Source of the DNA: Mesostigma viride
Taxonomy: Eukaryota > Streptophyta > Mesostigmatophyceae > Mesostigmatales > Mesostigmataceae
DNA length: 64,000 nt
Direction: 5' to 3'
Assembly (NCBI GenBank): GCA_009746045.1
Contig: RPFO01000080.1
Location: 5,593,205 to 5,657,204 of the forward strand
This document shows, one piece after another, positions 1-64,000 of the stretch. The notes beneath the pieces were generated by a model. That model did not search any database, was not told the origin of the DNA, and saw only the letters and a list, made by a program, of their open reading frames with translations. The position numbers and the translations under genes are program-made. The number at the start of each line of letters is the position of its first letter. The stretch's first letter is position 1.

Positions 1-500
1 ACAGTCGCCTTGTGGGAGGGAGCGTGTGCTATGGCCTATTTGGGATTTATGTCCATTAATTAGTAGGTGCCAAGTGAGGGATTTGATCATGCCTAGACTG
101 ACCTTAATAAGTTTAGGTCCAAAACCAAGCCCGTGTAGTATAGCCTCGAGGTATTTCCAGCATATGCGGTCGAATGCTTTTTCAAAATCCCAAAATAAAA
201 TAAGACCTATAATATTGTTGCGCCATGCGTCATCAACAATGTCCATGATCATGGTGATGCTGTCGCTGATGTGTAGGTTGGACCTGAATCCAACTTGTTC
301 CGGGCCGATCAGATTATCTAGTACACTATAGAAACGGCGTTGCAAGAGTTTGCTGGCTAGTTTGTAAGGGACTGTGAGCATGCGAATGGGTCTATAATTT
401 TTCCAACTTGTTTTATCCCCTTTTTTGTGTAAGAGGATGAGGATTGTTTCCGACCACTGGCCCACAACAGTTTCGGTGTTGTTGTGGCTCCGGCGACATT
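1..500 (-). pseudogene. LINE (L1-like) reverse transcriptase fragment
   Basis: On the minus strand an open frame runs from about 500 to the window edge without a stop and reads as the N-terminal half of a non-LTR reverse transcriptase. Visible motifs in order are LLHKKGD, NYRPI, GPEQVGFRS, the catalytic LFWDFEKAFD block (first catalytic aspartate) and LPQGD, which is the usual LINE order. A stop lies just upstream near 500, so the 5' part is lost. The 3' part, including the YxDD box, would lie beyond the window. It is probably a 5'-truncated or decayed copy. Family assignment is firm; clade is not. Confidence 0.85.
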
Positions 501-1852
501 ATTTAGTAGGTATTTAGTACAAGAACGGGGGCTTCGCCCCCGGGCCCCCGGTAGTAACCTATATTGTGCCTCTCCGGCGTTTGTGGCCGGTCTCCGGCCG
601 GACACGTCACCTTCTCTACTACAACCGTCTACGGAACATGTGCGCATTTAGGGCCCACTGAACGCGAGCAAATATTCCAGTCCGGGCGACCAACTTGAGT
701 GAAAATCTGTGAAAATCGTACGCTAGTTCCCGGCCAAACGGAGATTCTAGAGATATTTGCCCTTCCCATGGCGCTACGGAGATGTGCAACTGAGGTCTTT
801 ACCATTTGTAACCGTGGGTTTAACACCGCTTCTCAGCATTGTAACCGTCGACTGCGCCATGGATCTAGAAAGTAGAAACGTATCCGCGACGCTACCGCGA
901 CTTCAGTACTTTCCGTATACTTACATTGGAATATAAGAGAAGAATGGGTAACACAAAAAGTTTATGGAAAAAAAAAAAACACTCATGTAGGTAAAAAGGC
1001 TACACAAACACACATACACAAACAAACTAAAACAACACAAGGTCACAAGTACACTACAAGGTCACAAGTACACATTTTAAAAAAAGGGAAACAATTTCGC
1101 ACAATGATTATGCTTGTATGGAGTGGTAAAATGGGCTCCTTTTTAGCAAATTAGCGTGGGGCGGGGGCCGAAATTAATTATAAACTCAAAAGGTCACAAG
1201 TACACATAAAAAAGGGGGAAAATTTTGCACAATGATTTTGCTTGTACAGATCGCGGTAAAATTGGCTCATTTTCGGGTATATGGTATTTATGACTTAATG
1301 ATTGATTTTGATATGACGTGCCTTCATTAGTTAAAAAAGACACATATGCATGCCTCTATCAAGATATATCAAGGTATATGTTTGACCGCGAATTTGTATT
1401 GGCGTAACTGAAATGTCGCATCTTTGCTCACATATAGATGTCTTAGTTTGTTAATTAATTAGACTGTAAAGGTAGGCTCGATCTACCATGGACCATGGTC
1501 CGGATTCGGCTTCCGATTTCAGGCGTGCGCTGGTTGCCTCTCAACATCGTCACGGGGTTTGTCTCCTTGATAGTTGTCTCACATATTAGGGTACTCTTTG
1601 CTTTCATAAACAATGACATGCATGCTCGACCGGCTCCGTCCCCAAAATACTACGTGTGGGTAAGGAAAACGTACAAAAGACTTTGTAATTTGTAGTGCAA
1701 TAACCTCAAATGCTAAATACATGTACCATGCGCATACATACAGAAAACAATTAATTAATTAATTAATTAACACATACAAACAATGGCATTATGTGCATTA
1801 TAATGAATCAAGCATTATAAATGCATAAAATAAAACACAACCGTGTTTGCCT
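501..1852. other. Stretch without a recognisable gene
   Basis: I see no supported gene here. It holds a short GC-rich inverted motif near 540-560, an A-rich tract near 967, imperfect direct repeats (about 1041-1140 and 1192-1265, sharing GGTCACAAGTACAC and GCACAATGATT) and a (TTAA)n run at 1749-1770. Confidence 0.6.
1041..1265. repeat. Imperfect direct repeat pair
   Basis: Segments at about 1060-1140 and 1192-1265 share GGTCACAAGTACAC followed by an A-rich tract, GCACAATGATT and GCTTGTA. A further short copy of the first motif lies at 1041. They look like degenerate copies of one element of unknown type. Confidence 0.6.
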
Positions 1853-2689
1853 TTACTCTGCCTTTGGTACATAGGTATAATAGGAGACGGCGGCAGTGTC
1901 ATTGCCCCCCGCACCCAAGTGGGATGCTTGGAAAAAAAAGCGCCAGTGGCCTTGCGGGTATTCTTCTTTAGGGTATGATGCACCGGCATGCACATGGCAA
2001 GCATGGAACATGACCATTGCGCCTTTCCCAAATGTTACATTGGACTTCTTAACACCTTGACCCTCACGTATCGTCAAGCTGTTGATGGGGTCAGTGTGTC
2101 CAGTGGCTAGCAAACTGCCATCAAAAGAGATGTACTTTGCCTTAGGGTCACACGACAGCAAGAAAGAGTAAGTGGGATGCTCCTCAAGCTTATGGGCCAT
2201 GTCAGAGTGTGGGCACTGGGGATCACAACCAGGCTTGCTATATAATGCGTAGCAATTGTGGACGGCGTACTTCTCGCCCAGGACCTGGTCAACAACACCT
2301 TGCAAGGGTCTGCGGATAAAATCATAGCCCCCATCATCCAATGCTATTTTGTATGCCGTTCGGTCATTTGTCAAATCATCGGGCCCGTTCCTAAAAAGAT
2401 TCACCCCAGCCGACTCCTTGGCTTGGAGTTCTTTCCCGACCTCCTGAAGCAGATTAACAGTCGGTTTGTCAATGTATTTATAACCCGCGATCTTAACATA
2501 TCCCAGATCCCTGACTGATTGTAGTAAGGCCTTCCGAGTAGGGTTGGTCTCGGACTGAATGACCTTATCCAGAAAAAAACAAATACGGTCAGGAACAGGA
2601 ATTGATTTCACCATGTTGGCCTCCTGCTTTCTTTCAGCATGTCTCTCTTCACTTTCGTTTTCCCGATGCTTATTCACAATCCCCCTCAT
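1853..2689 (-). CDS. 2-oxoglutarate/Fe(II) dioxygenase-like protein
   Basis: This 278-residue ORF starts with a true ATG at 2689. The C-terminal two thirds carry the facial-triad pattern of 2OG-Fe(II) oxygenases: HSD at residues 161-163, then HACHVHAG at 229-236 (likely distal His 234), then Arg 250 in a WRFFF stretch, where the 2OG-binding arginine normally sits. The N-terminal 25 residues are highly charged. Function and substrate cannot be read from sequence; the phytanoyl-CoA dioxygenase-like superfamily is the nearest general class I can suggest. The start overlaps the stop of an upstream ORF (ATGA), so the true N-terminus may be longer through a frameshift or intron. Nothing nearby suggests a pathway. 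Confidence 0.6.
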   Translation of the reverse strand: MRGIVNKHRENESEERHAERKQEANMVKSIPVPDRICFFLDKVIQSETNPTRKALLQSVRDLGYVKIAGYKYIDKPTVNLLQEVGKELQAKESAGVNLFRNGPDDLTNDRTAYKIALDDGGYDFIRRPLQGVVDQVLGEKYAVHNCYALYSKPGCDPQCPHSDMAHKLEEHPTYSFLLSCDPKAKYISFDGSLLATGHTDPINSLTIREGQGVKKSNVTFGKGAMVMFHACHVHAGASYPKEEYPQGHWRFFFQASHLGAGGNDTAAVSYYTYVPKAE

Positions 2690-2874
2690 GCATGTGCAAG
2701 CTTCTCATTTTCGTCCATTGAATCTATTTTGTTTGTATGACTGTCTTTTGCCTGCTTATTCCTTTTCCCCCTATACTCCAACCACTTTGTGAATTCTGCC
2801 TGGTCAGAAGAGTGCCTCAAGGCAGCCATCCTAGCTGAATGGCTCAGCTTCGGTTGGGTTGACATTCCAGCCAT
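2686..2874 (-). CDS. Charged upstream ORF, possible N-terminal part of the dioxygenase-like protein
   Basis: A 62-codon frame from an ATG at 2874 (MAGMSTQPK...) ends in a TGA that overlaps the ATG of the 2OG-like ORF as ATGA. Both sides of the overlap code for charged, lysine- and glutamate-rich residues, so the two may be one protein broken by a one-base error or a short intron. It has no recognisable domain. Confidence 0.3.
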   Translation of the reverse strand: MAGMSTQPKLSHSARMAALRHSSDQAEFTKWLEYRGKRNKQAKDSHTNKIDSMDENEKLAHA

Positions 2875-3011
2875 GAGTCGAAAATATAAAGAACAGATGC
2901 AAAAGACGGGGGTAATAGAACGTTCCGGTAGCGGGTAGCCGTCGCAGTTGCGTTGCCAATGCACGAGCCGCATACACAAGCGTCTTGTCTATAAAACCCT
3001 CGCGTTTCGCG

Positions 3012-3418
3012 GCCTCGGCCACCTTTTTTGGACACGTTAGAGAAAACGGTTGCGGCTCTCTGGGCTTCAGATACTTGGATATTTTGTTACGTTCGTCTCG
3101 AGAGTAGATTTCTGATGGTAGGTTCCGCACGCAAGTGGTAACGCCTCTCGAGTAGAGACTAATAGATGGTCGATCTTCGCTGCCTTGTTACTGGTCGATC
3201 TTCGCTGCCTCGGACACCTTTTTTGGACACGTTGGGGAAAACGGTTGCAGCTCTCTGAGCATCAGATACTTGGAATTTTTGTTACGTTCGTATCGAAGTA
3301 GTCGATTTCCTGATGCAGTTGTAACCCACGCCTCTCGGGTAAGGAACCAATAGATGATCGGTTTGAAACTGACCACGGGCTGTTACTGGTCGATACACGT
3401 GGTGTTGCTCATCCCTGA
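3012..3418. repeat. Old LTR-like repeat fragments flanking the chromovirus
   Basis: Positions 3012-3116 and 3211-3320 are diverged direct copies (shared CACCTTTTTTGGACACGTT and CAGATACTTGGA). Positions 3345-3410 match sequences at about 19536-19590 and 19681-19750 (shared GGTTTGAAACTGACCACGGG). The chromovirus therefore inserted into an older repeat, whose halves lie on both sides of it. Confidence 0.65.
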
Positions 3419-3962
3419 TGTTACGCCGCGGGTATCTACCACTACCTCTACCTCTAGCTGGCCTGATGCTACCTAAACTAGTCAAGCCTCCTCTAGTCAA
3501 ACCTCTAGCGAAAGACGAACGAGACGATCCAGATCTCAATGCATTAACGTAAGTGTTGCTATAATACGCCATAAGCCATTTACACAACCCGTTTATTCCA
3601 GGAATAGAGGAAGGAAACACAACTACACTGCCGTGACCCAAGCCTATATGTGTCAATTCATTTAACACACGCCGAGTGCACACACGAGGGGTAGAACGTG
3701 CATAAATGGTCACCAACGGTCCAACACGCTCGGGCCGACATGGCCCTCGCCTACAGATGCACGCTGGTCCACTACATCCTACCAAAGGATAAGGACCACT
3801 AGTAAAGTACGCGGCGTGGCGCCCCAAAGGCACCCAATGTACCACGGTACTGTTACGAGGACAATATTGTCCCGGTAGGAGCTACACGTAAACCTAGGGA
3901 CAACCGAGGCAAAAGACCTAATTTACGTCCGTAACTACAACGAATTGTTACGCGACGTAACA
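3419..3962 (-). repeat. 3' LTR of the chromovirus (544 bp)
   Basis: Begins TGTTACG and ends CGTAACA. The same sequence recurs as 13617-13845 joined to 19143-19457. It is flanked on the left by the target duplication CCTGA at 3414-3418. Confidence 0.95.
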
Positions 3963-3972
3963 CCTCCCCCCC
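3963..3972 (-). promoter_or_regulatory. Polypurine tract of the chromovirus
   Basis: A minus-strand G-rich run directly precedes the 3' LTR, the expected place for plus-strand priming. Confidence 0.7.
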
Positions 3973-4329
3973 ACAAAGGTAGGGAGCCCTCTCCCTACGC
4001 ACAGGGAGGAAACAAAGGGTAGGAAACCTAATGCACCCAGCACACACCAACACAATCGGCAGGCCATCCAAGATACAAAGCACCAATAGTTCACACGGTC
4101 TCCACCACCACGCCGGGAGGTGTAGGGTTAGCCAGCACCAAGCCTGGTGGTAGGTTCCCCTAACTGCCTGGAACAAAGTCCTTGCCGGGGGGAACGGCAC
4201 TGGGCAGGACACACAGAGTAAACAAATCAGTACCAAGGACCAAGAACGACCAGTCAACTGGCCAGAACGTGAGGGCGACTCTATATACCGGAGGGACAAC
4301 ACCCTCAGGTCGGGCCTAAGGCCCTCTAT

Positions 4330-6650
4330 CTAATGGCCATCCGTCTGGTAGGTACCACGGGAGGCCAGCAGGACATCCAGGTACGCCTGGTAGTGAGACA
4401 CATCCTCAGCATTGTCGTGCCTATCTACAGTGAGGAAAACATCGGCCCACACGCCGTCAGGAAAAAGACCCAGGAAGGCCCAGTAATACCTATGCTGCGT
4501 AAGAACGACCTGGCCCCGGGCCCAGTCCAGGAAACCACAGGCAAAGAGGCGTAGGAAAGGCTCTACCGCGATCAGGCAGAGAGCCCGCAGGAGCAGGCGA
4601 TGGTACCGGATCCGAGGGCGCATACCCGTCGGGAAAAACAGATCTACCAGGGGCTCCACGTTGGACGGCCACAACCGGATATGCCGAATCTCACGGGAGC
4701 GCCACCGACGGGCACACTGTCGCGACCCGAACGTCTCGAGGTAGTCGCTAGCCCGGGGAGGAGGATGACCCCGAGAGTCCAAACCCTGGCCCGGGATGGG
4801 CGCTGGACGACGGGCATCCCACTCTAGGATGGGCTGAAGGACCGTGCTGTACGTGGCACCCGGCACCGCAGGAAACTCTACCGTAAGGGCATCTGAGGCC
4901 ATAATGCCCAGAGGCGGAGGGTAAGCCCACTGGAACCCGCCGTAGGTGTCCAAGTCATTGTGGCGCCTAGCCCAGCGATACAGGACGCGCCGAACCAGGA
5001 TCTCACCCTGGAACACCGGATCAGCTAAAATAACCATGTCGAAAGGAGGCCGATCAGTCTCAACTGGTAGGCCACGGTCCCGCGGCGCCCGACACACCTG
5101 GAGAAACCGTAGGACATGGGCGAAATGGCAAGCTCGGCGGAGGCGCGCGGCAGGTCACACTGGCGGCAGGCGAGCGCAGACATACCATACCCAAAGACAG
5201 GCGTGTCGCGCGACTCCGGAGTCGCATGCACCACAGAAGGGGCCCGATCCCGATCGCCCTCTGACAACTCCCGAAGGGAATCGGCAGCGCGGGTGGCGCG
5301 CGGGTCAGAGCCACTGGACCGAACAACCGCAGCCAAAGACCGCGGGGCCGAAGGGACAGGGGCCGACGAAGGGGTAGGAACCGGCACAGACGCAGACGGC
5401 GCCGGTACAACAGGGGGCCGCGTCGGACCCGATGCCGCAGGGGGTCGCGACGGACCCGCCTCCGCAACTGGCGCGCCGGTCTCTGGGGGCGGAGCACCAC
5501 CAGGCCACATGTTGAAAATAGGGCCCGTGGGGACAGGCAATCCGGCATACGACTGGTTACCGTCCAAGCTCCAGTCAGGCACCGGGATCCTCTGCGGAGG
5601 ACCGCCCTCCCAAAGCCTGGGAAGACCGCCCGGGTCGCTGAAGAAACCCCGCGAGGGCGGCGCTGACGTGGTGGGCGGCTCGGACGCGGCGGCGACGGGC
5701 GCGGCCGCTGGGACGGTGGACTCGCGCCGAGGCGCAGGTACGTCAGTAGCAGGCGCAGAGGTAGCCGAAGGCGTAGGAGCCGCAGCAACAGAGGGAGCCG
5801 CAGCCGCCGAGGGCTCGCGCGGCACAGACGGACCCGTAGACGCCGAGGCGACCGAAGGGGAAGGGGGCACAGCTGCGGCAGACACCCCACCTGGCGTGGC
5901 TGGAGCGTGCGCCTGGGCCGCCATGAAGGCCCCGAAGGCCGCCGTCAGGGACTGGATCTGCGCCTGCATCGCAGAAACTGTCGCCGAAGAGGATCAGGCT
6001 CACGACCAGAGCCCAAAGGGGTAGGCTCCACCGATGCGCACAGGACCGACCTCGGTGAAGACGGGACAGGGGAAGGCGCCGACACTGAAGAGGAGGACGC
6101 CGCAGGGGAGGCCGAATACTCAGGAGAATACTGTGCCTCTACCGGCGCGTCCGTAGGAGTAGGGTCGCCCAATCCTACGCCCGCTGTCTGGTCTGCTATC
6201 TCCATGAACTCTACTGCCCGTAGAAGGTCGCAGGGGTTCTCATCTATTTCCGCATCACCCTCGGCCGGAAGCCAGGGGAACACATCCCGTAGGCAGGAGC
6301 GGCCCACAGGGGTAGAAAGGTAGGAAAACACCCTGGGGCACTGGAGAACCGCAGCTATCTGTCCCAGGCTGGACAGCTGGAGCCACATTCTAGCAAACAG
6401 TGGCCGGCATCGTCGAACCCGTGCAAAACAAGCTGGTGCGGTTCAGCAGGGGAGGGACCGTACCACGTGACCCCGAAGAGAGCCGCCCTGACTAAACCCG
6501 CATGCTGGGCCTGGAGGGCCGGATGCACGACGCCACCCGGAAACTGGACCGTGACACCCAACGGCCCGGAAGGGCCTCGAAGTACAGCTCAGGGTCCGGT
6601 AGGGGCAGGGACGGCAGCGGGCTCTCAGCCGGAGGGGTAGGCTCTGACAT
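4330..6650 (-). pseudogene. Extra ORF of the chromovirus downstream of pol, unknown function
   Basis: About 770 codons lie between the end of pol (6727) and the 3' LTR, in several frames joined by single-base shifts: an ATG at 6650, then open frames near 6355-6561, 5945-6388, 5025-5969 and 4330-5097. The first part is proline-rich. A middle part is alanine/proline/serine-rich and starts with a short helical-looking segment (QIQSLTAAFGAFMAA). The last 250 residues are hydrophobic and charged in a globular-looking pattern with no family I recognise. It sits where envelope genes sit in errantiviruses, but I see no signal peptide or membrane anchor. The uniform strand and codon usage argue for a real gene. 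Frameshifts may be sequencing indels. Confidence 0.55.
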
Positions 6651-6726
6651 GACGGCTGCGGAGGGGAGGGGACAACCAACCACCCGTCGACAGCAGACAT
6701 AACATAAGAGAGGAGAAGGCCTACAA

Positions 6727-7060
6727 CTAGAGCTTGTGCAGGGTTTTATATTCCTGCAGCAGGCGACTACACCCATCTAGCTCACTCTCCGTATACCAGA
6801 CCTTATCTACTTCACTACGAGCATACATCCACTTCACTTTATACTGACGCTGGGTACCGCGGCCCTTTTTGATATCTCTATGGGCCACGATGCTTTCTAC
6901 TTCGTCTTCTACTTCCCCAGTGTCAGGGTTATGCTCTAAAGGGGCAGGCGCTAGCTCTCTACCAGCGAACGTACTAGGGTGGTACAGTTTCAGCTGGCTC
7001 CTATGGAAGGTGTTTGAATGTGTCTGCCAAGAGGTAGGGATATCGACTTTATATAGAAAT
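6727..7060 (-). pseudogene. Integrase C-terminal tail with chromodomain
   Basis: This frame has no start codon of its own. It continues integrase after a one-base shift near 7059 and ends at TAG 6727-6729. It reads through FHRSQLKLYHPS, the conserved tail after the GPF/Y module, and then a chromodomain at about 6730-6903: EVESIVAHR, QYKVKW, VWYTESEL, and LLQEYKTL at the end. The aromatic and tryptophan positions (Y in QYKVKW, W in VWYTE) match the family. Chromodomains of chromoviral integrases bind histone marks and direct insertion to particular chromatin. Confidence 0.88.
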
Positions 7061-7337
7061 TTCCTACTCTAGACAAAACATGGAAGGGTCCTAAGAAGGC
7101 GGGCCTAAGTTTGACCTTAAGTTCTGCTTCAAACTTATGAGCAAAACGGCCAACACGGGGGCCTTCTACTAATACTAGATCTCCTATTTCTATCTCAGGT
7201 GCTCTTCTATCTAAGGAGGCACGCAACCTAGCAAGGTACTTAGACTGAGCTTTTTGGTACCCTGAGATCGCGTGGTCATGAGCAGTTTTCATTCTATCTA
7301 GTAAGGACTGTACACCTTCTACAGTATCTCGGGACAC
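6990..7337 (-). pseudogene. Integrase GPF/Y module region
   Basis: This frame carries the region after the integrase core: a helical segment (SLLDRMKTAHDHAISGY), then GDLVLVEG and KLRPAFLGPFHVLSRVGNFYIK, which is the GPF/Y-type module of Ty3/gypsy integrases. It is linked upstream by a one-base shift near 7395 and downstream by another near 7059. Both shifts sit next to short homopolymers. Confidence 0.82.
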
Positions 7338-7363
7338 ATCATCCTTGTCCCGTAGAGGACTAG

Positions 7364-8914
7364 CTAAGAGAGAGGTAGGGGTAAGGGCTGTCTACCAGTA
7401 TCTAGGAAGAAGGGCGTATATCCATGCGCAGCCTGGGGGCAATTGTTGAGGGAGAATTCTACTAAACATAAATAATCCTCCCAATCACTTCCCGAGCCAT
7501 TCACATAGTGCCTAAGCGCTTCTTCCACTACCCTATTAAGACGCTCTACTAAATGAGAGGAGGAGGAGTGGTAGGCAGTACCGTAGGTAACCTTGGTACC
7601 GATGGCAGCGAAAAACTGCTGCCAAAAATCTGAGGTAAATAACTTATCCTTATCACTAATAAACTGCCTACTCAAACCATGATATCTGTATACATTATTG
7701 AGGTATAGGCGTGCGCAATCACGTGCTGTGAGTTCTAAAGGACACGGCACGAGATGGCACATACGAGTAAAACGATCTATGAACACAAGGATCTGGGCAT
7801 TGCCCCTATCATTCTTTCTAAAAGGTCCTACAAAATCCATCATGATAGAATCCCACGGCATGATGGGGTCAGGCAAGGTCCTAGGTTCTGCTATCTGTCC
7901 TACGTTATTGGGTTTCATCTCCTGGCAAGATTGACAAGTTCTAACATACTCATCTACATCCTTATAAAGGGAAGGCCAGTAATAAGAGCGGGCTACTAGG
8001 TCCCGTACCCGTTTACCACCCTGATGAGCAGCTAAGTCATGCAACTCAAAGAGCAAGGAGGAGCGACAGATAGGAGGGACATACAGGCGCCATTGAGGGG
8101 GAGAATCTGCTATCTGCACATATAAAAACCCACCTACAAATTTACAAGGGTGCTTGCCTAATTGTTGGGGATGTGCAGCAATGGCAGCTAATGCTTCCGG
8201 CTCAGTGGCCGTAAATCTACTAATAAGGCGTTCAAGATCAGAGGTAGGCATCGCTACAGAGGTATCCAGAACAGGTTTAAAGAGATCTCCTACCGCCTTG
8301 CCAAAGAGAAGGGGAGGTCCTAGAGGGACTACGTTTTCATAAGACTTTCCTGACCTAGTCGCTATATGGCTAAGCGGTATAGAAATTTTATTTTTCCCCT
8401 CCCCCCCCACCGAGGCCACGGGAAGGGCCTCACACGGGAGAGAGAGTCCTACGTGAGAAAGGAGATCAGGCATGCGAACAGCTGTATGAAAGAGGTAGGC
8501 ATAGGATTCATCATCAGGTAGTTCACCATAAGGGGTTACACCCATAGTAGTAGGAACTAGAGTAGTATTGAGAACATCAAGGTCCTCGAAAAAGGAATAG
8601 TCTGCACGACGAGAGAGTGCATCTGGTACTATGTTATCTACACCCTTGACATACTGAAGTTTAAAAGGGGAAAACTGTGCTAAAAATTCCATCCAGCGCG
8701 CTTGCCGAGGGGTAAGGTTGGGTTGGGAGAGAAGATGGGTAAGGGGACGGTGATCCGTTTGGATAACTAACCTATAAGGATCTAGCTCACAGGGTTCATT
8801 CAGGCAGACATCAAATTGAGCACCTTTAAGAAAGTGCTGCCACGCGTGGCAACAATACACCACCGCTAAGAGTTCCTGCTGGTGTACGGGATAGTTACGC
8901 TCCGCAGGGAGCAT
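7364..8914 (-). pseudogene. Ty3/gypsy RNase H and integrase
   Basis: A 516-residue frame. Its first ~110 residues are RNase H (YPVHQQELLAVV, IQTDHRPL, DNIVPDALSRR). Then comes the HHCC zinc finger (HDLAAHQGGKRVRDL, CQSCQ) and the DDE core: MMDFVGPF, ISDKDKLF and VERLNRVVEEAL. The usual DRG and STAYHPQTDGQ blocks are replaced by DKD and GTAYHSSSSHLV, unusual but with catalytic D, D and E kept. Canonical chromoviral order. Confidence 0.92.
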
Positions 8915-9200
8915 TGTCCTAGAGATATACTCAATTGGCTGTAAGCCCTGACCCTGATCCTGGAGAAGGACGCCCCTATAGCTACCTTACTAGCATCTGT
9001 AGCTACAACAAAGGGTTTAGTAGTATCCGGTAGGATGAGTACAGGAGGGGAAAGGAGTAGGGATTTTAGACACTGAAAAGCCGACTGACATTCACTACTC
9101 CAAACAAAGGGGATATCCTTCTTTAATAAATGATTAATAGGGGCTGCTATAGTTGCGAAACGCGGGATAAAACGCCTATAGTAAGAAGCAATTCCTAGAA
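8915..9200 (-). pseudogene. Reverse transcriptase connection and RNase H start (frame-shifted)
   Basis: A frame with no start of its own links the RT ORF to the RNase H ORF. It reads FLGIASYYRRFIPRFA, then PFVWSSECQSAF and FVVATDAS, the normal RT thumb/connection and the first RNase H aspartate. One-base shifts near 9200 and 8980 isolate it from both neighbours. Confidence 0.85.
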
Positions 9201-10679
9201 ACTACGTACACCTTTAACGTCGGTAGGAGTAGGCCATTCCTGAATTGACTTAGTTTTATCCGGGTCGGTAGCGACCCCGGCATCTGACAGAACGTGCCCT
9301 AAAAATGGGACACTCCTACCCGAACGAACTTTAGCACGGCGCGCCCACAAAGAATTTTCAGCCATTATTTCTAATACTTTCTTTAAATCACGTAGGTGCG
9401 TTTCAAAATCAGGAGAGTAAATAAGAATATCATCTAAGTAAGCTTGAGCACAAGAACGGTCATGCTCAGATAAAGAAACAGAGGAGAAGGAAGGATCCTT
9501 TAAATCAGAGGACACCTGAGGAAGGTGAGAATTTCCCATAACAGGTCTAAGCACTTCATTCATTAACATTTGAAAAGAGGCAGGCGAGTTACAGAGTCCC
9601 ATAGCCGCTACTCTAAACTGGTAATGACCAAAAGGGGTAGCAAAGGCGGTTTTATGGCAATCCTCAGGAGCTATCCGCAACTGCCAAAAACCATCCGCAC
9701 AATCCAGTACTGTGAAACAAGTGGAACCTTTAACCTTATTAAATATATCATCAATACGAGGTAGAGGGTATTTAGACTTCACAGTAATATCATTCAACTT
9801 CCTATAATCAGTAACTAGGCGAAACTTGCCATTTGGCTTAGGAACTAACAGGACACCAGCTGAGTAGGGAGAGTTACTAGGCTCTATCAATCCTGCTTCT
9901 AATAGTGACACTAAAATCTGTTTTAGTTCCTTTAACTCGGTAGGGCCCATTCTATACATCGGAGAGTGCGTAGGAACTGCACCGTCCTTGATAACTACAC
10001 GGTGTAAAACAGAACGAGGAGGAGGATAAGAAGGAGTCTTTTCTTCAAAAACTTTTGAGGAATCTATCACAGCCATGTATCTTACTATTTCATTTTCAGT
10101 AAATCCCACTCCTATTGTATCCACTGTGTTTATATCTATATCCACACTATTATTAGTGATAGGTATCTCCTGTACTTCTAACTGAAGGAACATACATAAT
10201 AAATATCCATATTCCTTTAGTTCAGAACGCAACTCATCATTGGACATTAATACTTCAGGTATAGGTCTTACAGGAGGATCAACAGGTGTAGGAGGAGTAA
10301 TATCTACCAAGGATAAATTTTCCAATCTATAATGACGTTCCGGTACCCAGTAAGAGCTATCTGGAAACCAAATGACCATGGTATCATAATTAATAGTAAT
10401 CTTATTATCCTGGTGCCAATCTAATCCTAGTAATACATCAGCGGTAGTGATAGGGCCTATAGTGGCCGTCAGGTTGACAGTACGTCCTTGTATGACCAGG
10501 GGAAGGGACACCGTACCCGGGGAATGACTGGTGCGACCATCAGCATAATGAACAGTGACAGGTTTGGTGTGAGGGGTAGGGACTAGTCCTAAACGCCTAA
10601 CTAGGGCCTCGCTCACAAAGGAGCTAGCCGCACCGCTATCTACCAACACAGAGACATTCAAGAGTTCATCAGCATGCAA
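9195..10679 (-). pseudogene. Ty3/gypsy protease and reverse transcriptase
   Basis: 494 residues. Retropepsin: VLVDSGAASSFV near residue 10 and ADVLLGLDW near 100. Reverse transcriptase: GVLLVPKPNGKFRLVTDYR, FTVLDCADGFWQLR, FGHYQFRVAAMGL, AYLDDILIYS and FLGHVLS, the ordered gypsy RT blocks with all three catalytic aspartates. About 25 extra residues (HLPQVSSDLK...) sit just before YLDD, where most relatives have only a few. Upstream of the protease another one-base shift at about 10680 links to FITSVGAESSLPLR, typical of the region before retropepsin. Confidence 0.93.
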
Positions 10680-11221
10680 GAAGGGTCTACAACAGTGTGA
10701 GGGACGGTTAAACCACCATTCAAGAACATAAGAGGACGCACACGTAGTGGTAGGGAAGATTCAGCTCCTACAGAGGTTATAAAAACAGGCAGGCAAAAAT
10801 TTTTATCTGGGGTACTATCTAAGGACCTGTCCAGGTTACCCCCGGCTGACAGGCCTACTGTTCCCCCTCCCCCCCCAAATCCATAGGAACTAACCCCGAA
10901 GAAGACCCTGGCGAAAAAGCCACTGCTGGAGGGTCACGAGGGAGCGAAGAGGGTGCGGGAGCCTGATTATCATAGGGGAACCCTGGGGGTCCTGCCTGCA
11001 CAGCATTCAGCCTACTAGGGGTAGCTGAGGGAATGCGTCCTGAAGTAGGACGAATAGGAGCACGCTGAGGGGTACGAGGAGGGCGAGCGTCGGGATGAGG
11101 GGGAGCACCCGAAAGGAACTTGGGGCACTCACGTTTAAGATGACCTACTTCCTTACAATGATAGCATGTGATATGAGAGACATCAAGGCTGAAAGGTCAG
11201 TAACACAGATATCTAATTCTT
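10680..11221 (-). pseudogene. Gag C-terminus with CCHC zinc knuckle and Gag-Pol linker
   Basis: A CX2CX4HX4C zinc knuckle (C-YH-C-KEVG-H-LKRE-C) is encoded at 11125-11166. It binds genomic RNA during packaging. The rest is proline-rich linker leading into the protease. A one-base shift separates it from the Gag core at 11222. Confidence 0.8.
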
Positions 11222-11953
11222 CTACATAGGAGTTCTCCTCCTCAGGGGTAAGGATAATATTATTAATACGGGAACGGGTAGGAAGAGAAGGGTGGTGAAG
11301 AAATCTGCTACACGCAAGAGATGCTGGCGCACATGCTTGAGGGGCAGATCAGTAAAACGGTAGGCAGAGAACTGGCGCTTGACTTCACGTAATAAAGGTC
11401 TACTGAGGCCTTGGAGGAAGCGAGCACGTACTTCTGCACCCGACAAATCCCTAATTCGTACCATCTGAGCATCAAACTCTTTCATATACTCCTTAAATGA
11501 TTTAGTACCCTGCTGCAAGGTACCAAAGGCTAATCTATCCTGCCAATCTGAATCAGGAGGGACTAAATGGTTCTCTAAACGCTTAAACAATTCTGCTACA
11601 GAGTTAGGGTAGGCATGAGAGGCCAAAGACTCACACTGAATGAGGTTAGCAAGCTCAGGAGTAATGCAGGTTGTAAGATAGTGAGGAACTAATACAGCAT
11701 CAGAGAGACGCCATCTATTATGATTCTGCCACGACTCTGTGTTCTGGGTAAGCAACATAATAAAGGTGAAAAACTGTTGAGGGGTAGACTTGACATCCAG
11801 CTTGGGAAGGTTAGCAAAGAGGGGAAGAGCAGGGGGCTTAGGGGGATTAGAAGAGTCAGTTTTTCCCATAGGGCCACTATCTTCCACTGCTACATAAGCG
11901 GGATAGAAGGAAGGAAGAGGAAAAGTCTTGGGTAGGGGTCTAGAAGGGGCCAC
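11222..11953 (-). pseudogene. Ty3/gypsy Gag capsid core
   Basis: The frame holds a retrotransposon Gag domain: LDVKSTPQQFFTFIML, W-rich helix NHNRWRLSDAVLVPHYL, FKRLENHLVPP, FKEYMKEFDAQMVRIRDLSGAEVRARFLQGL. These are the usual helices that form the virus-like particle. The C-terminus runs out of frame before the zinc knuckle. The N-terminus is joined by a frameshift to the frame at 11890-12586. Confidence 0.82.
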
Positions 11954-12586
11954 CGTTTCAGGCTGGTGCCCATAGAGAAGGGGACAGTATATTGCTCACG
12001 AAGAGAGGAGTAGGCAAAATGATCATAATTTCTATCATCTAGGGGCATGGTGCTGAAATCACTATTAACTTCTAAATCAGCCACACGGGTAGGGACCTGG
12101 GCTGCCTCATAGGCCGTCTCAGGGTAGGACCAGGAAGCAGGTGGGTAAAAGGGAACTGCACTAGGGCGCCCAGAAGGGCCGACAGGGGCAGAGGCACGAC
12201 CCGTGTTAAAAGCAGGCATGGAAGGCACAGGGTGGGAAGGAGGCCTAGCAACATTGTTAGTTAGTGAGGACCTGCTGGGGGTTGAGCCAAGGTTGCAGGA
12301 GGGGCAGGGGCCTGGTTCAGGGTAAGGGAAGGGTCATCACTAAATCTGACTGATGCATACGTTGTTCATAGGTAGGAGGGGTAAGTGAGGGACGACGGCG
12401 ACCACCAGTAGCAGGAGAAGGAGGTGAGGTACGAAGATTACCTTGAGGGGTGAGATGGTGCACCGTTTCAAGTGAGTCCCGTCGGTTACCACGATTGTTG
12501 TTATGGTTGTTAGTATTGTTATTATTATTACTCATAGTAGGAGTGTTGGTAGGTATAGGCGACATGTTACCACCCACTGGATACAT
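11890..12586 (-). pseudogene. Gag N-terminal low-complexity region
   Basis: Begins at ATG 12586 with an asparagine-rich stretch (from about residue 18), then proline- and serine-rich sequence. Two frames (12317-12586 and 11890-12228) continue one another after single-base shifts and lead into the capsid core. No domain is recognisable. Confidence 0.55.
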
Positions 12587-12680
12587 TTTTAATTAAGTAA
12601 AGGAATAGGAATCTAGATGAAAGCAACAAAGGAAAAAGGTAAAAAAACCTTGAAGGTCCTAAGCAAGAACAAAATTAAAA

Positions 12681-13076
12681 TCAATCCTTTTTAACAACAG
12701 TAATAGATAGGGAGCCAAACTCCAAAGTGAGAGGAGTATCTGAGGTAGATGAAGATGCAGCCCGTTTAGGGGGAGAAGAAGGAGGGGTAGCAAAGACTAG
12801 AGCTTCTACGGGAGGACGACCATGAGGAATAGGGCGTACGTGCAGGCCTAAATCTGATAATTGGCTATGATCTATAAGGAACTGCTGAGCTTCTTCGACG
12901 GTCATAAATTTCTTATACCTAATTACGTTGTATACCCGGTTCTGGACAATCTTCCTAGCGTCGGACCAAGAAAGGAAAATGGAGGACCATTGAGGCGTAA
13001 TCACTACGTAATATTTAGCTAGACTATTATCACTAGAAGAATGGGAAGGAGCAGTAAAAGATCGCCGCTGGCTCAT
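12681..13076 (-). CDS. Chromovirus 5' ORF with RNase H1 N-terminal (viroplasmin-like) domain
   Basis: 131 residues from ATG 13076. Residues ~18-70 match the RNase H1 N-terminal hybrid-binding domain also found in caulimovirus viroplasmin: KYYVVITP, IFLSWSDARKIV, RYKKFMTVEEAQQFL. This fold binds RNA/DNA hybrids or dsRNA. The C-terminal 50 residues are serine/proline-rich. It lies 5' of Gag in the same strand and between the LTRs, so it belongs to the element. A preceding frame ends in an ATGA overlap with this start. A separate ORF with this domain in front of Gag is unusual for chromoviruses. Confidence 0.78.
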   Translation of the reverse strand: MSQRRSFTAPSHSSSDNSLAKYYVVITPQWSSIFLSWSDARKIVQNRVYNVIRYKKFMTVEEAQQFLIDHSQLSDLGLHVRPIPHGRPPVEALVFATPPSSPPKRAASSSTSDTPLTLEFGSLSITVVKKD

Positions 13077-13601
13077 GGTAACGCACCTTGTTCTTGAGTA
13101 GTCACGATAGGAGTGGACGGGGTAGGAGTCGACTTAGCTGGGTTATCTGGATCACCGAAATGACGGGGGCGGCAATATTCCAGCGCTCGTAGTCCTAAAG
13201 TCAGCGACTCAGTGAGTTTCTGCGAGTGCGGCCGTCTAATGAGCAGCAACACGAAGGAAAAGGTGGAACCTACCACGATGCAGAAAAGTGTAATCTACGA
13301 GACGCTAGTCGTCTCTCTAACGCAGAACCAAAACCACCTATCTACGACAGTAGGCCACATATCTCAAGAAAACAAAACGAGGAAAAGGAAAAGGAACTAG
13401 CTACGTGAGGAGTTCATCCGCTTTGAGCAGGTCTAACTTCTAGGCAGGGCGTGTCCCGAATCGGGCAGCACTACCCCCCCAGCTCGCAGGCGACCCGCCC
13501 ATTACCTGTCAAGTAGGTGTCGTCTTCATTTTCCCGGACGCGGAAGGGTTGATTCAATGACGTATGTTGCAGGGGATCGTCGTCTGGTTCTCTACCTAAA
13601 A
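13077..13601 (-). other. 5' leader of the chromovirus
   Basis: Region between the primer-binding site and the first ORF. A short open frame (13073-13276) ends in ATGA with the next ORF but lacks an ATG. No other gene is seen. Confidence 0.5.
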
Positions 13602-13615
13602 TTCCTCCGAGTCCA
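13602..13615 (-). promoter_or_regulatory. Primer-binding site of the chromovirus
   Basis: On the minus strand, one base after the 5' LTR end, the sequence starts TGGACTCGGAGGA, as expected for a site complementary to a tRNA 3' end. The tRNA was not identified. Confidence 0.6.
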
Positions 13616-13616
13616 T

Positions 13617-13845
13617 TGTTACGCCGCGGGTATCTACCACTACCTCTACCTCTAGCTGGCCTGATGCTACCTAAACTAGTCAAGCCTCCTCTAGTCAAAC
13701 CTCTAGCGAAAGACGAACGAGACGATCCAGATCTCAATGCATTAACGTAAGTGTTGCTATAATACGCCATAAGCCATTTACACAACCCGTTTATTCCAGG
13801 AATAGAGGAAGGAAACACAACTACACTGCCGTGACCCAAGCCTAT
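13617..13845 (-). repeat. 5' LTR of the chromovirus, first half
   Basis: Matches the corresponding part of the 3' LTR at 3419-3962 and stops at GCCTAT, where the PAT-like element begins. It continues at 19143. Confidence 0.95.
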
Positions 13846-14040
13846 CCATTTCTGGCCTTGCCTTGCTTTGCATGCATCACCACAAAACATCAAATTTATT
13901 ACAATATGTGTGCTAGCTCTATACGGTGGAATAACACAGACATGTCTACCAGATGGCAACACGGCCATCTGTATGCTAGGGTGAGCACACTATGTGAATG
14001 TGCAGGGCCAGCCCACAGCAGCTGTGCCCCTGCTCTACCC
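13846..14040 (-). repeat. PAT-like element repeat B2
   Basis: 195 bp, near-identical to B1 at 14274-14468 (CCATTTCTGG ... CTCTACCC). It is the outer end of the element on its 3' side. Confidence 0.92.
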
Positions 14041-14064
14041 CTTTTGCCAGGGTGGGTGGGTGGG

Positions 14065-14243
14065 AGGCAAAAGAAACAACCTGCTTCCCTAGAATGGAAG
14101 CCCACCCTTTATAGCAACCACCTCTCCAGCCAACCCCTACCTGGGTGGCTGGGGTACGGGTGCCAGCACAAAAAATATTTTTTCTAAAATTATTTTTTCC
14201 TTTGGTGCTATACGGCGTTGCATTCTCCGCTCAGCAGGTTAGT
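14065..14243 (-). repeat. PAT-like element repeat A2
   Basis: 179 bp, near-identical to A1 at 18961-19139 (AGGCAAAAG ... GCAGGTTAGT). Lies between B1 and B2. Confidence 0.92.
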
Positions 14244-14273
14244 CATAGATAAAATGAGCATAGCTCACCAAAT

Positions 14274-14468
14274 CCATTTCTGGCCTTGCCTTGCTTTGCA
14301 TGCATCACCACAAAACATCAAATTTATTACAATATGTGTGCTAGCTCTATACGGTGGAATAACACAGACATGTCTACCAGATGGCAACACGGCCATCTGT
14401 ATGCTAGGGTGAGCACACTATGTGAATGTGCAGGGCCAGCCCACAGCAGCTGTGCCCCTGCTCTACCC
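14274..14468 (-). repeat. PAT-like element repeat B1
   Basis: 195 bp, near-identical to B2. It lies directly downstream of the recombinase gene. Confidence 0.92.
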
Positions 14469-14663
14469 ACATCTCCTTACATGGCTAACAGCCGAAAATA
14501 CGTAGGACATGCAAAAAAGAAAACTTAAACTACCTAGCTATGGGGGTACTTTGTCCCAACCCAGGTTCACCCTCGGGTTAGTTAAACCATTTCCCCCCTG
14601 ACCTCCCACACAAGGGTGAGGTCAGTTGATAGCTAAAAGACGAGAGATAAAAACAGGAGGACG

Positions 14664-15017
14664 TCAAAACACGACGCCACCGAAGTGGCGCCGGAAAGCC
14701 GCTGGGTCAAAACCCAGGGCCTGAGCCCAGAGGGCGGGTGGGATGTCGCGCCCCAGGAGGCTGCGGTGGAGGCCAATGTAGCGCGTGACCGAGAGGGCCG
14801 AAGCCCACCGGCCGCGCAGCTGGATGGCCTCCGGCGACTCGCCAGCGATGGCGTCGTGCGTCGCCCCCCCATGCCGGAGGCTGTGAAAAGAAAACATCCC
14901 TGGGATGCCCATGCGGGCCTGCACAGCCTCCCACTGCTGCCTAGCCTGGCTGTACGTTAAGCCCGAAAGAGGAGTGCATCCGGGGGCTGGCCAGCCGTCA
15001 GACGTCGCAGGAGCCAC
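14664..15017 (-). pseudogene. Tyrosine recombinase C-terminal catalytic part
   Basis: Contains HSLRHG, GRWAS and TRYIG: the H-x-x-R box, the W/H position and the nucleophilic tyrosine of tyrosine recombinases. It continues the preceding 878-residue frame after a one-base shift near 14965 (DALLF then GLTYS). The first catalytic arginine is in the upstream frame (QQYLRISEALGL). All catalytic positions are therefore present apart from the frame break. Confidence 0.88.
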
Positions 15018-17593
15018 AAAGAAAGTGGATCCCGGACGAGGACGTGCTGGGCCGCCCCCTGCGCAGTTTTGGGGTTGCGCAGCACAAGGGCACCGACCAT
15101 GGGCCCTGGCTCGAGAAGGGGGTGGCCGGGATGAGCCACATCCCGAACCCGCAGCCCTAGCGCCTCGCTAATGCGTAAATACTGCTGGAAAGCAATAATA
15201 ATCAACGCACTCAAATGCACCTGTCGACGTGAAACTAGCAACAGGGCAGTGAAATAGCAAAGGCGCCAGGGCATAGGCGGAGGGCTGACAGCCGGAACAA
15301 GCCGCTGCCAACCTGCTAGCAGGCGGTCCGCCAGTACCCAATTCCGAACAATGTCGGGGTAGTACAGGTGCAGACAGGCCTTGGCATGCTGGCATAAGGT
15401 ACGCCCCCGCCCGCCCCTGGCATGGTAGACAGCAGAAATCCACTCACAGAAAATGGCTTCCGCGTCAGCTGGGTCGACAGGGCCAGGTGGCGCCCACGCC
15501 ACGTAGACAGCCGCCGCACGCCGGTACGCTGGCAAGGTAGACACAGGGTTGACTGTGCCCTCCAAAAGTGCCAAGTCCCGAGGGCGTCGCGCCCCCTCAG
15601 GCCCAGGGTTGGGATGCACGTCACCACACCGGGTCAAGTCAGGAATCCAAGCGCCACGCCGACTGGCCTTGTCAGCTGGGTTGTGGTCGGTAGCCACCCA
15701 GACCCAGTGGCTCTGCGTGTCGCCAGCCAGTGACAGAGCGCAGTAGCGCCGAACCAGCTGGTTGAGGCGGTAGGAAGACGACCGCCCTCTGACAAACGCC
15801 CCCACCACAGCACTGGAGTCTACGAGCCGGACGACTCGCTTACCTCGACACGCCTTGGTCCGGCACGACCACTCGACCCCCTGTGTCGCAGCAATCGCCT
15901 CCTTGACGTTGATGTGGTTAGGCTGCCCCCGCCACCGGTAGGACAGTGCCGTACGCCAGTGGCCACTATCCAGCAGGCTGTAGTCCCCCTCCTCCATGCG
16001 CTCCAGGTCCCAGTCCTCCCCAGACGTTAAAGCTGTCGTCCGCCACCCCCGCGCTTCGCGCCGGGTCGCCAGCCGGGCACAATCGGCCCCAGGCAGGTCC
16101 CTGTAGACCACCCCACCGCCGGAGCCGCTCGCATCACTTGCGACGACCCGGTCAGAAAGGGGCCGGGCCCTGGCCGCCCTCAAAAAGGGGGCCAGGTCGA
16201 TCGCCGCCTGAAGCTCCTGGCGGGCCCCCGCAGGGAGGCGCCAGCGGCGCCCAGGCAGGGAGGCATTCATGGCTGCTAGCAGCCGGTACGTCTCAGACCA
16301 CACCGAAAGCATGGGGCGGCACAGCAGATGCATCCACACCCACTTCCCAAGCACAGAACTAAGTTCGCGGTAGTATGTAAACCCGCGATCTAAGATTCTA
16401 TGAGTAGCAGCGATAACTGCCACCACACGCTCAGGAACAGGCACCACGTCACCATCTCTTTGGTGAATGACACCCACCGCCTGCACACCAGTCTGCTCTG
16501 CTGTCGCCCGTACCACCTTGTCAGACTTCTGCACCAGCCCAACAGCGGCGTAGGCAGCCTGAACACGATCTAGCTGCTGATTCACCCCATCCACCGACGC
16601 ACAGTGGGTGAAATGGAGGTCATCGATCGTCACAGCATGCATACCTTCCAGATCCTGCCGAGATTCGAAGCACGGCGAGGGCGCCAAGGGCGCAGCAGGG
16701 TCCTCCTCCAGCCTCAGCCGGACGGTCTCCCCCGCCTCGTTGGCCTCCGCCACCAGGATCAGCGCGGACATGTTGATGCTCAGCCCACGACTAGCCTCCA
16801 ACGGCGGCTTGGGGCCACAGCGGTACAACACAGACTGATGCACACACTGGGCCACGGCGACGGCCAGCTTGTTGCCCATTGGCCAGCACAACATCCACGG
16901 CCACACCTTCCGACGAGCCCCACTCAGGCCCACCAGATCCGACCACACCGGCATCCACGCACAGTACCGCCGCATCCAAACTGGCAGGCGGAGTCTGTTG
17001 TAGTACGAATCCAAATCTGATACGCCCCCAAAAACATCCTCCCCAGCGCGCGTGGGCAAATCGCAAATCACGCCAAGGTGTGGTAAAAAAGCGGGCATAG
17101 GATCTGGTAGTGGCATGTTGCCACGCCGGTTGTCCACAATCAGCCGTATACGGCCGTCGGGCTTTCCGACCCCAAAAGTACCGTTCACCATAGGCGGCTC
17201 CTCCTCAAAAAATCCACCCAAAATCCCCCTCTCCACACACACCGTGCAAACCCGCGCGAACTCCTCCATGCTACACCCCCGCGAGATCCGCATCGACTTC
17301 TGCAAGATCCGCTCTGCTGGGCTCAGCGTCCGTACCATCCTACTCTCATCATTCAAAATTGCTCCCCAAGAGGGGGGTAGTAAGTTCAGCACATCCACTT
17401 GGCCACCTTCCCCCGGACCAGGCAAGGCCAAGCGTGCGGCCACTAACGGTTCGTAAGGGGCTCCTTCAGCATATTCACCCCCATCCACTACAGATCCTGC
17501 CATTGCCGCTACGGAACCACCGTTCCGGCGGACAAAGGACCTGCAAGCATCATCGATCCCATCTAGGGCCGCCTGCTGCAGAGGCCCGGGCAC
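14957..17593 (-). pseudogene. DIRS-order reverse transcriptase, RNase H and recombinase N-terminus
   Basis: A long frame of about 878 codons; the apparent start at 17593 is GTG and the frame is open upstream to a C-run at about 17626, so the true start is unclear. RT: FGVGKPDGRIRLIVDNR, VSDLDSYYNRLRLP, and HAVTIDDLHFTH in the place of YxDD. RNase H: VASDASGSGGGVV, HINVKEAIAA, RLVDSSAVVGAF, ATDHNPADKASR. Then a 2A-like motif at 15599-15628, then the recombinase N-terminal half with YLRISEALGLRVRDV. The stop at 14957 is a frameshift product; the recombinase continues at 14664-15017. Confidence 0.9.
15599..15628 (-). other. 2A-like ribosome-skipping motif between RNase H and recombinase
   Basis: The ten codons read CGDVHPNPGP, close to the 2A consensus DxExNPGP but with His at the usual Glu position. 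It falls exactly between the RNase H end (DHNPADKASR) and the recombinase, where separation of the two enzymes would make sense. Activity is inferred only. Confidence 0.6.
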
Positions 17594-17789
17594 ACGGGCT
17601 GAATCTACAGCAGGCGGGTCTCGCCCCCCCCCCCCATCCAGTTTAACGCCCTAACCGTCTGACAGGCTAGTGTGCGAGCATTAAAAGCCCGACTCATCCT
17701 ATCGCGCCTACGGCCTGAGCGTACCTGCTGCCACCAGTCACGAGGTGGCAGGGGTGCTGGAAGAGGTAGTGGAAGAAGGCACCGCTCCC

Positions 17790-18892
17790 TCACTTGTTGT
17801 TGTTGGACGGGCCGCCCTGCCCCTTCTTGCCGGGACCCTGCTCCAGCTTGTGCTGCAGCTTCCCCATGCTCATCGCCGCCCGCACCGCCGGAGACGCCAG
17901 CATTGCTCCACCCTCCTGGAATGGCAGCATTGCCGACGGAGTCCCCTTCCAACCCGTCGACCCCACATCCACCAGCTGGCATGCCGTGATCAGCTTTGCC
18001 AGGTACTCGGCTGCTGCCAGCTCCAGAATTACTTCGGAGCGTGGCGTGGCCCAGTAGCCAAATTCTGTCACCATCGTGTCCAGAATTCCTGCCATCTGCA
18101 GGAGCAGCATCCTCCTCTCCCCGCTGGCTGAGCTGCCGTGCATCGTCAGCATTAACGATGCACGGATTGACTTCCCCCCCACGCTCTCTGCGTAGTCCAG
18201 CATCCCCGGCAGCACCGCCTCCAGCATGTTGCTCACCAGGACCGGCACTGCATGCCCGCTCAGCGCCACCCCCTTCGTGCGCGCCAGCCTGCCAGCAGTC
18301 GCCGCTGCGGCTGGGCTTGCAGTTGCTGGAGTCTTTGCCTGGTCCAGCAGCTTCGACATGGCCGATATCAGGTCGCCAATATCTCCGCCAGTGCGGGCGT
18401 TGCCCGGGCGGGATGGAAGCCCTCCCGCTGGCGTTGCATAGCCCGTCTCGGTGCCCAGCAGCCGACCTATGTTCCGGTCTAGGTCCGCCACATCCTGGTC
18501 GATCGCCCCAGGGCGCCATCCTCCTCGCCAGCGCCCGGTCCACCATGCCCCGCCCCTCCGCTTCCACCTGCCGAAGGGGGAACACCCCCAGCTCCCACCC
18601 CACCTGCTGACACTGGTGGATCCGGCTCTGCAATAGCCTCCCCCAGTTGCGCTGCTAGCACATCGGCCAGGGCCTCCTCCCCATCCCAGTCGCTGACAAA
18701 CCCCCTTTTCTCCAACACGTCCATGACGTTCTTGGCACGCCCCGGATTGAGCTTCTGGATCCGCTCTAGCCAATGCCCCTCCCCTAGGATCTTCTGGACC
18801 GCAGTTGCGGCCTCCTTTGGGGTGCATCCCTCCCTGGCTTCTTGCTTGAGCTTTGCTATGAAATTCCGCTCTGGGGCTGTCACTGAGGTCAT
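17790..18892 (-). pseudogene. PAT-like element ORF1 (Gag-like)
   Basis: Starts at ATG 18892 (MTSVTAPERN). The first ~130 residues are a charged helical region (WLERIQKLNPGRAKNVMDVL) and a glycine-rich linker. A one-base shift at a GGGG run near 18508 moves to the frame AIDQDVADLDRNIGRLL..., which continues with helical segments (DLISAMSKLLDQ, RRMLLLQMAGILDTMV) and ends at 17790 after PSNNNK. No zinc knuckle is seen. Position in the element suggests Gag. Confidence 0.6.
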
Positions 18893-18960
18893 GGTGGGTT
18901 ATAATGCTTGATGTGTTATATTGCGTTTTGTTTTTTGTGATGTGGTCACTTGAGGTTCTC

Positions 18961-19139
18961 AGGCAAAAGAAACAACCTGCTTCCCTAGAATGGAAGCCCA
19001 CCCTTTATAGCAACCACCTCTCCAGCCAACCCCTACCTGGGTGGCTGGGGTACGGGTGCCAGCACAAAAAATATTTTTTCTAAAATTATTTTTTCCTTTG
19101 GTGCTATACGGCGTTGCATTCTCCGCTCAGCAGGTTAGT
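18961..19139 (-). repeat. PAT-like element repeat A1
   Basis: 179 bp, near-identical to A2 at 14065-14243. It forms the 5' end of the element. Confidence 0.92.
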
Positions 19140-19142
19140 TAT

Positions 19143-19457
19143 ATGTGTCAATTCATTTAACACACGCCGAGTGCACACACGAGGGGTAGAACGTGCATAA
19201 ATGGTCACCAACGGTCCAACACGCTCGGGCCGACATGGCCCTCGCCTACAGATGCACGCTGGTCCACTACATCCTACCAAAGGATCAGGACCACTAGTAA
19301 AGTACGCGGCGTGGCGCCCCAAAGGCACCCAATGTACCACGGTACTGTTACGAGGACAATATTGTCCCGGTAGGAGCTACACGTAAACCTAGGGACAACC
19401 GAGGCAAAAGACCTAATTTACGTCCGTAACTACAACGAATTGTTACGCGACGTAACA
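19143..19457 (-). repeat. 5' LTR of the chromovirus, second half
   Basis: Continues the LTR from 13845 and ends CGTAACA. The target duplication CCTGA follows at 19458-19462. One substitution relative to the 3' LTR was noticed (GGATCAGG against GGATAAGG). Confidence 0.95.
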
Positions 19458-19462
19458 CCTGA

Positions 19463-19760
19463 TCACTGAACTTGTATTGTGCTCGCACTCCCTTTTTTTC
19501 TGTAGGCTAATAAATGTACAACGCCTGTCGAGTAAGGAACCAATAAATGTTCGGTTTGAAACTGACCACGGGTTGTTATTCGGCGATACTCTGCGTGTAG
19601 GTCCCCAAGGTTTATTATGTACTGGTCGAAACGGCACGTGTTTTTGCCGACTACACGTTGGCCCTTAAACAAACGCTTGGAGTAAGGAACCAATAGATGT
19701 TCGGTTTGAAACTGACCACGGGGTGTTACTGGTCAATACACTTGGTGTTGCTCAGCTCCA
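19463..19760. repeat. Old LTR-like repeat, right side
   Basis: Two diverged copies (about 19536-19590 and 19681-19750) of the sequence also found at 3345-3410. This is the other half of the repeat into which the chromovirus inserted. 19761-20048 shows nothing recognisable. Confidence 0.6.
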
Positions 19761-20048
19761 ACGGTAAGCTGAAATTGGGTTGATGTTATCCACTATCCAG
19801 GTCAAATCACTATCTCTGGCCCTTATCCAACTATATCAAATGCGATTAGGTCTGCTGCCGTCTGCAGCCCGGTCCTAATGATAATTATAATGATAGTGTT
19901 TTGTCACCTAGATTGTATTCCCCGTCACTTGTTCTGTACATGGGACACAAGCGCTTCTGCTATACCTAGGAGGGAGCTGTTGTGTAATTAAAACAACATC
20001 GGTGTTATCTGTTCTCGGCTTGTACGCGTGAGCGGCATAGTGTAGGAG

Positions 20049-22661
20049 ATGGCTACCGCATGGCGCATCCGCGCTGCCGTTGCCTTCTTTGCTGCAGCAC
20101 TACTGAATGCTAGTGCTGCTGTGGCGGCACTTGTTGTTCTCTTTTTTACTGGAGGAATTCAGGTACAAATGTTATTTTTCGCGTCTTCCTGCTTTGATGA
20201 AATGTTGTTTATTTAAGACATCCATGGCGCCGCAGCTAAGCCGAAAACGCCGTTACGACGGTTATGGTGTGAAGCTATGCCGACAGTTTGACAACCGCTA
20301 GACATTTTGTTCTAATGGTGAAATATTCGTGTCAACCATTGCCGAAGGTAGGTTATTAACACGCCTATGGCACCATTTTAGTGTGCACGACGTATGCTGC
20401 CCTTGGTTTAACATTTGCATGCTGCTTTGTTACCTTGTGCGTATGCAGGGCGCGGTATTTGACGTGGCTACCGCGTTGCGCATCAGGGCCACGCTCGCTA
20501 TATTTGCCGTGGCTCTTGGGAATGCTATATTCACCCGGGCAGCACTACCTTTGCTCTTTTGGAAAAGGGTTATAGTAATTGCTATCCCTGCACGACGGGC
20601 TTGTGTGGTTGTGACGATGGCAACAATGCTCACGCTCATGGTTTCGGGCATCAGAGACGACGCCCATGTTAGGGTGGGTTATTTAGCATATTTTATACGT
20701 GCGAGGGTTTCTATGGCGGTAATTATTTTATCGTGCCTGGAAAACGTGCCCATTTTAATCCTTCGTGTAGTGGAGGCAGTTCTTTTCGCTCTGCAAAGCC
20801 TCGGTTCAAAGGGAGGCCCAAGGCTTGCATCGGAAGTGCGTTGCTTTGCACGTCGGGAGTTTGGGATCGCAACGCTCCTATCGCTCGCCACCGTCATGAC
20901 GATGTGGATGGGCAACGATGCACAGGGGGCAGCATATGCAGACGGCTGGCAAGGTATGTAAATGGTTGCTTCTGATATATGACTTTCTTTGAGCTGAAAC
21001 CTGTGCACAACACAAAATGTTAAAGTGATAAACGGGAACCCACCTTATGCGCGTTTGTGTCGGTGTGCATGACTATTGTTGCAACGTTGCACAGATATGG
21101 GTGTACACTACGTCACCATCTGTATCATGGTGCTGGCCTACTCCACATATCTCATACCATGGATTTGGTATGCGGTAAAGGATGCGTACAATGTTGACGC
21201 AAAGTTGCCGCCCGCGTCCTCATGTGCTACGATTCGCGGAGGTATGCGTAATCCCACGCCAATGTGGCGTTGCCGTCGGCCACCACGCCAATGCGGAGTG
21301 GTCCGTCGTAACCTGTCACGGCGAGCCCGCGTGTCACGACGCAGCAGCCGCAAGAAGGCCGGATGGGTAAGTCCTGCTCATGGATCTGCCACTATGATTT
21401 TATACCATAACATGCCTTAGGTTTGGTTGGCTTTCAATTATATTTGTGTAATAATTCTGAGTGTACGTCAGAGCAAGATAGCCTGCTTGAATGTATGCCG
21501 CTGGATACTCGTTTTTAATTATGGTATATTGATTATGTTTTAGGGAGGTGAATATGTAATTGTATGGTGGCTTTTAAAGTGCATGTCTTGATGATTGGGT
21601 GTGTAGTTATTACATGCTATGAGTATTCGTCACGTGAATGTTGCAGGTGTCCCTTTTATGCAAGTTGACTTGCTTGTTGACAATTGCGTGTGTGTGGGAA
21701 TATTAATGTCTCTTACGTGATTGTATTCATGCAGTTTCCAGCTCCGTTGTTCGGACAACGTCACAATCATGCTTCTCGGCCGCGTTTGCGGTACATCGCC
21801 AAACCACAGCAACACATACCACGACGTGCGGGACGGCGTTCAAGGGTTTGCTTTGATGCTGTTGACCCTCATGTTTCGCCCATCTTAGCCATCCAATGGT
21901 TGGTAAAGTTGAGCTTGCATGGGTATTTTTATTGTTGGTGGCAAGTTTGCAACGGTGTGAGGAGAGGGCAATGCGCGCACCGCTCGACGTATAGACCACC
22001 AATCGGTATAACGCCACTACCTAGGTACTGTAGGCAACCTTGTGGATTTAGACATCTGCATGACATTTTGTTCTTGTACACGTATGCGCTACGAGCGTTG
22101 GACCTGATGTTACTACACTGTATAATCGTGGCTCACAATAAAGAGGTGATAGAAAATGGTAACGTTGCAAACAATACACTAGTGACGAACGCTGGTATTG
22201 GTGCTGACAATACTAAGGTGATAGACCACAGTATGGATGGTAACAATACAAAGGTCGTAAGTCACTCCACTGACGTGGAAAATGCCAGCGTGACAAAACC
22301 TTGTAGTGATGTGGACAGTACAAATGTAATCCTTCGGGGCCCAGACTTTTTGGCGCCTGAGCGGGCGATTGGCGCATACACCCGCGGGGTGCGTCCTCGG
22401 GAACGCCGGCGCCACGCGGGGCGCGCAGCGCGAAGGGGCAGTGGCCGAGGGCGCCGAGGCGGGGGGGCCAGCGGGAGCCATAAAATTTCGGCTTCGTACG
22501 GCCCGTCCGCAGGCGGAGCCCCCTGCTTTTCCCAGCTTCGAGCCGTTTCCTGGCACGCTCCCCGTCTGAACACGTTCAGGCAAGTCATCTCGGTAAAGGT
22601 TCACCGGGACGAAATAATTACGTACATGCAAATTCGAGGCTATGGCGGTGCAGAAAACTGA
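20049..22661 (+). CDS. Spliced gene for a hydrophobic, probably membrane protein of unknown function
   Basis: Four exons with in-phase GT-AG introns: 20049-20162, 20449-20953, 21095-21366 and 21735 to a stop at 22661. Introns are 286, 141 and 368 bp; the third starts with GTAAGT. The product would be 605 residues. Exon 1 starts with a signal- or anchor-like stretch (AAVAFFAAALLNASAAVAALVVLFF). Exon 2 has a related block (VATALRIRATLAIFAVALGN), so the two look like an internal repeat, followed by more hydrophobic segments. Exon 3 ends in an Arg/Lys-rich region. Exon 4 has Asn/Asp-rich imperfect repeats (NNTKVIDH, NNTKVVSH) and then runs into a dispersed GC-rich repeat at 22331, so its last ~110 codons may not be native. 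No family recognised. Confidence 0.55.
22331..22600. repeat. Dispersed GC-rich repeat, isolated copy
   Basis: Starts TTCGGGGCCC and shares AAC-ACGTTCAGG and GGCCAGCGGGAGCC blocks with 25215-27375. It overlaps the 3' end of the spliced gene. Confidence 0.75.
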
Positions 22662-23640
22662 TTGGTGTAGGAGCATCGATGCATGGACTCGTTCCAAATA
22701 TTGTAGGCATTTTTTATGAGTTATGGCTGGGATGAGTAGGTCATCCAGCAACATCTGGCTGTCGTTCGTGGCATGTTTCCCTACCCTTTTGGGAATGCCC
22801 TTGGGGCCGGGCCAGGTCAGAATATGCCACCCTGGCCGGCCAAGCCGCTGGGGGCTTGCCAGACCAAAGTCCCTATATGAGTGTGCTTTGGTCCCAGTAT
22901 GGACACTAAACTGTTTTAGGTTAGTTTGTGGACATTACCATGCTAGTTGCAACTGGCTCCTATTGTTAGGCGCGAGTTGGACACGATTTGAGGGCTAAAA
23001 GCTAAAATTGTTTGCTGACATGTGCAGCTAGCCCGCAACACACGTAGCATAGGTGTCACACTTCATGTAGCGTTCAAGTTGGGGCATGATGCAGACAATG
23101 TTTGTTCTGGACAACTCTGATTTATTATAATGAGTTGTCTTGAGCACTTCATAATGAGATTAGCACAGCTCATCTTTACACCACCGCATCTTTATCAAAC
23201 AATCCCATCCAATTCCCAACTTCACCATGGAATGGCCATCAAATGGTAGCATGTGCACGATCGCTCATGCCCACTTCAAAATCACCTGAAGAAAGAAAGT
23301 TTTGTATTCGCTAACTTCTTTATAACCACCACCAGTATGGGGCAACCACAGGCCCTCACTGTGACCACTGTGACCACCGCAAGGGCACGCCATCACATGC
23401 AGCCATAAATGTATCTAACGAAGCAAGGCCAGCTGGTATCCAGGCGGCATGTTGCCACCACACACGTCTCCGTTACGGCGCGGTCACCCATCTTCATGTC
23501 CCTGCAAATATGCACCCCATAACAACGTGTGACAACCCACAAGACCCCACAGTGCCCTTTTGCGGGATTACAGGGCATGGCAGGGCATGTGCGTGTGTAC
23601 CACCCCTACCTGTCTGCCCAACGCCCCACTCCCCATGCCC
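22662..23640. other. Stretch without a recognisable gene
   Basis: Short open frames on both strands have no domain and no supporting context. Nothing else seen. Confidence 0.5.
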
Positions 23641-24790
<1,150 letters not shown>

Positions 24791-25214
24791 CATGTCCCCT
24801 GCCAGCCTGCCTGCCTACACATGCAAAGGAAACAAACATGGCCCCGCTGGCACAATGCAAAGCACACCTGGTTGATCAGGTAGCGGGCACGCCTGCACAA
24901 TGAGACATCAAAATTACACAGCCCCCAAAGCAAAATTCAGTGTGCAAGCCAATGGGGCCTACGTTTGACAGCAAATATGATGAATCCATGTAGAAAAATG
25001 GCACAACACATGGTTGCCCACCTGCACGTAAAGCCCAGTAAAAATTCACGTGCAGCAAACTGTCTACCCATGCGTGAATTTGGCTTCAGCCCAGTAAAAA
25101 TCTGCACAACACAAATATTGCACAGCCATTAGAGCAAAGCCAAATTTTCACTGTTCAAGCCACTTGGGCTAACAATTTGGATACGCGACGCTCGCCCCGC
25201 CCTGCATGCGAACT
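24791..25214. other. Stretch without a recognisable gene
   Basis: Contains weak internal repeats (GCCCAGTAAAAAT twice near 25025-25105) but no coding frame with support. Confidence 0.5.
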
Positions 25215-27375
25215 AAAATGCAGGCGGGGGGGGCCAGCGGGAGCCCAAAAGTTTCGGTTTCGTACGGCCCGTCCCAAGGCGGAGCCCCCTGCTTTTCACA
25301 GTTTCGAGCCGTTTTTTTTCCACGCTCCCCGTCTGAACACGTTCAGTTCAGTCATCTCGCAAAAATTGGCACGGAAATTGCGTGGGAAGTAGGCCGAACC
25401 GAAAATTGAACCGAAAACCGCTCAGAATAGTGTTCGAACTAAATTTTCGTTCAGTCTGAACACTCCAAAATCCCCGTTCAGTCTGAACCCTTAGTAAATC
25501 AAGTAGGATATTTTGGTCGAAAACCCCCAGCCAAGAACTCTTTCCCCCATCCGTATATGCCCCCCGGCATTTCTCGCGCATTTTGCTGAATATTTCTGAA
25601 TTCAGTTTCCGTTCAGAACTCCTGAGACTCGATCTTAGGAGGGTGTGACGGCGTTCAGGCCGGCGGTTACAGGCCGTAACTCGCGGCTCCGCAGGATTTC
25701 AGGATTCGCCCTCGGTCGTGGGGTTGCGATCAGGCCGTACGGTACGGCGCCCGCGGCGATGTCAGGATGTTCGGGGTTCTCCCTTGCGCAACACGATCGT
25801 AGTTAAGTAGTTGACAAGTTGGGGGCCCCTTCGGGGCCCAGACTTTTTGGCGCCTGAGCGGGCGATTGGCGTGTACACCCAGTTAGGTGAAATAGTGCCG
25901 GAACCTTTTTGCCGTTGGGGCAAATCGGTCCGGAACACTATTTTGCCCGGATTCACCACTTCCGAGCACCCAAGTTAATTCGGCCGAATTAACTTGGGTG
26001 CTCGGAAGTGGTGAATCCGGGCAAAATAGTGTTCCGGACCGATTTGCCCCAACGGCAAAAAGGTTCCGGCACTATTTCACCTAACTAAAACCTGGCCCCG
26101 TGGAGGGGGAGTCGAATAGACCTGGAGACAACCGCCTAGGCTAGTGCACGCAAATGATATTGCGCCGGAACTGTCTCTGGCAGGTTTCGAACCCCTGACC
26201 TCCAAGGTGCACAGGTCTTAGTTAGGTTAAAGAGTGCCGGAACCTTTTGCCGCCTGAGGCAAATCGGGCCGGAACACTATTTTGCCCGGATTCACCACTT
26301 CCGAGCACCCAAGTTAATTCGGCCGAATTAACTTGGGTGCTCGGAAGTGGTGAATCCGGGCAAAATAGTGTTCCGGACCGATTTGCCCCAACGGCAAAAA
26401 GGTTCCGGCACTATTTCACCTAACTCACCCGCGGGGTGCGTCCTCGGGAACGCTGGCGCCACGCGGGGTGCGCAGTGCGAAGGGGCAGTGGCCGAGGGCG
26501 CCGAGGCGGGGGGGCCAGCGGGAGCCCAAAAATTTCGGTTTCGTACGGCCGTTTGGCTGGCGGAGCCCCCTGCTTTTCACAGATTCGAGCCGGTTTTTGC
26601 CACGCTTCCCGCCTGAACACGTTCAGGTCAGTCATCTCGCAGAAATTGCGTGTGAAGTAGGCCGAACCGAAAATTTAACAAAGATTCCGTTCAGAAATTT
26701 TTTTGAACTAAATTTTCGTTCAGTCTGTACACTCGAAATTTCCCGTTCAGTCTGAACCCTTAGTAAATCAAGTAGGATGTTTTGGAGATTCCTTTTCGGC
26801 AAACAACATCCCCCCCATCCGTATATGCCCCCCGGCATTTCTTGCGCATTTTGCTGAATTCAGCTTCCGTTCAGAACTTGTGAGACTCGATCTTAGGAGG
26901 GTGTGACGGCGTTCAGGCCGGCGGTTACGGGCCGTAACTCGCGGCTCCGCAGGATTTCAGGATTTGCCCTCGTTCGTGGGGGTGCGATCAGGCCGTACGG
27001 TACGGCGCCCGCGGCGGTGTCAGGATGTTCGGGTTTCTCCTTTGCGCAACACGATCGTAATATAGTAGTTGACAAGTTGGGGGCCCCTTCGGGGCCCGGA
27101 CTTTTTGGCGCCTGAGCGGGCGATTGGCGCGTACACCCGCGGGGTGCGTCCTCGGGAACGCCGGCGCCACGCGGGGCGCGCAGTGCGAAGGGGCAGTGGC
27201 CGAGGGCGCCGAGGCGGGGGGGCCAGCGGGAGCCCATACATTTCGGTTTCGTACGGCCGTTTTGGGGGCTGAGCCCCCTGCTTTTCACAGCTTCGAGCCG
27301 TTTTTTGCCACGCTCCCCGTCTGAACACGTTCAGGTCAGTCATCTCGCTAAAATTGGCACAGAAATTGCGTGGGA
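25215..27375. repeat. Tandem array of a ~700-bp GC-rich repeat unit
   Basis: Blocks recur in order: GGCCAGCGGGAGCC, GAACACGTTCAG, GAGACTCGATCTTAGGAGGG, GCGTTCAGGCCGGCGGTTAC and GGGGCCC(A/G)GACTTTTTGG. Copies lie at about 25215-25880, 26426-27110 and 27080-27375 (partial). A 545-bp palindrome-ended element (25881-26425) interrupts the array. The isolated copy at 22331 belongs to the same family. Confidence 0.8.
25881..26425. mobile_element. Palindrome-ended miniature element (P-Y-P, 545 bp)
   Basis: Two 206-bp palindromes (25881-26086, centre 25983.5; 26220-26425, centre 26322.5) flank a 133-bp core. Ends are AGTTAGGT...ACCTAACT. It is flanked by a perfect 5-bp duplication CACCC (25876-25880, 26426-26430) inside the GC-rich repeat, whose uninterrupted copies have CACCC once. 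No coding. It could be a TRIM-like LTR element whose terminal repeats are palindromic, or a foldback element. Confidence 0.82.
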
Positions 27376-27627
27376 ATTTAATCGTACTAAATTTTGGTAC
27401 GGTTCGTCCACTCTTCCGCAAAATTGCGCGGCTTCGGCTGAATTCAGCACTAATACTGCCCACTGCCCACTGCCCACTGCCCAGCCGTAACTGGAGCATG
27501 CCTCTAATTAGTGCGTACCCCCCCGTTGTAACACCGTCCTCCCCCCCCCCTCGTAAACGCATGCGTCCGCCCCCTTCGTTACAACTTACAACACCGTTCC
27601 CCCCCCACATAAGTGCGTCCCCCCCCC

Positions 27628-28717
27628 AGTTAGGTTAATATTGTGCGGAAACCTTTTTGCCACTTGGGCTACTCAGGTTCCGCACAATATTACCGGCGAT
27701 AACCACTCGCCGGACACTCAAGTTCACGACGTCGTGAACTTGAGTGTCCGGCGAGTGGTTATCGCCGGTAATATTGTGCGGAACCTGAGTAGCCCAAGTG
27801 GCAAAAAGGTTTCCGCACAATATTAACCTAACTAAAACCTAGCCTCTTGGGGCGAGGACGAATCACTAGGCTCGGAACACCCGTATGCATGAATATGATC
27901 GAATATAAGCATCTCGTTGGTGCAAATATCGATATGAATATGATCGAATATGAGCATCTCCTTGGTGCGCATATGATTAGAGCCGGGTGCCAAATCGGAA
28001 CGAATTATTCCCCCAAATAATCCGCTTCCGAGTGGATTCGAACCTGCGCCCCGCAAGGATCCAGGTCTTAGTTAGGTTAATATTGTGCGGAAACCTTTTT
28101 GCCACTTGGGCTACTCAGGTTCCGCACAATATTACCGGCGATAACCACTCGCCGGACACTCAAGTTCACGACGTCGTGAACTTGAGTGTCCGGCGAGTGG
28201 TTATCGCCGGTAATATTGTGCGGAACCTGAGTAGCCCAAGTGGCAAAAAGGTTTCCGCACAATATTAACCTAACTAAGACCTGGATCCTTGCGGGGCGCA
28301 GGTTCGAATCCACTCGGAAGCGGATTATTTGGGGGAATAATTCGTTCCGATTTGGCACCCGGCTCTAATCATATGCGCACCAAGGAGATGCTCATATTCG
28401 ATCATATTCATATCGATATTTGCACCAACGAGATGCTTATATTCGATCATATTCATGCATACGGGTGTTCCGAGCCTAGTGATTCGTCCTCGCCCCAAGA
28501 GGCTAGGTTTTAGTTAGGTTAATATTGTGCGGAAACCTTTTTGCCACTTGGGCTACTCAGGTTCCGCACAATATTACCGGCGATAACCACTCGCCGGACA
28601 CTCAAGTTCACGACGTCGTGAACTTGAGTGTCCGGCGAGTGGTTATCGCCGGTAATATTGTGCGGAACCTGAGTAGCCCAAGTGGCAAAAAGGTTTCCGC
28701 ACAATATTAACCTAACT
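27628..28717. mobile_element. Perfect 1,090-bp palindrome made of P-X-P-X'-P
   Basis: Three copies of a 206-bp palindrome (27628-27833, 28070-28275, 28512-28717) alternate with a 236-bp core (27834-28069) and its exact reverse complement (28276-28511). The whole is symmetric about 28172.5. Ends are AGTTAGGT...ACCTAACT and both flanks are C-rich, so a CCCCC duplication is possible but uninformative. It is the same family as 25881-26425. The core carries GGTTCGAATCC (28311-28321), resembling a Pol III B box, beginning 35 bases from the palindrome edge. Confidence 0.85.
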
Positions 28718-29558
28718 CCCCCCGTTGTAACACCGTCCCCCCCCCCCCAGGTAAGTGCGTCCCCTCCCGTTCAGAGACATTGTTACGTCAAGTAACATAC
28801 TGTAGTAACGCCGTAAATGTAGCATAGATGACCGCCCCGCGTGTAGCATAGATGATCGAGTGTAGCATAGATGATCGAGTGTAGCATAGATGATCGACCG
28901 GGTCGCATACACCGAATCCGGATCGCATACTAGCCTCCTATTCGTTTATTCAGCACTTCGCAACCCCTTCCGCTTTTCGTATCCTAGTTGTCAGTCCCTC
29001 CCCTCATCTTTCCAGCGCATCCACGCTCACGTGATGAAGGGTTGAGTGCATTAATAAAGCAAGGCGAGGCACGGTCGCTGTGAGAAAGAAGCCAGTTCAC
29101 CTCCGAAGATAGAGGATAGTTGACAGTTTGGAGTGTTGTGAACCAGCGAATTTGGGGCGCGGTGTTTTGGGAGTGCGTGGCGATGGATGCAATATAGTTG
29201 GCATCGTCAGAATGCTCGGCATTGTTAAGGGACGTAAGGAAACCATGTACATTGCTCACGCCGGGAAATTGGAATTACTGCAGCTCGGGGGCAGGCTCGC
29301 ACTAGTTGTGCTGTTGTGATAGGATTGTCATCAGCCGTAGGTAATCGATGGTCAACGCCGCTTTCAGAATGAGGAGGTGGACGTTATACCTGATATCAAT
29401 ATACTTTGTTGGGCAGGTGAGTGGCCACGGAAAGGTTTCGATGCTTCCTTATTTCTGCATTCTGCATTGACCTCTTCAGCGAGTCAGGATATTGCTTAGT
29501 GCGTAGATACGACGTGTGAATTTCTGTTCGTGTGCCTTCTCATACGTGTAGGCGAGCA
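28718..29558. other. Intergenic stretch with a short minisatellite
   Basis: Holds a 19-bp tandem repeat (GTGTAGCATAGATGATCGA) of about three copies around 28840-28897. Otherwise nothing recognisable. Confidence 0.6.
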
Positions 29559-29845
29559 CGGTTGTCAGTGTGGACCCGCGGCCAGAATCGTATCATTACG
29601 TCGAGCAAGCCCGGCTTTACAAGGGCGATGTCTCGTTGCAGCAGGCCTACGTCCGGGATGTGCTGAATTGGTTGGCCCTGTCGCCACCTGACGGCTTCTG
29701 CGACAACGTTTATTTGACGGTGAGTTCCTTGTGGCGTTCCTTGTTTGCTGGGGGTGCCGTTCTGGTCGCAGATGTTACATCTGGTGCCCTTCCTGCCTCC
29801 CATGCCGAGCGGTGGGCAGACTTCTGCGGAGATGCAGCTGGTGAG
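29559..29845 (+). other. Possible exons of an unidentified gene
   Basis: An open stretch is preceded by a pyrimidine-rich CGTGTAG acceptor near 29553 and ends at TTTGACG before GTGAGT (29720). A second open stretch begins after GTCGCAG (29771) and ends before another GTGAGT near 29840. The predicted peptide (SYHYVEQARLYKGDVSLQQAYVRDVL) is not of a family I know. It is upstream of the satellite, so the rest of the gene would be missing. Weak support. Confidence 0.3.
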
Positions 29846-29945
29846 TTTTTGCTCTGTGGCATTCTTGGTGATGTCTAATATGATTTTTTTACTATTAATT
29901 GAGTGGAGGGTAGGGTGTGCACACGTAAATTTTTTTTTTTTCTTG

Positions 29946-32335
29946 GAGAGACCACGAGGGACCATTCCACCCCCTGGCAGCATCCACCCTCCCAATTGAT
30001 GGACCTGCACGACCCCACTTTGCCCACATGATGGGCTAGTGTGGGGGAAGCCTCCCTTCAAGTTTCAGGCCAATCCAAGGTCATTTGGATATTTTAGGAC
30101 CATGGCCCATCCCTAACGGTGGGCACGTGCTAGCGCGCACAAGGGACGATGCCACCCCCTGGCAGCAGTTACTCCCTCAAATGATGGACCTGCACGACCC
30201 CACTTTGCCCACATGATGGGATAGTGTGGGGGAAGGCTCCCTCCAAGTTTCAGGCCAATCCAAGCCCATTTGGATATTTTAGGACCATGACCCACCCCTA
30301 ACGGCGGGCACGTGCTAGCGCGCACGAGGGACCATGCGACCCCCTGGCAGTTGCCACTCCCCCAAATGATTGACCTGCACGATCCCACTTTGCCCACATG
30401 ATGGGCTAGTGTGGGGGAAGCCTCCCTCCAAGTTTCAGGCCAATCCAAGGTCATTTGGATATTTGAGACCCATGGCCCAACCCTAACGGGGGGCACGTGC
30501 TAGCGCGCACAAGGGACCATGCGACCCCCTGGCAGTTGCCAACCCCCCAAATCATTGACCTGCACGACCCCACTTTGCCCACATGATAAGATAGTGTGGG
30601 GGAAGCCTCCCTCCAAGTTTCAGGCCAATCCAAGGCCATTTGGATATTTTAGACCCATGGCCCACCCCTAACGGGGGGCACGTGCTAGCGCGCACGAGGG
30701 ACCATGCCACCCCCTGGCAGTTGCCAACCCCACAAATCATTGACCTGCACGACCCCACTTTGCCCACATGATAAGATAGTGTGGGGGAAGCCTCCCTCCA
30801 AGTTTCAGGCCAATCCAAGCCCATTTGGATATTTTAGGACCATGACCCACCCCTAACGGGGGGCACGTGCTAGCGCGCACAAGGGACCATGCGACCCCCT
30901 GGCAACATCCACCGCCCCAAATGATGGACCTGCACGCCCCCACTTTGCCCACATGATGGGCTAGTGTGGGGGAAGTTTCCCTCCAAGTTTCAGGCCAATC
31001 CAAGCCCATTTGCATATTTTAGGACCATGGCCCATCCCTAACGGGGGGCACGTGCTAGCGCGCACAAGGGACCATGCGACCCCCTGGCAGCAGCCACCCC
31101 CTCAAATGATGGACCTGCACGACACCACTTTGCCCACATGATGGGGTAGTGTGGGGGAAGTTTCCCTCCAAGTTTCAGGCCAATCCAAGGTCATTTGGAT
31201 ATTTTAGGACCATGGCTCACCCCTAACGGCAGGCACGCGCTAGCGCGCAACAGGGACCATGCGACCCCCTGGCAACATCCACCCCCCCAAAGGATGGACC
31301 TGCACGCCCCCACTTTGCTCACGTGATGGGCTAGTGTGGGGGAAGGCTCCCTCCAAGTTTCAGGCCAATCCAAGCCCATTTGGATATTTTAGGACCATGG
31401 CCCACCCCTAACGGGGGGCACGTGCTAGCGCGCACAAGGGACCATGCGACCCCCTGGCAACATCCACCGTCCCAATTGATGGACCTGCACGACCCCACTT
31501 TGCCCACATGATGGGCTAGTGTGGGGGAAGCCTCCCTCCAAGTTTCAGGCCAATCCAAGCCCATTTGCATATTTTAGGACCATGGCCCATCCCTAACGGG
31601 GGGCACGCGCTAGCGCGCAACAGGGACCATGCGACCCCCTGGCAACATCCACCCCCCCAAATGATGGACCTGCACGACCCCACTTTGCTCACGTGATGGG
31701 GTAGTGTGGGGGAAGCCTCCCTCCAAGTTTCAGGCCAATCCAAGCCCATTTGCATATTTTAGGACCATGGCCCATCCCTAACGGGGGGCACGCGCTAGCG
31801 CGCAACAGGGACCATGCGACCCCCTGGCAACATCCACCCCCCCAAATGATGGACCTGCACGACCCCACTTTGCTCACGTGATGGGGTAGTGTGGGGGAAG
31901 TTTCCCTCCAAGTTTCAGGCCAATCCAAGCCCATTTGGATATTTTAGGACCATGGCCCACCCCTAACGGGGGGCACGCGCTAGCGCGCAACAGGGACCAT
32001 GCGACCCCCTGGCAACATCCACCCCCCCAAAGGATGGACCTGCACGCCCCCACTTTGCTCACGTGATGGGGTAGTGTGGGGAAAGCCTCCCTCCAAGTTT
32101 CAGGCCAATCCAAGCCCATTTGGATATTTTAGGACCATGGCCCACCCCTAACGGGGGGCACGTGCTAGCGCGCACCAGGGAGCATGCGCCCCCCTGGCAG
32201 CAGCCACTCCCCCAAATGATTGACCTGCACGACCCCACTTTGCCCACATGATGGGGTAGTGTGGGGAAAGCCTCCCTCCAAGTTTCAGGCCAATCCAAGG
32301 TGATTTGGATATTTTAGGACCATGGCCCACCCCTA
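29946..32335. repeat. 185-bp satellite, about 13 copies
   Basis: Tandem units of 185 bp with shared GACCCCACTTTGC, AAGTTTCAGGCCAATCCAAG and CTAGCGCGCA. Because 185 is not a multiple of 3, the repeated minus-strand peptides (GLDWPETWRE...) shift frame each unit and are not genes. Units differ by scattered substitutions. 32336-32823 downstream shows nothing recognisable. Confidence 0.95.
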
Positions 32336-32823
32336 AGGCTTTCCCCCAAATATTTACTCACAATCTTATTTTAATTACAAGCTTCTATGTGATGACACAA
32401 TCAGTTAAGAATGATACCAACCACGAATCAATACCCATGGGATTCTATGTGGATGATGCTAGGAAAACCAACGCTTGGCACAGATGCCCCGAATCGTTCT
32501 TCATTCAATCCCCTACAACCATACTAAGCTAGCTATATGCATATCACGATGCAAGTGTCATGATCCTATGCAGTGGGACCAAAACGAGGATGCATTCCAT
32601 CCATAGTGTGTAATCCACGTCGCCGAAGATGCCTCCTCCACTGGCCTGCGCAAGGAACGCGACATACCAAGCAGCGCATTCGAATGGAGTTTAAGAAGTG
32701 AGCGCGCGGCCGTTTAAACGAGTGTTTATTAGTGTGTCCTACACTAATAAAGCATGATAGTTCCAAACTGGCAGTCGACAGGATTACGAACCAGACGTCT
32801 CACGAAATCCACTCACCAAAAGC

Positions 32824-33822
32824 TCACGGATCCGGCGTCACGCGGTAGAGGCACGCGAGCGTCCTGTGCGCAAGCTCGGCCAAGTCGACGCGCCCCGGGC
32901 GCGGGTACGCCGTGTTGATCTGCCGCGCCAACGCGCCATAGGGGTCCACCTCCTCCCATCGCCCTTGGTCCAGGTCAATGGGCCGCAGGTACGCGAGGTG
33001 CTGGGGTTGCCTCTCCACGATGCCGCACAGCTCGGCGGTCACGTGCACCTCCTCGCACTCGCGGCCCACGCGGATGGCCATGCCGAACCTCATGGGAAGG
33101 CCGCGGCCGGCGTAATCCCGCGACTCGACACCAGCTAAGAAGCCAACGACTACCAGGACCCTCGGAACCATGTCGAAGTACCTCCAAGGTACGCACGTCG
33201 TCGAAAGGCAACGACATGGTTCCCACAGCTGCCCGGCGTACTCGCGGCACACCTGCACGATGCGGTCCTCAAAGTCCATACCGTCGGGTGCGATGCCGGC
33301 ACCTATGGGTCGCTGCAACACGCCGTCCACGGGGAACGGTCGCTTGCACGCCCAGTCGCCCTGACGGAGATACGCGTCCTTGAGGTGCCCCATGACGTTC
33401 CAGAGACATATGTTCCCGTCGCCCTGCGCCCCGTAACGCGTCTCTTGGCTCGCACCCAGCAGCCGCATCACCTTGTCACGCTTGTCGGCCGCCTCCTGCA
33501 TCGTGCCGAATGCAAACGCCAGAACAAACTCCAGCAACGCGAGGCCGTCCTCGCAGCGCGGACCGTGCCTGCCGTCATTGTGATTGCATTGCAGCCTGAG
33601 CAGACCGGACTCACCCGGCCGCTGCCCCCATATCATGGCGTGCACCAGCAGCATCAGGATGGCGTCCACCCAGCAGCTGTTCGCATTCCACACGGGCAGG
33701 TTCATGAGGAGCACGGGCAGCATCCTGTGGCCGTACTGCTCGATCAAGCGCAGGAACGCGAGACAGAAGGATGTGGTGGCATCCGATGGCCTCGGCCGTG
33801 GCGCGAACTCGAACGCGCGGTG
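32824..33822 (-). pseudogene. USP-like triple-domain gene, segment III (third peptidase domain and C-terminus)
   Basis: The 3' piece of a gene broken by LTR insertions; stop TGA at 32824. It encodes one domain like ubiquitin/SUMO-specific cysteine peptidases. NANSCWVDAILMLLVH holds the presumed nucleophile (residue ~996 of the reconstructed protein), PQHLAYLRP the histidine (~1221), and GRWEEVDPYG the aspartate (~1239). A cysteine-rich stretch (PCRCLSTTC) sits where USP fingers carry zinc ligands. The NSCWVDxIL block also resembles the LCWLDCIL block of USPL1. The upstream junction at 33817 continues in frame with 36651 once the element at 33823-36650 and one CGGTG copy are removed. Substrate unknown. 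Confidence 0.65.
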
Positions 33823-34353
33823 TGTCAGGATATGCCCCAATATGCCTGACAGTCTTTTAATTGAGTGTGTTAGTTTCGGGTATACCGGAACTTATATGAC
33901 TACTTTCTTCTACATTTTACTAAATATATTAGTTAGCTAAATATCTTAGTTAGCTGACATCCGTACCCTAGTGGTACTGTAACCAGTGGTACTGTAACCA
34001 GTGGTACTGTAGCCGTCTGACAAAATTTGCCTGGCTCCGCGCTACGCGCCGACCCTATGTTCACTAAGTGCTGCCCTGGAGGCGCAATGTCCTTGTACTT
34101 GCATACTAGTGATCTGACGCATCATTTTAGTGTTGATGTAAGCCACCCACTTGTGTGTGGCGGCTGGATGCACTTTAACTTATACCGTAGATTATTTCCA
34201 GATCGACGGATACTGCGACAGTGTGTTTTTCCACTTAATGTTGCCCCTGCAATTGTCATGGCTACCCGTTTGTACGCCGACTCAAAGTCAATATATAAAA
34301 TCAGTAAAGCATTATTCGATCTTTAAGCCTGCCACCTGTCTTACATTTTGACA
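33823..34353 (+). repeat. 5' LTR of the gag-only element
   Basis: 531 bp, identical in appearance to 36120-36650. Contains three copies of AGTGGTACTGTA near 33970-34015 and a TATATAAAAT motif near 34291. Confidence 0.93.
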
Positions 34354-34367
34354 TGGTATCGGAGGGG
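34354..34367 (+). promoter_or_regulatory. Primer-binding site of the gag-only element
   Basis: TGGTATCGGAG directly after the LTR, as expected for complementarity to the 3' end of initiator tRNA-Met, common in copia-type elements. Confidence 0.8.
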
Positions 34368-34666
34368 TGGCCTACTAAATTGCTGAAACTGGTCCGATTT
34401 ATCGGGCAAATTGACTCCCTGAATCCGACGTCGGCACTTTATGCCAGTCGTGCATATCCTAGACGGGCTTCCCTGTATCGAAATTCAAGAACTCCAGTAT
34501 TTAGACGATCGTCTCTACCTCGTATTTGCTGTTCTCAACCATCGTCGCATATTAGTCTTAATCTTTACCATTACGGATTGAGCGTCTCCGGCTTTCTCGG
34601 CTGTCTCCAGATTTTCACCTTGCCGAGACTCGGTTGTGACCAGATTTTAACCTTGCCGAGACAATC

Positions 34667-35742
34667 ATGTCCGCAGCCGCGACAGCAGCAGCTACGAAAG
34701 CGACGAAAGATCTCAACATTCTACAGGCCTGCAAAAATATTACACAGTTCGACGGCCTCGACCCAGTAAAGTGGGATAACACGAAGATTCCTTTTCTGGC
34801 CGTAGTGACAGCATTCGGGATGCTGTCTGTCCTGCTTGGCACCGAGGTCAATGAGGAACGCGACCTGATTCTTTTTGCGGCCCTTTGTCAGTGCCTCGTT
34901 GGACCGGCACTCAAAGTGGCAAACAGTGTTACTCAGAAAACTGGCAGCGTGGCATATCATCGCATCTGTGAAGAATATGAGCATCTCAAACTGCAGATGA
35001 GCAACCGGCGAGCACTACGCCGCAAGCTAAATCGAATGAAGCTGGAACCCGGCGTCACAATGCGGCAATATATAACCGACGGGGAATTAACTTATAACGA
35101 CCTGATTGCCACCGGCGCCAAAATGGCACCCGAGGATCTGGCCGAGAATCTGCTCGCCGGCGTGACCGAGGAGTTGCTACCGTCCCTTGCACAATTGAAC
35201 CTTGGGACGGTATCACCCTACAGGAAACTAAGGCGGCCCTTCTTAAGGCCTGGGACCTTGTGCACGGTAACAAAGATTCCGCGGAGGCCACCGGGGTGTA
35301 TCATACCTCCCACTCTGGACGCGGTGGCCGTGGCACCGGCCGTGGCAGGGGCGTGGCGGTCACAATGGCGGGATCCAGCGGCCCAGCTGCACCCACTGCG
35401 GTCGCACCTCTCATCAGGAGCCCACCTGCTGGTGGAAGTATCCTCACCTACGGAACACTCGCGGCAACACCGGCGGGCCCGCCGCCCACCACACCACCGA
35501 CACCCCGGCGCCCTCCCACGAGGCCCCCGACCTCCCCCCCGGTTTCTGCTTCTAAACGCCTTATCCAGCTCCCCCCGGGACAGGGAACAAGGGGTAGCAG
35601 CCAGCTGGGCCCAGCTAGCACCAGACGTGGGCCCTGGAGCTTTTCAACCTGCACTGCAGCAGGCGACAGCAGCCAGCCCCCCAACCCGTCCTCTGGCCCT
35701 CCTGCATTGCTAGCGGCTAGTCGCCCACCCTGCCAGACGTGA
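34667..35742 (+). pseudogene. Copia-type Gag of the non-autonomous element
   Basis: Starts at ATG 34667. It has the copia Gag core: FDGLDPVKWDNTKIPFLAVV, YHRICEEYEHLKLQ, LEPGVTMRQYI, DLAENLLAGV. One-base shifts near 35240 and 35360 move the frame before a glycine/arginine-rich linker and a CX2CX4HX4C knuckle (35388-35429: C-TH-C-GRTS-H-QEPT-C). Beyond this only proline-rich sequence to about 35740. No Pol domain follows, so the element is non-autonomous. Confidence 0.8.
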
Positions 35743-36119
35743 CAGGTGCAGGTCTTCATGCCAGCAGCCAGCAGTGACCAGTACTGCAGTACCAGCATCA
35801 ACCAGTCAACCTGTGTTCTTTTCTCCTGTGGCGCACTCCCAGGGACACCTGGGGCCACCGGATGTCTTTCCAGGGTCCCAGCATTTTTCCCAGCAACAGC
35901 CGCCACAACCAAGGTTTTCTAGGGTCGCCGGCATTCTCCAAGCGACCGCCACTGTGGCGCACTCCCAGGGACACCTGGGGGCTACAGTCATCAAGTCTCC
36001 TCTCAGCTCCAACCAGATAGCCGTGTAAGGGGGTGCCATGGGAGTGTACCCGGCTATACCCTCACTAGCTATAGGTTTCTCTGAGCAAGGGGGAACAGGC
36101 ACATTGTATGCAAGGGGGG

Positions 36120-36650
36120 TGTCAGGATATGCCCCAATATGCCTGACAGTCTTTTAATTGAGTGTGTTAGTTTCGGGTATACCGGAACTTATATGACTAC
36201 TTTCTTCTACATTTTACTAAATATATTAGTTAGCTAAATATCTTAGTTAGCTGACATCCGTACCCTAGTGGTACTGTAACCAGTGGTACTGTAACCAGTG
36301 GTACTGTAGCCGTCTGACAAAATTTGCCTGGCTCCGCGCTACGCGCCGACCCTATGTTCACTAAGTGCTGCCCTGGAGGCGCAATGTCCTTGTACTTGCA
36401 TACTAGTGATCTGACGCATCATTTTAGTGTTGATGTAAGCCACCCACTTGTGTGTGGCGGCTGGATGCACTTTAACTTATACCGTAGATTATTTCCAGAT
36501 CGACGGATACTGCGACAGTGTGTTTTTCCACTTAATGTTGCCCCTGCAATTGTCATGGCTACCCGTTTGTACGCCGACTCAAAGTCAATATATAAAATCA
36601 GTAAAGCATTATTCGATCTTTAAGCCTGCCACCTGTCTTACATTTTGACA
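36120..36650 (+). repeat. 3' LTR of the gag-only element
   Basis: 531 bp copy of the 5' LTR, preceded by a G-run that can serve as polypurine tract (about 36113-36119) and followed by the CGGTG duplication. Confidence 0.93.
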
Positions 36651-38649
36651 CGGTGCTGCGGCAGCAACTCCTCCTCCTGCGCGACGGCGGACCGCGCCTC
36701 GCCCGATGGTCCCGCCTCGCGCTCGACTGTCTCGTAGGACAGGTCCATGGGCGACGCTTCTTCCCCCCGCATCATGGCATCATCCCGCTCGTCCGGGTCG
36801 ACCACGCATACGCGCGTTCCGACCGGCTGTGACGTTTGCTCGACAGCCGGCCGCGCGGGCGTCCTGGCCGACGAAGCGACGCGCGCCGGTATCGGCAGCG
36901 GCATCGGTAGCGGCAGCGGCAGGACGTCGCTGACACAGTAGCAGCTGGCGATGGCGATCGTCGCCACCTCACCCAAGTCCGGGTCCTGGCACCGCCGAAC
37001 CTTGGCACGCTTGCGATGCGCGTCGACCTCCTCCCAGACCGAGGACGGGCGCGTGCGTCGCAGGACCACGAAGTGGTCTCCGCCATAGTGCAGCAGCATG
37101 CAGCTGAGCCACGCGGTCACACGCGCCTCCCGGCGCTCGTCCCCGATGAGCACGTCCATGACCAACGTCTCGGGAATCCTTGGCGCGGCGGTCTGGACCA
37201 TCCCCGACTCCCCGTACACGATAAACCGCGGCTCGCGCTTGAAAACCTGCTCCTCCTTGTCGCATTCATCTCGCTCGCAATTCCTGCACCGCTCGAAACA
37301 GAAGGCCTCCCTGCACTTGGCCATCATGCGCGTCTTGACGTCCCACTCCTCGGGGCAGTCGGTCAGCAGGATGGGCAGGGGCACCTTGCCGAGATCCTGC
37401 CGGAACTCGCGCACGCACGCGCGCCCGCCATGGAATAGGTCGCAGTCGTCAAAGTGCTGCAGCACCGTGGTCAGGTTGTCAATCGCCTCGGCAAAAGCGC
37501 CGCGCTTTCGTCCATACCTTTCGTCGAGCAGCCTGCGCACCCACTCGCGGAAGCGGTCCATATCGCGCTGGTTGCCCTCCGCGGTCGCGATGTAGTAGCG
37601 CAGCAGCGCAAGCCCGATCTTGCAGTGCTCGCCGTGCCCCTCGCGTGGGTTGCAGCGAAGCGCCTGCAGTCCTGACCGCCCGGCCCGCTGCGTGAGGATC
37701 AGCATAATGAGACCGAGTCCCAGCACGCTGTCCACAGGGCAACTGTTGTCCTCCCCATTTGGAGTCTGCTCGTTGGCGACCAGCATGAGCGTCTCGTACT
37801 TCAACATGAGCTCCTCGAACGTGAAACACGCGCGGCACGAACACTTGGAACTACCGCTGTGGCCGCCGGCCGGGAACAAAGAGCCCAGCGGCGCGGGCGC
37901 CGGCGCGGTCGGCTCGCTTCCGCGCCCGCTGGAGGGCGCCGGACGCGCCGCCTCGTCCGTCGCGCGACGAGCTGGCGCCGCCGCCTCCCCTTGCTCGCCA
38001 TCCGCAGCCCTGGCCTCCCGGCGCGAACGACGTTGCTGCTCCCGGCCGGAATGCAAGCCCCCGACCTCGCTGAACAGCCCGCGGAAAAACTCGGCGCGAG
38101 CCTCTTGCACCTCGGCGGGCAAACCGGGTTCCGCCGCGAGCGCAGCTATGTCCTCGTCCTCGGCGGGAGGGGGCTCGGGGTGCTCGACGCGAGGCTCGGC
38201 TGACCAATCGCCCGGTGGCACGTTGCGCGGATTACCAGGGGGCCGCGCCACGACGCGCGGGCTCTCCGGCAGCACGTGCTCGGCCGGCTGGGAAACCGGG
38301 CGCACGTCGTAGACGCACAAGACCAACGCGTGAGGCAGCGCGTCCACGACGGTCGCGGGCGCGGAGACGGCCTCGACCGGATCCACCACCTGCCACAGGC
38401 CGGCCGCGGCATCGACGGCGCGGCAGAAAACAAAGTGCTTGTCGGCGCGCTGCTCCACAAACCCGCGCAGCCGCGCGACCACGGCGACCTCGGCGCCGCT
38501 GTCGCCATCGACCACGGACGCGTCAAAGTAAGAGGGCACGGCGTCGCCACCGCAGGCCCGTACGTCCCGTCCGCCATGGACGAGCACACACGCGGGGAAG
38601 CCGCCGCGCACGTAGCGGTCGCACACGACGGCCCGCCCGTTGCAGCCCG
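36651..38649 (-). pseudogene. USP-like triple-domain gene, segment II (end of domain 1, domain 2)
   Basis: Open throughout. It begins with the C-terminal half of domain 1: CNGRAVVC completing a CxxC...CxxC pair with segment I, then ADKHFVFCR (His ~353) and GLWQVVDP (Asp ~371). A 140-residue acidic/proline-rich linker follows. Domain 2 has GEDNSCPVDSVLGLG (Cys ~585), FERCRNCERDEC, YGGDHFVVLR (His ~807) and SVWEEVDAH (Asp ~824). Cys-to-Asp spacing is 239 residues against 243 in domain 3. A proline-rich linker leads to EEELLPQH, which continues in frame as RAFEFAP at 33817. Frame at the upstream end joins 46664 exactly. Confidence 0.68.
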
Positions 38650-39345
38650 AGTTAACGTTCCTAGCAAACGCAATGTGAAGGATATGGTTGCAATGCAGCA
38701 ATGTGTGAATATGGTTGGAAACGGAGCTTTGTTAAAATCGGATAATGTTACAGCGCTCACACACTTGAGGCTTGTACACGCGCTTGCCAAGTCAAGGCAC
38801 AACACGTGAGGCGGGCTCGCAAGAGATGCCCATTTGGCACTGGCCTATTGTTTATATACTTGTGCACTGTGCTTGCTAGTCCTGAGCAGCCTAGGAGGCC
38901 TGCTCAGTAATAACACCCCCGGTACAGTATTCACTACCTGTACAGCGCCCAGCTCCTATACAGTAGGTCTGCCATACAGGCACAGTGACCACAGAGCACA
39001 GTCCACAGTGACTATTGCATCTGCACCTAGAAGTCCAGGACTAAGCCTGCGGTACCAACAGACCACAGGTTAAGGTTCCTATTTCCTGCGTACGACGTAT
39101 TAATCCAATACCGTCGTAGGTACAGCACCTAATTCCTGTCAGCCCAGGAATTACTGTCGACCCCATATGTCGTCGGCAAATATTCACGTCCGACTTAGAA
39201 GAACAGCCGGCTCGCGCTCGCGCGCGACCGGGAAGTCGGAACGCCATAACTTTCTTGATACTTGTCGGAATGAACTCGTTCCGGTGCCGCTGGAATCGCA
39301 GAGATATGCCGAATCAGGATCACGCCAATGCGCTTGGCGTTAACT
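38650..39345 (-). repeat. 3' LTR of copia element 1
   Basis: 696 bp with inverted ends AGTTAACG/CGTTAACT. Second copy at 45969-46663 (695 bp). Confidence 0.93.
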
Positions 39346-40092
39346 CCAATCCTTTCTTTTCTTGAGCTGTAGCAGCTCACACAAGTCTACATACAAACAC
39401 ACACAATGGGTACTGGATATCCTCCCCGACTACAAGTCACAACCCGCTGGGCATGACAGTCAGCTTGGATTCCTTATTATATGTACATAGCACCCATACT
39501 GGCTCAGGAGCACAAACAAATTACAATGAGTCCCTATCCCTTCACGGGAGGCTCGTTGTGTTACCCATGTACAAGAGGTTGGCCAACTGTGGCAGCCCAT
39601 AGGTGTTCAGCTAAGAACTTGAGAAGTATGTACAACCTTCAGGACCTTAGGCGAAACCCCACAGATCACCCACAACAGCTCATCAGAAAACATTGCTGAC
39701 CCCCAGACGGGAGTCGGCGCCGGTCTGCTGCCCCTTATCGAACCAGACACAACATCTACGCGAAGCACATGCAAAACACAAGCTCCCATACTCGTTCCAA
39801 CCGTGGAAAATCAGGGGACCTGTCGCCACCTCACCAGCATGGTGGATGGGTCAGCCAGTCCGTGAAACTCCGCCTTAAGACGGCACCAGGGAATCGAACC
39901 CCGCCCACAAACCACAGATCTGGGGAAACCTCAGACTGAGATGAAAACCCCAGATAGACATCTCTCCATCAGAGACAATGTCAGACATTCCCACACCAGA
40001 GACATGTCTCACCCCTCAAGGTGTGCTCAGGATTATGTACAATCAAGCTCCCAGCCTGATATCCAGAGACTTAAGCACCCAGCTCTCAGCTT

Positions 40093-40428
40093 TTAGACAG
40101 ATAGACCGACTTGACAGTCAGCATTCATGAGCTTCCTCAGTACATTGTACTGGGCTGGGGCCTTGTGTGGCAGCTTTGTCAATGCATCAGCAGGGTTCTC
40201 CTCGCCAGGGATATGCTTCAAGTCAACCAAACTGGCCAACTCCTTCAGCAACAAATAATCCAGGTCCCGGCTCTGGCCAGCTGCTTGTGAACAAACTGGA
40301 CCATACCCATGCTGTCTGTTAGCAACAACGTCTCCATCTGCAAGGTCCAAGGGGTAACTGAAGCCAGCTCCAGCATTAACTCCTTTATGTACAGGCTGGA
40401 CTGGATCCCCTCGCATATGGCCCTGCAT
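40093..40428 (-). pseudogene. Copia 1 RNase H C-terminal tail (frame-shifted)
   Basis: Contains LDLKHIPGEENPADALTK-type sequence (HIPGEENPADALTKLP), the usual end of copia RNase H, ending at 40093. It continues the Pol ORF after a one-base shift near 40260. Confidence 0.85.
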
Positions 40429-43400
40429 TCTGCCACATCTGAACTGATACAGACCCTCTTCTGCAGTCTGCTGTACCAGCTGAACAAACTTGCCCTGCTC
40501 TGATAAAAAGCAAACAGAGCAGCAGATCTCCCCCTGACCTTGGTAACCTGGCGAGCATCCATGGAACTGTCAACAAAGATCTCCAAGGTGATAGGCTGGG
40601 TAAAGTCAATCCCAGACAAAATCAGATCAGGGGTACTCTCCACCAACCGGGCTATGACTCGAGGCTTCTCATCCTCAAGCACCTCATCAGGCATTCTGCT
40701 ATGGACCATCAAAGACGGACCACAGATGCTGGCAAACCAGGCCCACATGCCTCTCAACTCAGGTCCTGCAGCCTGGGTGATCTTCTCTGGCAAGGCCTTC
40801 ACAATGGTCTGTTTATAATCTCCTCCAGCCTGAAGCCTGATACTCCACTCCCCGTCCCTCCTGAACAGGGTAGCCTGCATTCCACAGAACACTACAGGCT
40901 TGTTGGGCTCCTGCCACAGCTCCTTGCCCAGTGAAAACTTGCCACTGATGACAGGAATAAACTTCTTCAGCCAGGTCGTGGGGGCTAGCAAATGCAGATC
41001 ATCTCCATGCAAACTAGCATACACTGGCAGACCCTCCCATTGGGCCAGCAGCAAACAGGGATCAACTGAAGACACTCTCAAGCCACACTCACTGATCAGA
41101 GCTTCCTGCAGCGTGAGTCTCCAGATGATTGGGCTCGACCTGAGTCCTTCCAGGCCCTTCAGAATAACCAGGAATTGTTGATGCAGCTCCAGCTTCCAGA
41201 TGGCAGGCACCTCAACACAGTAAGGCTCATCCTGCTTCCACACCCTCCTGGCCACTTCTGGATCAGATTTTAAAAATGCCCTCTTGAAGTCCAGCAGCAC
41301 TGATGACATAGCTGCTCCCCTGTTCAGCAACCCCACGTAGAGACATAGCAAAATTCTCCATGTGTCGTGTAGCATCCCTGGCGTGTATAGCTCCTCTCCT
41401 GGCAGACTCCCCGTGCCGTGATACTCATTCAGGACAGGCCTGACATGGGGCACTGATACCTCATCCACAACCTTCCTCTTCAGCACAAATCTCAAAGCAA
41501 GCTTCCTTGATGCTGGGGGACGTCTGTCTGTTGGTGCAGCACACTCAAACTGCAACCACTCCTCCAATGCCTTGGAGAAGGCGAGCTTCCAAGCCTCAAA
41601 CAAAGTAGGCGAGCTCATCTCTTGGACCAGCTGGTCATATGTCAAAGGAGAGTGTGCAGCAAGGCTCCTGTGAGTTATGCCAATACTGCTGGGGTGCAAC
41701 ACAGCTGGAATCACCAAACTGGCCGCTGGGGGCACCTCCCCTTCATCCCATTTTACACCCTTGACCGGCTTGGCCCTGCACCTGACTGGAAATGTTGTCC
41801 TGAAATTTTCTAGGGGAATCATCCCCCAGCCATCTCTTCTCAGAGCTGTAGCTCTGATAGAAATCCCAGGATTGCCCAGAAAATTCTGACCCAAAATCAC
41901 AGGGCCATCATAGTCCTCTAGGACAAGGAAGGTCACATCCACACCCATGACAGGGGCAGTAACCTCTCCCAACACCCTTAGATGCGTCCTACCACTGAAA
42001 TCAGACACCCAGGGGCAACTTGGTTCTCCGACCAGCAGTTCTCCTGTATGCTGAGGTCCCATGACAGAAACCTGTGCATTGGTATCTATCTCCATGGCAG
42101 CTACCTCAGGTTCATCCAACTGGACAAGCTTGGACACCTTAGGCTCCTTCTTGGCTCTTTGCAAAGCCTGTACAATATCTGATAGACGCACACCCCTAGG
42201 CCTGGTGTCGGGCCGTTCCGGAGGTGCAGCCTGTCCGCCTGCTTGCCCAACCACCGTATGTGAAGGTACCCCAGGGGCCGGGCCAGGGTCACCCTGAGGG
42301 CTCGATACAGCTGTAGCACCCTGATCAGGAAGCTCCACGTCACCCCCGCCTTGTACACCAGCGGGCACCTGGAAGAGGTCTCCTTGATTACCTCCCCGGG
42401 GACGGATCTTTGACCAGGACAGACGGTGCACTGCTTGGGAGCCATCAATGGCCACCCAGCACTTATGGCCAGCGGCTTCTACTCGGGTCACCACCCCATC
42501 ATGCCAGCTGCCACGTTTCCCTGGAAAGCTTGGTTCCTTCCACACAACAACCTGTTGTCCAACGTTAGGTTCTAGGACACTCCAGCCCTTGTCTTTCTGC
42601 CTCAGCTTGAGGAACTTGGCCTCTAGCTTCTCCTTCCATGCCTGCTCAGCATCAGCTGGCAGCATCCTGGTATGCAGCATAAGAGGATTGATGGCAATGT
42701 CACCAAAGAACATGGGAGTCCTCAGGTTCAGCCTGTCCTCCACAGAACGTAGCCATGCAGATGTCACAATGGCAGATGACGTCCTTGGAATCCTCTCCAC
42801 CAGCAGCACAGTCTTGATCTCTTGGATGGCTCTCTCCACCACCCCTTGCTGGCCGTGGCTCTCCCTGGGTGTAATCAGCAACTCTGGAAACTCTGGCAGG
42901 TTCTCACAGCACTCAAACTGAATGTCACACTGCAACAACTCCAACCCAGGGTACCTGCTCCTTGTCAACTTCAGAGCAGCAATCAATGTAGGCTTCTCCA
43001 TGTCAGGCAGGATCTCTAGGGTCTTGTACTTGGTATATCTGTCCACTGCCACCAGCAGCTTCAAACCCCTGATTCTCTGAATATCTACCTGCACATGGCC
43101 TGGCTGCAAAATAGGAGTCCTGGCATGAGACTGCTTGGGCTTTCTAGCAACTAGCCTGCACTTGCAAGCTTGAGCAACCTGTTGGCAGATGGAGTACAAC
43201 TCACTTCCTCCCAGCCGTCTAGCAACTTGCAAAGACTGAGCTGCATGGCCAAACATGGTATGCAACCTTGAGGCAATGTCATACAAGAGAGAAAACCTTT
43301 TATTGTCATTATTAGCACTCAAGGTATGTACAGATCCCTTATGTACAGGAGGCACCAGGGTCGTGCCTGTCAGACTGTCTCCAGCCCTATCCTCATCCTG

Positions 43401-43649
43401 ACCATCCTGTGCCAGTCCTGCACGGTCAGAATGCTTCTGAGATCCACCTGGGTCCACATCACCAGGTCCTACCTCAGGCTCAGCACCGCCATGGCGGGCA
43501 CGTTGGCGAGTAACCACTGCAGCTACAGCTGGCATACTCTCTGTGGTAACCAAGCTTGCCCCATCGTGTCCAATAGGCTCTTTCACTAGAGCATGGGGCT
43601 GCCCCTCACTGCTGTCACTAGCAGCTTCATTACACACCCCTGGGGGCAC
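40245..43649 (-). CDS. Copia 1 Pol: integrase, protease-like, RT, RNase H
   Basis: 1,134 codons, open upstream to the Gag stop in the same frame; the start at 43649 is only GTG, so Pol is probably made as Gag-Pol. Integrase: zinc finger RLHTMFGH and CKC (~130-164), then D189 (QVDIQRI), D242 (QCDIQF), E272 (VERAIQEIK), and an SH3-like tail (WHDGVVTRVE ~383). Protease-like: EIDTNAQVSVM (~521-530) and PVILGQNFL (~583-591). RT: LLDFKRAFLK (~786) and SLHGDDLHL (~879), with His-Gly replacing the usual Tyr-Val before DD. RNase H: FVDSSMDARQ, DVAECRAI, LTDSMGM. Only one protease-like block is found, and it lies after integrase. Confidence 0.9.
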   Translation of the reverse strand: MPPGVCNEAASDSSEGQPHALVKEPIGHDGASLVTTESMPAVAAVVTRQRARHGGAEPEVGPGDVDPGGSQKHSDRAGLAQDGQDEDRAGDSLTGTTLVPPVHKGSVHTLSANNDNKRFSLLYDIASRLHTMFGHAAQSLQVARRLGGSELYSICQQVAQACKCRLVARKPKQSHARTPILQPGHVQVDIQRIRGLKLLVAVDRYTKYKTLEILPDMEKPTLIAALKLTRSRYPGLELLQCDIQFECCENLPEFPELLITPRESHGQQGVVERAIQEIKTVLLVERIPRTSSAIVTSAWLRSVEDRLNLRTPMFFGDIAINPLMLHTRMLPADAEQAWKEKLEAKFLKLRQKDKGWSVLEPNVGQQVVVWKEPSFPGKRGSWHDGVVTRVEAAGHKCWVAIDGSQAVHRLSWSKIRPRGGNQGDLFQVPAGVQGGGDVELPDQGATAVSSPQGDPGPAPGVPSHTVVGQAGGQAAPPERPDTRPRGVRLSDIVQALQRAKKEPKVSKLVQLDEPEVAAMEIDTNAQVSVMGPQHTGELLVGEPSCPWVSDFSGRTHLRVLGEVTAPVMGVDVTFLVLEDYDGPVILGQNFLGNPGISIRATALRRDGWGMIPLENFRTTFPVRCRAKPVKGVKWDEGEVPPAASLVIPAVLHPSSIGITHRSLAAHSPLTYDQLVQEMSSPTLFEAWKLAFSKALEEWLQFECAAPTDRRPPASRKLALRFVLKRKVVDEVSVPHVRPVLNEYHGTGSLPGEELYTPGMLHDTWRILLCLYVGLLNRGAAMSSVLLDFKRAFLKSDPEVARRVWKQDEPYCVEVPAIWKLELHQQFLVILKGLEGLRSSPIIWRLTLQEALISECGLRVSSVDPCLLLAQWEGLPVYASLHGDDLHLLAPTTWLKKFIPVISGKFSLGKELWQEPNKPVVFCGMQATLFRRDGEWSIRLQAGGDYKQTIVKALPEKITQAAGPELRGMWAWFASICGPSLMVHSRMPDEVLEDEKPRVIARLVESTPDLILSGIDFTQPITLEIFVDSSMDARQVTKVRGRSAALFAFYQSRASLFSWYSRLQKRVCISSDVAECRAICEGIQSSLYIKELMLELASVTPWTLQMETLLLTDSMGMVQFVHKQLARAGTWIICC

Positions 43650-43682
43650 CCTCCAGGGTTCAGGGATGTGTGCAGGCTCAAG

Positions 43683-44860
43683 TCAATGATCAGCAGCCTT
43701 GCCCTTGCCCTTGTCCTGGGATGGACCAGCCTTGTCCTTGCTGCCACCCTGAGCTGGCTTGCTCTGACCTTCCTGCCTCAGGTACGAGGGACACTCATTC
43801 CTGAAGTGACCCTTCCCCTGGCAGAAATAACATTCCACCTGACTGATGTCCCGTGAGGTCCCACTGCTGGGCCCAGCCTTGGGAGGACCACCCACCCTCT
43901 TGAAGTCAAACTGGGACTGTGGATGTCCCGACTTCGGCGGGGTCCCCCGTCCAGCCCTTCTGTCACGCCCCCTCCTGGACCTTCCTCGACCCCTTGAAGA
44001 GGTCTCAGGCCCTCTCGAGGGCGCTGGGCCCCCGTGGCCCGATCCCCTCATGGACTTAACCGTGGGTTCAGTGGCCTCCTCATCACCCTGACGAGGGCGC
44101 TTACCACCCACGTACTTGCCGCTGAAACACTCATACAACTGGTCCGTCATGGCTGCCCAGCCATGGACCTGTCGCATGTGGATGGTCACATTATCCATGG
44201 TGACCGGATCCAGCTGCAGCGACTTGAGAAAGTCGCCCATGGCCATCCGATCTGCGACGAAGAAGCCCTTGGCCATGGCGTCCTCCCTCAGCTTGACGAA
44301 GTCTTCAAAGGCGTGGACCACTAGCTGCCCCTTGATGGGCTTGTAGTCCAGGTATTCTTGCTTCAGGTGGGACCCATCTATGGTCCTCTTGTCACTCAGG
44401 AACGACCTGAGTCGCGTCATAAACGCCGCCCAGGTGTCCCCCGCCGCGTGTCGCTCCCGAACAAACTTGAACAGCCGCCTCGCCGACTGCCGTATGTAGG
44501 CACTAGACGCCAGGATGCGAAGCTTGTCACCGTTGTATATCTCCGTGTACAAGTTCATGTCCTCTAACATCCTCTCAGCATCCCGGGGCTGCCAATTGTC
44601 CTTGATGGACTGAAACTGGCCTAGCACCGCGTACCCCTCAGCAACGTTGGTCGCTTAGGCGCCGCTTGATCTGCGGCTGGCGCGTGCTGCCCGCCCTGCG
44701 ATCCTTGGCTCTGATTATCTGGCACCTCAGCCTGGTCTCCCAGCGCCTGGCCGTCCCCGCGTCCATCGCGTCCACCGCGTCCATCGCGTCCATCCATCCC
44801 AGCGCCGCGCCGCGCGAAGCCCATAAAGCCCGCTTGTTGGTTGATAGCTCCATCCTCCAT
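43683..44860 (-). pseudogene. Copia 1 Gag
   Basis: Starts at ATG 44860 (MEDGAINQQ), glycine/aspartate-rich at first. A one-base shift near 44640 leads into the capsid region (SIKDNWQPRDAERMLEDMN, FKFVRERHAAGDTWAAF, GSHLKQEYLDYKPIKGQLV). An RG-rich segment and a CX2CX4HX4C knuckle (43791-43832: C-YF-C-QGKG-H-FRNE-C) follow. It ends KGKAADH then TGA (43683-43685). The next codons continue in the same frame into Pol, so the stop may be read through. Confidence 0.85.
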
Positions 44861-45968
44861 GATGGCCTCTGTTCAGATCTGCTACAGCCAGCCAAGTGGC
44901 CAAGCAGCAATTAAAGCAATATAAGCTACTGAACAAGAAAGGAAAGTGCCAAGTGTTACCACTCAGGCAAGACCACCACGGCTGGCCCCAGGCGCGTCCT
45001 GGTTCTCCTTGTCGCTGTCGTCGTCGCTGTCGCTCACCACAATCAGCTCTGGTACCCTGCTACCTGCTGCGCCGTCGTCGACCCGCTGTCGGCCCGCGAT
45101 GACTGAATCGTCACCGTTGGTATAGTAGACAGGTGACAACCCGTCGTTGGCACCCGCGGATTGTATCTTGGCACCTCGTGGTCGCCAAGTGTCTCGTCGC
45201 CTAGCCCAGCGACACCCCCTGCTCCCACCTCAAGGTCACTATCGTACCCAAGAGGTGCAAACTCTTCCCAACGCGTCACACGAACGCGAAGGGGGGGCAG
45301 TTCCTGAAAAGGAACTCTTACTCGCTCCGGAAACCTGCCGACTCTTGTGCGCGCTGTCCTCCGGTGATGGCTTCCGCTGTCGCCCCGACCTCTGCAAGCC
45401 GCCTGTGATGCTCCGCTCCGCGTCGTTCACGCCTAACTGGCCCCGCTGCAACACCCTCGTCGCCGATGACGCCTGCGAAAGCACGTGGTACTCCCGCACC
45501 CGCTACTGTCGGTACAAACTCGTGTCGCCCTGCGCCAGCTGCCTCCGCAACCTCGCCTCGCCTTGCCGCCAACTCCGTCCGCACTCGCTCAGCTACTGCT
45601 GTAATCACCGTCTGGATGCCGACCAACCGTGAAGCTCCTGCTCAAGGTCGTCGATGCTCCGGTGCTCCGGAATGACGATGGTTTGTACGTGTCGCAGAAT
45701 TCGCTCCCAATCTTCGACCTGGTCGTCGACGAATTGCACGAAGCTGCGATTACAGGCGGACGATCTGCAAGCAATAAAGATAGATCCCGAACGACACGAC
45801 GTAATTCAGGAGAAATCGAACCCCCAGCAGACTGCCGAAACCGGAAATCCTGCTGCCGTTGTTCTCCTGCACCATTCACCACCGGACGAGCTCCTCGCGT
45901 CGTCAACGCTGCACACCGCAACCGGCAACGACCCTCCTGGCCGTTCCGCTGAGACTGGTTGTAATTTG
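44861..45968 (-). other. Copia 1 5' leader
   Basis: About 1.1 kb between the 5' LTR and Gag. A frame at 45318-45626 (VITAVAERVRTELAARRGEV) looks helical and could be an N-terminal Gag part, but frames are broken. A diverged copy lies at 51272-52264 because of the assembly duplication. Confidence 0.5.
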
Positions 45969-46663
45969 AGTTAACGTTCCTAGCAAACGCAATGTGAAGG
46001 ATATGGTTGCAATGCAGCAATGTGTGAATATGGTTGGAAACGGAGCTTTGTTAAAATCGGATAATGTTACAGCGCTCACACACTTGAGGCTTGTACACGC
46101 GCTTGCCAAGTCAAGGCACAACACGTGAGGCGGGCTCGCAAGAGATGCCCAAATGGCACTGGCCTATTGTTTATATACTTGTGCACTGTGCTTGCTAGTC
46201 CTGAGCAACCTAAGAGGTATGCTCAGTAATAACACCCCGGTACAGTATTCACTACCTGTACAGCGCCCAGCTCCTATACAGTAGGTCTGCCATACAGGCA
46301 CAGTGACCACAGAGCACAGTCCACAGTGACTATTGCATCTGCACCTAGAAGTCCAGGACTAAGCCTGCGGTACCAACAGACCACAGGTTAAGGTTCCTAT
46401 TTCCTGCGTACGACGTATTAATCCAATACCGTCGTAGGTACAGCACCTAATTCCTGTCAGCCCAGGAATTACTGTCGACCCCATATGTCGTCGGCAAATA
46501 TTCACGTCCGACTTAGAAGAACAGCCGGCTCGCGCTCGCGCGCGACCGGGAAGTCGGAACGCCATAACTTTCTTGATACTTGTCGGAATGAACTCGTTCC
46601 GGTGCCGCTGGAATCGCAGAGATATGCCGAATCAGGATCACGCCAATGCGCTTGGCGTTAACT
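45969..46663 (-). repeat. 5' LTR of copia element 1
   Basis: 695 bp; ends AGTTAACG/CGTTAACT. Differs from the 3' LTR at several sites (for example near 46144 and 46205). A third, noisy copy at about 52265-52925 is part of the assembly duplication. Confidence 0.93.
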
Positions 46664-47512
46664 GCCCGCGCAGGCCGCGTCCTGCAGGCGGCGCCTGAGC
46701 AACGACCTCGTGCGCTCCTCGAGCGTGCCCGGCGCGGCCGACACGTCGACCACATCCACCACGCACTCGCCCGTCTCGCCCTGGAGGCCACACGAGCCGC
46801 AGCAGGGCGCTCGCTCGACGAGCGCGGGCCCCCCCACGTGCAACAGCGCGCGCCGCAACACGGACATCAAGGCCCCGACACCGGAGAGATGCACCCCCGG
46901 CTGTGCCAAGTCACACAGTCGCCGAAACTCGTCGCGAGCATCGCACATCGGCTGCACGCTCCCGCGCGCACGCGCCAGCATGCACGACAGCATCGCCCCC
47001 GCCACGCGGAAATCCAACGCGCCGCCGGGGGAGTCCTGCGGTGCGACAGGGGGTGTCACGAGGCCGAGACCGCCGGACTCGGCGCGCATCTGCGTCAGCG
47101 ACAGCTTTGCGAACACGACCTCGAGCGCCGTGTCATGGGCGCCGCTCCCGTTGGACGATCGGAACGTGGCGTCGCGGGGTCGCAGAACCACGCCCCTGCA
47201 CGCGGCTCGCATGTCATCGAGGACCTCCCGCTCTTCCAACGTGACGGGCGCGACAGCCGCGGCAGCGAGAGTGGCTTCCTCTCGAGACACGGCCGACACA
47301 TCGGAGTTGGGGCGTGGGGACGCGACGGTGGCAGCACCCGCCGCCTCATCCGACACGCTCGCGCGGTCCAAAGGCTGCGCGACCGCCTCGGGTAGCTCTT
47401 CACCGTCCGCATGCTCGACAGCACCGCCCAACTCGGTCACAAATGGGCACTCCTCCCGCTCCGCGTCCTGCACGCAGGGAACGTGGTGAGCCGGACAAAC
47501 AGTTGCACGCAT
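46664..47512 (-). pseudogene. USP-like triple-domain gene, segment I (N-terminus, first half of domain 1)
   Basis: Starts at ATG 47512 (MRATVCPAHH), whose A is shared with the stop of the preceding ORF (TGATG). After ~100 low-complexity residues comes a block aligning with the catalytic region of domains 2 and 3: SSNGSGAHDTALEVVF, where NSC of the others is GSG, so the nucleophile is missing (position ~124). ESGG and a conserved helical region follow, then CCGSC and CAGC (the second completed across the insertion). Spacing from the lost Cys to Asp 371 is 247, like the 239 and 243 of the other domains. Domain 1 is probably a non-catalytic paralogue. Confidence 0.6.
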
Positions 47513-47757
47513 CAGCACGCGCCCGCATATACATCCTCGCAGGACAAAGGCACGCCAGCGTGAAACCAAGTCCCACAAGGCGAGATGCTACCCACCAGCG
47601 CGGCATCCATCACGTCCATCGCGTCCGCGCCATCGCCCCGCGCAACCGCGCTCCCGTCCGCCGGAACGTTGGCATTCTCGCCATCCCCGCAACCACCATC
47701 TTCGCTCTCCTGCGGGGCATCAGAAATGAAGGACGAAGAATCCAACCCGATTACCAT
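47512..47757 (-). CDS. Small acidic ORF upstream of the USP-like gene
   Basis: 81 codons from ATG 47757 (MVIGLDSSSF), rich in Asp/Glu/Gly. Its ATG overlaps the stop of the upstream ORF as TGATG and its own TGA overlaps the USP-like ATG as TGATG. It could be a separate small protein translated by stop-restart, or the N-terminus of the large protein displaced by an indel. No domain recognised. Confidence 0.4.
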   Translation of the reverse strand: MVIGLDSSSFISDAPQESEDGGCGDGENANVPADGSAVARGDGADAMDVMDAALVGSISPCGTWFHAGVPLSCEDVYAGAC

Positions 47758-48263
47758 CAACCGTTAGGGTCTTGCCACTCTGAAATTACGTTCGGTCTTC
47801 TCGCGCTCTCAATTAATTCTACCGTCGGCGGTGGGGTTGTGTTCCACCTCCTGCAGCTTCGTGGTGATGGCGTCCGTGGCCGCTCGAGGTGGTCGCTGAC
47901 CGCAGTAGGTCCGCGTAGGAGTGCGGCGAGAGGCTGCAATCTGCCTGCCGGGTCGGCTAGCTGGGCAGCGATGGTGGCAGTCTGCGCTGCGATCTCCCGG
48001 ACAGCGCATGCACAGCCAGCCCTGGCTTCGGGTTCAGGGCAGTGATAGCTTCCAGCTTCTTGATAAAGGCCGCACTGGCCCTCCACCTGGTTGCATGAGG
48101 CGAGAGAGTAGGGCGGCATTAATTTATAGGGCGGCATGTGCATCGGAAGCCTGTGTGCCGCGGTCTGCAGGGCCGCTGTGAACTGGGGTTGGAGCTTGTG
48201 GGCGACCTTGTTTTCCGCATTGTCCAGAGACCCAGGCCGTCGATCCACCTGTTGAGCGTCGTG
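47757..48263 (-). pseudogene. Upstream ORF interrupted by copia 2 (3' part)
   Basis: Frame reads DNAENKVAHKLQPQFTAAL and EIAAQTATIAAQLADPAG and stops at 47757 (TGATG overlap with the next ATG). Removing copia 2 and one GTCAG copy joins it in frame to 62855-62996, giving about 215 codons from the nearest upstream stop. A segment near residue 145 looks helical; no family recognised. Confidence 0.35.
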
Positions 48264-48268
48264 GTCAG

Positions 48269-48729
48269 AGTTGGATGGAGACTAGGGACGACGAACAACT
48301 GCTGAAGCTGAAAGCGAATGATGATTGTATTAGTAATAATACAATGAGAGAGCAATGGAAGCTGAGGGCTCAGAATGGAACGTCTGGGCAAACTCGGGTG
48401 CTGCGGCACTCCCCAGTGCTACGCCTATATGCCTATGGCGGTGCTACCTGCAGCACCTCACCAGTGGACAACTGTACACTGCAATGCCATGCGACCACGT
48501 CACTAGCATCAACTACACTCGGCCCGTCCAGAACCGGATAACCCGGGTCTGGCGGGTCGAGCTAGAGTCTAGGCACAGTCTGGCACTAACCGCACATCGG
48601 TCCACATGACACCTCAGTACCGTACACCCTGCCGTACAGTACTACTGAGGTGTCCCGCTCAGCCGCGGTAGGCAATACGCGGCGCGCAGGCCGGAAATCC
48701 GTGTGTCAGCCTAAGCATCTCATCTAACT
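48269..48729 (-). repeat. 3' LTR of copia element 2
   Basis: 461 bp; the right copy is 458 bp with one 3-bp difference in ACTACTGAGG. A purine tract (about 48735-48750) precedes it on the minus strand. A noisy extra copy at about 54413-54850 belongs to the assembly duplication. Confidence 0.92.
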
Positions 48730-49804
48730 CCCATTATGTTTTCCTTTCAGGTTGAAGGCTAGCGACTTCAAGCCTGATCCTGCCCAGCTAGGAGACTGAC
48801 TCCAAGCTGACTGAGGTGCTGAGCAACTGACACCCATACTGCAACATCTGGACTGAAAAAGATGGGCCCCAGAACTCGTGCAATACTTGTGATGGCATCA
48901 CGTTTAGCTCAACATGCCCGGGGAGTTCCTCCTCCTCGCGAGCTCACAAGGGAGATAGCTATGCCTGTCTGCCTATCCAGGGAGTGCATCACCAGCCAAG
49001 AGAGCCATTGTAAAAAAAATGCCAAGGTAACCGTTTAAGAGGTTCCATGTTGTTCCATCATCATCGCCCACTCAGAGAAAAAATACCCAGCCAGGCTGGG
49101 TCAACTGAGCTCAGGTTACCTGCAACCTGAGGAGTGACAGTAGACAGGTTTATTGCACCCTGCACTGTCCATGTTGTACCTGCACAACATGAGAGGACCA
49201 GCCACCCCTGCCCTGCACAGAGGGGGCTGAAGTCCTAGTGACAGGTGACAGGACTATGACATCCTGGACCTGGCCACGTTGCACCTGCACAACGTGTGGG
49301 GACCAGCCACCCCTGCCCTGCACAGTGGTGGCGGAAGTCCTGGTGACAGGTGACAGGAGTATTGCATCCTGCACCTGGGCTGAGCACGTTGTACTAGACA
49401 ACATGCCAGCACCCATGCCTTGACTGCCACTGAACAGTGAGGCCAGGTGGCCCAGGAGAGCCACAGTGAACTGTGGTCCTGGGTAACCACCTGTCAAGGG
49501 AGCTTTGACCCTCCACTTGAATGGGAGGCACCTGAGCCACTGAGCTCAATTAAGGCCAATCCACCAAGGCATACACCCTAGTGGAGAAAGAATGTGAGAT
49601 ACATCCCCTGCCCACCTATGAAGGTGGGCAGAACGAAATTCCATGGTGTTGAAAAAATCAAAACAGATTTTATTTGGCATAGGGCACGCAGATGTATGAA
49701 AACAGACTCCAACCAACCCCCCCTTGCTGGAAGCCACAACCTACCCCTTGGACCTGCCCAAGGGGTACTGGGTTACCTAGGCGGCCCTGGTGAACAGGAC
49801 CCTG
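48730..49804 (-). other. Copia 2 region between Pol and the 3' LTR
   Basis: Non-coding as far as can be seen. Holds imperfect tandem repeats of about 110 bp at 49150-49400 (ACCTGCACAAC, GACCAGCCACCCCTG, CTAGTGACAGGTGACAGG). Confidence 0.6.
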
Positions 49805-51217
49805 CTAGGCGTCCCCCCTATGGGGCAGGGTTGCCTGCTTGCCATAGGGGTTCATCAAGTGGTACAACAGCTGGTATTGGTCAGCTGCCTGCTGAGGCAC
49901 TTTAGTGAGTGCATCAGCAGCGTTGTGTTTGTCCTCCACGTGACGGGTGGACTCCCAGTAGGTGGACTCCTGTTTAAGGACCACCCAGTCAAGATCAGTG
50001 TGCACAGCATAGGGGTTAGCAAGGAAACTGAGGACTGACTGACTGTCAGTGAGCAAGTGTGCCACCACCCCAGCATTGCTGCCTGCTTGCATCTGCAACC
50101 AAACCAGCACATGATTCAAGTACCTGGCATGAAGCACTGCTGACACCACTGCCCTGCACTCAGCAGCATTGCTGCTGACAGCCTTGCGTCTATGCAACCG
50201 GCTGTACCATGAAATGAGAGACAAGGGTGCATCATCATTCTGCACAAAATACAAGCCTGACTCCCTTGCCTGCAGCTTGGTAATCTGTCTGGACTCCATG
50301 GAACTATCCATCATAGCTTGGATGTGAATGGTTTTGTGGAGATCCAAAGAATGCAAGATAAGGGGAGGGCCTTCCTGGAGAGTTTTGGTGATGGCTTTGT
50401 GACCTACTTGCATCAAGACATCATCATCAACTCTGCTAACCACAGCCAGGTGAGGTGCACACGTTGAGCACAACCACCCCAGCTTGCCTCTAATGGTAGG
50501 ACAGGCTCCAGGTTTGATTTTTGTTTGCAAAACCTCCAAGCAGCTGTGCATGTAATCATTGGGAGAATAAAGTGCACACACCCACTGGTTTTGATGCTGC
50601 TGGAGTTGTAACATGGTGCCACAAAATTTTATGGCAGTGGTGCCCAGCTCTACTTGCTTGCCAATCTCAAAATGCTGTGACACTTGTTGAATAAAATCAT
50701 CCACAGCACGCCTTGGCCCAGCAATCAGCTGATCATCCCCATGCCACACAAAGGTGAGTATGCCATGAGGGTGTGGGACCACAAAGAAGCAAGGGTCTAT
50801 GTCATCATATCTAGCCCCTAGCTTTTCAAACACAGCCTGAGCTGACATTCTGAAAATTCGAGGAGCTGATTGCAGCCCTTCGACCCCTATGTTAGCTTTC
50901 AGGTACTGCTGAGGTATGTGTTTTGCCCAAACTCTGGGAGTGGAGACTACATACACCTGACCATGCCACACTTGTTGTGCTATCTCAGGTGAGCCTTTCA
51001 AGAAAGCCCTTTTAATGTCTGTAGCCTTACATACATAGTCATCCCCATCATTGAGATGACCCACAAAGACAGACAGCAAGATTTTTAAGGACGTTTGCTG
51101 AATGCCTGGCGTGTACAACTCTGCCTCTGTCAGATCAGTGGTGCCCTTGAACTCTGTCACACAAGGTCGAGCATGGAAAATGACTGACCCATCTGCTGCT
51201 GGCTTATGTTTACACAA
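49805..51217 (-). CDS. Copia 2 reverse transcriptase and RNase H
   Basis: 470 codons, cut upstream by the gap; the sequence continues in the copy at 57307 and beyond. RT: CKATDIKRAFLKG (first Asp), FVWHGDDQLIAG (catalytic DD after His-Gly instead of Tyr-Val), then RNase H: MMDSSMESRQITK, NAAECRAVV, LLTDSQSVL and KHNAADALTKVP. Related to copia 1 Pol but clearly diverged. A one-base-different second copy lies at 55900-57307. Confidence 0.9.
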   Translation of the reverse strand: MCKHKPAADGSVIFHARPCVTEFKGTTDLTEAELYTPGIQQTSLKILLSVFVGHLNDGDDYVCKATDIKRAFLKGSPEIAQQVWHGQVYVVSTPRVWAKHIPQQYLKANIGVEGLQSAPRIFRMSAQAVFEKLGARYDDIDPCFFVVPHPHGILTFVWHGDDQLIAGPRRAVDDFIQQVSQHFEIGKQVELGTTAIKFCGTMLQLQQHQNQWVCALYSPNDYMHSCLEVLQTKIKPGACPTIRGKLGWLCSTCAPHLAVVSRVDDDVLMQVGHKAITKTLQEGPPLILHSLDLHKTIHIQAMMDSSMESRQITKLQARESGLYFVQNDDAPLSLISWYSRLHRRKAVSSNAAECRAVVSAVLHARYLNHVLVWLQMQAGSNAGVVAHLLTDSQSVLSFLANPYAVHTDLDWVVLKQESTYWESTRHVEDKHNAADALTKVPQQAADQYQLLYHLMNPYGKQATLPHRGDA

Positions 51218-51246
51218 ACTTCAGGCGCAAGTGCTTGCACCCTGCA

Positions 51247-51271
51247 NNNNNNNNNNNNNNNNNNNNNNNNN
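51247..51271. other. Assembly gap (25 N)
   Basis: A run of exactly 25 N, directly before the noisy duplicate. Confidence 1.
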
Positions 51272-54200
51272 CTGAACAGAAAGGAAATGCCAGCGTTACC
51301 ACTCAGCAGACACACGGCTGGCCCAGGCGCGTGCCTGTTCCCTTGTCGTGTCGTCGCGCTGTCGCTTCACCACAATCAGTCTCGGCACCCTGCTACCCGC
51401 TGCGGCCGTTCGTCGACCCGCTGTCGGCCGCCGATTGACTGAATCGTCCACCGTTGTTAGTAGACAGGTGACAACCCGTCCGTTGGGCACCGCCGCGGGA
51501 TTGTTTTGGCAACCTCGTGGTCGTCCAAGTGTCTCGTCGCCTACGCCCAGCGACACCCCCTGTCCACTCAAGGTCACTATCTACCCAAGAGTTGCAAACT
51601 CTTCCAGGTACGACGAACGGAAGGGTTGGGGAGTTCCTGAAAAGGAACCCTTTGCTCGCTCCGGTAAACTTGCCGCTCCTTGTGCGCGCTTGTCCTACTG
51701 TGATGCTTCCGCTGTCGGCCCAGACCTTTGAAGCGCCTTGATGCTCGCTCGCGTGTTCCGCTAACTGCCGCTGCAACACCCGCGCGCGATGACGCCTGCG
51801 AAAGTTATGGTATACCGCACAGTTGCTGCGGGTACAAACTCGTGTCGCACTGGCAGCTGCTCCGCTAACCTCACGCTTGCGCCAACTCCGCACGCACTCG
51901 CTCAGCTTACTGCTTAATACCGTCTGGATTGCCGACCAGACCGTGAAGCTCGCTCAGAGAGTTGTCGATGCTCCGGTGCTCCGGAATGCGATGGTTTGTG
52001 AGTGCGCAGGAATATCGCTCCCAATTTTCGACCTGGTCGTCGTACGGAATTGCGAAGCTGCGATTAACACGACGATTGCAAGCATAAGATAGATCCCGAA
52101 GACACGACGCAATTAGCGAAATCGAACCCCCCAGCAGCTGCCGAAGACCGGGAATCCTGCTGCCTTTGTGTCTTCCTGCACATTCACCACCCCCCTGACG
52201 AATCCTCGCGCTCGTCAACGTGCCCACCGCACCGGCAAGACCTTCCTGGGCCGTTCGCTGAGACTGTTGTAATTTGGTTACTTCCTGCAACGCAATGGAA
52301 GAGTATTGTTTGCAATGCAGGAATGTGTGTTATGGTTGGAACGAGTTTGTTAAAAATCGATAATGTACAGCGCTCACAACTTGAGGCTTGTACACGCGCT
52401 TGCCAAGTACAAGGCACACACGTGAGGCGGGCTCGCAAGACCTGCAAATGGCACTGGCTTTTAATACTTGTGCACTGTGCTTGCTAGTCCTGGGCAACCT
52501 AAGAGGTATTGCTCAGTATAACCCGGTACAGTATTCATACCTGGTACAGCGCCCCAGCTCCTATCAGGTAGGTCTGCCATACAGCACAGTGACCACAGAC
52601 ACAGTCACAGTGACTTTGCATCTGAAGCCTAGAAGGTCCAGGACTAAGCTGCGTACAACAGACCACAGGTTAAGTTCCTATTTCGCGTAGACGTATTATC
52701 CTACCGTCTAGGTACAGCACCTATTCGTCAGCCCTAGATTTACTGTCGACCCATCGTATGTCGGTCGCAAAATTCACGTCCGACTTAGAGAACGCCGTGC
52801 CTTCGCGCTCGGCGCGACCGGGAGTCGGCGCCATAACTTTCTTTTAATCTTGTCGGAATGAATCGTTCGGTGGCGGAATCGCAGAGATATGCCGAATCAG
52901 GTACGCCAATGCGCTTGGCGTTAACTGCCGCGCATTGCCGCGGTCTCTTGCGGGGCGCTCTGAGCAACGACCTCGGTGCGCTCGTCGGCGTAGCCGCGTG
53001 CGGCCGAACGCTCGACCACATTCCACCACGCACTCGCCGTTCGCTGTAGGCCACACGAGCGCAGCAGGGCGCTTCGCTGACGAGCGCGGGCCCCGCCCCG
53101 TGGCCAGCGCGCGCCGCAACACGACATCAAGAGCCCCGACACGGAGAGATGCACCCCCGCTGTGCAAGTACACAGTCCCGAATCGTGGAGCATCGCACAT
53201 CGGCTGCACGCTCCGCGCGCACGCCAGATGCCGACAGCATCGCCCCCGCCCGGAAATCCAACGCGCCGCGGTGGAGTCCTGGTGCGAGGGGTTGTACGAG
53301 CCGAGCCTGTCGATCGGCGCGCATGGTCAGCGACAGCTTTGCAACACGACCTCGAGCGCTGTTCATGGGCGCGCTCAGTTGGCGATCGGGTGGCGTGCGG
53401 GTCGCGACCACGGCCCTTGCACGCGGTCGATTGGTCATCGAGAGCACTCCCGCTTTTTCCAACGTGACGGGCGCGACAGCTTCGCAGCCGAGAGTGGGCT
53501 TCCTCTCGAGACACGTCCACACATCGGATTGGGCGTGGACGCGACGGTGCACACCGCCGCCTATCGACACGCTCGCGCTTCCAAAGGCTGCGCGACCGCG
53601 GGTAGCTCTTCACCGGTCCGCATGCTCGACAGCACGCCAATCGGTCAAATGCGGCACTCCTCCCGCTCACGTCCTGCCGCAGGGAAGTGTGAAGGGACAA
53701 CAGTTGCCGATAGCAGCGCCGAATACATCTCGCGGACAAAGGCACGCCAGGTGAACAAGTCCACAATGGGAGATGCTACCCACAGCGCGGCATCTCACGT
53801 CCATCGCGTCACGCGCCTCGCCCCGCGCAAAACCCGTCCGTTCCGCAGGAACGTGGGTTGGCCATCTCGCATCCCCGCAACCACCATTTGCTCTCCTGCG
53901 GTTGCATCAGAAGAAGGCGAAGATCAACCGTTACATCAACTTACGGTCTTTGCCTCTGAATTAGTTCGTTCTTCTCCGCTCGTCATTAATTCTACGTCGG
54001 CTGGTGGGGTTGTGTTCCACCTCTGCGGCTTCTGTAGATGGCGTCCTTGGCGCTCAGAGGTGGTCGTCTGACCGCAGTAGGTCGGTAGGGAGTGCGGAGG
54101 CTGCATCTGCCTGCCGGGGTCGCTGCTGGGCAGCGATGGTGCAGTTGCGCTGCATTCGGAAGCGCATGCACAGCAGCCCTGCGTTCGGGTTTGCAGGGCT

Positions 54201-57200
54201 GTGATAGAGTCCGCTTCTTTGTAATAGCCGCACTGGCCCTACCTGGTGCATGAGGGCGAGAGAGAGTAGGGCGCATTAATTTATAGGGCGGCTGGTGATC
54301 GGACTGTGCCCAGCGTCTGCGGGCCGCGTGAACTGGGTTGGGTTGTGGGCGACCTTGTTTTCGCATTGTCAGAGACCCAGGCCGTCGATCCACCTGTTGG
54401 CGTCTGTCAGAGTTGGATGGAGCTAGGGCGCGAAAACTTGCTGAAAGTGAAGCGAATGATGATATGTATAGTAATAATACAATGAGAGAAGCAGGAACTG
54501 AGGGCTCGAATGACGTCTGGGCCACTCCGGGGTGCGCGGCCACTCCCCAGTGCTACGCTATATGCCTATGGCGGTGCTCCTGCAGCACCTCACATGGACA
54601 ACTGTAACTGCAATTGCCGATCGAACCCGGTCACTTAGCATAACTAACTCGCCCGTCCAGAACGGATACCCGGGTTTGTGGCGGGTCGGCTAGAGTCTAG
54701 CACAGTCTGGCACTAACCGCACATCGGACATGACACCTCAGTACCGTACACCCTGCCGTGTACTGAGGTGTCCCGCTCAGCCGCGGTAGGCAATAGCGGC
54801 GCGCAGGCCGGAAATCCGTTGGTCGCCTAAGCATTCTCATCTAACTCCATTATGTTTTCTTTCAGGTTGAAGGCTAGCGACTTCAAGCCTGACCTGCCCT
54901 AGGAGACTGACTCCAAGCTGACTGAGGTGCTGAGCAACTGACACCCATACTGCAACATCTGGACTGAAAAAGATGGGCCCAGAACTCGTGCAATACTTGT
55001 GATGGCATCACGTTAGCTCAACATGCCGGGAGTTCCTCTCCTCGCGAGCTCACAGGGAGATAGCTATGCTGTCTGCCTATCCAGGAGTGCATCACCAGCC
55101 AAGAGAGCCATTGTAAAAAATGCCAAAGGTAACCGTTTAAGAGGTTCCATGTTGTTCCATCATCATCGCCCACTCAGAGAAAAAATACCCAGCCAGGCTG
55201 GGTCAACTGAGCTCAGGTTACCTGCAACCTGAGGAGTGACAGTAGACAGGTTTATTGCACCCTGCACTGTCCATGTTGTACCTGCACAACATGTGAGGAC
55301 CAGCCACCCTCCCTGCACAGAGGGGCTGAAGTCCTAGTGACAGGTGACAGGACTATGACATCTGGACCTGGCACGTTGCACTGCACAACGTGGGACCAGC
55401 CACCCCTGCCCTGCACAGTGGTGAGTCCTGGTGACAGGTGACAGGGTATTTGCATCCTGCACCTGGGCTGAGCCGTTGTACTAGACAACATGCCGCACCC
55501 ATGCCTTGACTGCCACTGAACAGAGGCCAGGTGGCCCAGGAGAGCACAGTGAACTGGTCCTGGGTAACCACCTGTCAAGGAGCTTTGACCTCCACTTGAA
55601 TGGGGCACCTGAGCCACTGAGCTCAAGGCCAATCCACCAAGGCATACCCTAGTGGAGAAAAATGTGAGATACATCCCATGCCCACCTATGAAGGTGGCAT
55701 AACGAAATTCCATGGTGTTGAAAAAATCAAAACAGATTTTATTGGGCATAGGGCACGCAGATGTATGAAAAACAGACTCCAACCAACCCCCTTGCTGGAA
55801 GCCACAACCTACCCCTTGGACCTGCCCAAGGGGTACTGGTGACCTAGGCGGCCCTGGTGAACAGGACCCTGCTAGGCGTCCCCCCTATGGGCAGGGTTGC
55901 CTGCTTGCCATAGGGGTTCATCAAGTGGTACAACAGCTGGTATTGTTCAGCTGCCTGCTGAGGCACTTTAGTGAGTGCATCAGCAGCGTTGTGTTTGTCC
56001 TCCACGTGACGGGTGGACTCCCAGTAGGTGGACTCCTGTTTAGGACCACCCAGTCAAGATCAGTGTGACAGCATAGGGGTTAGCAAGGAAACTGAGGACT
56101 GACTGACTGTCAGTGAGCAAGTGTGCCACCACCCCAGCATTGCTGCCTGCTTGCATCTGCAACCAAACCAGCACATGATTCAAGTACCTGGCATGAAGCA
56201 CTGCTGACACCACTGCCCTGCACTCAGCAGCATTGCTGCTGACAGCCTTGCGTCTATGCAACCGGCTGTACCATGAAATGAGAGACAAGGGTGCATCATC
56301 ATTCTGCACAAAATACAAGCCTGACTCCCTTGCCTGCACTTGGTAATCTGCCTGGACTCCATGGAACTATCCATCATAGCTTGGATGTGAATGGTTTTGT
56401 GGAGATCCAAGGAGTGCAAGATAAGGGGAGGGCCTTCCTGGAGAGTTTTGGTGATGGCTTTGTGACCTACTTGCATCAAGACATCATCATCAACTCTGCT
56501 AACCACAGCCAGGTGAGGTGCACACGTTGAGCACAACCACCCCAGCTTGCCTCTAATGGTAGGACAGGCTCCAGGTTTGATTTTTGTTTGCAAAACCTCC
56601 AAGCAGCTGTGCATGTAATCATTGGGAGATAAAGTGCACACACCCACTGGTTTTGATGCTGCTGGAGTTGTAACATTGTGCCACAAAATTTTATGGCAGT
56701 GGTGCCCAGCTCTACTTGCTTGCCAATCTCAAAATGCTGTGACACTTGTTGAATAAAATCATCCACAGCACGCCTTGGCCCAGCAATCAGCTGATCATCC
56801 CCATGCCACACAAAGGTGAGAATGCCATGAGGGTGTGGGACCACAAAGAAGCAAGGGTCTATGTCATCATATCTAGCCCCTAGCTTTTCAAACACAGCCT
56901 GAGCTGACATCCTGAAAATCGAGGAGCTGATTGCAGCCCTTCAACACCTATGTTAGCTTTCAGGTACTGCTGAGGGATGTGTTTTGCCCAAACTCTGGGA
57001 GTGGAGACTACATACACCTGACCATGCCACACTTGTTGTGCTATCTCAGGTGAGCCTTTCAGAAAGCCCTTTTAATGTCTGTAGCCTTACATACATAGTC
57101 ATCCCCATCATTGAGATGACCCACAAAGACAGACAGCAAGATTTTTAAGGATGTTTGCTGAATGCCTGGCGTGTACAACTCTGCCTCTGTCAGATCAGTG

Positions 57201-57307
57201 GTGCCCTTGAACTCTGTCACACAAGGTCTAGCATGAAAATGACTGACCCATCTGCTGCTGGCTTATGTTTACACACAAACTTCAGGCGCAAGTGCTTGCA
57301 CCCTGCA
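51272..57307. repeat. False duplicate of 44929-51246 (overlapping contig ends)
   Basis: Collinear with 44929-51246 throughout: leader, copia 1 LTR, USP-like segment I, upstream ORF, copia 2 LTR, copia 2 RT. It is about 280 bases shorter, mostly by scattered single-base deletions before ~55900; after that the match is nearly perfect. Copy 1 stops at CCCTGCA before the Ns, while copy 2 runs through the same CCCTGCA into the rest of copia 2. ORFs inside it are broken copies and are not listed separately. Confidence 0.9.
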
Positions 57308-58515
57308 GGCTTTTTGTCAATAGGTGTGACAGGGGAGTATGAGAAGGACTAAGAGGATCTGGCACTACCCATTCTTCCCTGGCCTTGTTAAAGGCCTCCA
57401 CCCATTTTAGGAATCCTATGTGTGTGCGACAGTCTTGCTCTATCTGTTCATAAGAAAGAGGAGACATTTTAGCCACATCATGCTTGCCCAATCCAAATGA
57501 GTTGGGATGAAGTTTTTGGTTGTGAACCAAGTCTGCCACACAGGGTTCTTGCCCTGGGGCATACTTGGGTGTAGCAAATTTTACAGAAGCAATGTTGGTG
57601 TTAAGAAGTTTTTCAAGAGAAATTTTGAAATGATTCAGATCAACACCACCCATGTCCTGGATGGATAGTCTATCACTGGAGATGAGGACACCAGGGTAAC
57701 AGAGAAAAGGATCCCCCAACAAAGCATTCCCTTTATAACCTTCCAATACCTGAAAAGGAGTGGGGATACCGAGTATAGTCAACATGACCTGACCTAATAC
57801 CTTGAGGGATGACTGCCCTGAGAAATCAGCCACATGGTGCCAGGGTGAAGGTTCCAAAGGCATAGGGGCACAGCCAGGGCACTGATAATGCTGACCTGGG
57901 CTTGTGTGTCCACTGCAACCATAAATGGGCTATTGTCATTCTGCCCAACCTTCCCCACCTTAGCTGATCCTGCAGCAGTTTGAGCTTTGCTCTATGAGCT
58001 GCTTGTAAAATGCGAACAGCGTCTGCTAGGCTGCGTTTGGAAGGTGCAGCTAGTGGCTGAGCTATGTTCACACTTGAAGAGGTGATAGGTTGCTGATCAC
58101 CTGTTTTGCCAATGTGACCCTCTGCTGCAGGGGGCCAAGCCTGCAGTGACTGCCTACAATCATCAAGGGTGACCTGGGTGTCACAGTGGGTGTGGCTCTC
58201 ACACTCACCAGTGGGTGTTCCAAACAACCACTCACTGGGCAACGCTGGGATGCCAGGCAACTGTACAGGGCTGTCGGCCAACAGCTCTTCCTCCTCTGCC
58301 ACGTCTGACACAGTTGGAAAATACAATTTCATCCTGTGAGGTGAACACCTGTGAATCTTTCCCGTGTCATTGTGTTTAACTAACACTGTCCTGCCAGTGG
58401 TGTTAAATTTAGGATGGTGGCTGGCCCATGCCAGGTACCCACCTTGCCTAGTCCCGACTCCTTGTAGAATAGGACCTGATCCCCTTCTTGAAGGTGGGAC
58501 GTGGATGCTTTGCAT
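57282..58515 (-). pseudogene. Copia 2 integrase tail, protease-like domain and linker to RT
   Basis: Frames 57826-58515 and 57282-57863 continue each other after one-base shifts. First comes the integrase SH3-like tail (TVLVKHNDTGKIHRCSPHRMKLY), then a linker, then VAVDTQAQVSII (DTQA at 57899-57910) and, after WHHVADFSGQSSLKVLGQV, NALLGDPFLCYPG. These match the DTNAQVSVM and VILGQNFL blocks of copia 1. The order is again integrase, protease, RT. Downstream it runs toward CKHLRLKFVCKHKP at the RT start. Confidence 0.75.
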
Positions 58516-59344
58516 CCTTGACAGCTAACCTGCTAGCTGTCTGTGCTCGCTGTGCGTTGTATAGGGCTAGTACCTCAGGTGGATAAATGCCTGCATGCAA
58601 TCCATCTGGTGTAATGATCACCCCTTGTGGGGTTTTCATGAGTGGCCTCCTGTTGAGGACTTGGCACAACCTGGTGGACCACAGAGCTCTGTCAGCATAT
58701 GACCCACTGTCAGCCAGCAGATTGCCATCTTCTTTGGCTACAAGGGTTTTAATGGACCTGATGGCCCTTTCAATAATGCCTTGCCTCTCATGATCTTCTA
58801 GCCCAGCCAGATCAATAGCCTCACACCCTGGTTCATTGGCAAGACACGTGAACTGCTGATCCAGTAACAATGCCTCCACAGGGTAGTACCTGGCCTGAGC
58901 AATCAAGAGAGCCCTGAGCAACTGTGTCTTGTCCATTCCAGGTAATGGTTCAATGGTTGTGTACCTTGACCATGCATCTTTAAGTGCCAAGTAAGATTGT
59001 CCTTTGATATGAAAGACATCTCCTACCACCCTGCCCTTGCACTTAGGTGGGGTAGCTACATGCCACTTAGGGGGTTTGGGTGCATTGAACTGACAATGCT
59101 GGCAGTGGGATCTGACCACCTGGCATGCACGTCTGAGTGCTGCCCCCCCTATTGCTGCTGCCACCACCTCTGCACTCACTTCATGCCCATAAAGGAAATG
59201 CAACTGCAAAGCAAGCTCCTGAAAACTGATATGAGCATCCTCTGCTGGGGACACTCTGCACACCTTGGGAACCATAGATGTGAAGGTTGGTTTAGAGACA
59301 TAATCTTCTGAAACCAGCTGTAGCACCTTTCCAGAACTGCTCAC
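58448..59344 (-). CDS. Copia 2 integrase
   Basis: 298 codons. Zinc finger LQLHFLYGHEV and CQHCQF, then VGDVFHIKGQSYLAL (first Asp), LLLDQQFTCL (second Asp) and GIIERAIRSIKTL (Glu), then LYNAQRAQTASRLAV. It is joined by a frameshift to Gag upstream (59341) and to the protease-like region downstream. There is no room for a protease between the Gag zinc finger and this zinc finger (about 50 residues). Confidence 0.88.
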   Translation of the reverse strand: MSSSGKVLQLVSEDYVSKPTFTSMVPKVCRVSPAEDAHISFQELALQLHFLYGHEVSAEVVAAAIGGAALRRACQVVRSHCQHCQFNAPKPPKWHVATPPKCKGRVVGDVFHIKGQSYLALKDAWSRYTTIEPLPGMDKTQLLRALLIAQARYYPVEALLLDQQFTCLANEPGCEAIDLAGLEDHERQGIIERAIRSIKTLVAKEDGNLLADSGSYADRALWSTRLCQVLNRRPLMKTPQGVIITPDGLHAGIYPPEVLALYNAQRAQTASRLAVKDAKHPRPTFKKGIRSYSTRSRD

Positions 59345-59624
59345 TGCTCTGACAGTGGGGCATGCAGATGAAAAGGTGAAGCAGGCACACTCAAGCCAGC
59401 ATGAGAGGGAGACTCACACTTCTTGCCGTAAGGAGGCCGCTTGCAGTCCTTGGGGTCACCGTGGGGCGGCCCGTGGCACTTGTGGCACAGGACGTCCAAA
59501 TGCCCCAGCTCGTCCACGTTCTTGCGGCAGGTGGGCCGCATGGTACTTCATGCCACAGCGGGTGCACCGCTGAGAAGACTTGTCCTCCTTGTCCTGCTTC
59601 TTGTTGTTGTTGTTGTTGTTGTTG

Positions 59625-59656
<32 letters not shown>

Positions 59657-60740
59657 TGTTGTTGTTGTTGTTGCTGTTGCTGTTGTTGTTGTTGTTGCTG
59701 GAGCTGCCCCCCTTGGAGGGAGACTGCCCCTTACCCTTGCCCTTGCCCCAGCCCCTGCCCTTGCCCTTGCCCTTGCCCTTGCCCTTGCCCTTGCCCTTAA
59801 ACATTTGTCCCAGCAGGGACTTCACTTCTGCCATGGTGACAGGTCTCTTGCTCCTGTCTTCCCTCTCCCTATCCTCCTCCTCCCTCTCTTCCCCCCTGAC
59901 CCTCTTTACAGAGGTGCCCATGGCCCCCTGGCTAAGGGGAGCCAAGGCCAGCTTGATATAATCCAATGCCTCCTTCATGTCCTCCCAGTACTTTGCCATT
60001 CCTGTTGCAAGCATAGCGTAGGTGTTTTTGTCAAGTTTGAGTTTCTCAAGGAAGGAACGCAGCAAGAACTTGTGATCTAGCTGCTGGACATCAGGACGTG
60101 CTTTGATGGCTAGCTCATATTTCTTTGTCTCAGCCACATAGTCCACTGATGTGACCCTGTATTCCTCTACCCACCTGAATGCCCCATAGATGTCCACAGA
60201 TGAGGGGGTGGAGAGGAGGTCAGTTAGCTCCTTCATGAAAGCCTCCCAAACTGCCCTAGCCTGCGTGTCCTGCCACTTGGGATACCTACGCTGGAAGACA
60301 AGGATGAGATTCTGAATCTGAGAGGAGGACTGATGGTAAAAATCCCCCTGCATGAGAGATCCAAACCAATTCTTGACATTCAGTTCCTCCCTAGCCAGCT
60401 GAAGAGAGAGAAGTGCATGATTCCCCTGCTCCCTAGTATACCCCTCAGGCAGCCCCCTGACATTAATCCTATCCACAGGACGGTTTTCATTGTAAGTGGG
60501 CAACCTAGAGGGGGATGCAGGGGGAGAGGGAGAAGATGGTGTTGCTGCTGCAGCATTCACAGGAGAGACATGCTGAGAGGGAAGTGCTACTTGAGTGAGC
60601 TGAGCAGGAGGGGCAAGCATGGGCTGTGTAGGAGGGTTAGACAACATAGGGGTGGGCTGGGTGGGGGTGTGAGTGTGTGTCACTTCCCGCCTCCTGCTGC
60701 GGGCCTCCTCCCAATCATGGAAGGTGGGAGAGAGGGACAC
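59341..60740 (-). pseudogene. Copia 2 Gag capsid region and zinc finger
   Basis: Capsid: INVRGLPEGYTREQGNHALL, VKNWFGSLMQGDFY, RAVWEAFMKELTDLL, FRWVEEYRVTSVDYVAETKK, FLLRSFLEKLKLDK. Then a KG-repeat basic tract and a CAA microsatellite (59600-59700) that reads Asn, then Thr, then Gln as the frame slips. The true frame afterwards gives QRCTRCGMKYH, a set of paired cysteines and CHKCHGPPHG (59341-59541), a non-CCHC zinc finger. The capsid frame ends out of frame at 59391. Confidence 0.8.
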
Positions 60741-62346
60741 TTCATCGTCAGTAGGGTTAGTAAATCATGATGCAGCCAGGTAGGCAGCCACCTACCCGCC
60801 CCTTCAGGATGGCATTGTGCAGGAGCTCCAGGAGTCGCACCAGGCGAACCCTGCTGCCCTGCACCCTCCTTCCTGAGAGAGGGCCTGCAGGGCAGGCAGC
60901 AGGTCGTCACACACCCTGCGTGTGCCGCATGGAGGTTGGGCAAGCCCAGGATGTGCGTGATAATCGCACACACCAGGCTGCCCGCCTCCGCGACGTGCAT
61001 CTGCTGGCTCCTGTCGGCCAGCCCACGGAAGGAGGCTGTGGCTGTCTGTATGGCACGCCACACGGCCTCATCACCCAGGGTGATGAAGTCCCGACCTTCC
61101 AGGTCGCCGTCCAGCAGTGCTGGCTGCTGCCCTGCGGTGGGACCCTGAGGCCCCTCCGGCCCTGCCAGGGCCTTGTCCTTGTTGCGGCTAGAGGGGGCCT
61201 GCCCCCCAGAGCCGCTGGAGGTGCCCGTGACACCCTCCATGGGGGCTGCATCCCCCGCCAGCGCCGGAGGCGCCGGCGTCGCTGCCGGGGTCCCTGCGAC
61301 CCCGGGCGCTTGTGTCGCCGCCGGGGTCCCTGCGACCCCGGTGGCCTCCTCAGCCACCTGGCCCCCCACGCTGGGCGGGGGAGCCCGCGGCTGAGGTTGG
61401 ACCCTCTGACCTGCCAGAGGGTCCTGGGTGGCTTCACCACCCATGGGCGTGTTGGGGCGTCTGCCGCCCCGCGCTCCGTCGCAGGCGGCATCGCAGCCGC
61501 CTCACGCCTCTCCGGGCCCCAGCCAACTGGCGTGACTTGGGGCCACGGCCCCAACGGAGTCAGCGTGATCTCCTGTGTGGCGACCACGCGCAGCGCCTCT
61601 CTCTGACGCTGTCTGGACGCCCACTGATCACAGTGCCGGGGTTTCGCCGCGGCCGATTGGTGTAACACCACAGCCAAACTGCCACCTGAATCAGGGAAAC
61701 TGCATCCGCAAACGATTCTCGATCATCGTTTGCGTCCGATGAACCTCAATCGCATGGATGGGCTCATCTGCCGTCAACTGGAAAACGTTGCCGAATGATC
61801 CAGCCGTTCACCGAAATGAACGCTGGGATGTCGTCCTCCCCAATGGGGAGAAGATGGGGTACGCGCCCGAACGCGACAGGTGGCGGAACATGTTCCCCAT
61901 ACCGGTCAATGTCCATGATGGCCATCTGTCGGCCCACGGAAAGATTACCAGACGTCGCAGGCGTCTGTGTCGAAATCTCGAGCGAAGGCCGTGACCTCGC
62001 AGGCTGCACCTCCCCATCCTCCTCCGAGGAATCACTCCGCTCACGACCCCCGTCACCTGCGACGGGGGAATTACGTGCCCGGGGGACCTGCCCCCCAGGT
62101 GCCATGGCGGACGAACCGCCAGTGGCAAACGGACGACCGCTCGCCATCCCCCGGGCGCCGGGCCCCACCTGCGGGGTCCGACGCCTGGGGTGGTCGGCGA
62201 CCACCGTGCGGAAGGTGACGTTGGGCGTCACCCTCGCATCGTTGGTGGAGGGCGTGCCCTCCGGCGAAAGTCGGGGTGAGGTGCGCCTGGCAGGCGCCTT
62301 CCCCTTAATTGTTGTTGTTGCCGTTGTTGCCGTTGTTGGAAGCCAT
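60741..62346 (-). pseudogene. Copia 2 Gag N-terminal low-complexity region
   Basis: ATG at 62346 (MASNNGNNG) is followed quickly by a frame break. Open frames 61764-62231 and 60680-61444 are Pro/Gly/Ala-rich. The second ends in a helical segment (AVWRAIQTATASFRGLADRSQQM). They appear to be the N-terminal half of Gag in shifted frames. No known domain. Confidence 0.45.
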
Positions 62347-62379
62347 ATTTTTTTGCTTGTCGAAGAAAAAAATAACGAA

Positions 62380-62391
62380 CTTTTCAGTCCA
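62380..62391 (-). promoter_or_regulatory. Primer-binding site of copia element 2
   Basis: TGGACTGAAAAG immediately follows the 5' LTR on the minus strand. Confidence 0.6.
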
Positions 62392-62849
62392 AGTTGGATG
62401 GAGACTAGGGACGACGAACAACTGCTGAAGCTGAAAGCGAATGATGATTGTATTAGTAATAATACAATGAGAGAGCAATGGAAGCTGAGGGCTCAGAATG
62501 GAACGTCTGGGCAAACTCGGGTGCTGCGGCACTCCCCAGTGCTACGCCTATATGCCTATGGCGGTGCTACCTGCAGCACCTCACCAGTGGACAACTGTAC
62601 ACTGCAATGCCATGCGACCACGTCACTAGCATCAACTACACTCGGCCCGTCCAGAACCGGATAACCCGGGTCTGGCGGGTCGAGCTAGAGTCTAGGCACA
62701 GTCTGGCACTAACCGCACATCGGTCCACATGACACCTCAGTACCGTACACCCTGCCGTACAGTACTGAGGTGTCCCGCTCAGCCGCGGTAGGCAATACGC
62801 GGCGCGCAGGCCGGAAATCCGTGTGTCAGCCTAAGCATCTCATCTAACT
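62392..62849 (-). repeat. 5' LTR of copia element 2
   Basis: 458 bp, near-identical to 48269-48729; followed by the target duplication GTCAG at 62850-62854. Confidence 0.93.
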
Positions 62850-62854
62850 GTCAG

Positions 62855-62996
62855 CGATGTCCGCGTCTCCGCTTGCCGACCAGATCTCGTGCTCCTCCAG
62901 CACTGCACATGCGGGTGTCCTCCTTGCAGAGGGAGGGTGCCGGTGTGGCTGTAGGCACGCGGGGGCGGGGTTGCGGAGCGCAGCGATGAGGGCGGG
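62855..62996 (-). pseudogene. Upstream ORF interrupted by copia 2 (5' part)
   Basis: Frame after TAA near 62997 reads PALIAALRNPAPACLQ and VLEEHEIWSASGDADIAD and joins in frame to 48263 after removing copia 2. No ATG was identified, so the start may be elsewhere. Confidence 0.3.
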
Positions 62997-62997
62997 T

Positions 62998-64000
62998 TAA
63001 TTGCTGAAGGAATGAGCTGCAGGAAGCTGGTCAGGATAATCAGGCGTTGTTGCATTTTCGATCGACAGATGAAGAGCCGGCCACTCCAAGTCTACCAAGT
63101 GTCGTCGTAGTCGAGATCGATCATTCCCCGTGAGCGCCTCGTAACAATCGGGTGTTCCTGTGCTAGGTACTTGATGACCTGGGCACATTGTGCCCCCTAG
63201 TGACAGACATTGCCAGTCGAAGAAGGAAAAGCGCTCATTGCCAGGGTCATTAAAGCGACTCCATTTGTTTTCCTGGCAAGGTTTCTTGGGCTCCGCGGGG
63301 TGAGGCGCTTGGCGATGGGTGGGCGGGTAGTCTGGGCAGATGAGCGAGAGCTTGAAGGGCGAGTGGGTTGGGCTGGGAGCTAGCTGGAAAGCTCCTCTTC
63401 CAGAACGTGCATGTTTAGCTAGCTTTTGGGGTCGTCATAGCCTGCCGGAATCGTGTCACGTGCGTAACTTGTTCGACAGTGCGCTTCAGCGGTAACCGAT
63501 TATACTGGCGGGTCACGTCTTAAAAAGACGCATCAAATGCAAGTGATCTCACTGAATTTAGGGCTCAGGCGCGAAAGTGCTGAGCTCCGCCGTCAGCCAT
63601 GTCGTTCAGCAAGCCGTTTCGCGTCAGCCATTTCGTGCCTGGCTACCAACTCTACGCCCAGGCCCTAGTCCAAACTGACCTTGAGCTAAGCTGAGTTTTC
63701 GTTTCGTTTTTTTTTTTTTTTTTCTGTGTGTAACCGTCAGAAGTACTTTTACTCTATCTGTCATACGTTGGACTAGATATACAGCGTGCTGTATGTACAT
63801 GTACATCAAGTGATTTGATTTTCGTGGTTCTCTGAACATAGTTTCTTTATAGTGAGATGGAAGGGTAGCCGCTATAGCTAGGTTATTGGGTTCACGTGAC
63901 ATACCTTTTGAGGCCGGTGCGGCCTGATCCGGATCAGTCGTGGCCAAAGCTTTGGCCAGTTTTTCTTGGCCAGGTGGCAGGAGCTACGTTGAGATATAAA
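62998..64000. other. Right-hand stretch without a recognisable gene
   Basis: Short frames have no domain or context. A run of T of about 17 near 63708-63724 could be the poly(A) tail of a minus-strand retroposon. Confidence 0.5.

What the first reader, a model, noticed from the sequence alone, without database searches (positions are those of the whole stretch)
32824..47512. Triple USP/USPL1-like cysteine-peptidase gene recovered across two LTR insertions
Segments 47512-46664, 38644-36651 and 33817-32824 join in a single frame (1,278 codons) when the two elements and one copy of each 5-bp duplication are removed. Each of three tandem domains has an N-[GS]-x block, a Cys-rich finger, a H-[FL]-x-x block and a W-x-x-[VD]-D block at nearly the same spacing (247, 239 and 243 residues). 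Three peptidase-like domains in one intronless protein is not an architecture I know. Its low-complexity linkers and neighbouring overlapping ORFs leave open that it belongs to a large mobile or viral element.
Basis: partly seen in the sequence, partly recalled or inferred. Interest (0 to 1): 0.9.

Follow-up and report, generated by a model that had tools for sequence, protein, structure and literature searches.

The report
Algal Helitron with tandem peptidase-like domains
The interrupted gene is a dead, recombined copy of an accessory gene that sits with Helitron jumping elements in what is probably a green alga; it encodes a row of cysteine-peptidase-like domains, some with and some without the active-site cysteine, which may remove ubiquitin-like tags during transposition or silencing.

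Summary
In detail: three pieces of one gene, split by two LTR elements with perfect 5-bp duplications. No insert had to be removed: the same genome holds copies that are contiguous across each insertion point. The gene family is multicopy: at least 98 matches to its last domain. In 18 of 28 clusters with two or more matches a Helitron Rep domain lies 7-16 kb upstream on the same strand (0 of 39 single-match clusters), with a PIF1 helicase between in the copies read. So it is an accessory gene of Helitrons.

Three domains is not the family architecture. Other copies read p-a-p-a, p-a-p-p-a or at least a-a (p = active-site Cys missing, a = Cys/His/Asp kept). The window copy is a recombinant of two subfamilies; a second locus shares its junction.

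The peptidase reading rests on motif order and a weak, non-robust match to Peptidase_C98/USPL1 (2 of 8 consensus variants). Structure prediction failed. Helitrons with OTU and VTD peptidases are published; our searches showed no USPL1-like tandem one.

The parts
46664..47512 (-). Piece 1: N-terminal region and first part of pseudo-domain 1 (46664-47230; NGSG where active domains have N-S-C)
   Evidence: 97.6% DNA identity to C1448
36651..38644 (-). Piece 2: rest of pseudo-domain 1 (38297-38644), low-complexity linker, active-type domain 2 (36917-37837)
   Evidence: 98.5% DNA identity to C1448 down to 36673
36917..37837 (-). Active-type domain 2: Cys codon 37739-37741, His 37073-37075, Asp 37022-37024
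   Evidence: alignment positions C33, H255, D272; codons checked
32824..33816 (-). Piece 3: last active-type domain (32827-33816) and stop; Cys codon 33673-33675, His 32998-33000, Asp 32944-32946
   Evidence: 94% DNA identity to the last domain of C1673, 99% aa to C723
36672..36678 (-). Recombination junction between C1448-type and C1673-type sequence, at a short shared GGAG stretch; same junction in C723
   Evidence: place read by eye
33823..36650 (+). Insert A: LTR element with a copia-type gag-like ORF 34667-35713 (PF14223, E 2e-6); duplications 33818-33822 and 36651-36655
38650..46663 (-). Insert B: LTR element with CCHC gag-like ORF 43683-44627 and 1134-codon pol-like ORF 40245-43649; duplications 38645-38649 and 46664-46668
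   Evidence: copia-like motif order in the pol-like ORF read by eye
29953..32336 (+). 185-bp tandem array, 12.9 copies, downstream of the gene and in the opposite orientation to it
53061..53531 (-). Second, diverged fragment of the pseudo-domain 1 region (39.5% aa; DNA match 52954-53923, 82%)

Best explanation
It is a dead copy of an accessory gene of Helitron rolling-circle transposons in what is probably a streptophyte green alga. The gene encodes a row of domains of one family, built like USP/USPL1-type cysteine isopeptidases: catalytic-type domains (Cys, His, Asp, Cys-rich finger) and sister domains that lack the catalytic Cys. Shown: linkage to a Helitron Rep and a PIF1 helicase, multicopy spread, domain variants, recombination, LTR disruption. 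Inferred: the active domains cleave ubiquitin or SUMO from RepHel or host proteins, protecting the transposition machinery or relieving silencing, while the Cys-less domains bind the tag or chain.
For: Helitron_like_N (E 1.1e-27) at C1448:18256-20010, with HAH and YLNKYINKG motifs (their catalytic meaning is recalled). PIF1 (E 1.4e-44) between it and the peptidase gene in C1448; relatives of that PIF1 upstream of the gene in 5 of 6 other fetched stretches (second C1448 copy, C1, C3, C1324, C1673), not in C1106:546001-566000, of which 9,002 of 20,000 bases read N. Of 55 Rep matches 18 lie upstream, same strand, 7-16 kb from a multi-match cluster; about 0.002 per Rep expected by chance. N-x-C, H and W-x-x-V-D are invariant in 8 of 8 non-redundant active-type domains, one of them only about 25% identical to the window's. 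Peptidase_C98 is the sole Pfam hit of one consensus, E 2.1e-4. Cys-less and active domains show similar constraint between C1 and C1673 (dN/dS 0.415 and 0.428). Precedent: Helentron VTD domains are active deubiquitinases, two in one element (PMC9741609, passages).
Against: C98 match below its cut-off, absent in 6 of 8 consensus variants and in the single sequences scanned; unrelated families reach E 0.025-0.15 with single sequences (Herpes_heli_pri and IcmF-related in 2 of 8 each). No solved structure matches. Models at pLDDT 34.5 and 40.1 are useless. Other dN/dS values are 0.48-0.81, and 0.998 for domain 2 of C1448 against C1 (pS 0.44). L044 has F-S-C instead of N-S-C. The gene may be a neighbour rather than part of the element: Helitron ends were not found. 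10 of 28 multi-match clusters, the window's included, and all 39 single-match ones have no Rep upstream on the same strand within 25 kb.
Confidence: 0.7

Rival explanations
1. The domains are peptidases that act in cis: they cut a RepHel polyprotein or free RepHel from other products, as some viral proteases do.
For: Same strand, downstream of Rep and PIF1.
Against: Cys-less domains and rows are not needed for that; the published Helitron VTD peptidases tested are deubiquitinases (PMC9741609, passages). No cleavage site is known.
Confidence: 0.12
2. A host gene of the alga was captured and amplified; it has no role in transposition.
For: Helitrons capture genes (PMC6431247, passages); 39 single-match clusters have no Rep upstream within 25 kb.
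Against: Kept with Rep and PIF1 in diverged subfamilies (PIF1 51-53% identity). No host single-copy parent was seen, but none was searched for by profile.
Confidence: 0.13
3. Not a peptidase: a zinc-binding module whose Cys, His and Asp serve structure.
For: Several other Cys are equally invariant; no fold evidence.
Against: Motif order, spacing and the weak C98 match fit C-H-D peptidases; sister domains that lost this Cys stay open and constrained.
Confidence: 0.15
4. The three-domain gene is the native form and the longer copies are derived.
For: Two loci carry the same junction.
Against: The two sides of the junction differ in divergence from their nearest relatives (dS 0.02-0.04 against 0.14), and the last domains of the two subfamilies are far apart (dS 0.85, C1 against C1673). 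No recognisable domain 1 was found in the C723 stretch read.
Confidence: 0.05

Closest known systems
Helitron/Helentron elements with VTD deubiquitinase domains (zebrafish DrT1, DrT2; PMC9741609, passages)
   Same: Rolling-circle transposon with one or two accessory ubiquitin-peptidase domains
   Different: VTDs use an Asp-x-His motif; here the order is Cys...His...Asp with a Cys-rich finger. Up to four or five tandem domains, Cys-less ones among them; probably a green alga
Helentron OTU-like cysteine proteases (PMC4067079, passages)
   Same: Accessory cysteine-protease gene of a rolling-circle element
   Different: No OTU match and no AP endonuclease in the ORFs scanned
USPL1 / peptidase C98 (PF15499; PMC8983731, passages)
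   Same: C-H-D order; His to Asp 17 and 18 residues apart in the window domains, 16 in USPL1; Cys-rich finger; weak profile match
   Different: Host SUMO isopeptidase; the match here is below cut-off and not robust
USP (UCH, PF00443) deubiquitinases
   Same: Same triad order
   Different: No Pfam match in any sequence or consensus scanned

Membership tests
Helitron (element) | Rep domain with HUH motif and catalytic Tyr pair | tested here: met
   PF14214 E 1.1e-27; HAH and YLNKY located. Met for C1448; 18 of 28 multi-match clusters have a Rep match upstream. The window copy has no Rep or PIF1 match
Helitron (element) | PIF1-type helicase with the Rep | tested here: met
   that Rep and PIF1 form one transcript is not shown
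Helitron (element) | 5'-TC, 3' hairpin and CTRR, insertion at A-T without duplication (recalled) | not tested
Helentron | AP endonuclease, with OTU or VTD domain | tested here: inconclusive
   no such Pfam hit in the ORFs scanned; the elements were not read end to end
Peptidase C98 (USPL1) | Profile match over the curated cut-off | tested here: not met
   21.5 and 16.5 bits against 27, for 2 of 8 consensus variants; none for single sequences; 0 matches in the genome at E 10
Peptidase C98 (USPL1) | C-H-D catalytic order | tested here: met
   8 of 8 non-redundant active-type domains; the 3 other non-redundant domains lack the N-S-C block
Peptidase C98 / USP | Papain-like palm-thumb-fingers fold | tested here: inconclusive
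   pLDDT 34.5 and 40.1
USP (PF00443) | UCH profile match | tested here: not met
   the 32 UCH matches in the genome lie at other places than the 98
Peptidase C98 (USPL1) | SUMO cleavage | not testable with these tools
   needs protein

The most novel reading that the evidence does not exclude
A third, independently acquired class of ubiquitin/SUMO-type isopeptidase in rolling-circle transposons, here evolved into rows of catalytic and Cys-less domains that are swapped between Helitron subfamilies, so that the transposon carries a tunable tag-reading and tag-removing machine against host silencing.
Probability: 0.4. Interest if true: 0.72.

Novelty: new variant of a known kind. Interest (0 to 1): 0.55.

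Why it matters
Helitrons of animals carry OTU-like and VTD peptidases. If algal Helitrons carry yet another, USPL1-like class, non-homologous tag-removing enzymes were recruited repeatedly, which points to a shared need of rolling-circle transposition and makes it testable. The mixed rows of catalytic and Cys-less domains are a natural series for studying how pseudo-enzymes arise.

Tried and rejected
Pfam and NCBIfam on single peptidase pieces: nothing convincing. PDB by sequence and profile: nothing relevant. Pattern-based scans of viral and prokaryote contigs found no relative, so a viral origin has no support here; such scans can miss distant ones. AlphaFold2 with two window rows, twice: unusable, so no fold search was run. 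The large protein database could not be searched. The exploratory pattern gave nothing used beyond the genome's size and contig count. Native triple-active enzyme: rejected (see full report). Genome UCH hits were fetched in part (L046, L047) and not used.

Full report
Observation. The three pieces are open in one reading direction and end at the LTR borders with perfect 5-bp duplications. The same genome contains uninterrupted relatives: C1448 runs through the insert B point and C723 through the insert A point, each with a 5-bp overlap that equals the duplication in length and place. The continuity of the gene is therefore shown by natural copies and nothing was excised.

Organism. The genome is 439.9 Mb in 2,243 contigs with psaA/psaB-type genes. 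The call gave no organism names for the best PDB matches of psaB; that several of the first entries are moss or land-plant photosystem I is recalled. Size and number are close to the published Mesostigma viride assembly, 441.8 Mb in 2,363 scaffolds (PMC6947507, passages). Against the same assembly: its longest contig is 2.0 Mb, while contig C1 here has 14.3 Mb. I take it as a streptophyte alga, perhaps Mesostigma; this is inference.

Family. Piece 3 has at least 98 matches in the genome (a lower bound). Grouped within 12 kb on one strand they form 67 clusters, 28 with two or more matches and 39 with one. One of the 28, C1635, joins two distant-family matches about 10 kb apart. Two copies are single long stop-to-stop frames: C1448 (1,709 codons) and C1 (1,609; it begins inside the array). 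Their domain order is Cys-less, active, Cys-less, active. C1673 and C3 show Cys-less, active, Cys-less, Cys-less, active over two overlapping frames, with the frame change inside the third domain; C1435 shows at least active, active. Orders were read by eye from translations, alignment and profile hits.

Window copy. Domains 1-2 are 97.6-98.5% identical in DNA to C1448, while the last domain is 94% identical to C1673, C3 and C1324 and unlike that of C1448. The change lies at about 36672-36678, at a short shared GGAG stretch, and C723 has the same junction. So the 'triple' gene is a recombinant with fewer Cys-less domains than either source. C1 and C1448 share a last domain that is far more alike (pS 0.046) than their domains 1-3 (pS 0.44-0.48), which suggests a second exchange. 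The window copy is cut by two LTR elements, and no Rep or PIF1 match lies in the window.

Helitron. Upstream of the C1448 copy on the same strand are a PIF1 helicase and a Helitron Rep. PIF1 relatives (51-53% identity) precede the gene in C1, C3, C1324 and C1673, and a 99% one in the second C1448 copy; none was found in the C1106:546001 stretch, nearly half of which reads N. Of 55 Rep matches in the genome, 18 lie upstream on the same strand, 7-16 kb from a multi-match cluster (18 of 28), and none by a single-match cluster (0 of 39). Two more Reps lie near a cluster in another arrangement (C1106, opposite strand; C481, downstream) and 35 have none within 25 kb.

Arrays. In C1448 185-bp tandem arrays lie upstream of Rep, between Rep and PIF1, between PIF1 and the peptidase gene, and downstream. 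A 20-base word of the unit occurs 415 times in the genome (one mismatch allowed; reversed control 0). Of the first 100 places listed, 73 lie within 25 kb of one of 32 clusters given to the script: 48 of 48 upstream are in the gene's orientation; downstream 18 are opposite and 7 the same. The 7 equal in number the seven C481 places, where a Rep lies on that side. 27 places lie elsewhere. The array is thus largely a feature of these elements, direct on one side and inverted on the other.

Domain. A profile of the active domains found 51 domains in fetched loci (E 1e-5, over 240 positions), 11 after removing those over 85% alike: 8 active-type and 3 Cys-less. In the 8, N-x-C, H and W-x-x-V-D are invariant. 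L044, dropped there as a near copy of L043, has F-S-C. Peptidase_C98 was hit at E 2.1e-4 and 0.0071, same model stretch (167-252 and 167-257), in 2 of 8 active-type consensus variants; not in the other 6, nor in one Cys-less consensus or 3 shuffles. USPL1's triad is Cys236-His456-Asp472 and its finger binds Zn through four Cys (PMC8983731, passages). Structure prediction from the two window domains failed.

Constraint. dN/dS is 0.12-0.24 for window pieces against their nearest copies (four pairs), 0.415 and 0.428 for Cys-less domain 1 and active domain 2 of C1 against C1673, and 0.48-0.998 in the other seven pairs. So both kinds of domain look kept, but the values are loose and some pairs are near saturation.

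Mechanism. Helentron VTD domains cleave ubiquitin chains, and their authors suggest protection of proteins needed for transposition (PMC9741609, passages). By analogy the active-type domains here most likely remove ubiquitin or SUMO, and the Cys-less ones bind or position the tag. All that concerns the alga in this paragraph is inference.

Novelty. Searches for Helitron with cysteine protease/OTU/Pif1 (1 paper), ubiquitin-specific/green alga (0), RepHel/peptidase/Chlamydomonas (6, listing), USPL1 (0), SUMO/protease (30 papers, 15 listed), deubiquitinase (5) and peptidase domain/tandem (1). Of these papers passages were read in PMC4067079, PMC9741609 and PMC6431247 only; they name OTU-like and VTD domains, and in the passages seen no USPL1-like class. 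Subscription papers and Repbase were not searched.

Noticed in passing
window 29953-32336; L045, L031, L032: 185-bp arrays accompany the Helitron copies, in gene orientation upstream and mostly inverted downstream; role unknown.
   Followed up: partly
L043, L044; about 30 matches in all at 25-28% identity: A second family: in the two copies read, one such domain behind a low-complexity N-terminus. No Rep upstream within 25 kb of these matches; the carrier is unknown.
   Followed up: partly
window 38650-46663: LTR element with AGTTAAC...GTTAACT termini instead of TG...CA and a diverged pol-like ORF that Pfam does not recognise.
   Followed up: partly
window 33823-36650: Short LTR element in which only a copia-type gag-like ORF was found: a non-autonomous candidate.
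   Followed up: no
L025, L028, L030 (C1673, C3, C1324): Three copies have a 998-codon frame followed by another frame; in C1673 and C3 the change falls inside the third domain. Inherited or programmed is open.
   Followed up: no
window 7364-11953 and 49805-51217: Gypsy-type gag-pol pieces and a copia-type RT piece.
   Followed up: no
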